Origin: Liolophura sinensis
Taxonomy: Eukaryota > Mollusca > Polyplacophora > Chitonida > Chitonidae
Length of the DNA: 64,000 bases
Assembly (NCBI RefSeq): GCF_032854445.1
Contig: NC_088295.1
Location: forward strand, 71,018,028 to 71,082,027
Reading direction: 5' to 3'
Shown: piece by piece, positions 1 to 64,000 of the stretch
Numbering within the stretch: position 1 is the first letter of the stretch
Layout of the letters: the number at the start of each line of letters is the position of its first letter
Program-made: the position numbers and the translations under genes
Notes under the pieces: generated by a model
Seen by the model: the letters and a program-made list of their open reading frames with translations, nothing else
Told to the model about the DNA's origin: nothing
Database searches by the model: none

Positions 1-3000
1 GCAATGCGATTTAAGGGACTAAACTACCTGGGGAACTCTCTGGATGTGGAAATAAAACAGTACTCAGTTCAGGTGATTTGTAGACTTGAGTCCAGAAAAC
101 ACCCTCTGATGCTGGAAAGTTTGGAGTCAGGTGTGCGTTATCATCTCAAACAAGGTAGGCCTAACTATAGTACAGATGTTCAGTCAACAGTTTAGTTGTT
201 CTGTCAAATCATTGTGCAAGTAGAGCAGGAAGGAAACATTAGCATGTCAAAGTGGAATCACTTGAACTAGATGTGACTGTATGAGGATAAGAAATATCAT
301 ACAAACTGTTGTAAAGTACCTGCCACTGGATAGTATTACCACAAAAAGTACATGTACATGTGTCAACTCTGGTTGTAGACTCTACATCTTTCTTGTTGCA
401 TGTTTATATTTATTGCATTTACACCTGTTGTTAACATTTGTGTATTCATAACATTTGTGCCAGTCAGTAAAGTCTGTCAGTTTATTGCAGATTAAACTGT
501 ATGACTTGTTACATTCAAGAGGATGTGTTAAAAACTTTCTACATGTATGTTTCAGACAAAGAATTAACATTTGGAAGAGAGCCTTTCACAGTTCGTGCTG
601 TTGATGTCACTGATTGTCCACTGCCAGAAGGTATGTTTATACCATACGCTGTCGATCTTTTTGTGGTTATTTATCCATACAGCAATTTCCCAAAACACAA
701 TTAGAGAATTAAATTACAAAATAGATGAAATGCCATGAAAAATTCTTGTTCTCCAGATGTTTCTAACAAATCCTTGTATAATGGCTATCTTCCAAATCCA
801 ACATACATACTCATGTACTTACATCTCTCTGTACTGTAAGGTGGCTCTTGCCCTGAGATCATCTGGAGGAAGACCCCTACAATGGTTCCCAAGCCCAAGT
901 ACAAGACAGTGGTTGTACGTCAGACAGGGGGTAACCGCTGCTTTGATCAGTCAGACTGTAAGAGTATTGTTGATCACAACCAGGTAGGACTTCTGATGGC
1001 ATACATGGAACTTTGGCACATCTGTGTGTAATATGTGTAGATATGTGATGTAGTACAAAGTTCTACCCCAGCTAAATGTTTCAGTTTCACACACCACAGA
1101 AAATACCTTGCGTTTTTAACCTTACTGTCGATGGCGAAGAAAAAAAATTCCTCATTCCGAATTTCATGGATTTGTCCTTGGCAGAAGGATGAGCTATGCA
1201 CAAAATTTAATCCAAATCCCTGCATAGCTTTTGCCATTAACTTGCTGACAGGCAAATTTGCTGACTCAGCAAAAAAAGTGCCCTCTTTTGGTAGTGGTAA
1301 TAAGCAAATGTGCATAATGTACACGAAGGGTTCAACTACATGTACCTGTGGGACATGAAAGTACGGGAATAATATAACCTACTACAGATGTGTCAAGAAT
1401 ATAGTTGGTGTTACTTTTTGTTGTTAATGATTTAAATGTGGTAAACAGTATTGTTTCAAAACATCCTGACTATGTACTATGGAGTTGTCAGACTTCATTT
1501 TTATGCCTTGTACTTGTGTCCAGATTGCTAACTTTTGCTGTCATTTTTGTGTTAGTTTAATTTGCTATTGTTCTCTCCAGACTTATGCAGGGTTTCACTT
1601 CTTGGTGGGGGATGATGGTAGGGTGTATGGAGGGGAGGGCTGGGACATTCCTACAGATGAAGCTTTGAGTGAGTATCTCAGATGTTCCAGCCACATGTAC
1701 ATGTATATGTAACCATAGCTAAGTTTGACCTCTTCGCTTGTTTGTTATTACCAAGTAATACTTATGGCTATATTCAAGTAAGAGTTCATTGACCAAACAA
1801 TTGACAGAATAAGATTTTTGACAAGTTATGCATTGTGGAATTTGGCCACTGCCAAGTTTCTATTCATTTTACTGCTGTAACATACATTCACCAACATGAA
1901 ATAACAGATGTGGTAATGAGAAAATTCTGAAATAAAACAGTCTTGTGTTTTGAGTGCCGATAATAAGGGATAATCCATCTAAATAAGGCCTCCGCTCCAT
2001 GCAGTAATCCACAGCATCGCCAGTAATCACCCAGTTTATAGGAACACGGCATGATGTCGTCTACGAACTCAACGATATACTTACCACTTACAAATCAGAA
2101 AATATATACAAGCTTTCATATCCACAAAACTTTTACTAAAAATGTACAACAGTTTCCGAGACAAACATTTGGAATTCATCTGACATTAACTGCCACCTTT
2201 GTCTTTGGCGATCCTTAAAATGCCAAAAGTTTTGATGAATATTGGATTTATTAATTACGTGAAACTGTAAAGCACAGATTATTAGTTTGGTAAATACAAA
2301 GATGGTTCGGATATTGTCCTATTTGGAAGAGTTCTCACCTTCAAACACATCCCCTATATGTACAACAGAATGGGTACGGAAAGGCCGTTAGTCTACTGAC
2401 GATAGACCAGCAATAGCTGATATCTATAAATTGTTATTCACTGTTATTTTTATCATCAATCCAGATCAAAGAGTAATTTACCGTATAGATTTTTGGAATG
2501 AGAAAACCAACAACAGAAATGTTCAAAGAGAAAATCTCTATTAAACGTTGTGAAAGTTATTAAAACAATCTTGTGTGTACATGCTCTGCATTCACCAACA
2601 TACAAGTAATGGGTATACAGTGTAGTAATAAGAAAAATCTGAAAAAAAGTCTTGTTTTGATTAATTATAATGAGGGATAATCCATCTAAATAAGGCTTCC
2701 ACTCCATTCAGTAATTCAGAGTCGCCAGTAATCCCCCCAGTTTATAGGAACACGGCATGATGTCGTCTCTGAACTCAACGATATACTTACCACTTACAAA
2801 AAAAAAAATATACACAAGCATTTCATATCCACAAAACTTTTACTAAACATGTGCAACAGTTACCGAGACAGACGTTTGGAAAGGCCGTTAATCCACCGGC
2901 GATAGAACGGCGATAGACCTGTGGATAGATAGCATGTTAGGCTTACATGGTGTGCTCCAAGGGACTATGTTGGTGTCTCAGACCACCCCCCACCTCCCCA

Positions 3001-6000
3001 CCCCATGGCAGTAAACAGTCCCGGTGATTAGGCTGGCGGGGGTGGGGGAAAACGCGATAACAACGCGAGAGAAAGCCGCGAAACAGTCTAGAGACACCCG
3101 ATAGATAGGCGGTAGAAAACCCGATAACTTTCCGTTTTGATGTGGGCTGTACTGTACGGTAGATATGATTTGCATGATTACTGTTGTAAGTATCACATCT
3201 TTCTTGTGCACACAAATAAATCATAGGAATAAGACGTTCTTTAAGATGTGCCTTAATTATGTTAGCTCTGGTCTGTTACAGAAATTGGTTTTATTGGAGA
3301 GTTCACTTGTAAGAAACCATCACAGTTGGCCATTGCTGCAGCGAAACAACTTATCAAGTGTAAAGTTGAGATGTAAGTGTTATTGCTGCACCCAAGGAGT
3401 CACCTACAAATGTAAATTGCAATGAATGGAATTCTGTACATGTACATAACAAAATGAAAAAAAAATAGTATATTCTGTAAAACGTATTTAAGTGCTTACT
3501 GTAATTACCTCAATGTCTTGTGCTCACAAGATGTGGAAGGTATAACGGAAAGCTGTTCAATGTACTCAATTATCATGTCTTGTGCTCACAAGATGTGGAA
3601 GGTATAACGGAAAGCTGTTCATTGTACTCAATTATCATGTCTTGTGCTCACAAGATGTGGAAGGTATAACGGAAAGCTGTTCAATGTACTCAATTATCAT
3701 GTCTTGTGCTCACAAGATGTGGAAGGTATAACGGAAAGCTGTTCAATGTACTCAATTATCATGTCTTGTGCACACAAGATGTGGAAAGTATAAGGGCAAG
3801 CTGTTCAATGTACTCAATTATCATGTCTTGTGCACCCAGGGGTACTATGCTGGAATATGACCATGGATTGTTAACTCTACTCTATAAATGTAGATTATTA
3901 TGTCTTGTGGGCACAAGAAATATGTTGGAGTATGATCAAAGCTGTTAAATGTGCTAAATGATAGTGTATTGTGCTGACAGGGGTATGTTGGAGTATGACT
4001 ACAAGCTGTTAACCCTACGTCAGACCAAAGACCCTGATTGTCAGACTGCTTACTGCCCGGGGGACAGACTGGACTGCGTCCTTATCACCTGGAAGGCCTG
4101 GGTATGAAACCATTATGACAACATTGTGTGTAGTCTTACTGCTTTATCTGAATTATTTGATATATATGCAGCAGTGTGAATCTTTGATTGGATAATTGAC
4201 TATCCAAAGATAATTTATAGATTTTTTAAGTTGCTTTATAGGCATCATATATTATATATCTTAATCCTAACATATACCCATGATGTATTAACTGACAGGC
4301 CATGATTGATAAGTATGTAATATTTTTATTTTTTGATTGTCTCTTACAATACAACCTGAACACTGGCGCAGTTACAACCTACTTGTTGCTGTCTAGTGAT
4401 TGAGGCCAGTTACGGTTCAGTTCAGTTCAGTTCAGGTTAAAGCTGTTCTTCTCAAACTGCTTATATGTGGAGAGTGATGAATTATGAAATAAAACCATGA
4501 ACTTCGAAAAGTCCCTCTCACTTTTGAGGAATGCCTGGAGAATTAACATTTCTGGAAAGCAGGAAAAGAGAACTACGTGAAAACCCAGTAAAGGCATGAA
4601 TTTTCAGAAACTATAATGTGGGCTTCAAAGACAACACGCTGTCCTGTCGATAAATTAACCTGTCAATTCCATGTTACTGGTGAGCCAATCATGTTGTATG
4701 TCACAGTGTTGAGTGTTGGGATAGTAAAGGTGAAATCAAGCTAACTAAGAAAGCTACTAATACCTTTTCAGTGTTTGGGTTGTAAGGTCATACTAAAGAT
4801 TTTTCCCTTATAATGCTGTAGAAGTCAGTTTTATGAGTGGAGGAAACCAATGTCCTTTGGCAAGTTATTAATGAACTTTCCGAAATGTAACATACAGATT
4901 TGAATTGTGCACCATTTTGGTGGAAAACAAGCCGTCTTTAATAGACTGCACGAGTGGGCCACATGAGTTTAAACGGGCTTGATGAATTCAAATTGGCCTT
5001 ATAAGTTTAAGTGGGCCCCATGAGTTCAAACGGGTCCCATGAGTTCAAACAGGCCCCATGAGTTCAAATGGGTATCCTGTGTGTCCAAGCAATATGGACA
5101 AATTTTATTATAGTCACATGTGTATTTGTTTCTGCCTGTAAACATTATAGTACTTTCATGCTGCTTAAATTTGGTATAAACTTTCTGTGATAAAGCGAGA
5201 ATTACGAGTGAGATGAATTGTTGATTTTTCTGAACAGGACAAGGAGCAAGTAGGAGGAAAGTTCCAGGCACCCAAATGTCATGGATCGTGTTTCCTGCCA
5301 GACCCCACTGCATCCTCCCACAGTAGTCAATACACAGATATCAGTGACCAACCTACACTTTTCCAAACCGAACAGTAAGTTATCACAGAGGTACACAGAT
5401 ATCATTGATTTGTCTACCGTCTTCCAGACCAAACAGTAAGTTAGTTGTACACAGATATCATTGATTTTGTCGACCATCTTCAAGACCAAACAGTAAGTTA
5501 CCTGTAAACAGATATCATTGATTTGTCGACCATCTTCAAGACCAAACAGTAAGTTACCTGTAAACAGATATCATTGATTTGTCTACCATCTTCTAGACCA
5601 AACTGTAAGTTAGCTGTACACGGATATCATTGATTTGTCAACTGTCTTCCAGACAAAACAGTAAGTTACACTGTACCTGTAAACAGGTATCATTGATTTG
5701 TCTACCATCTTCTAGACCAAACAGTAAGTTAGCTGTACACAGATATCATTGATTTGTTTACCGTCTTCCAGACCAAACAGTAAGTTAGCTGTACACGGAT
5801 ATCATTGATTTGTCAACTGTCTTCCAGACAAAACAGTAAGTTACACTGTACCTGTAAACAGGTATCATTGATTTGTCGAACATCTTCAAGACCAAACAGT
5901 AAGTTACCTGTAAACAGATATCATTGATTTGTCTACCGTCTTTCAGACCAAAGAGTAAGTTAGCTGTACACAGATATCATTGATTTGTCTACTGTCTTCC

Positions 6001-9000
6001 AGACCAAACAGTAAGTTAGCTGTACACAGATATCTTTGATTTGTCTACCGTCTTCCAGACCAAACAGTAAGTTAGCTGTACACAGATATCAGTGATATGC
6101 CTACGCTCTTCCAGGCCAGACAGTAAGCTAACTGTACACAGATATCAGTGATATGCCTACGCTCTTCCAGGCCAGAGAGTAAGCTAGCTGTACACACATA
6201 TCAGTGATATGCCTACGCTCTTCCAGGCCAGAGAGTAAGCTAGCTGTACACAGATATCAGTAATATGCCTACACTCTTCCAGGCCAGAGAGTAAGCTAGC
6301 TGTACACAGATATCAGTGATATGCCTACGCTCTTCCAGGCCAGACAGTAAGCTAGCTGTACACAGATATCAGTGATATGCCTACACTCTTCCAGGCCAGA
6401 GAGTAAGCTAGCTGTACACAGATATCAGTGATGTGCCTACGCTCTTCCAGGCCAGAGAGTAAGCTAGCTGTACACAGATATCAGTGATATGCCTACGCTC
6501 TTCCAGGCCAGAGAGTAAGCTAGCTGTACACAGATATCAGTAATATGCCTACACTCTTCCAGGCCAGAGAGTAAGCTAGCTGTACACAAATATCAGTGAT
6601 GTGCCTACGCTCTTCCAGGCCAGAGAGTAAGCTAGCTGTACACAGATATCAGTGATATGCCTATACTCTTCTAGGGCAGACAGTAAGCTAGCTGTACACA
6701 GATATCAGTGGTTTGCCTACACCCTTCCAAACCTATAGTAAGTTAACTGTACACTAGTCTGACATCAGCGATCTGCCTAACAGTTAAGTTAGCTGTATAC
6801 AGATATTGGTGATCTGCCTAAGAACAATATCCAGGTGTTAAATATTTCATTTCAGTGTATAAACACAGTGTATACTATCAGTTTTATTGTTTTGCAGACT
6901 CCCAGTGGACAGTAAAACTGGGAAGATTGACTTCAGCTATATGGCCTCTGTTTCAAACGGTCACCTAGCCACTGTGGTGTTCAGTGATACCATCTATGTC
7001 AATGGTCTTTACAATGAACATATGGGTAATTCTGTTTATGCATGTACTTGTAACTGTTAAGAAAATACACTTGAAGCATCATACAACTGTAATCATTAAC
7101 TTTTAATTCTATTCTTTATTATTTGCATTGGAACTACATGTACTCTATGTGTCCATGTATCTTATTAATGCACATAGTTTTTTTGGAGAAAAATAAACGG
7201 ACTTAAAATGTAGGCATCTTCTACCCTTGTCCTGTTCCTTTTCCAGACCATTAGGAGAAACTTATCCTTTACGAATCATGTGATCTTTCTGAAGACTCAG
7301 CTATTGTTGACATTACTGCATATTGTCAGTGTATGAAACCTTGACATTTAGGTTGGAGTCACCGCGCTCGTATCCCATCACCGAATGCTGTCAGAGTTGA
7401 CAGGATTGTGGAGGAAAACCCTGACAGGGTGAAGCGATTATTTACCCTTGATGTGGAGAAAGGTATGGGAAATGTTACTTTATGTTTAGCAGGGTGAAAT
7501 GTTACAGCTTTGCTTTGTCCCCAAATCAAGTGACAGAGTTTGGTATGTTCTGTGGTAAAATAACTCCAGAATGTTTGTACTGGATTGAGGTGGAGCTGAG
7601 GTCAAAACAAAAGTAATGTTACAGGTGTAAATATGCCAAAGACAAAAACCATTTCAGTGTTACGATGTGTAAAAGTGTGTTTTTTTTAATGTATTTTTTG
7701 CAATCACAAGTATTCATCATTTTCATTGGCTCTAAAAATCCTCTTGTTTTATGTTGCAGCTGTGTTTATGGAAACAATTGAGACCCCAAACCTGCTGGTT
7801 GTTGATCGTATCTACGCTCACCAGACGTTCACCCGTGTACTCATCACAGAGATAACAGTTACCAGAAAACCTTCAGCCAAAGGAAGCTTCATGCTCAAAC
7901 TTACCGGTAACCAAGGAAACGCCTCCATCGACTTGGAAATGCTGGAAGAAAGAAGCTACAATGGAAATGATGACAGCATTTTGTGAGTATTTACTCCTCT
8001 TTTCCTTGTTAGTTCTCAGACTTGATTGTGAAATGTCGAAATGTCAAAGTTCATCACACACTCTAGCAGTCAGTAACCATCAGATTTATTTCAAAATCCA
8101 TTCAGGATAATTTAATCTTCCTTTTTCTTTCTTGAGTACGCGTAGAACACTGATGAAATAAATAAATCAAAACTGATACTTAATACAACATGGATTCCTC
8201 AGGTCCATTAAAAAAAAGATTTTTAAGACTTTTATTGAAAAAAATTTCATTTTGGAATAAACCCTTGAAAGTACTTGTTAATATCATATTATACTATATT
8301 CAGAATGGACCGATATTAAAGTAAGCTGCCCAAATAGTATGTTATTAATTTTTTCTGAACGTTTTTTACTTAAATTGAATTGAATTTTGGGAACTCCTGA
8401 TTTTGGCATTAAACAACAATGAAAGGAGTAATTTGTCTGTGAAAGTGCTAGAAAACATGGGATGATAGTTCCCTGAAAGTCATTTTTTTATGGGTGGGAA
8501 CCCTGGACTACATTATATCAGGGCTGTGGATTAAGTATGCATGAACTTGTCTTGGTTATGATTCCTGTGAGAGATCGTATTCATAAGTATTTGGTTTTGT
8601 TTAATAAGGTTTAAGCACGCGAGGACATTGGTGCCTGAGATCAGGAATATGTCTACATCTGATGTGTACATGGTTTACACCATCACACCCCAGGAGTTGG
8701 TACTGACAGAAAACGAGAATACTAAGACCCTCTTCATCCTTACTTCTGTGGGTATGGATATCTCCAAAGTCACAGAAAACTTTGACAGTGTGGAAGGAAT
8801 GGTCGCTGCTAGTCCTAAATCAATCTATGAGACCCATGTTCTTGCCTGGAGAGAAAAGTGGAAGAGAGGTCACATTGAGATTGATGGCAATCTGAAGTTG
8901 TCTAAGCTGGTGTATGGCTGTTTTTATTATTTGTTGAGTTTCCTGCCCTCCACACAACCCTTCAGTCCTAGTCAACCATTTAATGGTCTCAGTCCCGGCG

Positions 9001-12000
9001 GCCTGGCAAATGGTGCCAACTGGACAGACTATCAGGGTCACGTGTTCTGGGACATGGAGACCTGGATGTATCCCACAATGCTCATGTTCCACCCAGAACT
9101 TGCCAAGGAGATGCTGTCGTACAGGATTCGAGGAATGAAGTATGCATATGACCGAGCTCGAAGCGGTGGATATGAGGGCTTGAGATTTCCATGGGAAGCA
9201 GCTCAGACTGGAATTGAGGTGACACCAGATATTTGCGTGCCCTGTCGGGAAAACCAACTTCACATCACGGGAGATATCGCCATGGCAGCCAAACAGTTCA
9301 TGAGTGTCACTAAAGATCTTCACTGGCTTAAGTCTGAGAAAGGATACACACTTATCAAAGACATTGCTAGATTCTGGAAGTCTAGACCCACATGGAACGA
9401 GGCAAAACAGGAGTATGAAATTAAAGGTATGAAAATTGTTATGACTGTGTGTAATCACCTCATGATAGGATGCTGTGATCCATAGACAGAGATCTTATAA
9501 ACATCTTTAAATGTTTATAACCTAAAAAGTCAAGAGCATATATCATACAGAAATATCATGTCATACAGTAACAGGAATATCATGTCATAAGGTGACAGGA
9601 ATATTATGTCATACTGAAACAGGAATATCTCATATGGTAAGAGGAATATCATGTCATATGCTAACAGGAAAATCATGTCATACAGTGACAGGAATATCAT
9701 GTCATATGCTAACAGGAATATCATGTGATAGGGTGACAGGAATATCATGTCATACTGAAACAGGAATATCTCATATGGTAAGAGGAATATCATGGCATAC
9801 ATTAACAAGATTATCATGTCATATGGTGACAGGAATATCATGTCATACTGAAACAGGAATATCATGTCATACTGTAATAGGAATATCATGTCGTACTGTA
9901 ACAAGAATATCATGTCATACAGTAACAGGAATACCATGTCATATGGTAACAGGAATATCATGTCATACAGTGACAGGAATATAATGTCATACAGTCACAG
10001 GAATATCATGTCACACAATCACAAGAATATCATGTCATACAGTAAAAGGTATATCTTGTTATACAGTAATAGTAATGTTGAGTACTACATTATCAGTTTG
10101 AAATGACACCTTGGATCTAATCTGGATTGACCTGTGTTCTTTTATGGACACCTTGGCACCATATGTTAACAGTTTGCCTCGAAATCATCATTCTAAAGGC
10201 AGAAATGAACAATAGACGACACGGCTAGTGGTTGATTTACGTGTACTTTATGCAGGAACAAGTCCTCACAAATGCAGTAATATTTGCCAACAGGATGTAA
10301 TGCCATGTACATGTATCTTATCCAGCAGAAACATTTATATAGATATATGTATTCACTGTGTGGTAAATATGTAATTCGTGCATGTGTATGTTTGTCTTAC
10401 AGGAGTGATGCCCCCTGATGAGCATGCTCAGAATGTGAGTAACTCTGTCTACACCAATGTCCAGGCTCAGCTCAGCATTTACTATGCCCGTTACATGGCC
10501 TGTATCAACAATCTCAATGCCAGGACAGAGGTGACGGATGACTGGCTACATGTAGCTGACAATTTACATATTCCTTTTGACGAGACGCGAATGTTTCACC
10601 CAGAGTATGAGGGATATGTGGAAGGCTCAGGTAAAACTTGTACATGGCAGTACCTGCAATGATGTATTCTTTCAGTTGCTACACATGTATATATCTTTTT
10701 TGTCATATTTAATGGCAGTTTAGACAATTTTCTTCATCTTCATAATTTTACTGGAAACAAGAAAAGAAAGCACTTAGGACTGAAAAACTTAAAAATACAA
10801 TGTTTACACAAACTTGGAATAAAAGCTGTAAAGGTGATGTCTCCTCCAAAATGAAAAGTTTACCTCTAATTATGAATTGATAGTAATAGTGATGTGTCAT
10901 TTGTGACATATTTTGGTGAAAACTTCCAGATAATCGTGGCGTGAAACAGGCTGATGTGATACTGTTAGGCTTCCCGTTGATGTACAACGTGAGTGAAGAG
11001 GTACGACGAAACGACCTGCTACACTACGAGCGTGTCACAAATGCCTTTGGGCCGGCCATGACCTGGGGAATGTTTTCTATTGGCTGGTTGGAACTTGGTG
11101 ATATAGACAAGGCAGCAGAGTTATTTACCAAAAGTTATGAGCTCTATACCAGAGAACCCTTCAAGGTGAGGATAATATACAGACATACAGTCTTGGTTTG
11201 TTTGTTTCTTGTTTTAAATACATTCTTGCCACAGTATGGCTGCAATATTGCCGCAGTAGCATTAAGCTATAATCATTCATTTCATGGATGTATTTGCAAT
11301 AAATTTTGTTGGAGACCAAGAGAAAAAAATGCCCACATTGTCAGCAGTAAATCTATTGATTGATTATGGTAACAATACATCAGTCAGATGATGGTAGTTT
11401 GTTTGGAACTGTAACATTGTCATTCTAGTTTACAATCACAACTTTACAAGGCATAAAGATAGTTGGCACCACTGAACCATTCATGTGTTTATTGGTGAAA
11501 CCTGAGGCAATGGCACCCAACCCACTTCTGATTGAAGCTCCTGTACGCAACCTCTATGGAAATTGTAACTTGGATGACATGAATTTAAGATTAAAGTATG
11601 TAGAACAGTTTCAACTGGATAACTCTTATTTGATATGACGTTTTGCCGTTGTGGTTGTTGCTTCTGGTAGAAATTAGATCACACAAACCAAAAGCAGAGT
11701 TAACATCTAAGGGTAGTTTTTAAAAGGATTTGTGTTACTGAGTAACTCATTGCAGAAAGTATGTTTTATGATTCATCAATTGGATAAATGTAATTACTAT
11801 GAAATATTGTGTAAACCAAGTGGTTGTTTACCAGATCTGGACAGAGGCTCGCTCTGGTATTGGAGCTGTCAACTTTATCACTGGAATGGGAGGCTTCCTC
11901 CAAGCTGTGTACTTTGGCTATGGTGGGGTTCGTATTTACAATGAACACATGAGCTTTAACCCGCGTCTGCCCCCTATGACATCTGGGTTACGCCTGTTAG

Positions 12001-15000
12001 GGATGAACTACCTGGGGAACAGCCTGGATGTAGTGATACGTCACAACACTGTCAGCATCACGGTCACCCACAGCTCGCAGCTAGAGCCGCTCTATCTCAA
12101 GGTGCTCTCTACACAGGCAGTGTATGATCTGCAGCTGGGTGAGTAGTAATGCCTGCACTCTCAGGCAATTGTTCACCAACTAATTACACTGATACTGTGT
12201 GAAGTGTTGTACAGAAGGCAGATTAGTTTATGAAAAATCGTATAAACTTATATGTAATTTACAGTAAATCAGCCGGATTACAGTACAGCCGGATCCTCGC
12301 CAAATATCCTATACCTATCGTGGCCAGGCAGTCCATCGTGGATCAGGGTCCACGTATTATGGATGGGCCATCTGTTCACGGCTTGGCCATCATACACATA
12401 ACGTGCTACTGCCCATGCTGTTTTGTTACAGACTTTACGGCAAATCCATCCTGTCCTCATGTTTTGATGAGTATTTTTGCCTGCTTGACAATTTCCCGTA
12501 ATATTGGAGTGTATTGTACAAGTGTTTATAGCCTACTACTGGAGACTGTTGTGCACGCATACACCTTGTAAAGATTGGGAACATAGACAAATGATGCTGT
12601 GACGTCATCATTAGCTGCAGTAAATAATCTGCAGACATAAAAGTAATTACATTGTTGAAGAGTTTTCAAGTTAACTCGTCCCAAGAATATACTCATGTAG
12701 CAGTTATGTTGATGCCATAAAATCATGTAAACATAAAATCATATGCATACAGTAGAACATGATCCCACCATGGTGGTGCCATGATACATGCCCATTGTAC
12801 ACGTACAGTGGAACACAGTCCCACCACGGTGGCGCCATGATACATGCCCATCATACACGTACAGTGGAACATGATCCCACATGGCGGTGCCATGATACAT
12901 GCCCATCATATGTGTACAGTGGAACATGATCCCACCGTGGTGGCGCCATGATACATGCCCATCATATGCGTACAGTAGAACATGATCCCACTGTGGTGGC
13001 GCCATGATACATGCCCATCATATGCGTACAGTAGAACATGATCCCACCATGGTGGCGCCATGATACATGCCCATCATACACATACAGTGGAACATGATCC
13101 CACTGTAGCGGTGCCATGATACATGCCCATCATACGCGTACAGTGGAACGTGATCCCACCATGGTGGCGCCATGATACATGCCCATCGTACGCGTACAGT
13201 GGAACATGATCCCACTGTGGCGGTGCCATGATACATGCCCATCATACGCGTACAGTGGAACGTGATCCCACTGTGGCGGTGCCATGATACATGCCCATCA
13301 TACGCGTACAGTGGAACATGATCCCACTGTGGCGGTGCCATGATACATGCCCGTCATACGCATACAATGGAACATGATCCCACCATGGCGGTGCCATGAT
13401 ACATGCCCATCGTACGCGTACAGTGGAACATGATCCCACTGTGGCGGTGCCATGATACATGCCCATCATACACGTACAGTGGAACATGATCCCACCATAT
13501 TGGCACCATGATACATTCCCATCATATGCGTACAGTGGAACATGATCCCACCACGGTTGCGCCATGATACATTCCCATCATATGCGCACAGTGGAACATG
13601 ATCCCACCATGGTGGTGCCATGATACATGCCCATCGTACGCGTACAGTGGAACACGGTCCCACCGTGGTGGTGCCATGATACATGCCCATCATATGTGTA
13701 CAGTAGAACATGATCCCACCATGGTGGCGCCATGATACATGCCCATCATATGCGTACAGTGGAACATGTTCGCACCATGGTGGCGGCATGATAATGCCCA
13801 TCATACGCGTACAGTGGAACATGATCCCACCATGGTGATGCCATGATACATGCCCATCGTACGCGTACAGTGGAACACGATCCCACCATGGTGGCGCCAT
13901 GATACATGCCCATCATATGCGTACAGTGGAACATGATCCCTCCATGGTGGCGCCAGGATACATGCCCATCGTACACGTACAGTGGAACATGATTCCACCA
14001 TGGTGGCGCCATGACACATGCCCATCGTACGCGTACAGTGGAACATGATTCCACCATGGTGGCGCCACGATACATGCCCATCGTACACGTACAGTGGAAC
14101 ATGATCCCTCCATGGTGGCGCCACGATACATGCCCATCGTACACGTACAGTGGAACACAATCCCACCATGGTGGCGCCATGATACATGCCCATCGTACGC
14201 GTACAGTGGAACATGATTCCACCATGGTGGCGCCACGATACATGCCCATCGTACACGTACAGTGGAACATGATTCCACCATGGTGGCGCCACGATACATG
14301 CCCATCGTACACGTACAGTGGAACATGATCCCTCCATGGTGGCGCCACAATACATGCCCATCATACACGTACAGTGGAACATGATTCCACCATGGTGGCG
14401 CCATGACACATGCCCATCGTACGCGTACAGTGGAACACGATGCCACCATGGTGGCGCCACGATACATGCCCATCGTACACGTACAGTGGAACATGATCCC
14501 ACCATGGTGGCGCCACGATGCATGCCCATCGTACGCGTACAGTGGAACATGATTCCACCATGGTGGCGCCATGATACATGCCCATCGTGCGCGTACAGTG
14601 GAACATGATCCCTCCATGGTGGCGCCATGATATATGCCCATCGTACACGTACAGTGGAACATGATCCCTCCATGGTGGTGCCATGATACATGCCCATCGT
14701 ACACGTACAGTGGAACATGATTCCACCATGGTGGCGCCATGACACATGCCCATCGTACGTGTACAATGGAACATGATCCCACCATGGTGGCACCACGATG
14801 CATGCCCATCGTACGCGTACAGTGGAACATGATCCCACTATGGTGGCGCCATGATACATGGCCATCGTACGCGTACAGTGGAACATGATCCCACCACGGT
14901 GGCGCCATGACACATGCCCATCGTACGTGTACAATGGAACATGATCCGACCATGGTGGGCCCACCATACACTGACTGTGGAACCATGATGGGCGTAAGAT

Positions 15001-18000
15001 ATTTGGCTGGAATGTCGGCTGTACTGTAGCTCCAGAAGATTTAGTTGGTGAAAAACTTCAAGGAATTATTGGTGATTTAATGTCCTGTATTAAGACCTAC
15101 TTGGAGGATGTTAAATGTATGATTCAGATATGTTCTTGAACATTTCACTATATTTTTATAGCTGAATGGTACAAATGCTTCATATAGACAATTACTAGAT
15201 ATACATCCCAGCTATGGTACCTTCCTTCCTCTTACTCCTATGTTACTGTACACTAATACGTGTATGGTTTGTCTTTGCAGATGTGGAGGTTGTGATAAAG
15301 AAAGAAGCTTTCACCATAGCATCCTACCATGTATCAGACTGCCCATATCCCCAGGGTAATTTATGAACTATTACCATTACAAAACTATTGCCTACAATAC
15401 TGGCAGATGTATTGACATTGGGCTCGTAAGGTTTGTGGTATTCAGTAACTGGTTCTCAGGGAGCAAAGGAATGATCTTCACTGTGCTGGTTACATGTCTC
15501 AAGTCTCAAAATCTCAAAATCTTTATGTAAAATGTAGGGTGGATGCAGCAAGTGTCTGTGTGACCTTCATACCCAAGAGTTCCTGTTTCAGGTCTTTAAA
15601 GATATTAAAATTGGCATCCATAGTACTTTGTCACTGGACACTCAGCATAAATGAATAGAGCACATAGCAGATGACCCAGTGTCAATATATCATGAGGTGA
15701 GTGGGGCATCATGTCTGGTGTCTTCAGACTGCAGCTGGCCTACCAGTGTCAGCTTCATGTTCCAGGTATGTTGATACTATTGTAGTAAGACTGAAATATT
15801 GTTGATGTATTAACCTTGAAAGACAAAAAAAACAAATTGAAGCAAATTTATCCGTCCTCAGGTGTAGTGATATTGATTACTCATAATGTTGATGTGATTA
15901 TCATGATGGATGATGGATGTCCAGTTCTTCTCACTCCTCAATAAATTTAACTAAGGAAGTTTTGTATGATATTTAGAATTAATCACATATTTATAGAGCC
16001 AGCCGTGTATTAAGACACTGGAAACAAACTGCCATGAACAATGTAAATATTGTAGATCCAGTGTGCCCAGCTGTGATTAGTCGCAGGGACTGGAGCTCTT
16101 CTATGATGGAGGACGCAGAGATGCTGGGGCACCCCGTGGGCAACGTGATAGTGTACCAGACATCAAGCAGGAACTGTTACAGCAGACAGTCATGTGGGAA
16201 GGAGGCCAAGTCACAGCTGGTATAGTTGCCAGAACCATGTTGTCTTGGACATATCACATTCTATCAACCTCAGTTGTCAATTGCTTCACAGGTCTCCCTG
16301 TTCAGTCCTGCAGTTTTTTTTAGGCATGCATAAAAAAAGACAAGAAAGATGGAAAAGACACACAAATACACAGAATTTGGAAAAAGACCATATTTAATTA
16401 ATGAGGAAGGAATGAAAAATAATCATACTATTAAAGCACATGTACATCAATATGATTGAGTTTTTAGGTTACTCATAACCCTTTTGAAGAGATATCCTCA
16501 AGATCTGATTTATTCATTGCAGAATTCTGAAGGGCATGTTAAATATAACTTCCTCATTGGTGAAGATGGTAGCATATTTGAAGGACGGGGATGGAAGTTG
16601 GCTGGAGATCATTCAGAAGATTTCAATACCAAATCAATAGGTCAGCAGTGGTCTGCTATTTCTGATGTTTTATTTTGACTTTTTCTCATGGGGATGTATA
16701 TTACACACCTATTGGCAGGTTTTTAGGTTTTATCTTGGCCACTATGTAGCTTTTTTGGATTTCATCACATGCATTGGTCCTTCTTGTGCAATGTGAAATT
16801 GGCATGAGTAAAGCTTATGTGGTAACTAAAATATTTGAGCTTATCAAAACAAAATGTTCACAATATGTCAAAAGAGACACCATACCATTGAACATCGAAA
16901 TATTCATTGTACACGATCTCATATCTAATACATGACATTTACACGTACTTGACTGGTGTTGAATGTCCTGCTGAAGAATACTCGTATGACAACTGTAATT
17001 CAGCCTGTTTGCAAGATGTTTATTCAAGCATATTCTGATGGTATTATTCTGTGTTCACTGATAAAAATATACTTTTTGTGAAGCCATGAAATCGGTCAAT
17101 CCAACCAATGTAGTTTTTTCTCCAAAATCAAGTTAAAAACATAGATAAATTGCAGTGAAAGTTGTAATTTCATATGGAAAAAAGTTGAAAAATTACGGTA
17201 GGAGACAGCCAGGCTGTAGCGTGGGGAGTAAGCCACCACCCAGACAAAACTACATGTATATTACTAGTATATGGGGTAGGGACAAGATGCAGACTATGCT
17301 GTACAATTTTCATTGAGTTACCTGTACTTCAGCGGGACTTGTTTGATTTCAGCTATTGCACTGCTAGGTAATTTTACAACTGCTGGACCAAGCAAACGGG
17401 GGATGTCAGCTGTGAAACTATTAATAAAGTGTGGAATGGAAATGTAAGTGCAGTGCTGTAACATTTGCTGTCACATTCTCTCAGGTAAATGTACATAGTT
17501 TGAATAGAAAGCTTGTAAAACATAAAACATTTGCAATGCTTCTGATCTGAAATCTCAAAGAGACAAGATCTCTGATGTGTTTCAGTTATAATAAGATAAT
17601 TCAAACAGTCTTTTTCTGTGGTGACAGATAGGTAGAAGAGATAGGGGTGATGTAATGGATGTGGTGACAGATAGGTAGAGAGATAGGGGTGATGTAATGG
17701 ATGCACCTGCAGCATTCCAGTTTCCCATGGATCATTTCACATAATAGCATTTTACATTTATGCGTGTTATGTCATGTCTGCTCAGCTTACTTGTTAGATT
17801 TGGTTAATTTTGCTTTTAGTGGGAAGATCAATGAGACGTACAGTTTGATGGGAGAGAAGCAGATCCGAGCTGGTACCTGTGACACCTGTCCTGCTGACAG
17901 ACTGCTGTGTGAACTGATGAAGTCTCACAGATGGGTACGTCTCTCTTGCCCAATCTCTGCTATTATTAGCAGACTCTCTACTGATGGTTACTGTCTCTAT

Positions 18001-19142
18001 TATTAGCAGACTCTCTACTGATGGTTATTGTCCCTATTATTACCAGACTCTCTACTCATGGTTATTGTCTCTATTATTAGCGGACTCTCTACTGATGGTT
18101 ACTGTCTCCATTATTAGCAGACTCTCTACTAATGGTCATTGTCCCTATTATTACCAGACTCTCCACTGATGGTTGTTGTCTCTATTATTAGCAGACTCTC
18201 TACTGATGGTTACTGTCTCTATTATTAACAGACTCTCCACTGATGGTTATTCTCTCTATTATTAATAGACTCTCCACTGATGGTTACTGTCTCTATTATT
18301 AGCAGACTCTTTACTGATGGTTACTGTCTCTGTTATTAGCAGACTCTCTACTGATGGTTATTGTCTCTATTATTGGTGTACTCTCTACTCATGGTTATTG
18401 TCTCTATTATTAGCAGACTCTCTACTGATGGTTATTGTCTCTATTATTAGTGGACTCTATACTCATGGTTATTGTCTCTATTATTAGCGGAATCTCTACT
18501 CATGGTTATTGTCTCTGATATTAGTAGACTCTATACTGATGGTTATTGTCGCTATTATAAGCGGACTGGTTACTGTCAACAGCTAATCCTCAATAATGCT
18601 TGACCAATGAATTTAATCCAGTTGTTGCTGGTTCAGCTGCACCCAAAAGTCGGGGTGCTTGTTGGGTATCTTGCAAAAGGGCTATGGTTTACTCCCGCAG
18701 ACCGGTTTCTTCCGCCATAAACTTGGTAATCGTCAGAAGTGAATAAACGAGTACAACGTTATCCTCAATAACATATTTCCTACTGGTAATATTGGGGAAA
18801 CATTGAAAATGGGAATTAAAAAGCATTGAACTACATAATTTTCACCTTGAAAATCAAATTTTGTGGACCTTAATTTTACCATTTGGGCTGTGTTATGTAC
18901 TTACAGTTATGTTTGAAGCAGATACAAAATAACTGATTTTCTCTCTTGTGTTTCTCTCCTCACAGCACAATTACCAGGCAGGTGGGTCATTCAAAGCCCC
19001 ATGCTGTATGGAGGTGTGTGGGGAAGACAAGAAAACCACCCCCAAGCCTACATCCAAGCCGAGCTCTGTCTCCACCCCACTGTTTACACGGACTCATACC
19101 CTGGTCATCCTTACAGCACTTATTACTGGACTGCTCTTATAG
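1..19142 (+). CDS. PGGHG (GH65-like)-PGRP tandem fusion, GPI-anchored, 5' partial
   Basis: The 3' part of a multidomain ectoprotein. Exons: 1-154, 556-630, 841-983, 1581-1668, 3282-3372, 3981-4101, 5238-5374, 6898-7025, 7352-7462, 7760-7982, 8609-9426, 10403-10630, 10930-11165, 11835-12138, 15281-15355, 16062-16219, 16523-16640, 17353-17443, 17820-17934, 18966-19142. Together they give 3591 nt, 1196 codons plus stop. Domain order in the fragment: end of one PGGHG unit (residues 1-51), linker, PGRP (about 77-224), Cys-rich linker, complete PGGHG unit (about 270-952), linker, PGRP (about 977-1138), Lys/Pro/Ser/Thr stalk, short hydrophobic end ([14 protein letters not shown]). The two halves share exon lengths (75 and 91 nt exons recur) and phases, so one module was duplicated inside the gene. 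The Thr/Ser stalk plus hydrophobic end with no cytoplasmic tail reads as a GPI signal. The start lies upstream of the window. Joining all exons in one transcript is inference. Confidence 0.8.
1860..2935. repeat. Two diverged direct copies of a non-coding segment in an intron
   Basis: The stretch near 1870-2430 recurs at about 2590-2935 in the same order. Shared words include GGGATAATCCATCTAAATAA, TTTATAGGAACACGGCATGA, CTCAACGATATACTTACCAC and AAAGGCCGTTA. Both lie in the intron 1669-3281. Either a local tandem duplication or two copies of one interspersed element; no coding capacity was seen. Confidence 0.7.
3512..3980 (+). repeat. 62-bp tandem array built from a 3' splice site and exon start
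   Basis: At least five near-identical 62-bp units (ATGTGGAAGG starts at 3531, 3593, 3655, 3717, 3779) are followed by two diverged units (about 3830-3890 and 3900-3955). The true exon starting at 3981 is the last member. Each unit has a TGTCTTGTGCTCACAAG-like acceptor and a decayed copy of the exon start. The diverged units resemble the exon most: one reads [11 protein letters not shown] against [11 protein letters not shown] in the exon. Confidence 0.85.
4963..5072 (+). repeat. Short 20-22 bp tandem repeat (CCCATGAGTTCAAACGGG type)
   Basis: Five to six imperfect copies of a GGGCCCCATGAGTTCAAACG-like unit lie in the intron 4102-5237. The rest of that intron shows only a CAGTT/TTCAG short repeat near 4411-4436. 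Confidence 0.7.
5335..6830 (+). repeat. About 25-copy, ~56-bp array of an exon end plus 5' splice site
   Basis: The first unit is the real 3' end of exon 5238-5374 with its donor (GAACA|GTAAGT). Downstream units repeat ACACAGATATCAGTGAT, CTCTTCCAG, then ACCAAACAGTAAGTTAG or GCCAGAGAGTAAGCTAG. I count about 25 GTAAG sites from 5375 to about 6740. Late units are spaced exactly 56 bp (for example 6235 and 6291). The earlier third carries GTAAGT, the later two thirds GTAAGC. Confidence 0.92.
6898..12138 (+). other. Complete PGGHG / GH65-like catalytic unit (7 exons)
   Basis: Exons 6898-7025 to 11835-12138 encode about 680 residues resembling protein-glucosylgalactosylhydroxylysine glucosidase (ATHL1/PGGHG; human protein about 737 aa). 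That enzyme removes glucose from Glc-alpha-1,2-Gal-hydroxylysine. Landmarks in order: [47 protein letters not shown] (Asp at 9051-9053), [10 protein letters not shown] (Glu at 10420-10422), [42 protein letters not shown] (Glu at 11844-11846), [11 protein letters not shown]. The three acidic residues match the carboxylates reported essential in the human enzyme (Asp301, Glu430, Glu574). This unit therefore looks active. Its true substrate is unknown. Confidence 0.88.
9538..10075 (+). repeat. 24-bp minisatellite in a PGGHG intron
   Basis: About 22 copies of an AGGAATATCATGTCATACAGTAAC-like unit lie in the intron 9427-10402. The period equals eight codons, so long open frames on both strands (MSYSNRNI-like on +, MIFLLPYD-like on -) are by-products. 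The rest of the intron shows nothing else. Confidence 0.9.
12738..14972. repeat. 56-bp minisatellite, about 40 copies, palindrome-rich
   Basis: The unit holds GTACAGTGGAACATGATCCC, CACCATGGTGGCGCCATGAT and ACATGCCCATCGTACGC. It fills most of the intron 12139-15280. Two perfect palindromes recur in many units: CCACCATGGTGG and GTACGCGTAC. Because 56 is not a multiple of three and no frame of the unit has a stop, open frames of up to 388 codons appear on the minus strand. They repeat every 56 residues and are not a gene. Confidence 0.95.
16062..17934 (+). other. Second PGRP domain, zinc site lost
   Basis: Four exons (16062-16219, 16523-16640, 17353-17443, 17820-17934). Landmarks: [66 protein letters not shown] and CPADRLL. 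The first zinc His is Tyr and the second is Glu; the Cys before Pro is kept. The core YNFLIGEDG and GRGW motifs are better preserved than in the first PGRP domain. The exon phases match the first copy one for one. Confidence 0.87.
17945..18575 (+). repeat. 37-bp minisatellite next to a PGRP splice donor
   Basis: About 17 copies of a CAGACTCTCTACTGATGGTT + ACTGTCTCTATTATTAG unit in the intron 17935-18965. The unit segment GATGGTTACTGTCTCT resembles the exon end and donor beside it (GATGG|GTACGTCTCTC at 17930-17945). Confidence 0.88.
18640..18775 (+). repeat. SINE tail fragment
   Basis: Words such as CTTGCAAAAGGGCTATGGTT, TACTCC and CCGCCATAAACTTGG match a family seen again near 25425, 33383 and 37700. 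It lies between the 37-bp array and the last coding exon. Confidence 0.45.
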
Positions 19143-19149
19143 TAGATAA

Positions 19150-20394
19150 TATAGTCTATACATGTAATACACAGATCTGTCATGTAATTCACAGATCTGT
19201 CATGTAATTCACAGATCCGTCATGTAATACACAGATCTGTCATGTAATTCACAGATCTGACATGTAATACCCAGATCTATACACCTAATAAACGGATCTG
19301 TCATGTAATTCACAGATCCGTCATGTAATACACAGATCTGACATGTACATATACCTATGTTCATGTTTATGTGACAACCGAGCCATTAATCAAAGGTTTG
19401 CATTTTTTTTCTTTGAGGAGACATTATCACCAAGGAGTATTACCTAGTTTCTGTTATCAATTCCGTGGAGGAGTATGATGTAATTTTGTCAACATTTCTG
19501 CTGATATTTATATAAACTTTCAAGTTTACTGAAACAATGAAGACTTGACATTTTCTTCTTATATGTAATTACTAGGTCACAGAGTGCAAGTTAGACTTCC
19601 TCAATATAATCTGTACATGTAATACCCAGATCTATACACCTAATAAACAGATCTGTCATGTACTACACCGATCTGACATGTAATACACAGCTCTGACATG
19701 TAATACCCAGATCTATACACCTAATAAACAGATCTGTCATGTACTACACCGATCTGACATGTAATACACAGCTCTGACATGTAATACCCAGATCTATACA
19801 CCTAATAAACAGATCTGTCATATACTACACCGATCTGACATGTAATACACAGCTCTGACATGTAATACCCAGATCTATACACCTAATAAACAGATCTGTC
19901 ATGTACTACACCGATCTGACATGTAATACACAGATCTGACATGTAATACCCAGATCTATACACCTAATAAACAGATCTGTCATGTACTACACCGATCTGA
20001 CATGTAATACACAGCTCTGACATGTAATACCCAGATCTATACACCTAATAAACAGATCTGTCATGTACTACACCGATCTGACATGTAATACACAGCTCTG
20101 ACATGTAATACCCAGATCTATACACCTAATAAACAGATCTGTCATGTACTACACCGATCTGACATGTAATACACAGCTCTGACATGTAATACCCAGATCT
20201 ATACACCTAATAAACAGATCTGTCATATACTACACCGATCTGACATGTAATACACCGATCTGACATGTAATACACAGATCTGACATGTACATATGTTCAT
20301 GTTTATGTGACAACCGAGCCATTAATCAAAGGTTTGTATTTTCTTTCTTTGAGGAGACATTATCACCAAGGAGTATTACCTAGTTTCTGTTATC
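19150..20394 (+). repeat. Higher-order minisatellite in the 3' UTR with a poly(A)-signal word per unit
   Basis: It begins just after the stop codon with roughly 20-bp units (ACAGATCTGTCATGTAATTC type, 19150-19345). From about 19608 to 20290 four such sub-units form an 81-bp higher-order unit repeated about eight times (AATACCCAG at 19621, 19702, 19783). Each 81-bp unit contains CCTAATAAACAG, so AATAAA recurs every 81 bp. A flank of about 115 bp is present twice, at 19341-19458 and 20283-20394, so the block was duplicated with its flank. Confidence 0.88.
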
Positions 20395-20496
20395 CATTAG
20401 TTCTGGGCAGCATGGCCATTCTTGTGGCGTAACTCTCTGAAGGCTGCTGTTATTGTATTATAAATATGACTGCTGTTCTGTGTGAACCTCACACAG

Positions 20497-20625
20497 GATC
20501 GAGATGGGGCAGCCTTCAACTTTGTCAATATCAAGTCTGTTGACAGTCAGCAATTAGAGAGATGTACAGGTAGATGTCTTCACACAAGGTTTATGAGGCA
20601 TTCTAACCCTGTGCTTTTGTACTGA
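20497..20625 (+). CDS. Possible alternative last exon or exon relic of the PGGHG-PGRP gene
   Basis: A good acceptor (CCTCACACAG) precedes an open stretch reading DRDGAAFNFVNIKSVDSQQL and onward to a TGA at 20623-20625. A donor-like CAGGTAGATG at 20566-20575 would also make it an internal 73-nt exon. Phase 0 fits the exon ending at 17934, so it could replace the GPI-tail exon. I do not recognise the sequence. Confidence 0.3.
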   Translation, partial: DRDGAAFNFVNIKSVDSQQLERCTGRCLHTRFMRHSNPVLLY

Positions 20626-21378
20626 GTACTGATGTCATAACATCTGTAATAGCCAGTTACAGTACAAAACTCCTACTGAAAAGAACACGATCCTCATTGT
20701 GAAAGTGAACACTATGTAACAAAATCATGCCAAAATATTTCCTAAGTTGCCATTCAGATATACAAAGAATGATCTCAATTGATATGACCCTTTAAGATGA
20801 TCATCGAGTCAACGAATATAACCTAAGCTTCATCTGTCGTGTAAATTTAACATCTGTCTGTTACATCGTGTAAATTTAACAAAATTTATATCAAAAATAA
20901 ATGCATGCGAGGTAGTGAGTCAGTGTATTGTGAAGCCCATACCACTTTATATTTTTATGTACCATGGACAGGTACATAAGTAAACATACATTTTTTTATC
21001 AGATTTCACCAATGAAATATAATTCAACAAATATAGGCTGTTTATGTTTTATTGAGAAAACAATAAAAGAAAATTCAATATTATCTGATATTTTGTATAA
21101 ATATGACATTTTATCCAAGATCAAGGATTTTTGAAAATGTTAATTAAATTTGATGCTGTTTATATTTACACTAACTGTATGTGTGATATCAATGGGCTGG
21201 ACAAAGCAATCCAAATTTATGACAAAAAAAGGCATACAATTGATTCCCTGAATCAGACACACATGGCCCCCTCTAAATATGGAGATTCTCAGCGAGTAAA
21301 TTTGAATGAATCCGACTCCCTTCTGGATAAGACCGTTTAGAAGTGCGGGTGACTTATTTCATGTTTGACTAAGTGTAG
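20626..21378. other. No recognisable feature
   Basis: AT-rich sequence. Short open frames only, with no family resemblance. Confidence 0.5.
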
Positions 21379-21935
21379 GTGACTGACATCACACTTGCTT
21401 TGTATCCAGTTATTAATCCCTTGTTCTGTGCCCAGTCATCAGTGTTGCACTCTGTGTCCAGTCATCAATCCCTTGTTCTGGATCCAATCATCCATGCCTT
21501 GTTCTGTGTCCAGTCAGCAATCCCTTGTTCTGTATCCGGTCATCAATCCCTTGTTATGTGTCCAGTCATCCGTCCATGCTCTGTATCCAGTCATCAATCA
21601 CTTGTTCTGTATCTAGTCACCAGTCCCTTTGTTTTGGGTCCAATCATTAATCCCTTCTTCTGTGTCCAGTCATCGGTCTCTTGCTCTATATCCAGTCATC
21701 AATCCTTTGCTCTGGGTCCAGCCTTCGGTTCCCAGTCCCTTGCTCTTTATCCAGACATCAATCGCTTGCTCTGTATCCAGTCGCCAATCCATTGCTTTAT
21801 ATCCAGGCACCAACTTGTTCCTCTGCATACGGTCAGCAATCCATTGTTCTGTAACTGGTTGCATATCCCTTGTTCTCTATCCAGCCGCCAGCCCCTTGAT
21901 CTGTATCCAGTGACCAATCCTTTTTCAATCTCTTA
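21379..21935 (+). repeat. 28-29 bp minisatellite
   Basis: About 19 imperfect copies of a TCCAGTCATCAATCCCTTGT + TCTGTATC unit. The overlapping open frames (up to 199 codons) only translate the repeat. Intergenic. Confidence 0.88.
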
Positions 21936-22012
21936 CCTAGCCGCAAAGCCTTGGTGTCAAGCGACACCTAGCTTATGAAGCGTGCCTTCCTACATAGCGG
22001 AGTCCCAGGTTA

Positions 22013-22173
22013 AACGCCAGGAATACATGTTAACCGTCTAGACCACCCCACCAACAGGCGATTTAGTGCCTGACTGAGGACGCTGGTTCGAAACCCACAG
22101 TGGTCTTAGCCAATTTTCAGCAGTAGAATCTGTGCTATATTCAGAAAGTGTAATCCCTATTAACGATAATACT
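22013..22173 (+). repeat. tRNA-derived SINE copy (box B GGTTCGAAACC)
   Basis: Box B is at 22085-22095. The body (CAGTAGAATCTGTGCTATAT, CAGAAAGTGTAATCCCTATT, AACGATAATACTG) matches the arms of the element at 42920-43213. Confidence 0.65.
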
Positions 22174-22209
22174 GTGAAGAGTATTCAGTTTTTTTTTGTC
22201 CTGATGGCG

Positions 22210-24000
22210 TTATCGATAAAGGCTTTTCGACCTCAGTGAAGGGAAGCTGTGGCCACTGAGCCGACTGTATGTGAGGACATCTGCCGGCCTCAATCTGCCG
22301 TCCCGCGCTGCAGCATCCACTTTTCCCGCCCCACACAGTTGTTCAGGCTCATGGAGCTCCGCCCTGACAGACCCTCCAGTCTCCCTGCTTTTCTTCCCCC
22401 CTGTATACTTACTTAAAGACGAGAACCTGGCTCTAACGCCAGTGAATACAGGTTTGGTGGCGGGCTCTGGTAGTACGGGGCTCTTGCATTGGACCGGCCT
22501 CGGCAGGCTCCTCACAGGTGAGCCTCTGAGACTGGAATGCTGTACCGGTATTAATTTCTTGGTGGTGGGATTTGAGATTGACTCAATACTAGTATTTATA
22601 GCAGATTTGAGTTCTAGCTTTCGCAAGAGTTCGTTGTAACTGCGGATGTTTCTGCGCTTTCTTTCAGCCGGAATGTTGGAACCTGACAGAACAAATACTT
22701 GTCTCTGGCGTACAGGAGGAACTGTGAAAAAAGCGAACACTCGTGTATTTGATACAGAATTGTTATTTTGACGTGTAATTTTTTTTCTGTGTGCAATACA
22801 CAAAACGTTAGCGAGAATGTTGATAACAAAAATACATTTTCTGATATTCAAAGCGTAAGGTGCAGAGCGCGGAAACTATTGCACCATCACGGTGCAACGT
22901 TTGAATTTCATCTCGATACCAAGACTACAACTGATTAAGAAAAGGTGTAAAGAGCAAATTTAATATGGACATACAGTCGGGTAACAAAAATGTATTCACC
23001 GATGATGGTATCAATACTTCATATATAAAGTGAGCAAAATGTAGAAAACAAGCCTTGGAAAGATGAGCAGATGTATGTGCAGTGTCTTAAGGAAAGAAAA
23101 ATAAGGCAAATACAAAATGCCAACAAATTCCGATGAGACACTCGTCAGCTGAATATAGGAAACAAATCTTACTGGTAGATATTTGAGGCTAACAGTTAAA
23201 TAACAAATAAACAGCACAGATAAATCTCTTGGGATGTTTATGGCGGCTTGAAATTCAGACGTGAATACATACATGGATAACATGATGTTGATGGACATGG
23301 CAATCAAAGCCGTTCAAGTGTTTACAGGGAAGCGGTGAATATGCTTGTCACTATGAAGCCCTGGTTGTCGGCCTTGCGGTAATGAGATGCTCGTATCTCA
23401 AGGGTCTAATCAGGATCAGGTGTAGCTGATACGACAGAAGGTGATGGCGATGTACCCTACCACAAATGATCATGAACCAGATGGAATATGTTTTAGCATA
23501 ACGTGAACCATCAGTAGAATTATTTAAAGATTACTATAGAAAGTCTGACCCGACTTGTTTGAGAGAAGAATAACATCATATTTGTGAGAAAAAATAGAAA
23601 AATTCATATTTTTATAAAATTGGAAATGGAATTTCATTAAGCGATTCATGTCAACTAATATTTCCTTACCACGTCCCATTTCAGTGGAAATACGTCTTAC
23701 ATAAAGATAAATACAATTTAACTGAATGACTCACTCAGGGTAAATCTGGCATGTTATACGTGTGGCATTTCGTTTAGATACCTTACCTTTTGGATAGCTC
23801 GGCCCTTTCCGGCAATTCTCAGGATAGACAATACTCTGAAGCTCTTTTTTTATTTCCAAACGGTTTAGACTGATTTGCACGGATGCCTTTCGTTTTTTCT
23901 TCTCGATAGAATTCAGCTTTTGTTGCAGTTCGTGTTCGGCCAAAAAATTCTTTGTTATCACCCGACAAAGTCGGTCCGATGTCGGGTAACCAGATGCCAT
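22210..24000 (-). CDS. Two-exon protein of unknown function, copy A
   Basis: Exon 1 is 24000-23787 (214 nt, phase 1) and exon 2 is 22721-22210; 241 aa. Start at the ATG at 24000 because it aligns with the start of the paralogue at 26422. The N-terminal 70 residues are a charged helical region: TSDRLCRVITKNF, ELQQKLNSIEKKKRKASVQI, LNRLEIKKEL. The second exon is basic and low in hydrophobic residues (PPVRQRQVFVLSG, SYNELLRKLELK, a Pro/Ser-rich tail). No signal peptide or membrane segment. The paralogue lies head-to-head on the other strand. I do not recognise the family. Confidence 0.75.
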
Positions 24001-26421
24001 CACCTAACAAACACGTTTGAAAGTGTCAAATTTTACCTGTGTATAGAAAGCTTACACTCGTTACGAACTAAACATGCTTCCAGTTTTAGCGTGTAATTTA
24101 TGTCACATGCTGCAAGGCATATTGGATTGGGTACACACAATGTAGATTTATATTGTTTACGTAATGGATTGTTTCGTATGAATACAACCATTGGATGTAT
24201 GTACATGTGGGACAGACAGTTTATGGTGCCTATCCTTCCGCATATGGGGTCGAGTAAACACTGCAGAGAACAGCACGCTATATACTACTCGTAAAATATG
24301 GGGTTTAAATAGAGGGTAATAAAGGTGTAAATTTATGCCCGACCTCAAATCCCCTCTGTGCACAAAATGTGATATACTGTCTCGTCTATAAACCACAATA
24401 CAAACACGTACCTAAGCTATACTGTGATCTTGTCGTCAAGGTCCCGTTCCTCACTGATTTTAACTAAGCGCACTAACGTCGTCATCCTAGCTATAGCTGT
24501 CCTCGGGGAGTACACGTCTTACAGGCGTGAATAGGTCTGTACCTGTGCATATCAAACCACCTACAATATGATTCATGTCGCGATTGATTCAAAAATATCT
24601 TTCCGATGCATATGGTGATTGTGACATATAGGTATTTCTTATTATTTTTGTTTGGTTTTATATACAAACTATTTATATGGTATCACAGAGTATATTATAT
24701 CTTTGACAAAAATTACCTAAGTGAATTCCATATGAAGACTTAAGACGCCAGCCTGAAGTTGTTTACTGTGAGACTGGGAAAGGTGAACATTGTTTTGCAC
24801 GATGTATGGAATGGCTTTACCTATTCACAGCTACACTGCGGTCGTTTTTCCCGTGGCACGTATATTCATTGTCACGCTCGATATCCGCGATGCAGATTGA
24901 TAGCTGCTAGGTCAGTTTCAGCAATATGTATACATCAATCAAAGACACGATGAACAGATGAGGGATGTAACGGATTTGTATTCGTGGGCAAATGTGGCAA
25001 TCAAGGAAGATAACACTCTATGATATTTCTAATTAAATGCCAACTTGGCGATCGCTGCAACCCCTTGTATACTGAAAAAAAAAACAAAGAAAGAAAGAAA
25101 ACCAGTATGTCGGGTGAGTGATGCTAGAATGCATTCTGTTATAACATAATTCTGTGTATTATTGAAGGAAATATCAAAATAGAAAATCTGTGCTATATAA
25201 CAATAAAACAATACACTCGATGTCATCACTCAACAGACTTTCTAGTTTGTTGAACACATAGAGATAGACTACATATCTGTACACTAAATATGTGTCATGT
25301 ATAATGCTGTCACTTAAAATGCAAACTATAACTTAATTTCCCTTTGTATGTAACAATAGCTGGCTTTCCACCTATATGATCTGCATATCTACACACCACA
25401 TGCGTTAAAGTTAGTCAGTAACTTGCCAAAGGGCAATGGTTTACTCCGGAGTGGTTCCCTACCACCCGTAAAACTGACCGCCATCGTGTAAGTGAAAAAT
25501 TCTTGAACATGGCGTTAAGCAACCATCAATTAGATAAATAAGCTGTATTGGCCAATGTTTTTGGATTAGAGGTAATGTGAAGGGTCACATGAATTTACAG
25601 TCTGCTCCGGGAACCCAACGATGGCGTTTTAGCGCAATAGCAATGTTCACAAGTCTCACACGTTGTTCCAGAGTACCTAGTAAGCATATGCTTTACATCG
25701 TCGTTGTGGTTAATGTCCAGAATTTATACTAGTTTTTTTCTTCTTAATTGTTACAGGCGCCTGATACGGAGACTTCTTTTAGCATCTGGTAAATCTATGC
25801 GTCGGAACCATTCGTGTAACAGTCGTCAACCAAAATGTTTACTGCTGAATAATGCAGAATATACGATTAGAATAGTTAAGAATAAATTCCTTAATTTAGT
25901 TGCGCGCCGGATTTGCTTTGCCTTTATGTATTTTTTATTTCGGTAATTTATCAATGAAGCAAGGTGTATCAGCTCTCACGCACGCACTCTCTTCTTGCTC
26001 CTGTGGATTTAATCAAGAGAGTTTGACATCAAGTTCAGTTGATATATACCAGTGGGACAGTTTAATGGGGGAATAAGAGAAATGACTTTCTACACGAGGT
26101 CAGGAGATAACGTTTGGTGACTGCTTGTCGAGGTCAGCCATTACTGATACACGCATTCGTATAATCAGCTTGTCTTTAACAAAGCAGGCGGGGATTCTAA
26201 TGAATTAAACATGTAACGATTCGGAATTCATGGCCGACTGTCACTGACATTCGTCTGGAAGGTGTTACAGTGTATACTAGGCCACACTTTGAGCTGTTCG
26301 TTGAGTTGTTGATAGCACGGACAAGGGATTGGACAATTCTAAATGTGTTTATACTGGGCTAGTTGTTCAAATCCATTCTTGATTTTTGTGAACCCGAGAC
26401 AAAGGGTTATATGACATTGTC
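24001..26421. other. Intergenic space between divergent paralogues
   Basis: It holds both presumed promoters but I see no TATA box or other clear site. One SINE tail lies at 25425-25546. Otherwise AT-rich with no supported gene. Confidence 0.5.
25425..25546 (+). repeat. SINE tail fragment
   Basis: AACTTGCCAAAGGGCAATGG, TTTACTCCGG, ACTGACCGCCATCGTGTAAG and CAATTAGATAAATAA match a mollusc-type SINE 3' half. Confidence 0.6.
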
Positions 26422-27816
26422 ATGGCTGACAGTCTATATACCTCAGAGCGATTGTGCAAGGTGATCACACAGAATTTCAGAGAGGATATCGAACTGAAAC
26501 AAAGACTGAGAGCACTTGAAGGAAAAAGACGTCAGGCTTTGGTGCGGATTATTCTGAAAACTCTAGAAATCGAGAGAGATATCGGACCCTTGCTACTTCC
26601 GGGTGTGTCAAAGTCTGCTATCCGTGCTTATCGCCGTAAGTTTCACACAAATTTTGATATGGCCGTACGTGTTGTCCAGTGCTGTTGTTCACTTTACATG
26701 TATGCTATCCACTCGGTTTTGACGACGGTGGTATAGAGATTTCAATGTTCCCAGATATGGGCGTACCTGTTGTTCATTTTACCTGTACATTATTTACTGG
26801 ATTACAATAATCGCGATGGTAGAAATTTCAATGCTCTGATATGAGCGTGCATGTTGTTCACTTTACGTGTACTTTGTCCACTTTATTGTACTAGTCACGA
26901 TCGTAGAGATTAAAGAACCGGACATGCCCCATCACTACAAGCTTAGGGATGCTTGATCCCATGGATTGCCATTATCGGAAATGTTCTAACAGAAGGGAGC
27001 GTTAAATTTCATGTTTCCCCTACGGCTGCTCTTTCCACGTTACAAGTCTATTCATCTGAATAGGCTCATGTCTTTAGGATTCAAGAGATTTGTCCCAAAT
27101 ATTACAACAATAGTGACTTACTTCAGCATTAGATTTAACATATTTGTAAACGGTTGAAAAAACATTTTCAGTTGAGATCATGAATTTTCAGACAGTCAGA
27201 AACCCAGCATTGTGTCCTTCCTATATAAATAAAATCATCTCATGAGCACTGTTCATACAAACCATGTAAAAGGCCATCCCTTTGAGTTGCAAAATGCATG
27301 ATTCCGTCGTGAGAATTCGACTGCAGGTCAATGCAAGACATTTTGGTCCAGTTGTAGGAACTTTTCCTCGTTCTGTGTATACACTAATTACAGCCATATT
27401 CACCTGTTGTTACAGGGTATAACAAAAGACCAGCAGACCACTCGAGTTCATCTGGCGACAGTAAAAAAATTGTGGACAGACGAGCTATCAACGAGAAAAG
27501 TTACCAGGAGCTGATCGAATACAGGTTCGCCCAAATCAGGGCAAATACGAACAACGATCCCGACAGCGTTACCTTCCTTAGAACCCGCTCTGCGTTCAAC
27601 TCACTACGACTACCAGACATCTACAGCGCCAAAAGAATGACAGAGAGCTCAGAAAAACAGCCTATACCGGAGATGACCAGGGGCTCACAGAAGTTCATCT
27701 TGGCAGTAGCCTCACGGTCTGGTCAACCACGGAGAGCACCACAGACCGGATGTACTTCGTCTGGGTTCACTAACGGGCGTCCGACCACTGTAGACTTCAC
27801 ACGAAAACTAAATTGA
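26422..27816 (+). CDS. Two-exon protein of unknown function, copy B
   Basis: Exons 26422-26635 and 27416-27816; 204 aa. Exon 1 has the same length (214 nt) and phase as the minus-strand copy. About 45% of the first 60 residues are identical by eye: TSERLCKVITQNF, ELKQRLRALEGKRRQ, LKTLEIERDI. Exon 2 starts RYNKRPADHSSS and has INEKSYQELIEYRFAQIRAN, matching SYNELLRKLELKSAINTS in copy A. The tail is basic, Ser/Thr/Gly-rich and probably disordered (ends TVDFTRKLN). An AATAAA at 28063-28068 is a likely poly(A) signal. Function unknown; the helical N-terminus suggests a protein-protein contact, which is inference. Confidence 0.78.
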
Positions 27817-30364
27817 CTCCTTTTTCTTTGGTTGTAAACATGTAAATCGATTCCTCCAAGTTACTAGTATAGCGCATGCATGACGTCCAGTGACGTCTTC
27901 TATATCCTTTTCTGGCACGTTTGTCATTGGTTAGAAAGTGTCAGTTACACATGAAAGCAGTATTGTTTAATTGTCGTGATGTACATTGACGTGGTATCTC
28001 AACCGTTGGCTTTCTACAAATACCATTAATTGTCTAATTTTCATGAGATATCATTCACATTGAATAAACACCAGTATCGAAATCAACTCATGTCTTAAAA
28101 TTTCTTTATTTACTCCACTTTATTTATTTTCCTTTGTTTCGTTAGGATTTTTTTTTCTTAAATTAACTTTAAACGTGCATATTTGACAGCAATTTGTGGA
28201 AGGTGAAGAGATTCAGTGAGCGAGTAGAATACATGTGCGATGTAATCCTATACTGCGATCTGGATCTAGCGGGCAACCTGTTCTCTTTCAGTCGCTAGGA
28301 CAGGCTCGGTGTGGATGTAGTCCACGCCTTGAACAGGGAATTTGAGGATTTCCACGCCCTTACCTCTCATGCGGGCCCTAGGGATTTGTAAAACACAATC
28401 AACGACGCTTTGATGGCAGTTTGTACAAGAGTTAACGTTCGCTAATGACCAATTCTCCTCCATTTATTATGGTGCGCACGTCACATATAAGATACTTCGC
28501 CAGTAACTTGCCACAGGTTCACGTAGGTGGACACAGACCCCTATTAGAACTCCCGTTTTTCGGGAACGAATGTAGTTCTGTGTTTGTTTTTTTAGGGTGT
28601 AAAGTCTTTGCTGCCAGCCTGCCGTTTTGGGTGTACGGGCGCATGCTTGGTATCAAAATGATGAAAATTGTCTAAGCTTTGGGCAGGTATGAGTTTTAAT
28701 GATGAAGGTGGTGACGAGGCTGCGAGTGACGTCCCCTGGGCGTTGCTAGACACCCCTCCCAGCTGCCGGCATAGAAAGGTCCAGAATTTGACGGTAAACC
28801 TATGTCATGAGTTTATGCCTTCTTTCTCATAGGCTGGACCAGGTATGCACCAAAGCTTTTTGGCCACGGAATGTTTGGGACTGAGCTACAGTGGTAACGT
28901 TAACATTGTCGCTTGTGGGAAATTAATGGGGGCCTGTGGCCTGGCGATTTAACCAGGGCGTTCCGGTTTTGGCCATCCACAAAACTGAAGGGAAAGGTTC
29001 ATGATCAACAATGAAATAAAGGAGTAAAATAACATGATATTGATTGCGTCATATAAGAAGTTTAACAGGCTGCTGGTCATATGTAATGACAAACATATGG
29101 TACCCATATCCACCATCAGAACACATTAACAAGTGATTCTCTCAAGTATACATCTAGCAAATACAAACGTAAATTTGCTGGATTGACAATACGTGTGAAA
29201 GAGTTGGATTAACAGGTTACGTGGTTATGCCCCTTTATTCGGTCATCAAGAGTTATCGCCCATGAGTCCGACTGTCAAAGGATTTGACAGGTGCGACACT
29301 GCCGATAACAAGTTGGATAGTGTGGGTTGAATTTCGAGTTCATATGAAACATTGATGTTTGCTTTGACGTTTTAAAGAACACGGGGAAGTAATTGCAGCT
29401 TCTAGAGGTTAATGGAAAAGGAAAATGAGCGCTGCTATGAAAGGCTAAACTCGAACCGATTTCTCCGTAATTTTTACAGTTTGCGTGTATTAGTCAGGGC
29501 CCGATTGTCGTTACTTGACTTCATGCATATGCCGGTACCATATTTTACATTATTGATTTGAACAATACACCAAGATGCTTCGGATTTGTATTATCACATA
29601 AGTGACCGCAAGTCTAAAGGTCAGACTGGATGTCACCCCGAGGGATTATTCAATAATTTATTGTTAGTTTCACTCATTATTAGCTCTGTTGGGTTGTCAC
29701 AGGAGACTATTTCAGCTCCTCTCTCTGGCTGGCGGAGTATCGTAGCCACAGGGGCAACCAGTGGTAAGCCATACACCCTTTCACGCCATGTCCGATTAGC
29801 CCTTCCTAAATGATATCTGTAGTCCTAAACAGGTGTCCCCGGGTTTTTAAATGGAGCATGTTCTGACATTGGTTTGGGGACATTCTTGGCTGAGCAAAAT
29901 TTTGCCAAATCTAACCTCAAAGCAATCTTGGGCTATTTGCACCCTTATTGTCACTTCAAATCAGCATCCATGAAACACTAAAAGTCAGTCTTTGTTTTAG
30001 TCCATTCATCATAACATCACTGTAGTGGCTGAGTGTCAAGCTTAACAGTGAGAGACCTAGGTAAGTGGTTGTAGTCTTATGGCGAGAGTAATAAAAGCAA
30101 TCACGTCTACGGGGAATCATAACATAACCCAGTTAAACCCAGCCCATGGGTACGTAACAAATCTCCTGACCAAATCGCTCAGCCAACCCAATAGGAAAAG
30201 TACTCAGATACAAACTTTTTTTGTCTGGTCATTTGAGGAGAGCCCTTTAAACCTTGGCCATGGAAATGATCTTAGTTTAGTGCCAACAGATATGTAATGA
30301 TGCTGTTGGACACCCATAACTTCTGTCGTATTAACAATGGTTCTTCATTCGATTCTTTGTACAG
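27817..30364. other. Intergenic stretch with one weak minus-strand ORF
   Basis: The only suggestive piece is 28463-28266 (-), 65 codons containing VVDCVLQIPRARMRGKGVEI. It looks somewhat coding-like and contains a donor-like GAGAG|GTAAGG, but I found no partner exons. Nothing else was recognised. The 5' UTR of the next gene begins at about 30365 after a TTCTTTGTACAG acceptor. Confidence 0.4.
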
Positions 30365-30391
30365 GAAACCTTAAATAGCACATATTTCTTC

Positions 30392-33300
30392 ATGGATAAT
30401 AACAAGTTGCCCCCGCCAACTCAGTCTTCTCAGCGTGGGAAAGTGAAGCTGTCAGAAATCAGACAAAGGACAGACAGTGAGGACAATCCAGGTACACATG
30501 GCATTGAGAAGTCAGCCCATGAGGAAATACTTATCCAGACCTTACAGCGCCTCAAAGATCAGGTGACTTCCATCAGTCAAGCAAGAGAGAATTCCCCAGA
30601 CGTAAACCTCGTCTTCTCTTCCTCATTGGAGAATGACATGAAACAAATATGGAAGGCAACGAAATACACTCCTGATGAGAAACAAAGGAGGCATATAGCT
30701 GAGATTATCTGCAGCTCAGGCTTCTTGGAGCTGTGCGATCAACTGTGGATACTTTGTCACTGGAAGTCGATGTGGCTATTTAACATGGAGAATTATTCTG
30801 TGTTTAAGGTGCTCAAGCAATGTCTGCATGCCATGTGGAACATCAGTGATATATCGCCTACCTTCTGTCAGAGTCTATGCGACTCGGGTTTTGTGAATAC
30901 CTTCCAGTTGACGCTTGCCAACCACTTCAAGTCTGAGAGGCCATTTCTGAACAATGACAGGGTGGTGTCATATGCTAAGTGCCTGCTGGGAATACTGCAT
31001 AATATTGTACGTCAGAGAGAAGACAGTCATTCAATTCTAAGGCAGAATCTCAAACTCTTCAAGCTGTTCAGTCTGTCCGATCACTTGATGATTAAAACAA
31101 AGGCAACAATGATCCTTTCGTACATTGTGAAAGAATCCGAGACCAGCATGATTACATCAAACCAGGAGACCATCACCTTCATGACGTTGTTACTGAGAAA
31201 TGCCCTCGAATCTCCGTACCACTTCTCCACAAAGTACGGCATCTCTGCCTGTGAGGTTCTGAATGGTTTGAACAACTTAGCAGTCAATGACAGTAACAAG
31301 GCGAGGATTGTTGACTCTGGGATTCTGCCACTATATGTGTCTCTCCTCCAGCCTGACTGTACAGACAGTGAACAGCTGCTAGCAGCTAAAGGTCTCTGGC
31401 TCATCAGCTTCTGTAAATCCAGGAAAGATGAGTGTCTCAAGAGTGGTTGTGTAGAAGGTGAGAGCAATGGTACTCTAAAGTTTGCCTTAAGGTTAAACAA
31501 GTTACTCTGTTATACCTGTTATTTCATTGTTGTTTAGTGTGATACTAAAGAATTTTCACTTATAGTTGTCAGACCTGTGAAAACTGGAGCACTCTCGGTT
31601 AACCAGTGAACTTTGGCAAGTTACCGTCAAACTTTCGCACACGAAAGTGAGTGATTGACCTTTTAAACAGCCACATTGATGGTAAGAGGGGGAATCCACA
31701 AATTTTCTGTTCAAGGCATCCGTTGAACCTGCACTTTATTGGGTCCAAGGTCAAAGGCATTGAAAGAGTTGTTCTTTGAGGTACTGTAAGAAATATGGAT
31801 CAAAATTACATAGTACGGGATATGAGCTTTATTTGATCCCATGATTCAGAGCCTGTTTTTTTTTTTTTTGTTGTTTCAGCTTTAAGTAGGTTGGAAAAAG
31901 GTGACAACGAGGCGCTGTGTCATGCAGCCAGAGGAGCATTGTGGGAAATCCAGAATAACGTCGTGATCGGACAAGAGTTGATTGAACCTCTGCCAGTGGA
32001 GAAATTTGGTGAGACACAGATGTATATCATGTCTTACTGTTTACATGTACTATTTATTGAAAGTATTAGAAGTGTGTACAGTGTTTGTCCAAATTTCATT
32101 AGATTGCCATGTCATAAAAACTACAAGGATGACTTTTAATTTAATATTTTAACTAAAACCTGTAGAATGAATAGTGTCATAATTTATTTGTGCGCTCATC
32201 TGTGTTTTCTTTCCACATTGGTAAAAATTGTTGATTACCAGATGGGCAGGTGGTATAAACATGTACTGGCACAAATACCACTGAGCTTATCAAATGTCTG
32301 TTGCAGCAAGTCCGGTGAATGTTCCCCATGTGATGATCAGTTATCAGTGGGACTCCAAACCCATCATGTTAAAGGTCAAGGACAAACTGAAGGATGCTGG
32401 GTACAAAGTGTGGATGGATGTAGAGCAAATGAGTGAGTTAGTTATGTGTTGTACACTTGATGCCATAAAGTGTACGAGTGGTCTTCTTGGTCTGCTACCA
32501 ATAGCATATACTCACCTAGATTTTGATTAGAGATTAGGGGTTTTCAATCTGTTTTATTCTAGTCCATATTTTTGTAATGGTGAGTTATTGTACTGCGGTT
32601 TTCGCATGTTAAAGTTCATAGAGAATCATCAAGCAAAGATTCTCTTCAAGCTTGCTTCATCTTGCACATAGATGGAAGAAATGGGAACCTTTCTATCTCA
32701 GAACTTTCAGGTCCAAGCTCTGTTGCATTTTGTTCCTGTTTGTCCCATTTCCAGTACAAATGTTGCCTATGGTTGATAAGTAGTACATTATAGTAGTACA
32801 TTATAATAGTACAAGGGAACAATGTGCAGTAATTTTTGGAACTGTGTCACATTTGTGGAAGTCCTTGGCATCCAATTTAGATTTTGTTATTAGCAGGATG
32901 AACAGATGATGCTTGGTGGCTGTTTTTGTTGCATAGTTTCAGAGTGATATGCACATGTAGTTAGTGGAGGCATTTCTATTGAGTGTGTTGTTGTGTACAG
33001 GTGGCTCCACCCTGGAAGCCATGGCCCTGGCTGTAGAGGGGGCAGCTGTTGTCATTGTGGCGATGTCCCAGAAGTACAAGGATAGCCCCAGTTGCAGAAC
33101 AGGTCAGCACAGCACATCCACCATCGTGTAATTTGTCATACTGCTTGATAAATAAAAGTCTTTTGCATCACTGCTTAAGATTTCTCCTTAAATATTGTTC
33201 CTCATGGAGAAAGCCTGTCAAATGCATGTGGTTTTGGGGTGTGAGTTTAAACCTGTCCTTCAACTGAAAATTGTACATTCTCATTTTCACTTTTCATCGG

Positions 33301-35028
33301 GCTGCCGACCTTGACAAAGTGGTCACTGACGCATGTGTGGCTGATTGTGAAGACAATTGGTCTTCCACCAGTATGCTGTGCATGTGGAAAAGTTTGTCAG
33401 TAATTTGCTGAAGGTTGGTGGTATATGCAGGCACTCTGGTGTACTGACCCCCATTGTGTAATAATGAAGTCTTTTGCATGGTGTTAAACAACAATCAAGC
33501 AAATAAATAAATGTACATGTTCCATAAAAAATGTTTCTTTTAATATTTGTAAATGTATTTCAGTTATAATGAATTGAATTTATTCCATCATTATGAATAA
33601 GAAAACAGGATATTATTTTTGGTTTAACAGTAGGAATATTGCTTTATGAAAATAAAGCAGTAAAGTGTGATACACATGGTTAACTAGTAAACAGATATTG
33701 ACTGTAAATAAGTGATTATTCAGATTTGAAGAATTGGCAGTGAATAAACTTTTATTTATTTAGAATTGAACAGGTTTGAGAGTAAAGAGCTTCCTTTTTT
33801 ATTTAAGTGATGTCAGGATTTAAAGTTCTTCAGGGTCAAAATATGATGATAGATTTGTAGATTTGCCTACAGTCCAAGATTCTGTGCTCTAGAACAATAA
33901 TAATGGTCACTGAGGTACTACTTGTATTGGTTCGAGCCATTGCGGTAAAGACATGAAATAACTGTTTGTTGATTTTAGAGGCTGAGTACACATACAAGTT
34001 AAGGAAGGCTGTACTGCCGCTACAGGTTGAGCCCAGTTACTCTCCAGATGGCTGGCTGGGCATGCTAGTTGGAACTCGGCTCTACATCTCTGTTTACCAC
34101 ACGGATCAAGTTGATGCTGCTCTAGCTAAAATATTGTCAGAACTTGGGAACAGAGGAAAGCAGGTGTCTCCAGATAACAGGGTCACTTTTCAGAGAACTA
34201 CCCAGCAAACTGAGCAGTTGATTCAGCAAAGTCATCAACAGGAAGTAGGTGGAATTCTTCCCAATGCAGGGCTGTCAGTGGATTGGAGGAAGTGGTCAGA
34301 AGCTCAAGTGGCAGACTGGTTGTCAAAGTCAGGAATAAACAGACTGTCAGTGTATGTATTTGTCACTTCCCTGTCGAAAGTCTTGAAAGACTTCATACAA
34401 AACTGCAAAAGTCAGTGTTACATTAACCAGAATATTGATTTATTATATTGCTATTCACAAGAATTTTCCAATTGTGTCATGGTGGAGGAAACAAGAGTGC
34501 CTGGAGCAAACCACTGATCTTTTGACAAGTTGACAAGGCAAACATTTCGGCTTGTTTCATGTTACATTGGTAGAAGGCAAGTGGCCACCAGTGAACTGCA
34601 TGTAAGCCTAAGCCCACTGCTGACTTCCTAATGCCTTGAGAACAATAAAAGAAATGAAAGGTGCCTTATAGTTCACTCTGAAATCAGCCTGACACAAAGA
34701 GTCAGATTAATTCCAGTCAAGGTCTAGTAATGGATTGGCAGCTGTAGTCTTTGGTCATTGTCTGTTGGCAACTTCAAGTGTTTTTTACAACTTTGCACTT
34801 GAGCTTAATAAGGTAATCTATTGATGTATCTGATTATAACTGTCCATTACTATCTGGTAATTATGTTTGTTTTGCAGATTTCCAGAGATGGATGGCTCCT
34901 TGTTGGCAGAGCTGCACAGAATGTACGACAGGGCCCCTGAGGTGTTCTTCTCCATGTTGAAGACTGAGCTAAAGCTGCTACTGAAGGAGAGACTTCAGCT
35001 GTCTAGGGCCTTGTCTTCCCTACCATGA
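30392..35028 (+). CDS. ARM-TIR-SAM protein (SARM1-related TIR NADase-like)
   Basis: Exons 30392-31457, 31880-32008, 32307-32432, 33001-33102, 33979-34351, 34878-35028; 1947 nt, 648 aa. Residues about 50-397 are helical armadillo-type repeats (LKQCLHAMWNISDIS, VLNGLNNLAVNDSNKARIVD). The TIR spans about 399-510: VPHVMISYQWDSKP, AGYKVWMDVEQM, STLEAMALAVEGAAVVIVAM, KAVLPLQVEPSY. The Glu of STLEAM (33015-33017, residue 446) aligns with catalytic Glu642 of human SARM1. A SAM-like domain closes the protein (WSEAQVADWLSKSG, FPEMDGSLLAEL, LKERLQLSRALSSL). SARM1 itself is ARM-SAM-SAM-TIR, so the order differs. Likely a cytosolic NAD+-consuming signalling or immune protein. A non-coding 5' exon exists, since the start exon has its own acceptor at 30364. 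Confidence 0.88.
33383..33512 (+). repeat. SINE tail fragment in a TIR-gene intron
   Basis: GTCAGTAATTTGCTGAAGGT, then TGGTGTTAAACAACAATCAA and GCAAATAAATAAA, as in the copies at 25425 and 37700. The rest of the intron 33103-33978 is AT-rich with no other signal. Confidence 0.5.
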
Positions 35029-35106
35029 ACATTGAGCTAAATCTGCTACATGTACTGATGGAGAGACCCCAGCTGTCCACGGCCTTGTATTCTCTGCCAC
35101 GAACGG
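34954..35106 (+). repeat. Tandem duplication of the TIR-gene coding end
   Basis: The last ~75 nt of coding sequence (ATGTTGAAGACTGAGCTAAA to CTACCATGAAC) recur at once in the 3' UTR (ATGAACATTGAGCTAAATCT to CTGCCACGAAC), with about 80% identity by eye. The copy lies beyond the stop codon and remains open for some distance. Confidence 0.8.
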
Positions 35107-36620
35107 GTCATGTTGTTTGCTTATTGAATGAGGGTTCCCCTGTTTTTACGTGCACGTTGTACATGCTTATTGAGCTATGGTCTGATGTAGTTACCTCAAT
35201 GGACAACCTTTCTGAACTAGTTCACACAGTAATGATTATTTTCTTTCTCCACTGAATATTGAACACCAAAAGATATACGTGTTACAACATATCCAGACAT
35301 GAAAAATATTAGGGTGCCTGTTAAGCTTATATTTGATACTAGCATGGGGTAAAAGTGCTGAAGTTTTCTTGTTCTCTCACAACTATTACAGGGAATACAC
35401 GCCCAGTCATCGATGAATGAAATCGATGTAGGCCAGGCAGAGACTAGCAACTAGTAACTTTACAACTGTTTGCTATGCTAAATTTGTCAGTTATCATTGT
35501 AATTGTTAAGAAATTGTGTTAATTGTGACACCAAAGATGAAAGCAAGTGCTTATATGGTACATATAAGGCAGTAACATGCTAAGACTGAATTTGTGTAAA
35601 GCTCAAAACTTTGTGAGCCAAGGACCAGGGCCGAGTTTCACAAAGTGGCGCACGATATGTTGTATGTCATTATTACCATACCATTGTCCTATATGTGCAA
35701 TTATGGTACATGTACTACATCTTTGTGAAACTAGGCCCAGGACTTCAGTTGTGGTTAGTGGTTTTACTGTTCCAGACCACATTGCTACATGTGTACATGT
35801 ACATGTTCACGTGATTCAGTGGCTGTAGGTATTTAAGTACAAATGATGATACCATTGATGGATGTAATGTTTATAAAACAAAAAAAGCTTTAGTAAAGCG
35901 ATACATGTACATGTTGTTGTGAGGATTGAGCATGTGTCTAATAGTACATATTTACAATTGCCTTCATGTGCTGAAATGGCTGGGTGCCTTAATATTGCTG
36001 AGGGTTAAAAGATTTTAGCCTCTTTTACAAACTTGAAGCGAAACCATTTAAGGATTTGTTCAACTTGTATAATAAGGTTGTAGTGCAAGAATAAGGTCCT
36101 GTTGGATTCGTGGAGGCAAGGGGAAATAAAATGTTAATCACCTCAAGCTTGGGATGCATAAGTTAGATTGTTTCGCTTGTAGTGATGAACTTCACCGCCA
36201 GCAAACTATGCAGGCGATGTTCTCTGGAGCAGACACTGTACACAGACAGTGAAATTGCTGGCATATTTTCTTGCTTGTATCTGATATATTTGATACAAGA
36301 GAGTTTCAGAAAGGACAAGATTGCCTGTGAAATATGCCTTCAACAGTAAGGACATATTTGTCAGACTATTAGAAATTCACAAAATATGAATATATGAGCG
36401 AAAAAATCCATTTAATGTCTCCCCAGCTCAAGAGAATGCCTTGTTTTGAATCATGAAGTTTGATCAGAGTATGTTCTTTTCTGAAATGGATTTCTTTCAT
36501 TAAACCGTAGTTAAGCCCTATCCGTAAAGTCAAACATATTTAGGCCACTACATACATTATTAAAAGCCAATTACATCAGTTTTATACTATGCTCGTAACC
36601 GGCTTAGGTTATCAGTCCGT

Positions 36621-36656
36621 CCTGGGATTAAGATAGACATCTATCTTAATCCCAGG
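36621..36656. repeat. Perfect 17-bp palindrome with 2-nt spacer
   Basis: CCTGGGATTAAGATAGA, then CA, then the exact reverse complement TCTATCTTAATCCCAGG. It would form a strong cruciform or RNA hairpin. Confidence 0.95.
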
Positions 36657-37589
36657 TCTGTCCAAAGAGAACGGTATTCTGGCATCAGATTTTCATATGT
36701 AAAGGGATCGTGATGTTAAAGGAGAGGTGAGTTTTCTGCATCATTAAACAGTGAAAACCATTACAAATAGGGACAGTTGTCCAAAAAAAACCACGTACCT
36801 TCCAGGGATGTTTGGAGGACTGCCTGAAGCTGTGTTGTAGGGGTTATGATAGACTTGTTGCAGATTTAGGGGCTGTTCAATGTGTTTTTCCTTCAGTTGC
36901 TTGTCTACAGCTACATATGTTACACGCTTCTTATTCCAAGCTTCACATAGTACAGTACTTCTGCTATGTCCAGACGACCGGCACTTATTACTTAATGTAT
37001 CACATCAGCTAGAGGCACACCTCAATGTTTTTCAGATGTTAATTAGGAATTACTACTAGAGTACATTTCCATTGAGTTTTATCATAATAAAAGTGCTTAT
37101 ATTTGTTTTAGGTAGATTATCTAATGCTCTATGTTATAACGTATGTGATGGCATCATTTAGGAGCTGTACCTGTCTACATGTAATACGAGTGCTCCTGGT
37201 CACATTCCAGTTTTTAAGTGCAGTATATTAATATTGCAAATTGTGCCATCAGTTGTACCATGTTTTCCTGAGGCAGTGTTATTGCTGTTAATGTTACATA
37301 TTAGTGCTCAGTGCCTTTTGCTGAGTTTCTATTCTTATACATGTATACATTTACACGTTTTATTTTTATTTGCTCACCTTTACAAGTTTCTTAGTGCAAT
37401 AAAGTATGCGCATATCAGTGTTTACAATGAGAGTTTGTTTTATTTTATTTAATGAAGCATCCAGCTTGATATTCATTTAATTGATATTCACTGAAATTAA
37501 TATTCACTCAGGCTAGACACTCCAGGCCATTTTCAATACTGTCTGATTTCACTGGTGAAAATGAGACCACACCATTTGAGTTGAAGGCC

Positions 37590-37860
37590 CTGTTTTGTCC
37601 TGGTCAATGAGAGGGCATGGTGGCAACAGATTTTGCCTTGGGTATAAAGTGAGTTGGGTGTGTTGGCCTGTGATTGCATCATGGTCTCCTATTTTGAAAA
37701 TTTCAGCCTCATCCTTAAGTCCAGATGTTTGTTGGGAACTTAGTGAAGGTCACTGGTTTACTCCGGGCACTCAAGCTTTCTCCACCCATAAACCTGACAA
37801 CTGTCATGGCTGTCAGAAAAGCTGAAAGTTTTGAGTGCTGCGTTAGTGATCAACCACAGA
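37590..37860 (+). repeat. SINE copy, diverged
   Basis: The 3' half has CACTGGTTTACTCCGGGCAC, CTCCACCCATAAACCTGACA and a GTCATGGCTGTCAGAAAAG end. The 5' part (GGCATGGTGGCAACAGATTT) is less certain. Confidence 0.5.
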
Positions 37861-38254
37861 AAAACAGGTCACATTTGTGGGTGCCAAAAACCTGACAAAT
37901 CTGACATAAACAAGCTTGAAATATCAAAAGAAAAAAGATGAACACAGACTATAAATTGCAATCATAAAATGTTTAATGTTTATTATCAAATCTATGTACA
38001 TGTGTTAATTACTTTGTAGGTCCACTATCTGTTTTTCAGCTATGTACATTTATGTACAAACATTTATATATACATCTGTACAACACCAGTGTTATCACAC
38101 ATCAAGTCAGCTAATGTATAATTAAAATATCTTATGTCATTGCAAAGGTGCACACTTTGCAACAGGCAACGAAAATTCTTCCCACATGGTATGGGAAGAT
38201 CTCAGGACAAAATATCACCCATGTCATGCACTGTTAAAATAAGCATTACACCTG

Positions 38255-39553
38255 TCATCTTTGTCGCCTTTTGATGTCATCGCTTATTTCTTTGAATCCA
38301 TCCTTGATCTCTTTAGTAAATGTATTAAACCTGCTTCCACTGATCTTTGCTTCTTCTCTCAGTCTGTTCATAGCCTCAGAATCTTTTAGTTTGTGCATGC
38401 TTTCTTCACCTAAAAGAGAAATTGGCTATTTTAAAATTAAAGAGACAACAGTATCATCTGGAATAGCATACAACTGTCTGTATGGGGTAGGTTTTTTTTT
38501 TCCATTTTAACAGCTCAGATTAAATCCATACTTCAAAAACTGACAAAGCATTGTATATATGCTTATTCATAACAATTTTCTGGTGGCCAGAATTTGGTTA
38601 ACTCCACTCACAGATAAAAATCATGTTAGCGATGCTCTAAAATTTTTGGAAGTCATTTTGTACGCATAAATATACGTTATACATGAACAAATCAGAATAC
38701 AACACAATGTACCATGAGAATTTACTGGACAGAACAGCTTCCCGTCCCACTCATGCTCTTCAAAAGTCTGCGAGATGCCAAAACACAGACTGATGATCTG
38801 AATATCTAAGCAAACCAATCAAATGAAATATTACTTATTGACAACCCCAATCTTCATTTGTCAAATTGGGTTCCCAAGGACTACTTCTCCTCTGTTTTGG
38901 TCATGTGAAACAGAGCATGGGAGATGTAAGTTATGCACAACTCCATCCAATCAGTTCTAAAGGTAATATTAAAGCTAAGTTCTATGTAATATGCATTTAT
39001 ACCTATTTCTTTTCCTTTGAAAAACAGAAAGGCAGTCATCTGTGCAGCTCTACGCATTGGGTAGCTATCTGCTAGCTGAAAATAAACCAGTATGTCAGAT
39101 ATAATTAACTGTAATGTATGTACATCGTACGTCGTCGTTTATTTCAGAACACACAATGAAATTCCAAGGTGCATATATAAAGTACCAGTAACAGTGAATA
39201 TTAAAGCTTACTGGAGTAATGATTGAAAGTATAGGGCTTAATGTCAGTATTTCAGCCATACTGTAGCGAAAAGTGTCAAGAAATTTGCATTTAACTTGGA
39301 GACAAAAGCAGTAGGCTTGTGGCAAACAAACAGGCCTACTAACACATCTAACAACGATATGATTTTGATGGGCACAGCTAACTGCAAAAATGGCGGAGTA
39401 TCAATACATGTGTGATCACCATAACATGCTTTATAAAATGCCCGGCGTCTTTCAAGTTGAATATCACACCAAATTTACAGGCAATGTAAAGCCAAAAGGC
39501 TTCAAATTTAAATGATTACCTTTTGTATAAGTTGTTCATTCCGGGACAGATAG
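38255..39553 (-). CDS. NCBP2AS2: NCBP2AS2-like small protein, first exon not found
   Basis: Three minus-strand exons: 39553-39520, 39075-39003 and 38409-38255 (stop at 38257-38255). They read YLSRNEQLIQK, LADSYPMRRAAQMTAFLFF and SRFNTFTKEIKDGF. These match the human NCBP2AS2 pattern of a LVERL helix, RPIRRAAQLTAF and a C-terminal RFRDAFTQELRRG. The human protein is about 99 aa; these exons give 86, so only about ten N-terminal residues are missing. The missing exon must end in phase 2. I scanned about 1.5 kb upstream and found no convincing one. TTTATT on the plus strand at 37979-37984 is a likely poly(A) signal. Function in the family is poorly known. Confidence 0.72.
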
Positions 39554-42500
39554 CTGTAAAAGGTAAATAATGCACACATAAGAGATGCGTAAAGTTAATT
39601 CAAGAATGTCATATGTTGTTCCCTTATATTTTATATTTCTAACATTCATTCGGTCGATAGATCAATACGGAGGGAGATCATTTATCTCAATGAATTAGGC
39701 AGTACAGGTTACGGTATCACAAGCTGTGTCTAACTCTTTGTTTCCAGTCATGATACTGACACTATTCAATTTCTAATTTTAGTTCTATGGATCTATGTTT
39801 GTCAACAAAAACATTGTACCATAGATCTGGACTTACATTAGTCCATCTATATGGACTCAGTGTGATACTTCAAAATTAGGACATTCATCGTAACACCAAG
39901 TCCATCAACAACTCTCAAAAAACATGGCGCACATTTCAAACTCCCATCTCCTCCCCACTTATGGCACTGTAACTCACCTCCTCTGTTCATTTGTATGTAA
40001 TTTTATAGTGGAATCTCTAATAGGCCCTACTCCTCTTACCAAGTGCCTCGCCGTCCACAGCCATTCGAAGTGTTACGTGACCAGACCTATTTCTGGGTTT
40101 GAAATACACCGGAGTTTTGGTATTGAAATCATCAAGAAAACTATTATATTTCGATTGCCATCTCTAAGAACAGCTTCAACCTTCTTAATTCAATCCAACA
40201 AGGCATAAAGAACTTGTATTTTCAGTGCAGGTAAGCCTGGGTCCCGTAAGCGTGGACCTCATTGAGATCGGCTCCATCGAGTTGGAGTGCGCAGATATGC
40301 GACGATTTGTTTGAGGGTCGGCAATGTGCTCAGTGTTACGATGAATGTCAATTGTAAAATAGCAAAATGAGTACATCTAGGTGGACTAGACTTAGGCCCT
40401 ACATGTACATCATTGTGTACAGTATAGTACAAGCTTGAGTAAATATCATCAACATCAGGTCACCCTTTTATTTACCCACAAAGCCGTCTGATTCTTCGTT
40501 AATGTGGTGAACACAGTTACAGACTTTTCTGAACAGGACAATCAAGTGAAAATTATATAATACGGTACCCTAAAATCGCCCGTAACACCATCGTCGTCTG
40601 ATATCATCAAGCAGCGAACATTCCCCCTCTGACTGAGACCGGCTTCAGGATACCAGAGCTCTACGATGGGAAAATTTAGCCGCTTACATCAACCAACATA
40701 GATCATACCGTGACTACTGCGTTTTAATTCCCACACCTTTGATCACACCGAATTTTACAAGCGAAGTTTTGATATAGAACCAATAAATTAATATTCCTGT
40801 GAGATTCATCCGCAAAAGATCTGCTCATACGGGCATATAACATTCGTGTGTGCTACAAAGTCACCACCTTTACCGTGAGTGTAGTTTACATGTGCGCGTG
40901 TGGAAGCATGGAGGTGGTGGAAGGGAAAATGGTTTCTGGTCATTCTTGCCTTGAATTCAAAATTATAGGGCTCTCTTGTGCTACTTATTCCATATTTTTA
41001 AGGCTTTGGACAAAAGTTTTAAAGCTGTGAAAATGAATGTCATATTTAAAGCTTTGAAACGATTTTTAAACCTATAAAAAAGAAATGTTTAATGATTTGA
41101 AAATGATTTTTAAACCTTTAAAAAAAAAAGCACTATTTCCGAATGTTTAAAAAACGAGCCAGAAATTCTCAGTGCCTATGCTATAATAAATATCGATACA
41201 TGAAAATCTCTACGAGGGGACTGGTCATGCTTACACACGTATGTATGTTGGTACTTTCTACTATAAATACAACTGTATAGCATGTAATATTGTATTTCAC
41301 ATACGACATATAACCTATAGTATACTATAATATGGCCGCTTGCCACGTGCTTTTTGCACTTCAAGCAAACTCTAAGGCTGGATCCACGGTAGGAAAGGTG
41401 AAAGTCCAAACTAAAGTTATCATTTTTTCTGACGAGCGCCGAATCGGCTCTGTTACCACTCGTTCAAGAATGTCAGTAACAGAGGAAGAAAGCAAATTCA
41501 CAACTGAATACAAAGTTTATTTTCAGTAACTCTATCGCTCAAAATGTGTGTAAGAACACCAGTTGTTGACAGTTTTAGTTGAGGTTAGCGGTGCCGGGCA
41601 TTCCAGTATGAGACATTAGTCCCCTGGTGTCGGTCCCAGTGGAACAGTTACGGTTCTCGTAACCCGTACCTTGTCTTCTCTAATACATTTACTGCTTTAT
41701 TTGACAGCACGTGAACAGCAGTCGATACATAAATATGTGCACCACTGGAACAGCGTGGCTGTGCACTGCATGGTTTACCCTACTCCGGCATGTTGTTTGA
41801 TGTCAAAGACTTCTGTCAATAAAGCCCCAGAAATGCATGTATCATTACCTGTAGGCCTACCGGTAGCACGAAAGTTTCCTTACTTTTCGTATTGACTTTT
41901 TTTTTTTATATATAGTCCCACCAGTAGGTTATTTAAATTTTAACTAAAGATATTCTAGGGAAGGGTATCAGGAAAGTGCAGTTAAATATGTTGAATTACC
42001 CTTGAGAAAAGCAAAAATATTTCTCTTAGAAACTCGTGTATTTCTAACGGGTGGTTCATTCCACAGGCGGTCGAATCCAGTCTGTAAACCTTATATACTG
42101 GTAGGCTATGCCATCTCGGCCTACCAGCATCCTACATATACATCAGCATAAAAAGTATATATGCCATGAACTTGTATTTATATGGCACAAACACGATTTA
42201 CTGACTAGATTCCAGCGCTTGTGGTCAATCAGATTAATTTGAAAATCAGAACTATAAAATTAAAGCCTGTCAGCACAGCCACCCTGTCTCGTCTGGAACA
42301 CCTTTATTTAATGTGATATTTCGTAAACATCAAGCTGGTAGGATCTTTCCTTTATCAACGTCGGTACTCTAAGGCCTCATGCCTGCACTGTGATAAGCAA
42401 TTAGGCTTGTAGACCTTCTACCGACATGTCTTGGATAATTATACCAGAAATCATTCTCACAAAGTCATCATAATATAGGCTGGACATTTACCATTTTATT

Positions 42501-42919
42501 ATAAATTTTAACATTTTCCATATAACATCTGAAATAGGCCTAAATATATATATACATATCTACAGCAATATTTTGATCAATAAATTCTTAAATTCTTGTA
42601 CAAATTTGCCACTTCAAGTTTTCATAAACTGCATACCGGTACATGACAAGCTAAGCTCTTACCTTTTTTGGTAACTTATACATCAATAATGTACCAATAT
42701 ATCAATGACATAGGCTTGTCCATCACACTATTAAGTTGGATACTGGTGGATAGGCCCTAATTTCTGATTGCCACAAACTACCTGGTACTCAGAAACACAA
42801 CAATAAAACACCTGGTCAAATTTTAAGCTCCTTGGATCAGATGTTAAGAGATGTTAAGATACCATTAAGTATTAAGGCTGGTAGTAGCAAACCACAGTAA
42901 TGCATGAAAACAAGACTGA
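39554..42919. other. Intergenic stretch
   Basis: It should hold the missing first exon of the NCBP2AS2-like gene. 41334-41390 is a short open start (MAACHVLFALQ) followed by a donor-like ACG|GTAGGA but no partner exon was found. 41025-41150 is A/T-rich with repeated TTTTAAA words. Nothing else was recognised. Confidence 0.4.
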
Positions 42920-43213
42920 CAGTATTATCATTAATAGGGATTACACTTTCTGAAAATAGCACAGATTCTAGTGCTAAAATTTGGCTGAGACCACCGCAGG
43001 TTTCGAACCAGTGACCTCAGAGTCAGGCACCAAATCGACAGCAATACATGTCAACTGTCTAGATCACTCAACCATGGTAATGCATGTTCGCTGTAAAGCA
43101 TACTGGTCATCTATCTTCTATTTTTGTGGAAGGCCTGTTGGTCTCAGCCAAATTTCAGCACTAGAATCTGTGCTGTATTCAGAAAGTGTAATCTCTATTA
43201 ACGGTAATACTGT
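42920..43213 (-). repeat. tRNA-like core between 73-bp inverted arms
   Basis: Arms 42920-42992 and 43141-43213 are inverted copies of each other (CAGTATTATCATTAATAGGG against CTATTAACGGTAATACTG), about 90% identical by eye. The core carries an antisense tRNA-like head with box B GGTTCGAAACC (42999-43009 on the minus strand). The arm equals the body of the SINE at 22013-22173. Confidence 0.8.
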
Positions 43214-44082
43214 TACTTAATCCACTTCTAAAATATCATCTGTACCTATCTCAAAACAGGACTAGTACTAAGATTTTAAGTATGACTTAACTTTTAGTGC
43301 ATTAAAGATAAAAACTACATGAAATCAAGTTAACAGTCTTCAACTTACATGCATTCCTATTAAGACGAAATCACATTACGTTCACAACCGATGCAAAATA
43401 AACCTAGAATTCACAGTTCAGCACTGAAACATGGCCTCGGCAAATGTCGTCTTCATCAATGATTACATTTATAAATTAGTCAACAAAATGTCCACAGGAT
43501 CATTACCAGTCAGCATGAAACAATAAATTCGAAATCATCATTGGTGTATCTCCTTGAATAGCCTTGTATACATTTACTGGAGAAAAATTATTGGAACTGT
43601 CAATGCACAAATTGTCATTTATCACAGTCTTTTCTTGGTTGGGGTGGAAGTCAACATGTACACAGCCTGCATCACCGCATGGCAAGGATTCTTCAAAGAA
43701 ACAATGTTTATATTAGAAAACTACACGAGCAAATAACAATAAACACATGTGAGAAACTTTCACAATAATATAGCACTTTTTTGTGTGTTAAGTATCATGT
43801 TTGAAAAAAGAATTCCACACAACTAAATAAAACAGAAGACCACTGTACTTATAGTACTATCCTGCAGTACATAAGACATTTGTACAATTAACATTTTCTG
43901 TAAATGGTTCTGAAAAGTACAAGTATGTCCATTTATCCACTAACAGACGAACTCTCAAGAACCCTCATTATAACTTTCACACATACAGGTCTAGTTTTAT
44001 ATCCACTATTACTTTCACAAAAGCACTAAATACTCTTCCACCTGACGGGGAATGGTGCATACTCTCCTCCGTTTTCCTCTGA

Positions 44083-47000
44083 TCAGGAGAATGGTTTATA
44101 GTAGACCAGATAGGACCACAGGATTATGATGCCAGGGTTTTCCTTAGGGTTGGGATCAGTGCCGTTAAACCACCCGTAATACTGCAAGCGGTTGTATGAA
44201 TTTGTGGTCACATGGTTGGTGATGTCGATCCGCCAGCTGTCCACCTGCTGTCCGTCACACCAGCCATCACGGCCGTACAGCCAGGTGCCATGCTCGTTAG
44301 GGATCACTCCAGCAGGTACATGATCAGCACAACCCTCGGGTGTGCCTGAAAAGAACAGCAATATTAGTATACTGTGTTATATGTGACCAGTACTGTACAC
44401 TTGTTAATCTGTAAACTGGACTGTTAATAGGAAGGTATGCAACACAAATCACTACGCAGATTCCAAACTGTGGTACTGTTCCAAGATTAGCTTATATTTC
44501 AGTACCTGTGCTTGTGTTAGAAAAAGAGGTACATTCTTGTACATAGAGTGAATTGGATATTTACCTGCATTATCAAAGGTGATGTTGGTGGTGATGTTGT
44601 TCACATTGAAGTGATGGGAGGTAACACAGAACTCTCCACACCCGTTCTCATCACTGCCATGACCTGTGATCACTGAGTAAATCAACACCTGCCAAAAAGG
44701 AGTAAATCAGCATGTGTCACAGAGTCATATCCACATGTTAACATGGAGCCTGTCATGATGGGGTAAATCAGCATGTGGCACAGAGTCACATCAACATGTA
44801 AACATGGAGCCTGTCATGATGGAGTAAATCAGCATGTGACACAGAGTCACATCAACATGTAAACATAGATCCTGTAATGATGGGGTAAATGGGGTCATGT
44901 GACACAGAGCCACATCACCATGTAAGCATACATGTAGAGCCTGTTATGATGGAGTAAATCAGCATGTGACATAGAGCCACATCAACATGTAAACATAGAT
45001 CCTGCTATGATGGAGTAAATCAGCATGTGGCACAGACTAACATCAACATGTAAACATGGAGCTTGTCACGACGGAGTAAATCAGCATGTGACACAGAGTC
45101 ACATCCACATGTAAACATAGATCCTGTTATGATGGGGTAAATCAGCATGTGGCACAGAATAACATCAACATGTTGACATGGAGCCTGTCATGATGGGGTA
45201 AATCAGCATGTGGTATAGAGTCACATCCACATGTAAACATAGATCCTGTAATGATGGGGTAAATGGGGTCATGTGACACAGAGCCACATCAGCATGTAAG
45301 CATACATGTATAGCCTGTCATGATGGAGTAACTCAGCATGTGACACAGTCACATAAACATGGAGCCTGTCATGATGGAGTAACTCAGCATGTGGCACAGA
45401 GTCACATAAACATGGAGACTGTCATGATGGAGTAACTCAGCATGTGACACAGTCACATAAACATGGAGACTGTCATGATGGAGTAACTCAGCATGTGACA
45501 CAGAGTCACATACACATGGAGCCTGTCATGGTGGAGTAACTCAGCATGTGACACAGAGTCACATACACATGGAGCCTGTCATGATGGAGTAACTCAGCAT
45601 GTGACACAGTCACATAAACATGGAGCCTGTCATGATGGAGTAACTCAGCATGTGACACAGAGTCACATACACATGGAGCCTGTCATGATGGAGTAACTCA
45701 GCATGTGACACAGTCACATAAACATGGAGCCTGTCATGATGGAGTAACTCAGCATGTGACATAGTCACATAAACATGGAGCCTGTCATGATGGAGTAACT
45801 CAGCATGTGACACAGTCACATACACATGGAGCCTGTCATGATGGAGTAACTCATCATATGACACAGAGTCACATAAACATGGAGCCTGTCATGATGGAGT
45901 AACTCAGCATGTGACACAGAGTCACATACACATGGAGCCTGTCATGATGGAGTAACTCAGCATGTGACACAGTCACATAAACATGGAGCCTGTCATGATG
46001 GAGTAACTCAGCATGTGACATAGTCACATAAACATGGAGCCTGTCATGATGGAGTAACTCAGCATGTGACACAGAGTCACATACACATGGAGTCTGTCAT
46101 GATGGAGTAACTCAGCATGTGACACAGTCACATACACATGGAGCCTGTCATGATGGAGTAACTCATCATATGACACAGAGTCACATAAACATGGAGCCTG
46201 TCATGATGGAGTAACTCAGCATGTGACACAGTCACATAAACACGGAGCCTGTCATGATGGAGTAACTCAGCATGTGACACAGAGTCACATACACATGGAG
46301 CCTGTCATGATGGAGTAACTCAGCATGTGACACAGAGTCACTTAAACATGGAGCCTGTCATGATGGAGTAACTCAGCATGTGACACAGAGTCACTTAAAC
46401 ATGGAGCCTGTCATGATGGAGTAACTCAGTACAGAATTACATCAACATTTACAAAAACTGAACAAATAAATCTGCACCTGCATTCACATTAGCATGTGAG
46501 CCTGTAAAACAGCATGAAGTGCTTATGTGAAGAAAGTCCAAGTTTGGTAGAGCGTTCGCAGACCAAAAGTGGCATTATTAAAAAAATTTTATTTTATTAA
46601 TTTCTTATTTTAAAAAAAATTCAGTGATGGCATAAACACTACCATTTTGAACGTCTGAAAGTACATTTTCAAACATCAAATGTGAAATTCAATAATAAAG
46701 TAATGCCAATTTAACAAACGTTCAAAAACATGGTAGTAACTGTTTTTATCTCTCGGTGAATACTATCTGTTTTTACATGTTTACAGCAATTTTTATTATG
46801 TCATCAATTACTTTAAATCATAAGATACAAATTACAAACCCTTAAAGGAAGTTAATTACATGTAACAACACAAAATCTGCATACATTAGTACAGCATCAA
46901 CACATACATTTTCATATATTCACCTTACCTTTTTAGTATCCTGAGGTACTGTGAATTGAATTGGCTGGAAGTTGGAGTTGTATTTCTTATCAAAAGTGGC

Positions 47001-50000
47001 TCCTGGATGATACAACGGCAGAACAGAGGCTGGGTACACTCCTGTGCAAATTGGACGTGAAATTCCAAATACCACGATTATATCATTTTAATGACAAAGT
47101 TTGCTACAAAGTATTTATTTATTTATTTATTTGATTGGTGTTTTATGCCGTACTCAAGAATATTTAACTTATACGACAGCGGCCAGCATTATGGTGGGAG
47201 GAAACCGGGTAACGCCCGAGGGAAACCCACAACGATCCGCAGGTTGCTACAAAGTACAGGTTGTCCATAAGTACATTATGATGTGCACCATATATGAATG
47301 AATAAAATAATTTTGGAACAAACTATTTACTTTATTCATACTAAGTTATTAATCTGGACTTTGAATCTGCACATTTCTTACTTTTAGGGGAACATGTATT
47401 TATAGCAATACTCAATTATATGTCACTGATATAAAGGTAGTATGATTGAGAAGTTGCAGAAAATGAACAGCCTGGAGGAAATCATACCTTTGTTAATGAG
47501 TGAATTAAATGATTGTGGTTTTATTTCCACACTAGTTCAGTTTCAGTCAAACAATGCCAAACATTGACTAAAAGTATGAGAAGCCTATTGCCTGCAGCCG
47601 AACCAAAGACAGTCAGGTTTGTGGTTGGAAGAAACCAGATCACCCACAATAAACAACCACCCAAACTCTCCACAATAAACAGCCGCCATTAACTATGCTC
47701 CAACAAAACCTGCAGCAGAACTCGCACGAGCTTGATTGAATCTGTGAGCTCTATGGTCCAGAGCCCTTCTACTGTAGTGAGACAAACACTTGATCCGAAT
47801 GAGCAGTAACCCATAATGTGTTGTTATTCCCTAATACAGCGAGAAGCTCCAAGCGAAGGTTCAAAATGACCGATTTCACGTAACCTTGGGTTTTAGGCTG
47901 TGAAAATCTCAGGTTAAGAGATGGTATCCATGGCAATGCCCAGGGAGCTGTTTTCATTGTGAATGTGCAGGAGGGCCCATCTAACAAAGGAAGAAGTGGG
48001 GTGATGTCCGTCAACCAACGACCCACTCGTCTACAACAGGTAAACACAATCTATATTAGATCAAGGCTTTTGGTGCTTGTTCATCAATATTCTGAACACA
48101 AATCATGTTTGGCTCTTCATAAGCAGCATAGCTGTGTTTTAACTGCATACAGAATCATTCCTGATTGGCTGACAAAGATGGGGGATCCTGAGTTAAAGCA
48201 AAACATACACATTTCTTGTCTTACATGTGACATGCTTGGAATCCACAAAAGGTTACCTTGTGCAAAAAGTTACCCCCAAGGAAATGTACCTTCTGAATGG
48301 CGAGATCCAGCGGCCAATCTCCAGCTCGCAGAACTGGGGCGGTCTCCCTAGACAACACACAAACAGCTGAATGGTGTGATCCCAGTGGGCACAGCTGGTG
48401 TCCCGAGTGCCTGGGCAGGATAGTGACATGTCCAGCTCCACCTTCCCATACTGCCTCATCTCTGTGGCCATAATACACAGAATGTACATGTAACGGTTAT
48501 GGCCATTCTCTAACAAAGCCTTTACATGCACATAGTAAGTTTGAAGTTTTCTAAATTTATACTAATGTGGCAAATGCCAGATAATTTCAACATGCTAGTC
48601 ACACCATTACATCCAATGAAAGATAACATCAAAAATTACAACAAAAAGGAAATAAGATGCCCTCAAATCATCTAAAAAAATCATCTGATAGAATTTAAAA
48701 ATCACATAAAACAAAGCTTTTATACATTATCCTTGTCTGTTCAAAAATATATTTCAAACATTTATTTCTTCATAACCAGCAGTGCTAAAAGGATAGCTCT
48801 TCATTTATAGTGGTAATCACTTTGCATGCCAAGCTTTCTTAGAGAGCTAAGATCATATTCTTTTGACTGAGTAGACATCATTAAGATGGCGGGGAGAAAA
48901 GGTTTAAGCAGATACTTTTCATGCAATTAGTATCTAATAACTCCCACCCCTCCAAAAAATCTTTGGAGAAAAGCAGAAGAAATATTGGTTAACTATAAAC
49001 AAGGAATGCCTTGACACAAGACAAGTGGATATAACTGTGTCTGGAATTTTGAACAAAAATATATACTAGTATCCTAAATAAGTTTGTTCTAATTTACAAC
49101 CCAATAAACATGAGAGACACTCACTTTCCATGGAAGGCAGTGTGACATTAGCCACCACACCTGCCTGACCCTGCATCACCTGACTGCTGAACACAGGGAC
49201 CACCAGGGAGGCCTCATCCAGCCGGCCACTCAGCTCAGTCTTGTAGTTTAACCTGTACCAGCAAAACACTTTGTACAATCAGGAGTAGGCTACACATTGG
49301 TTGGTGGTTAACATCGCAATTCACATAGTGTAAAGCCTTGTTAGAACTGTTTTCTTGACATTGGTTCAGAGTAGCTTTTCATTATCCCTTCTGGACTATA
49401 TTTGATTGATTTATTTATTTGATTGGTGTTATACGTAGTACTCAGGAATATCTCACATATGCATTGGTGGATTATGGTGGGAGAAAAATGGTCAGAGCCC
49501 AGCGAAAACCCACGACCATCCGCAGGTTGCTCAGAGATGTAAATGTACTATGTGTTAAGCACTAACCACTGAGCTTCCCACACGAGGAACTTGAACGATG
49601 GATACAGCCACCAGCCTGACTCGGCGAGACGCCCCTCACTGTCGATTGCAAAATGGTAATTGTCTGATGGCGTGGTCTGGAAATACACAGTCTTCTTCTT
49701 GTCTCTGAAACAAAAGGCCTAATGTAATCAATGATTATTGTAGGCATACCCCAAAAGTCAACCAAATCTGTGTGGTATACATGTATATGGTTGTTATGTA
49801 TCTGCCATGTTTCTTCTTTACGTGTAATGGTACAGCAGTAAAGCTCTCACTTCTGGTCATTTGACATTTGACAATCTGTATGAAGTTCATGGGCATTTAT
49901 TAAGATCTTAACTACTTTAACTCTCTCGAAGTTGAGAAGAGCCCCAAACACATCTGCCACACCTCTGTCTGTCAGAATACCATTACAGTTTACTTGTATC

Positions 50001-53000
50001 CTGTTCATCACTCAAAGATACTACTGGACAAACATACATGTATTGTCTTGGAACTGAAACAATACAAAACTGGGTGCTGGTAGTACCACATCTCCTTACC
50101 CTATCAGGCTTGGTGTCCCGAGCACCATACTGGCTGGGATCCTTAGAGGGATGCTACACTCTTCTCCCTCACAGTTCATGTCCTTGAGGTGCCCTGGGAC
50201 AAAAGAGGTCACCAACACACCTATAGCCCCTGATTTCTGCATGGCAGCCACCTACAATGACAACATCAGTCCTCCTAACATTCATACAATGTGCATAAAC
50301 ATGGATACACATTAAGTTCACATTTTAACAAAATGCACACAGTTTATAATTGTTGATACATACAACACAGGGGGAGTGAGTGAGTGAGTGCTTGGGGTTT
50401 AACGTCGTACTCAACAATTTTTCAGTCATATGACGATGAAGAAATCCTTAGGGTGCATGTACGTGTAATGTGCCTCCTTGTAGCAGGAAGGATTTCCATC
50501 GCTCTTTTATCTAGTGCTGCTTCACTGAGACGACTTACCGAAGGCCAGTAAGCCGCCCCGCCCGAGCCATTATACTGATACGGGTCAACCAGTCGTTGCA
50601 CTATCCCCTTCATGCTGAACGCCAAGCGAGGAAGTTACAACTTCCTCTTTTAAACTCTTAGGTGTGACTCGATCAAGGATTGATCCTGGATCTACCGGTC
50701 CCGAAGCAGACTCTCTACCAACTGTGCTATCCGGGCCAACACAGGGGAACATAGCTCCTTCAGCAACATGCACAGGTAAAGTGTGTTTCACCAAAATTGA
50801 CACATGCAACAAGAGTAGTTTCTATGGGTTTTTATTCTGTATTGATTCTTACCTTAGTGAAGAATGAGCAGCCACCTGAGGTCACATAGGCCACACTACC
50901 ATTGACAGCGGGTGAGGGGAGACAACCACTGCCTGCATCTGTCAGGGCTATAGCAGTCTTGTTTGGGAAGATGGACTCAGGAGAAGGCAGCCAATCATAA
51001 CGAGCATCCAGTCGTTCGGAAACTATGGCACCACTGATATCTGAACAGAGTGTAAATTCATGCTTGAAACAACTTTATCTCTGTAAATACATCTTACCAC
51101 TGACAAACTCTGTAGCAACTTCAAAACACACTGGGGCCTCCATGGCTCAGTTGGTTAGCATGCTAGCACAGCGTAATGACCAGGGAGCCTCTAACCAATG
51201 CGGTCGCTGTGAGTTCAAGTCCAGTTCATGCTGGCTTCCTCTCCGGCCGTACGTGGGAAAGTCTGTCAGCAACCCGCAGATGGTCGTTGGTTTCCCCTGC
51301 ACTCTGCCCGGTTTCCTCCCACCATAATCCTGGCCGCTGTCACATAAGTGAAATATTCTTGAGTATGGCGTAAAACACCAATCAAATAAATAAATAAAAT
51401 AAATAAAAACACATACGATTGATACAAATGACTAAGTCTAGGCAACTAAATGCACTGTACAAGATCTGCAAAAATTTTCTCTGGGGAACTTCTCACAGTT
51501 TCAAATATTCTGTGACAACGCACATATTTATCAGTGTAAGATTTTGATGTACAAAATATTCATATTCAAAAGACTAACAGCTATCAGTCAACCTGTAACC
51601 TGTGTATGGTTGTGAGTTTTTCCCCTGCTCAGCCTGGTTTCCTCACGCCATAATGCTGGCCACTGTCCTATACGTGAATCACACGTATTCTTCATCATGA
51701 CATAACAACATCAATCAAATAAATATACGTCCGTCAACCTACTGCTTGGCTTATTACATGTACACAGATGTTGTTACCTGGCGACTGAACAACCACTTGG
51801 GAATAGCCACAGTTGTGATCTACACACATCCATTCCTTTAGTACACTGGGTATCCAATTCCCTAAACCCTTCACAGGGCTAACAACAAAATGAAGCCGAC
51901 TGGAAATATCACTGAAGCTAACCGAACTGGACCTGTATGGAGAAAACAACTCAATTACAGCCTATGGATCAAATCTGACTGTTTACACTCCCAGTGAATT
52001 GTATGTGGGTGGGATGGGAAGAGGAGTTCAATAATTAACACAGTTGAATAATGAAGTTGAGCATATAAATACAAACATAAATACGAAACAGTTGTGGTAT
52101 GTCTAAAAGGTACATAAAACATCCTTGGGAAAAGAAAAAGGGATAAAGTTTTAATTCTGGTTTGTATGAGCCGTAGGTTTATGTCATATTGTTTAAAATC
52201 GTATTTAACATTTCAACATTAGCATAGAGTGCTTTTAATTTTAAGTCAATCATATGATAAGCTGGTTCATTTCTTTGGCTAAACTGGCCTACTTAATTAG
52301 ATATGAAATAAGAGCATTCAGAGAGATGTGCACCGGTACAATAACTGTGCTGCCTATTGATGTTTATAAGCCTACACTGCCCCTTTCGGCCTGTTGCCAG
52401 TGACTGTGTAAAAAACATGGTGGGTTATAAACCTTACATAGATTGAAAACCCCGCACTATCTGTTGTTTCATCCACAGCGCAGTTGAAAAACCGTCTTTG
52501 AGAGGCACATCAGACAGAAATATAACATGAGTGTTGTTAGGTAGTTTGGAGAGTGGTGTGATTAACGCCACGAAGGAATTCCACAGACAGTCCATGAACC
52601 CCACATCTGGATCATACACGTGAAACATCAAGCTCTTGTTTAACAGTTCCTTGTTAGGGAATTCTAGCACGCCGTCTAATGTTATCAGACTAAATGCGGG
52701 GGCCTTGTCACCGGGGTTGTACGTCACGATCTCTCCATCTTTCAACTTTTCTTCGTTTAATTTATTGAAATGAGCAATGTTAAAATCCGCCACCTGTTTT
52801 TGGTGCTTTGTTATTCGTGTCTGTTGTTTGAGTCCACCATTGACATCAGTCTTCATCTTGCCCTGCATCGGGCGCAAAACTTCCTGATGAGCTTTAGCTA
52901 GTTTAGCAGGTTTATTATCGTTCGGCCGCTGCAGCTTGAACGTGTTGAATCTGGAACTACCCTTCAGCTCCACTAAATGTTCATGTAGTAATGTTGACCG

Positions 53001-53120
53001 AGAAATAAATAGCAACTTATCACTATCTTCTCTTGAAAGAGATATCTGTTCGCTCAAAACAACGATAAACACCACAAGAAAAAATAATACAAAATGACAC
53101 ACGCTTGTGAACGCCGCCAT
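44083..53120 (-). CDS. Secreted Trx-like/PA/PNGase F-domain protein
   Basis: Eleven minus-strand exons: 53120-52438, 51932-51778, 51040-50853, 50251-50100, 49704-49567, 49252-49125, 48461-48290, 48030-47885, 47041-46929, 44688-44565, 44345-44083. They give 2262 nt, 753 aa. Start at the ATG at 53120 (AAAATGGCGGC context); it leads straight into a signal peptide (FVLFFLVVFIVVLSEQ). Residues about 135-215 look thioredoxin-like (YNPGDKAPAFSLITLDG, MFHVYDPDVGF, HVIFLSDVPL). About 280-393 are a PA domain (ACVTSGG-type loop, MQKSGAIGVLVTSFVPGHL). About 393-753 are PNGase F-like: FAIDSEGRLAESGWWLYP, CAHWDHTIQLFVCC, GRWISPF, VITGHGSDENGCGEFC, GRDGWCDGQQVDSWRIDIT. A similar family exists in fish but appears absent from mammals. 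It may remove N-glycans in the secretory or lysosomal lumen, but activity is not shown. The donor at 47884 (GTTACG) is weak. Confidence 0.86.
44689..46430 (-). repeat. ~53-bp minisatellite grown from a 3' splice-site edge
   Basis: About 31 units, e.g. CATGTGACACAGAGTCACAT + ACACATGGAGCCTGTCATGA + TGGAGTAACTCAG, in the intron 44689-46928. Seen on the gene strand, units near the exon read CTGATTTACTCCATCATGACAGG. The exon itself begins GTGTTGATTTACTCAGTGAT then CACAGGTCATG, so unit and exon start are related. Units nearest the exon are longer and more diverged; those beyond about 45300 are more uniform. Confidence 0.88.
46431..46928. other. Rest of the PNGase F-gene intron
   Basis: AT-rich; no repeat or exon signal seen apart from the acceptor and donor of the neighbouring exons. 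Confidence 0.5.
47101..47256 (-). repeat. Truncated SINE with 13-bp target-site duplication
   Basis: TTGCTACAAAGTA occurs at 47101-47113 and again at 47244-47256. Between them are (ATTT)n, GATTGGTGTTTTATGCCG, TACTCAAGAATATTTAACTT, GGTGGGAGGAAACCGGG and ATCCGCAGG, the reverse of the 51131 copy. The tRNA head is missing. Confidence 0.88.
49408..49532 (-). repeat. Truncated SINE, same family
   Basis: TTTATTTATTTGATTGGTGT, GTACTCAGGAATATCTCACA, GGTGGGAGAAAAATGG and CCACGACCATCCGCAGGTTG. It sits in the intron just downstream of exon 49704-49567. Confidence 0.8.
50371..50745 (-). repeat. Full-length second-family SINE with tRNA-like head
   Basis: GAGTGAGTGAGTGCTTGGGG, TTTAACGTCGTACTCAACAA, CAGTCATATGACGATGAAG and GCTGCTTCACTGAGACGACT lead to an antisense tRNA-like end (GGTGTGACTCGATCAAGGAT to CAACTGTGCTATCC). 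It lies in the PA-domain intron 50252-50852. A fragment of the same head lies at about 59398-59460. Confidence 0.8.
51131..51410 (+). repeat. Full-length tRNA-derived SINE
   Basis: The tRNA-like head is GGGGCCTCCATGGCTCAGTT, GGTTAGCATGC and GCTGTGAGTTCAAGTCC. The body (GCAACCCGCAGATGGTCGTT, GTTTCCTCCCACCATAATCC, TTCTTGAGTATGGCG) ends in CACCAATCAAATAAATAAAT. AAAACACA flanks both ends and may be a short target-site duplication. A diverged partial copy follows at about 51590-51725. Confidence 0.88.
51590..51725 (+). repeat. Partial SINE, same family
   Basis: CCCTGCTCAGCCTGGTTTCC, TCACGCCATAATGCTGGCCA and AACATCAATCAAATAAATA match the 3' half of the copy at 51131. Confidence 0.75.
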
Positions 53121-55794
53121 TTTTGTGTCATGTGATTTGCTCGGCAAATTAAATTCTACACCTTCATGTAAGTCGGATAAAGCTACGTGGATTTGGTTGC
53201 AATGTCACCTAGATAAAATGTTGACCAAATACTAGTATTGATACTTGTTTTTGTCGGATATGCACCAAGACTGTCAAATATATCATTTCAGAACACAAGT
53301 TAGTACGGTAAGCCAGTACAGTAAGACAGTAGGCCTAATTTCACTCACTTGCTTGTCGGAAATGTTATTTAGGCCTGTTTCCTCAACCATGGGGGCTACC
53401 TGTTTGTGCCAGTGTTTATTTGTCTGTTTGTCAGCAACTTTACGAGAAAGGTTATGCAGGGATTGTGATGAAATTATGTGCACTGGTAACCCGAATCGAC
53501 ATGGATCCCAGATGACCGATTAGAGCAGAGTATACTGTCCCTTTGACTGTAGTGCGGGAATTTGTAACTTCAGCTATGGCGGAGGTTTGCGGCCTTTGCC
53601 TTCCAGTTCATTACCGTCCACCAGGAACATTATGTTTTTGCCGTCTTTTGGTGGCCTGTCTGTCGGCGAAATTACGTGCACGGGTTGGCCTTGGGCCAAG
53701 GACCAATCCAATAAATGTTGATGTTGATCCGGATCAACAAAGTATGTGAACGATTCTTCACCATTGATAGGCTAGGTGATACGCAAATGTAAATGCATGG
53801 CAGCTAGTAGTTGTAACGACTGAAGTTTGTTCTCTAGGAGTATCCTCTCTAGGCCTATTCCATTCAGCTGAATAGTGTTCTTACGGCACACTTACGGCAC
53901 CACAGGAGGCCTGTATATTCACTAATTTTCACTTGACCGGGGTCAGCTTTATGGTTTATAAAATATAATGAAATGATATTAAGTCCAGACAACGGGCACT
54001 TGGCACTGTGCCATGCAGTCAAAACTCTACGAGTATATTCGTCTAAAATAGCCAGGTAATACAATTTTAAATGAACTATTCAGAGTATATAGGCTATATA
54101 GACGTGATATTTTCAAAACCCGAATGAACAGTAGGCCTACGCACATGGTGGGGCTTTAGGGAAAACTCGTCTGCCTTCAAAACGGAGGACTATCACTGAC
54201 TTGAAAAAATCGTGTTAACTTCTTTTGCTTGTTTGTATAGGCTACATGTGTGCCTGGAGTTCAAATTCCCCTTAGACACTATTTCCCTCATCTCACGAAC
54301 GTCATGACAAAGGTACCATGCCGACAAGACACACAACTCAGCCAGAGTAAAACTAACCGGTCTGACCCGTTTCCTTGAGCGATAATCCAGGAAACTACAG
54401 GCATTTATACTTGTAAATGTAACTTTTCTTATCTATTAATTTGTGTTTGAGACACAACAATCATTTTCGCATTGACTACACCGTATTACGGTACAGAAAT
54501 ATTAAGATAAATTCAACATTTACAGATTGGACTGCGAAAAAGTCGTATAAATTTAGCCTTCTTTCTTTCCCTTACCCGTCTAGAAAGAGCTATTGATACA
54601 GTAAATCAAGATATCCTACTCAGACACTTAATCATTATAGTTTTCGAGGTGTTGGTAACGACTGGTTCTTTAGTTTTCCCGCTTGACTCGGTTAATTCTC
54701 GGTCCACTGTTTTTCTTCATCTCCACTGATGATCTGAATGTGTGTTCTGACATGTTGAAGATGAGCAAAGTGCAATGTTTACGCATTATGACCCATCTGT
54801 ATTATTTGGTTTTCCTACAATATGTTGTCTTCAAACGTCGCCAGAAATAAACTGGTGCGTGATAAAGGAACAAAGCCTATAGTCTGTAAACGGCTACGTC
54901 CACTACTTTTTATTTATTTATTTCATTGGTGTTTTGCGCAGCACTCAAGAACATTTTCACTTCTTGACTGCGTGTCTTCTTTTGTGAATTGCATGAGCGG
55001 GAACTATTTTTATTTATTTATTGATGTATTCATTTATTTGATTGGCGCTGGAACTATTTTTAAGGATTGATAAATCTTTCATCAGTGATATTTAGTAACG
55101 AAATTTGAATACTTAAGAGAGAATCTGTGTCATACTCCGGCTTTCATAAGAATCTTTCATGTTCTTTGACATCTTGAATATGACATCTTACTTTTCGTTT
55201 TGTGGCTACTATTAGGCTAAAGAGAATTTAGCCTAACAATAGTCGTACATTTAGTTTCATAATATTTGTTTTCACAATATATACATCATCATATTCCCTT
55301 TCTTAAATTGCAGTTTATTTACGTTACACCCTTTTTATGAAGTATCACAAATATGGCTATGTTAAATACAAAATTGCTTTTGTCAAAAGACAGAGAGACT
55401 GTTCTGAACATTTGTCCCATAGCAAGCCTTGTGGTATTTAGGATACTGACTCTCACTGTGCACCAGCTGGGACCAGTATTAGTTGTACTGATTTGGCCCG
55501 GACATTGGACCCTGTGTACTGGGTAAAGTCTTGTTTATGTGTGCCAATCTCTATCTTTGACTAGATACTAATATGGCTTGGTTATCCTTCCCCATTGTTT
55601 ATGGGTTTCTTGGTGGATAGGCCAGACTTAATAAACGATTATATATGCGTGATTTAGATATATAGGTCTAGTAAAGACTACAGTTCAACAGCCTGGATAA
55701 ATGACACCGTGTATCACCTAAGCCACCTGTTCACACAGATAACCAGCGACGTAATTGAGTGTTATAATTGTCATCGCCTGATCTTAAATGAACA
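53121..55794. other. Intergenic stretch between divergent PNGase F-like and SLC49A4-like genes
   Basis: 53385-53745 resembles a widespread dispersed element: TTTGTCAGCAACTTTACGAG, TGTGATGAAATTATGTGCAC, GGCGGAGGTTTGCGGCC, GGGCCAAGGACCAATCC and TGATCCGGATCAAC. SINE tail pieces lie at 54910-54975 and 55000-55062. I see no other gene and no clear core promoter. Confidence 0.5.
55000..55062 (-). repeat. Very short SINE stub with 13-bp target-site duplication
   Basis: GGAACTATTTTTA is at 55000-55012 and again at 55050-55062. Between them is only the SINE 3' end in reverse (TTTATTTATTGATG, CATTTATTTGATTGGCGCT). Confidence 0.75.
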
Positions 55795-58700
55795 ATGGAC
55801 GACGAAACTGAGGAACACAAAAGTAACAGCGACAAATGTCCACTTCTTCACAAAGAGAACACTTTCGATCAGTACAGTTATACAAGTCTGGGATCTGTAC
55901 AAGACGACAGTGGCAATGAGGATGGCTCTGATTCGGAGGGGCCGGGACATGGGCGTGGTTCTGCCACCAAGGAAACCGTCAGACTCTACAACAGAAGGTT
56001 CTATATCCTCACCCTCTTCTCTCTCATAGCAATCGTACAGGGGCTAGTCTGGAACACGTGGAGTCCTATATCCCAGTCTGCCAAACGTGTCTTCCACTGG
56101 TCGGATGGGGATGTAGCTTTGTTGGCAGACTGGGGGCCTATTACATACGTCATCTCTATGGTCTTCTTCTCTTGGCTTTTAGACACCAAAGGTACGTTTA
56201 TAATTCCAGAAACATAGTACAAATGACTTCCACCCATAACAAGAAACTAATTATACCAAAAGAGGCGATATTTCAGTCAGTTAATAAAATGTGCAAGTAC
56301 TTCTGGAGAGATATTAAGTTTAACGATCGACATACATATGACAACTGTTGAGTTATTTGAAAGCTTAACATCTTCAGGCCAACACTATCAGGATTTCAGA
56401 ATAATTTCATCTTTAAGTTAGAAAACAGAATGAATGTTCAAAGCTGTTCACCTTGCACAAATGTAATCGTTCCACTACTTTACTTTATAGCAGCTTTTTC
56501 TTAATCTTCAGTCTGTGATCTTCATAATCGGTCTGTGCTACTTACAAATATGATCTCTATTATCGGTTTCTTATCATACTTAGAAAATCGTGGTGGTCTT
56601 CTTAAATTCGTAATTCCGTTTTTGTATGGGCTATATTCTGGGATGTAAAATGATGATTCAATAATCTGTTAAGTGCCGTATATTACATTTGTAGTACATA
56701 TTCTTCCTCCTGTAGGCTTGAAAGTGTCGTGTTTAGTCTGCAGTTTTCTTCTTGCTGGAGGAACGGGTATAAGGTGTATCACGGAGGAACAACCATGGGC
56801 AAACTGGTAGGTGTTAGTCTAGAGTTAAATAGCTCATGACGACATGAATAGGAAAATACACACTATGGGTTACCTTTGTACATACATAGTATCATAGATT
56901 GTGAAACATTAATTTACTTGATTCTGTATTAACAGGTTAATGCACAGCGGTCAGATTTTGAATGGGTTTGCGGGCCCTATTGCCATGGCGGGATGTACCG
57001 TTATCTCGGCAGTCTGGTTCCCGCCAAACCAGCGAACCACGGCCACCAGTATTGGAGCAATGTGTAACGTGTTTGGAGTGGCGGTGTCATTCCTCATAGG
57101 TAATATATATTAGGTCAGCTGAGACTAAATACAAATAATTTACCACCCTGGACAGCTTTGTTGTTGCATGAAACTGGAGTTATTGATATACCATGAAAAT
57201 TATGGTTCGTGCATTGTTCCAGGCCTTGTTTTCGAATCGGTGAAACTGGGACTATTTCGTTATTTTATTGTAGGCCCCCTTTTGGTTCCACAGCATCGAC
57301 TTGATTGCAATATGACACAGCTTCTCGATTACAATGAAAGGTATAATTCTCGTTCTTTCGTAGTATGTAAAATTATCATCCGTAATAATTCACTGTTCAT
57401 ACTATATAAGCAAATTTGTTTTCAGTTAACTTTACTGCTTCGGTTGCCTCGTAGTTGGGAGAGGCTGGGATCAAACCCACCTCGGGGCTATACTAAAGAC
57501 TTTTAAAATGGTACTTGCTACTGCCTTGCTTGGCGCTCAGCACTGAGAGGTTAAAGCAAGGAGACATGACTGGTTGGCCCGGTGGCTGTATAACGTGACA
57601 GGGTGGGGTGTCATGTCTGGTGTCTTTGGCATGGTATTTCGGTGGCGGCATCACTGTGGCGACGTGGATTCGGTGAAGACAACTTGCCTTTCATCGTTTA
57701 GGAATATAACTTGCCAAACGATAAATGGCAATCACTTGCCACCTGTTTCCTCCACGTACAATACATTGACAGCCATCGTAAGTGTAAACCATTCTGACGT
57801 GACGTTAAACAAGAATAAATCAATCAATTATTCAATCAAAGTTAATCCTTAGAGCTAACAGGATTGTAAGTTGCTGTTCACACATGAGACACTGGTGAAT
57901 AACGTAAATATTGTTGTAGTCAAACTATGCTGCACAGCTCCTCACAGTCCGGTAACTACAGTGATCCGGGATGTGGCAACGTTACGGCCATGAAAGGTTG
58001 GTGTCGCAAGAAGTTAGACTTGATGACTTCGTTTTTAAGTGGAAGATCACACATAAATTATTCTAACTTTTCTGGAAACATTGAAGAAGACATCATTTGA
58101 TCAGAATAATAACTAAATTTGTTAATACTTCAATTCTTGTTTAATATTCGCTGTCAAGCTTAATTCAGAATTTTGTACATTTGTTTTCAGAATTACTCGG
58201 ACAAGAGCGTTTAGACGTTATGAAGTTGCTGTACATAGGTGGGTGTATTTTCAATTTTGTTTTCGGTTCTCGGGTCGGATCAGTGCACAATCACACACAT
58301 TATGGAGTCGGATTGGCGCACAACCACACATATTATAGAGTCGGATTAGTGCACCATCGCACACAGTATTGACTGCGCAGAGTGATTTATACGGAAATAT
58401 TTTTCTGCCTTTTCAGGCGTAATGTACTACATGTTATTTTTTCGGTCTTTTCAGACGGATTGTATTAAATGTTAAGGTTTTTCCGCCTTTTCAGGCGTAG
58501 TGTACGACATGTTAAGGTTTTTGTGGAATACATCTTTCTGGAGGTTGTCTGTGAAATATCCACAATATTCTGTTAAAAATTTTCTTATTGGAATTTATGT
58601 TTTAGGCACTGCTTCTGTATTTTCTTGTGAAAATGCCTTCATGCTCCATTGTTACGGTTTACGTACATATAGAGTTTGAAACAGCTGATTCAGTTGTTCT

Positions 58701-61700
58701 GGAGACATTTTTGTATGCCTTCGTTAAAAGCCCTAAATTCTGCAGCATTATGGTTTTCGTTGACAGAGCATTATTTTGCTTTGCTAAATGCCCTGCAGTC
58801 TCCTTTGTTACTGTTTATGTTGTCACGCTTTGGATTGGCTGTTTCATTTATTCTGGCTTTACTTTTATGTTTCTTTACTAAAACCCATACATGCTGTGGT
58901 GTTACTGCTTTTTGTTGACAGAATTTGGCATAGCTGGTTCAGTTTTTCTGGCAACACTTCTGTATTTCCCGGCTAAACCTCCACACCCTCCCAGTATAAC
59001 AGCCACCGTGGACAGGGCGGACTTTAAAGCAGGAGTAATGTCACTGCTCAAGTAAACGGTTGAGTTTCTTTGGAAAGTAAATTATTTTCATGCACAGTTA
59101 AGTGAAATCCCCCTGTCTGTTCGCCCATCCGTTTCATACACCGTATATTGTTTTGTACTCCTACATTAAGCTAAGGAAGCCTCTGAAACTCACAGATTTT
59201 GTAGCATATTCCACTTGTATCCCAAATGACGTTTTTTTTATTTTTATTTTACTCGTGTTTCACTTCTTTTTTATCTTTTTAAGTGGGGGGGAGGAGGTGG
59301 GGGGGGGGGGTCCTGGAGCTCATTATCTTTGTAGTAGATACTTATAGCCTACCGGTATACACCTAAATAATTTTCCGGTAATTAAGATTATCCTCTTTAA
59401 AGATCTTAGGCGTGACCCGACCCAAGATTGACCCTGGATCTACTGATACCGATCTATGACTTGGTGATGTATATACTGGTAACATTCTACACAAATGAAA
59501 AAGGGTTTGATTTTATTCCAGGGTTTGACACATGACCTGAGAGGTAATAATCCTTGTGTTTGATTTCCAGGAATCGTCATTTTTGGCTGATTTCTCTGGT
59601 ATATGGCTTGTCTATAGGGATTGAGAATACCTGGATGTCCGTCCTGGATATCAACTTTAATAAGCTGGGAGTGTCACAAGTACTTCGACCTTTATTCTCT
59701 AAACCGTGTTCTAGTGAACATGGAACATGACAATTTAAAGGAAAGAATGAGCATAAGTATACAAGAGAGGCGTGTGTAGGCTGTCATGTATGTTGACGTC
59801 TTATTTTCTCCAGTCTATTTTGAGTATTTGGACCCAAACTGTATCATTTGTCGGGCTCATTAGAGAGCTCAGGCGACACAATGGCTGCTCTTACAGCTGT
59901 CTATATCCTAGAATTTGATTGCGTTTGTCTCGCTTGTGATATTTATTTGTTTGTCATTGTAAACATTGTCCTTATTTTATGTTCGAATATTTTCAATTCA
60001 GGCACAGATATACTATTGCAGCATTAAAAAAACCGAACCAATGGAAATCAAGCTTGCGTGGTAGCCTTTTTAGATCTGTTAAAAAAAAACGTTAAAACTG
60101 AAAAAAAAAACAGAATATCTTCTGGTGTATTGTTTCTTAGGACCAAGCCGGCTGGATGGGTTTTTATGCCACTGTAGCCGGTACTATAGGCGCCATGGTC
60201 GTTGCTAGGTAAGCAGTATTAATTTTGGTCATACTTATGCAATCTGTGGAAGCCCATCGGGTCATCACAACATCTTTTTGCCCTATCGCTCCGTCGTTCT
60301 TCACTTACACAAATAAAATATCGGTGGTCTCGTTTTCGCCCTATCAGGCTGAGAGAAACGCAGAAAACGACGCCAATTTAGCTGCGGAATGAGGTGGTTT
60401 TCTGCTCTTGATATATCCACATACAACATGCCTTTCTGTCTTCCTGTAATGATTCAAAGATGAGAACCACGGTATTTTGATGTGAAATGGAGCGTTTCTC
60501 CCACTGTTTGTGAGTGAAACAAAAAGATCGACAATGCAACAACAAGACATTTTATTTGTTAAATTTCGCCTTCAGGTAGCACATTGGCGCATGGTCTGGA
60601 GCCCCAACAGCTGGTGATTTCACAAATGCTGCTGGGGCAAACCCAATGAACTGCTCCTTATGGCGTTTACATCAGCATATCTTTAACCAGAAGGTCATAT
60701 CTTTAGTTTTTAATGTCGTTTTGGCGCATTGACTGCAATCCGATAGCGCGACAACACAATATATTAATTTTAAATTTAATAGCAACCCCTTTAATTTTAC
60801 ACGGCTAAGATAACCTATCACACCAGCTTTTGTTCATTATTTCTATGATTTTTGTGTTAAAATCTTGTACTGTTTGATATTCCAGGTTCGCGGACACCTT
60901 TGCCAAACACATGAAGGTGTATCTCTTAGTGCTGTATGCACTGTCTTCTGGTGCCTTTATCTGGATTGCTTTGATGTTCATCCAAGTAGCACCGTTCCAA
61001 ACAGGTAACTAACATCGACCTTAAAACTATTAATTTTTCGACTGATAACCAATACACAACCGACCAAAAACCTATGTGAGTGGAATGTTGGTCATGTTGG
61101 AAATGCAGAAACTTTAAAAGTGTTCAAAACGTGTTGTAATCACAAAGCAGGACTGAGGTAGTGGTCTACACAGCAAATTACATTAGGCGGGAAAAGCTCC
61201 TCATTGAACTGAATTTAAGACACAATGACGTCATTGTAAAGTGTTATATGACAGTTGCCCGACATTGTGCCTGTTTGCAGAGTACCTGTACATAGCCGTG
61301 GTTCTTGGAGGGTTATGTCTGAACTCCGCTGTACCGTTACTGTATGAGTTGTCTTGTGAGATCACTTTCCCAGTGTCTGAAGGAGTGACAAGTGGCGCCC
61401 TCACTCTTTACTTCAACATCTCGGCTCTGGTCTTCCTCTCTGTCATGATGATACCTAATATAGGTGAGCCAGAGCTATCCGATTGTTTCCATAGGCCCTA
61501 TATATAGCTTTCGGCACAATTCTACAGAAATAAAAAAGTATATCTGCTACAAACAGACGTCACCATACATTTACCGAAATAACGTTGAAAGCAACTTCAA
61601 ACAAATGCAAACAAATATGTAAGCAACAAGGGCTTTAGCAGAGACAATATACTTTTTTTAGTTCAGCCTTGCGCGGAAGTAAGACTGGATTTACATTGAA

Positions 61701-62045
61701 GTTTTGATTACGTTTTACTGGTGATACGGGCAAAATATAATAATTCAACAAAAGTCTCTGCACTAAACAAATCATTTGTTCTCTCCGGTGACGTAAAATA
61801 AACATTAGCAGTAACACAAGAATTCGCTACAAATCCTTTTGAGGAAACAGTGGAAATAATTTCTCCTCACTAGCAGCTTTTGTCTTTTGTCTTCAGGGGA
61901 TAGCTGGACAACTTGGAGTGTCCCCGGAACAATCTTTGTTTGCATACCGATGTTGCTTATTGTCAAAGAGAAGTACAACCGTTTGAATATGGACATTGAA
62001 GTGGAATCGCCTAAAGAAAATGCAAGAAGACCAGATGAGACGTAA
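55795..62045 (+). CDS. SLC49A4: SLC49A4 (DIRC2)-like MFS transporter
   Basis: Twelve exons: 55795-56191, 56716-56806, 56936-57099, 57274-57340, 57920-57951, 58191-58238, 58922-59051, 59571-59679, 60141-60208, 60886-61004, 61281-61463, 61897-62045. They give 1557 nt, 518 aa (human about 478). Strong matches to SLC49A4: AIVQGLVWNTWSPISQSAKR, DVALLADWGPI, HSGQILNGFAGP, VSFLIGPLLVPQ, LGVSQDQAGWMGFYATVAG, GLCLNSAVPLLYELSCEITF, PVSEGVTSGALTLYFN, VKEKYNRLNMD. Twelve membrane helices are expected. The acidic N-terminus has DKCPLL (residues 13-18), a [D/E]xxxLL lysosomal sorting motif as in human DIRC2. The family is lysosomal; pyridoxine export has been reported. The 32-nt exon is inferred because it alone restores phase between 57340 and 58191. 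AATAAA at 62605-62610 is a possible poly(A) signal. Confidence 0.9.
57560..57840 (+). repeat. tRNA-derived SINE in an SLC49A4 intron
   Basis: TGGTTGGCCCGGTGGCTGTA, GTGGGGTGTCATGTCTGGTG, GAATATAACTTGCCAAACG, ACCTGTTTCCTCCACG and a TGACGTTAAACAAGAATAAA tail. 15690-15770 shares GGCATCATGTCTGGTGTCTT and may be another fragment. Confidence 0.65.
58273..58520 (+). repeat. Two small tandem repeats in the SLC49A4 intron
   Basis: 58273-58375 has three ~34-bp units (GTCGGATCAGTGCACAATCA type). 58410-58520 has three 38-40 bp units, each with a TTTTCAGGCGTA acceptor-like core (TTTTCAG at 58410, 58448, 58488). Confidence 0.75.
58576..58921 (+). repeat. Four decayed tandem copies of acceptor plus exon upstream of an SLC49A4 exon
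   Basis: The true exon (58922 on: GAATTTGGCATAGCTGGTTC, AGTTTTTCTGGCAACACTTC, TGTATTTCCCGGC) has diverged relatives starting at about 58576, 58673, 58767 and 58826, spaced about 95 bp apart when deletions are allowed. The 58673 copy reads AGTTTGAAACAGCTGATTCA, GTTGTTCTGGAGACATTTTT, GTATGCC. Two copies keep an AG acceptor (CATATAG, CGTTGACAG). Confidence 0.78.
59285..59310 (+). other. G-run cluster in an SLC49A4 intron
   Basis: G-runs separated by single A or T bases (GGGGGGGAGGAGGTGGG..., ending in 12 G) follow a pyrimidine tract. This can fold as a G-quadruplex in DNA or pre-mRNA. Confidence 0.7.
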
Positions 62046-63349
62046 ACACAACTGACACAAAACTGAAGATGTTCACAAGAGAAGATAACTTTGGCAAAGT
62101 CTCAAAGAGTAACGAAACAGTTAGATTATCTCCCTTGATATAGTTGGCAATGTTATACAGCAAGTCTCTTGAAACAGCATCGGTGCAGAGCTGTCAAGCC
62201 AGAAATACCAAAGAAGTAAGAAATCCAAACAACCGGAGTCCACCGGGGCTGCAAACCCCGGTTCGAATCCAGGGAAAATGCCTGGAAGGGGTTTAGGGAA
62301 GTCCTCGGGAGGAAATGGTTTTGGGTATTTTAAACGGTATGTTAGATACTTTTGCTGGCAAGTTAGCACATATTTTGCCGTTGTATGAAATGAAAACATC
62401 ATGGGCCTACAGTAATATTATGAAACTTTTTTTGTGTGAAAAAACGCGAGATTCAATACATTTACTGTGAGAACGCGATTTTGAAAAAAAAAAACCCAAC
62501 AAAACATAAGAGTTAACAGGCATGTGGATGGTCTCGAAACATCTTCAATATACTAGGTACTTGTGCATTAACTAGATGTCTTTCCATTCATTTCAATGCA
62601 TTTAAATAAATATTTTTCAGTTTTCACTTTGAAGTGGTCCAACTGCTATTATGTTACTTGACTAAATGTTATATTCATCATGCTTGTACTTGAATAGCAG
62701 CATGCTCCATACGGAACGGTGGAAATGTTACATATACAATCAGTAGGAACCATTTTGCTTCTCATAATCACTGAAAGATTAGAACATATTTCAGTAAGTA
62801 TCAGTCATTTTACAATAAAACCCAAAATCGTCTTGGTGTTGACACATTCATTGTTGTTGTCGTCTTCATGCTTTCATCGTCATTTTCATCCCTTTTATTG
62901 TCCTCATTAATGTGCGAATTTTAATATTTGCGCAATCTGTTCCAATCGAAATTGTATCCTCACCTCAGACGTATAACAGTACTGCTTTCTCCAATACAGT
63001 AGGTTAAACTGATACTGATTCCGAAAAAACGTTAAAATCACTGAAAAAAAATATTGTATCCGTCGAAGTTAACACGAAATTCTTTCATGAGGACGGAAAA
63101 TTTCTGAACATGAAAAGTCTTTATGATTCTCTGCACGTGGAAAAACGTTTGTGTTACTAAATAGGACGTTGTCATGATTGATCTTCAACCGAAAACGCCT
63201 TCTCGTGGATGCTAAGTGGTTGTGTTGAATGCGTTCAACAGTTTTGAATGAAACTATATACATGCTATATCAGAGCATATAACTTCGCGGGATAAATACC
63301 TCATGGGCTGCTTGTGAGTTGAACATACGCTATCACAGTGATGAATAAA
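62046..63349. other. 3' flank of the SLC49A4-like gene
   Basis: 3' UTR and AT-rich DNA. A lone box-B-like GGTTCGAATCC near 62260 has no tRNA structure around it. No further gene supported. Confidence 0.5.
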
Positions 63350-63825
63350 TTGTATACATACGCTCCAAACTATACAATTACACGTATATCATGGACGCCC
63401 CAAACAACATAATTACATGTATATCAAGAACCCCTCAAACTACATAATTACATGTATATCACGGACGCCTCAAACTATACAATTACACGTATATCATGGA
63501 CGCCTCAAACAACATAATTACATGTATATCAAGGACCCCCCAAACTACATAATTACATTTATATCACGGAAGCCCCAAACTACACAATTACACGTATATC
63601 ACGGACGCCCCAAACTACATAATTGCATGTATATCACGCCCCTCCCCTCAAAATACATAATTACATGTGTACCATGGACGCTCCAAACTACATAATTACA
63701 CGTATATCACGGAAGCCCCAAACTACACAATTACACGTATATCACGGACGCTCCAAACTACATAATTACATGTATATCACCTACGCCCCAAACTACATAA
63801 TTACACACATATCACGGTTATTGTT
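63350..63825 (+). repeat. 35-bp minisatellite
   Basis: About 13 copies of an ACGCCCCAAACTACATAATT + ACATGTATATCACGG unit; CAAAC recurs at 63366, 63401, 63436 and 63471. Open frames over it are repeat translation. Confidence 0.9.
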
Positions 63826-63868
63826 ATTTTAGTAAATTTAACGGTATGTTTTAGAAATTGTACATTTC

Positions 63869-64000
63869 CTTTTAAAATTGTTTATTTATTTAATTGGTGC
63901 TTTACACGTACTCAAGAATATTTCGCTTATACGGCCAGCATTATGAAGGGGATGAAACCGGGCAGAACCGGGGCAAACCCACGACCATCCGCAGGTTACC
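63869..64000 (-). repeat. SINE running off the window end
   Basis: TTTATTTATTTAATTGGTGC, TACTCAAGAATATTTCGCTT and CCACGACCATCCGCAGG, the family of 47101 and 51131, in reverse orientation. Confidence 0.85.

What the first reader, a model, noticed from the sequence alone, without database searches (positions are those of the whole stretch)
1..19142. A tandem collagen-glucosidase/peptidoglycan-recognition fusion
Seen: PGGHG end, PGRP, full PGGHG, PGRP and a GPI-like tail join in one phase-consistent exon chain of 1196 codons, with matching exon lengths in the two halves. Known: PGGHG acts on Glc-Gal-hydroxylysine; PGRPs bind bacterial wall. Inference: a membrane-tethered ectoenzyme aimed at bacterial wall glycans (alpha-1,2-glucosyl decorations such as kojibiosyl teichoic acids would fit the linkage) or at collagen-like immune proteins. 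I know of no described protein with this order.
Basis: partly seen in the sequence, partly recalled or inferred. Interest (0 to 1): 0.88.

Follow-up and report, generated by a model that had tools for sequence, protein, structure and literature searches.

The report
Giant five-fold chiton glucosidase-PGRP protein
A chiton gene appears to encode one very large cell-surface protein made of five copies of a sugar-cutting enzyme, each followed by a bacteria-recognition-type domain that has lost its own enzyme activity, and a similar layout is predicted in limpets and abalone, so it is probably very old in molluscs.

Summary
The exon chain is real. I rebuilt 20 exons (1198 codons plus stop), and a database protein of hidden source, P0127, matches them letter for letter. 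The window shows only the gene's end. Upstream, on the same contig, the same GH65-PGRP module repeats: five units, 65 exons, 4,646 residues, about 526 kDa. A signal-type exon precedes unit 1 and a GPI-like tail follows unit 5. My exon search imposed GT-AG and phase, but predicted proteins P0001 and P0127 agree with it over all but 16 residues; the single unsupported join lies inside unit 2. The contig matches Liolophura sinensis. Predicted proteins of Haliotis asinina (three units) and Patella caerulea (two) share the layout. GH65 trees pair units 3 and 4 with different abalone units, and one clade of the five chiton units is rejected (p-AU 0.0002), so part of the array seems to predate the chiton-gastropod split. 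Catalytic carboxylates are kept in units 1, 3, 4 and 5, not in unit 2. No fused PGRP keeps all three amidase zinc ligands (0 of 15). Best reading: a tethered multivalent alpha-1,2-glucosidase with non-amidase PGRP modules. Substrate and biology are unknown.

The parts
1..154 (+). 3' part of exon N of unit 4 (end of GH65; exon begins at window-relative -149, upstream of the window)
   Evidence: agrees with P0127
556..630 (+). unit 4 exon O, hinge
841..983 (+). unit 4 exon P, start of PGRP domain
1581..1668 (+). unit 4 exon Q, PGRP
3282..3372 (+). unit 4 exon R, PGRP
3981..4101 (+). unit 4 exon S, PGRP
5238..5374 (+). unit 4 exon T: PGRP tail plus inter-unit linker; donor GTAAGT overlaps an in-frame TAA (5376-5378)
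6898..7025 (+). unit 5 exon H, GH65 N-terminal region
7352..7462 (+). unit 5 exon I, GH65
7760..7982 (+). unit 5 exon J, GH65
8609..9426 (+). unit 5 exon K, GH65 catalytic region with FWD aspartate and PWE
10403..10630 (+). unit 5 exon L, GH65, general-acid Glu (PPDE)
10930..11165 (+). unit 5 exon M, GH65
11835..12138 (+). unit 5 exon N, GH65, general-base Glu (IWTE) and C-terminal domain
15281..15355 (+). unit 5 exon O, hinge
16056..16219 (+). unit 5 exon P, PGRP
16523..16640 (+). unit 5 exon Q, PGRP
17353..17443 (+). unit 5 exon R, PGRP
17820..17934 (+). unit 5 exon S, PGRP
18966..19142 (+). unit 5 exon T: PGRP tail, Thr/Ser/Pro-rich stalk, hydrophobic GPI-like C-terminus, stop
   Evidence: similar ends in P0121 and P0128
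19287..19292 (+). first AATAAA after the stop (possible poly(A) signal; further copies lie in a tandem repeat)

Best explanation
The window holds the last one and a half units of one gene. It encodes a secreted polyprotein of five GH65-PGRP modules (signal peptide, five modules joined by short linkers, GPI-like tail; 4,646 aa). Shown: the sequence, agreement with two predicted database proteins over all but 16 residues, and a shared layout in predicted proteins of other molluscs. Inferred from catalytic residues: GH65 domains 1, 3, 4 and 5 are working anomer-inverting exo-alpha-glucosidases, with alpha-1,2 linkages most likely, and domain 2 is a dead spacer or scaffold. Inferred: the five PGRP domains have lost zinc-amidase chemistry and act as binding or spacing modules, so the protein works as a membrane-tethered multivalent glucosidase that strips glucose from surfaces or oligosaccharides held close to the epithelium. 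This is the organisation of lactase-phlorizin hydrolase, built from other domains. My preferred setting, a guess, is the gut or mucus surface of grazing molluscs, acting on microbial and biofilm glycans.
For: A 65-exon chain of 4,646 codons without internal stop. The finder itself demanded AG/GT sites, phase and open frames, so 64 of 64 GT-AG introns is by construction; the evidence is the similarity of the exons found. On the reverse strand of the same 52 stretches the same finder scored lower in 52 of 52. P0001 is identical over its first 1473 of 1478 residues, and P0127 is an exact suffix from residue 1490. Signal-type exon before unit 1 and hydrophobic tail after unit 5. Haliotis P0128 (three units plus tail) and Patella P0121 (two plus tail) have in-frame linkers at the same place. 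The GH65 tree pairs u3-Hasi002 and u4-Hasi128_a; the AU test rejects one chiton clade, p 0.0002. FWD Asp and the base Glu are kept in 32 of 33 rows and the acid Glu in 33 of 33. These two Glu are Gln in the deposited human PGGHG chains 9sd6 and 9sd5 and align with FjGH65A Glu472/Glu616. PWE, matching FjGH65A Trp391/Glu392, is kept in 10 of 11 array units; unit 1 has PWQ. Amidase_2 is found in all five chiton PGRPs. P0007 (1003 aa on a 3135-base contig, so probably a transcript) joins GH65 and PGRP in one frame.
Against: The database splits the array into two predicted proteins inside unit 2: P0001 ends there with a short alternative exon and P0127 starts at an internal Met. I saw no RNA read. 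The inter-unit intron 2-3 holds hydrophobic ATG frames that could be a signal exon (6 of 8 candidates). The PGRP part is fast-evolving (mean 34% identity), and in the AlphaFold2 model of Haliotis P0002 it is of low confidence (blocks of 24-58 pLDDT after about residue 760, against mostly about 90 in the GH65 part), so its fold was not confirmed by modelling. The u5 grouping is not starred. Enzyme activity, substrate, GPI anchoring and tissue are untested. The Haliotis units lie in separate models with one contig length; adjacency was not checked.
Confidence: 0.55

Rival explanations
1. Two transcription units split inside unit 2, as in the database: SP-GH65-PGRP-half GH65 (P0001), and a downstream product with the rest of unit 2 and units 3-5 (P0127).
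For: Both predicted proteins end or start there; P0001 uses a terminal exon DVFSRA* (codons from -19872); unit 2 has lost catalytic residues and has a long branch.
Against: P0127 starts mid-domain at an internal Met without a signal peptide, P0001 ends mid-domain, and an in-frame, phase-correct L2-M2 splice exists that completes the GH65 domain. Even then, units 3-5 remain one three-unit protein covering the window.
Confidence: 0.2
2. Five (or several) separate neighbouring single-unit genes wrongly joined, as appears to have happened in the Batillaria model P0129, which has a signal-peptide-like stretch inside.
For: Single-unit proteins with a hydrophobic tail are predicted in other gastropods (P0007, P0009); hydrophobic ATG frames exist before unit 3.
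Against: No hydrophobic start candidate in 3 of 4 inter-unit introns; linkers at the same place in Liolophura, Haliotis and Patella proteins; only unit 5 has the tail; each T exon is phase-matched to the next H exon in P0001 and P0127.
Confidence: 0.07
3. An immune effector or recognition device: PGRP domains bind bacteria and GH65 removes alpha-glucosyl decorations.
For: PGRP homology (best PDB match E 1.2e-29); the PGRP part diverges faster than GH65 in 55 of 55 pairs, as antigen-binding parts often do; alpha-1,2-type GH65 residues.
Against: No evidence of wall binding; zinc-amidase site lost in 15 of 15 domains compared; fast divergence is equally expected from relaxed constraint.
Confidence: 0.25
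4. A PGGHG-like collagen-glycan enzyme (Glc-Gal-Hyl), for connective-tissue or egg-coat turnover, with PGRP domains as inert spacers.
For: Closest solved homologue of the GH65 part is human PGGHG (E 1.8e-144); the three carboxylates are conserved in units 1, 3, 4 and 5.
Against: Other GH65 loci exist in the same genome; the tree places the array outside the clade with vertebrate PGGHG (root not inferred); PGGHG also cleaves kojibiose at about one fifth of the rate (PMC8626586 passage), so homology does not fix the substrate.
Confidence: 0.2

Closest known systems
Protein-glucosylgalactosylhydroxylysine glucosidase (PGGHG/ATHL1, GH65)
   Same: GH65 domain and catalytic Asp/Glu/Glu; human enzyme is the best solved match
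   Different: Array: signal-type exon, five copies in one chain, each fused to a PGRP domain; one copy without two of the carboxylates; substrate untested
FjGH65A, bacterial alpha-1,2-glucosidase (PMC8626586, passages read)
   Same: Inverting GH65 hydrolase acid and base positions; Trp-Glu of the +1 site matched by PWE in 10 of 11 array units
   Different: Bacterial enzyme; Thr407 not matched; no PGRP
Peptidoglycan recognition proteins (PGLYRP/PGRP; e.g. PGRP3, PDB 4z8i, amphioxus by recall)
   Same: Amidase_2/PGRP domain; YNFLxGxDGxxYxGxGW-type core in most array units
   Different: Zn ligands lost (all three: 0 of 15); placed after GH65 domains; no such fusion in the papers listed by my searches
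Lactase-phlorizin hydrolase and the Aplysia kurodai 210K beta-glucosidase (PMC3675134; abstract and passages read)
   Same: Works-like analogue: large digestive glycosidase; for the 210K enzyme inhibition kinetics suggest two active sites like those of LPH; LPH having several GH1 domains, not all active, is recalled
   Different: GH1 beta-glucosidases, not GH65; no PGRP domains; not related in sequence
Single-unit GH65-PGRP proteins of gastropods (P0007, P0009, P0129 halves)
   Same: Same module with a hydrophobic tail
   Different: One unit per protein; form a sister group to the array units in the GH65 trees

Membership tests
GH65 glycoside hydrolase | GH65 catalytic domain (Pfam PF03632/PF03633) | tested here: met
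   unit 5: 181.7 bits; 3 stretches in P0127, 2 in P0001
GH65 glycoside hydrolase | General acid Glu and hydrolase-type general base Glu | tested here: met
   met in 4 of 5 chiton units (1, 3, 4, 5); not met in unit 2, which keeps the acid but has Ser for the base and Tyr for the FWD Asp
PGGHG (collagen Glc-Gal-Hyl glucosidase) | Hydrolysis of Glc-alpha-1,2-Gal-Hyl | not testable with these tools
   needs enzyme assay
PGGHG (collagen Glc-Gal-Hyl glucosidase) | Orthology to vertebrate PGGHG | tested here: inconclusive
   array units lie on the other side of a 100/99 branch from the vertebrate and abalone PGGHG-like rows, but the root is only a midpoint
PGRP | PGRP/Amidase_2 domain | tested here: met
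   by sequence; the AlphaFold2 model of a Haliotis relative has low confidence in this part
PGRP amidase | Zinc ligands His, His, Cys | tested here: not met
   first His 3 of 15, second His 0 of 15, Cys 11 of 15, all three 0 of 15 (ligand positions recalled)
PGRP | Peptidoglycan binding | not testable with these tools
   needs binding assay
GPI-anchored proteins | N-terminal signal peptide and C-terminal hydrophobic tail after a small-residue stalk | tested here: inconclusive
   both present by hydropathy, similar ends in Patella and Haliotis; no GPI predictor or lipid evidence
Tandem-repeat digestive glycosidase (LPH-like organisation) | Several glycosidase domains in one polypeptide | tested here: met
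   predicted proteins P0127, P0128, P0121; digestive role not tested
Lactase-phlorizin hydrolase family | GH1 domains | tested here: not met
   domains are GH65; analogy only

The most novel reading that the evidence does not exclude
A half-megadalton surface enzyme, present as a multi-unit array since the last common ancestor of chitons and gastropods, in which non-catalytic PGRP domains capture microbes or their wall fragments and four GH65 domains strip alpha-1,2-glucosyl groups from them: a PGRP-guided polyvalent glycosidase used for feeding on, or policing, microbial films.
Probability: 0.2. Interest if true: 0.88.

Novelty: new variant of a known kind. Interest (0 to 1): 0.72.

Why it matters
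It adds a domain combination (GH65 with PGRP) and a scale (five repeats, about 526 kDa) that the seven paper searches aimed at it did not show. Units 3 and 4 pair with separate abalone units, so the array looks like an old molluscan invention rather than an annotation curiosity. It makes a simple question testable: whether PGRP domains that lost their amidase site serve as targeting modules for a glycosidase. It also supplies candidates for new alpha-1,2-glucosidases. For annotation, it shows a large gene probably split into two predicted proteins at its degenerate repeat.

Tried and rejected
In-frame TAA after exon 5238-5374 as a true stop: rejected, because a phase-2 exon with a GTAAGT donor always reads xxG-TAA, and homologues and P0127 continue across it. 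Open frame near 11430-11596 between exons M and N as an exon: rejected by eye, since the direct M-N join is phase 0 on both sides, matches homologues, and P0127 lacks the insert. First acceptor for unit 5 exon P (15997): rejected for phase; 16056 fits and agrees with P0127. Assembly duplication: rejected, chiton units are 40-55% identical to each other. Chiton-specific expansion: rejected by the AU test (the test of units 3-5 was framed after the first tree, and unit 2 is a long branch). Zinc-amidase function: rejected. PGRP tree: too weak to use (10 of 13 inner branches open, long branches). Batillaria P0129 looks like two single-unit genes merged (internal signal-like stretch). AlphaFold2 of Haliotis P0002 (not finished at ten collections, finished): mean pLDDT 76.9, the GH65 part mostly about 90, the PGRP part mostly under 60, so it neither confirms nor refutes the PGRP fold; no fold search was run. 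Family search PF03632 in the own genome did not complete, so the GH65 gene count is only a lower bound. Paper searches aimed at the fusion listed no paper on it; of the papers they listed I read passages only in PMC8626586, PMC8537180 and PMC10142993.

Full report
CHECK OF THE OBSERVATION. From the sequence alone I rebuilt 20 exons over 1-19142: 3597 bases, 1198 codons plus stop, one frame throughout. Pfam assigns Glyco_hydro_65m (E 2.7e-53), Glyco_hydro_65C and Amidase_2 (2.5e-13) to the full unit, and Amidase_2 (2.3e-7) to the piece before it. The one weak point, an in-frame TAA right after the exon that ends at 5374, is what any phase-2 exon with a GTAAGT donor shows. The peptide on both sides of that splice (...[27 protein letters not shown]...) matches linkers in Haliotis (QYEDISNDPTVFQTDSLPRKG) and Patella (LYEDTSKIATVFATERLPMKP).

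THE WINDOW SHOWS ONLY THE END. The genome search placed the window at G000:C1:71018028-71082027; G000 has 609,464,459 bases in 632 contigs. An assembly first published as L. japonica was later corrected to L. sinensis (PMC12441733, whole text read); that it is this assembly is my inference. Upstream, 40 kb held the same module again and again on the same strand. A splice-site and phase-aware search found a best exon for each of 13 types in units 1-4. Nine boundaries were then set by hand from P0001, from phase or from a better acceptor, one of them merging exons Q and R of unit 1. The chain has 65 exons and 13,941 bases, no internal stop, 4,646 residues, units of 927, 914, 924, 904 and 929 residues, about 526 kDa. 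It runs from C1:70,982,722 to 71,037,169. The finder required AG/GT sites, phase and open frames, so GT-AG in 64 of 64 introns and equal phases are partly by construction. Control: on the reverse strand of the same 52 stretches the same finder scored lower in 52 of 52 (smallest margin 28.4, unit 2 exon O).

INDEPENDENT MODELS. P0001 equals the chain for its first 1473 of 1478 residues. P0127, found after the chain was built, is an exact suffix from residue 1490. Its name and source are hidden because the window encodes it. Both are gene predictions. They cover all but 16 residues and every unit-to-unit junction. The one join that is mine alone is exon L2 to exon M2. P0001 instead runs into a six-codon exon with a stop there, while P0127 starts at an internal methionine in mid-domain. 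I read this as an annotation break in the degenerate unit, but two transcripts cannot be excluded without RNA.

ONE GENE OR MANY. A signal-type exon precedes unit 1. I looked for ATG frames ending at a phase-2 donor: 11 before unit 1 (2 hydrophobic, one of them the exon used by P0001), and 0, 8, 3 and 2 in the four inter-unit introns, with hydrophobic ones 0, 6, 0 and 0. So intron 2-3 contains candidates that could act as a start, and this counts against certainty, although P0127 splices across it. Only unit 5 ends in a stop, after a Thr/Ser/Pro stalk and a hydrophobic tail.

OTHER SPECIES. Of the 120 listed of 362 hits, five cover more than 77% of the unit: P0001, P0002 (Haliotis asinina), P0004 (Batillaria), P0007 (unnamed source) and P0009 (Babylonia). 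The four with names are molluscs. The other 242 hits were not shown. P0007 is 1003 aa on a 3135-base contig, so it has no room for introns and is probably a transcript. The PGRP-part search gave 6 hits, of which only Patella P0121 carries GH65. The multi-unit search gave 9 hits, of which 4 have several units: P0127, Haliotis P0128 (three units plus tail), Patella P0121 (two plus tail) and Batillaria P0129 (apparently two merged genes). Haliotis P0002 begins with what looks like the end of a preceding PGRP. P0002 and P0128 share a contig length; adjacency was not checked.

AGE. The GH65 tree has 33 rows of my choosing; P0004 and P0127 were left out as overlapping other rows, and most single-domain hits were not used. 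Lsin_u3 pairs with Hasi002 (100/99), Lsin_u4 with Hasi128_a (98/98), Hasi128_b with Pcae_a (100/100) and Hasi128_c with Pcae_b (100/99). Lsin_u5 joins the last two pairs at 91/95, not starred; all array units together are not starred either (81/89). A tree of 20 of the 33 rows gives the same pairs, and the AU test rejects the five chiton units as one clade (p 0.0002) and units 3-5 as one clade (p 0.0013; this group was named after the first tree). Hence at least units 3 and 4, and probably 5, had separated before chitons and gastropods parted. The PGRP tree was too weak to test this.

ACTIVE SITES. Across 33 GH65 rows the FWD aspartate and the base glutamate are kept in 32 and the acid glutamate in 33. 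The exception is chiton unit 2 (Asp to Tyr, base Glu to Ser). Two deposited human PGGHG chains carry Gln at the base (9sd5) and the acid (9sd6) position, and FjGH65A Glu472/Glu616 align there (PMC8626586, passages read). That three carboxyls are crucial in human PGGHG is the title of a reference seen; their numbers (301, 430, 574) are recalled. The Trp-Glu that FjGH65A uses for kojibiose matches PWE in 10 of 11 array units; unit 1 has PWQ. Thr407 is not matched. This favours alpha-1,2-glucoside hydrolysis but does not name the substrate.

PGRP DOMAINS. Amidase_2 is detected in all five chiton domains (4 stretches in P0127, 1 in P0001). Against PGRP3 of PDB 4z8i, used as template, the first zinc His is kept in 3 of 15 domains, the second in 0, the Cys in 11 and all three in 0 (ligand positions recalled). 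The set is 5 chiton, 4 Haliotis, 2 Patella, 2 Batillaria, 1 Babylonia and 1 unnamed. Over 55 pairs of array units the GH65 part averages 54.9% identity and the PGRP part 34.2%, with GH65 higher in 55 of 55. So the PGRP part is either under weak constraint or fast-changing for a reason. An AlphaFold2 model of Haliotis P0002 from 22 sequences is good in the GH65 part and poor in the PGRP part, where few rows of the alignment reach; it settles nothing about the PGRP.

HOW IT LIKELY WORKS. The chain is secreted, probably lipid-anchored, and presents four GH65 sites with intact carboxylates on a string with five non-amidase PGRP modules. The nearest working model is lactase-phlorizin hydrolase and, in molluscs, the Aplysia 210K beta-glucosidase, for which inhibition kinetics suggest two active sites like LPH (PMC3675134, abstract and passages read). 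My preferred setting is digestion or surface clearing of microbial and biofilm glucosides by grazing molluscs. Immune use and collagen-glycan turnover are live alternatives. Two further GH65 loci lie on C6, one with kept motifs and one that has lost the acid motif; no PGRP match was found beside them. Since the PF01510 search of the own genome also missed the array's own PGRPs, that absence is only suggestive.

NOVELTY. The parts are known. The combination, the repeat number and the conserved layout were not seen in the listings of the seven paper searches aimed at them (three others had other aims). Predicted records exist in databases under 'uncharacterized', 'hypothetical' or 'glucosidase-like' names. 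I rate it a new variant of a known kind.

Noticed in passing
window 5331-6754: About 25 copies of a 56-bp minisatellite in intron T4-H5. The first copy is the 3' end of coding exon T4 with its splice donor, and 24 of 24 intervals cut between repeat starts carry the donor-like GTAAG; an exon end and its donor were apparently multiplied into the intron.
   Followed up: partly
window 12748-14958 and 9547-10076: Further long minisatellites (56 bp x 39.5 and 24 bp x 22.3) inside introns of unit 5; the first has long stop-free frames.
   Followed up: no
C1:70997768-70998313 (upstream of the window): The intron at which the database splits the gene appears to hold a SINE-like insert (judged by eye) before the alternative six-codon exon used by P0001.
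   Followed up: no
window 30392-31534 +: Open frame with weak Armadillo-type matches (ZER1-like below its cut-off, Arm just above). A frame at 33957-34514 looks by eye like a TIR/SAM part of the same gene, but Pfam gave no match.
   Followed up: partly
window 55792-56214 +: Open frame that looks by eye like the start of a multi-pass transporter; no Pfam match.
   Followed up: no
L028-L031 (C6:2.45-2.47 Mb): A further GH65 locus with a lost general-acid motif (PPGK instead of PPDE), apparently another dead GH65.
   Followed up: partly
window 19610-20281: 81-bp tandem repeat downstream of the gene whose consensus contains AATAAA; AATAAA recurs every 81 bases there.
   Followed up: no
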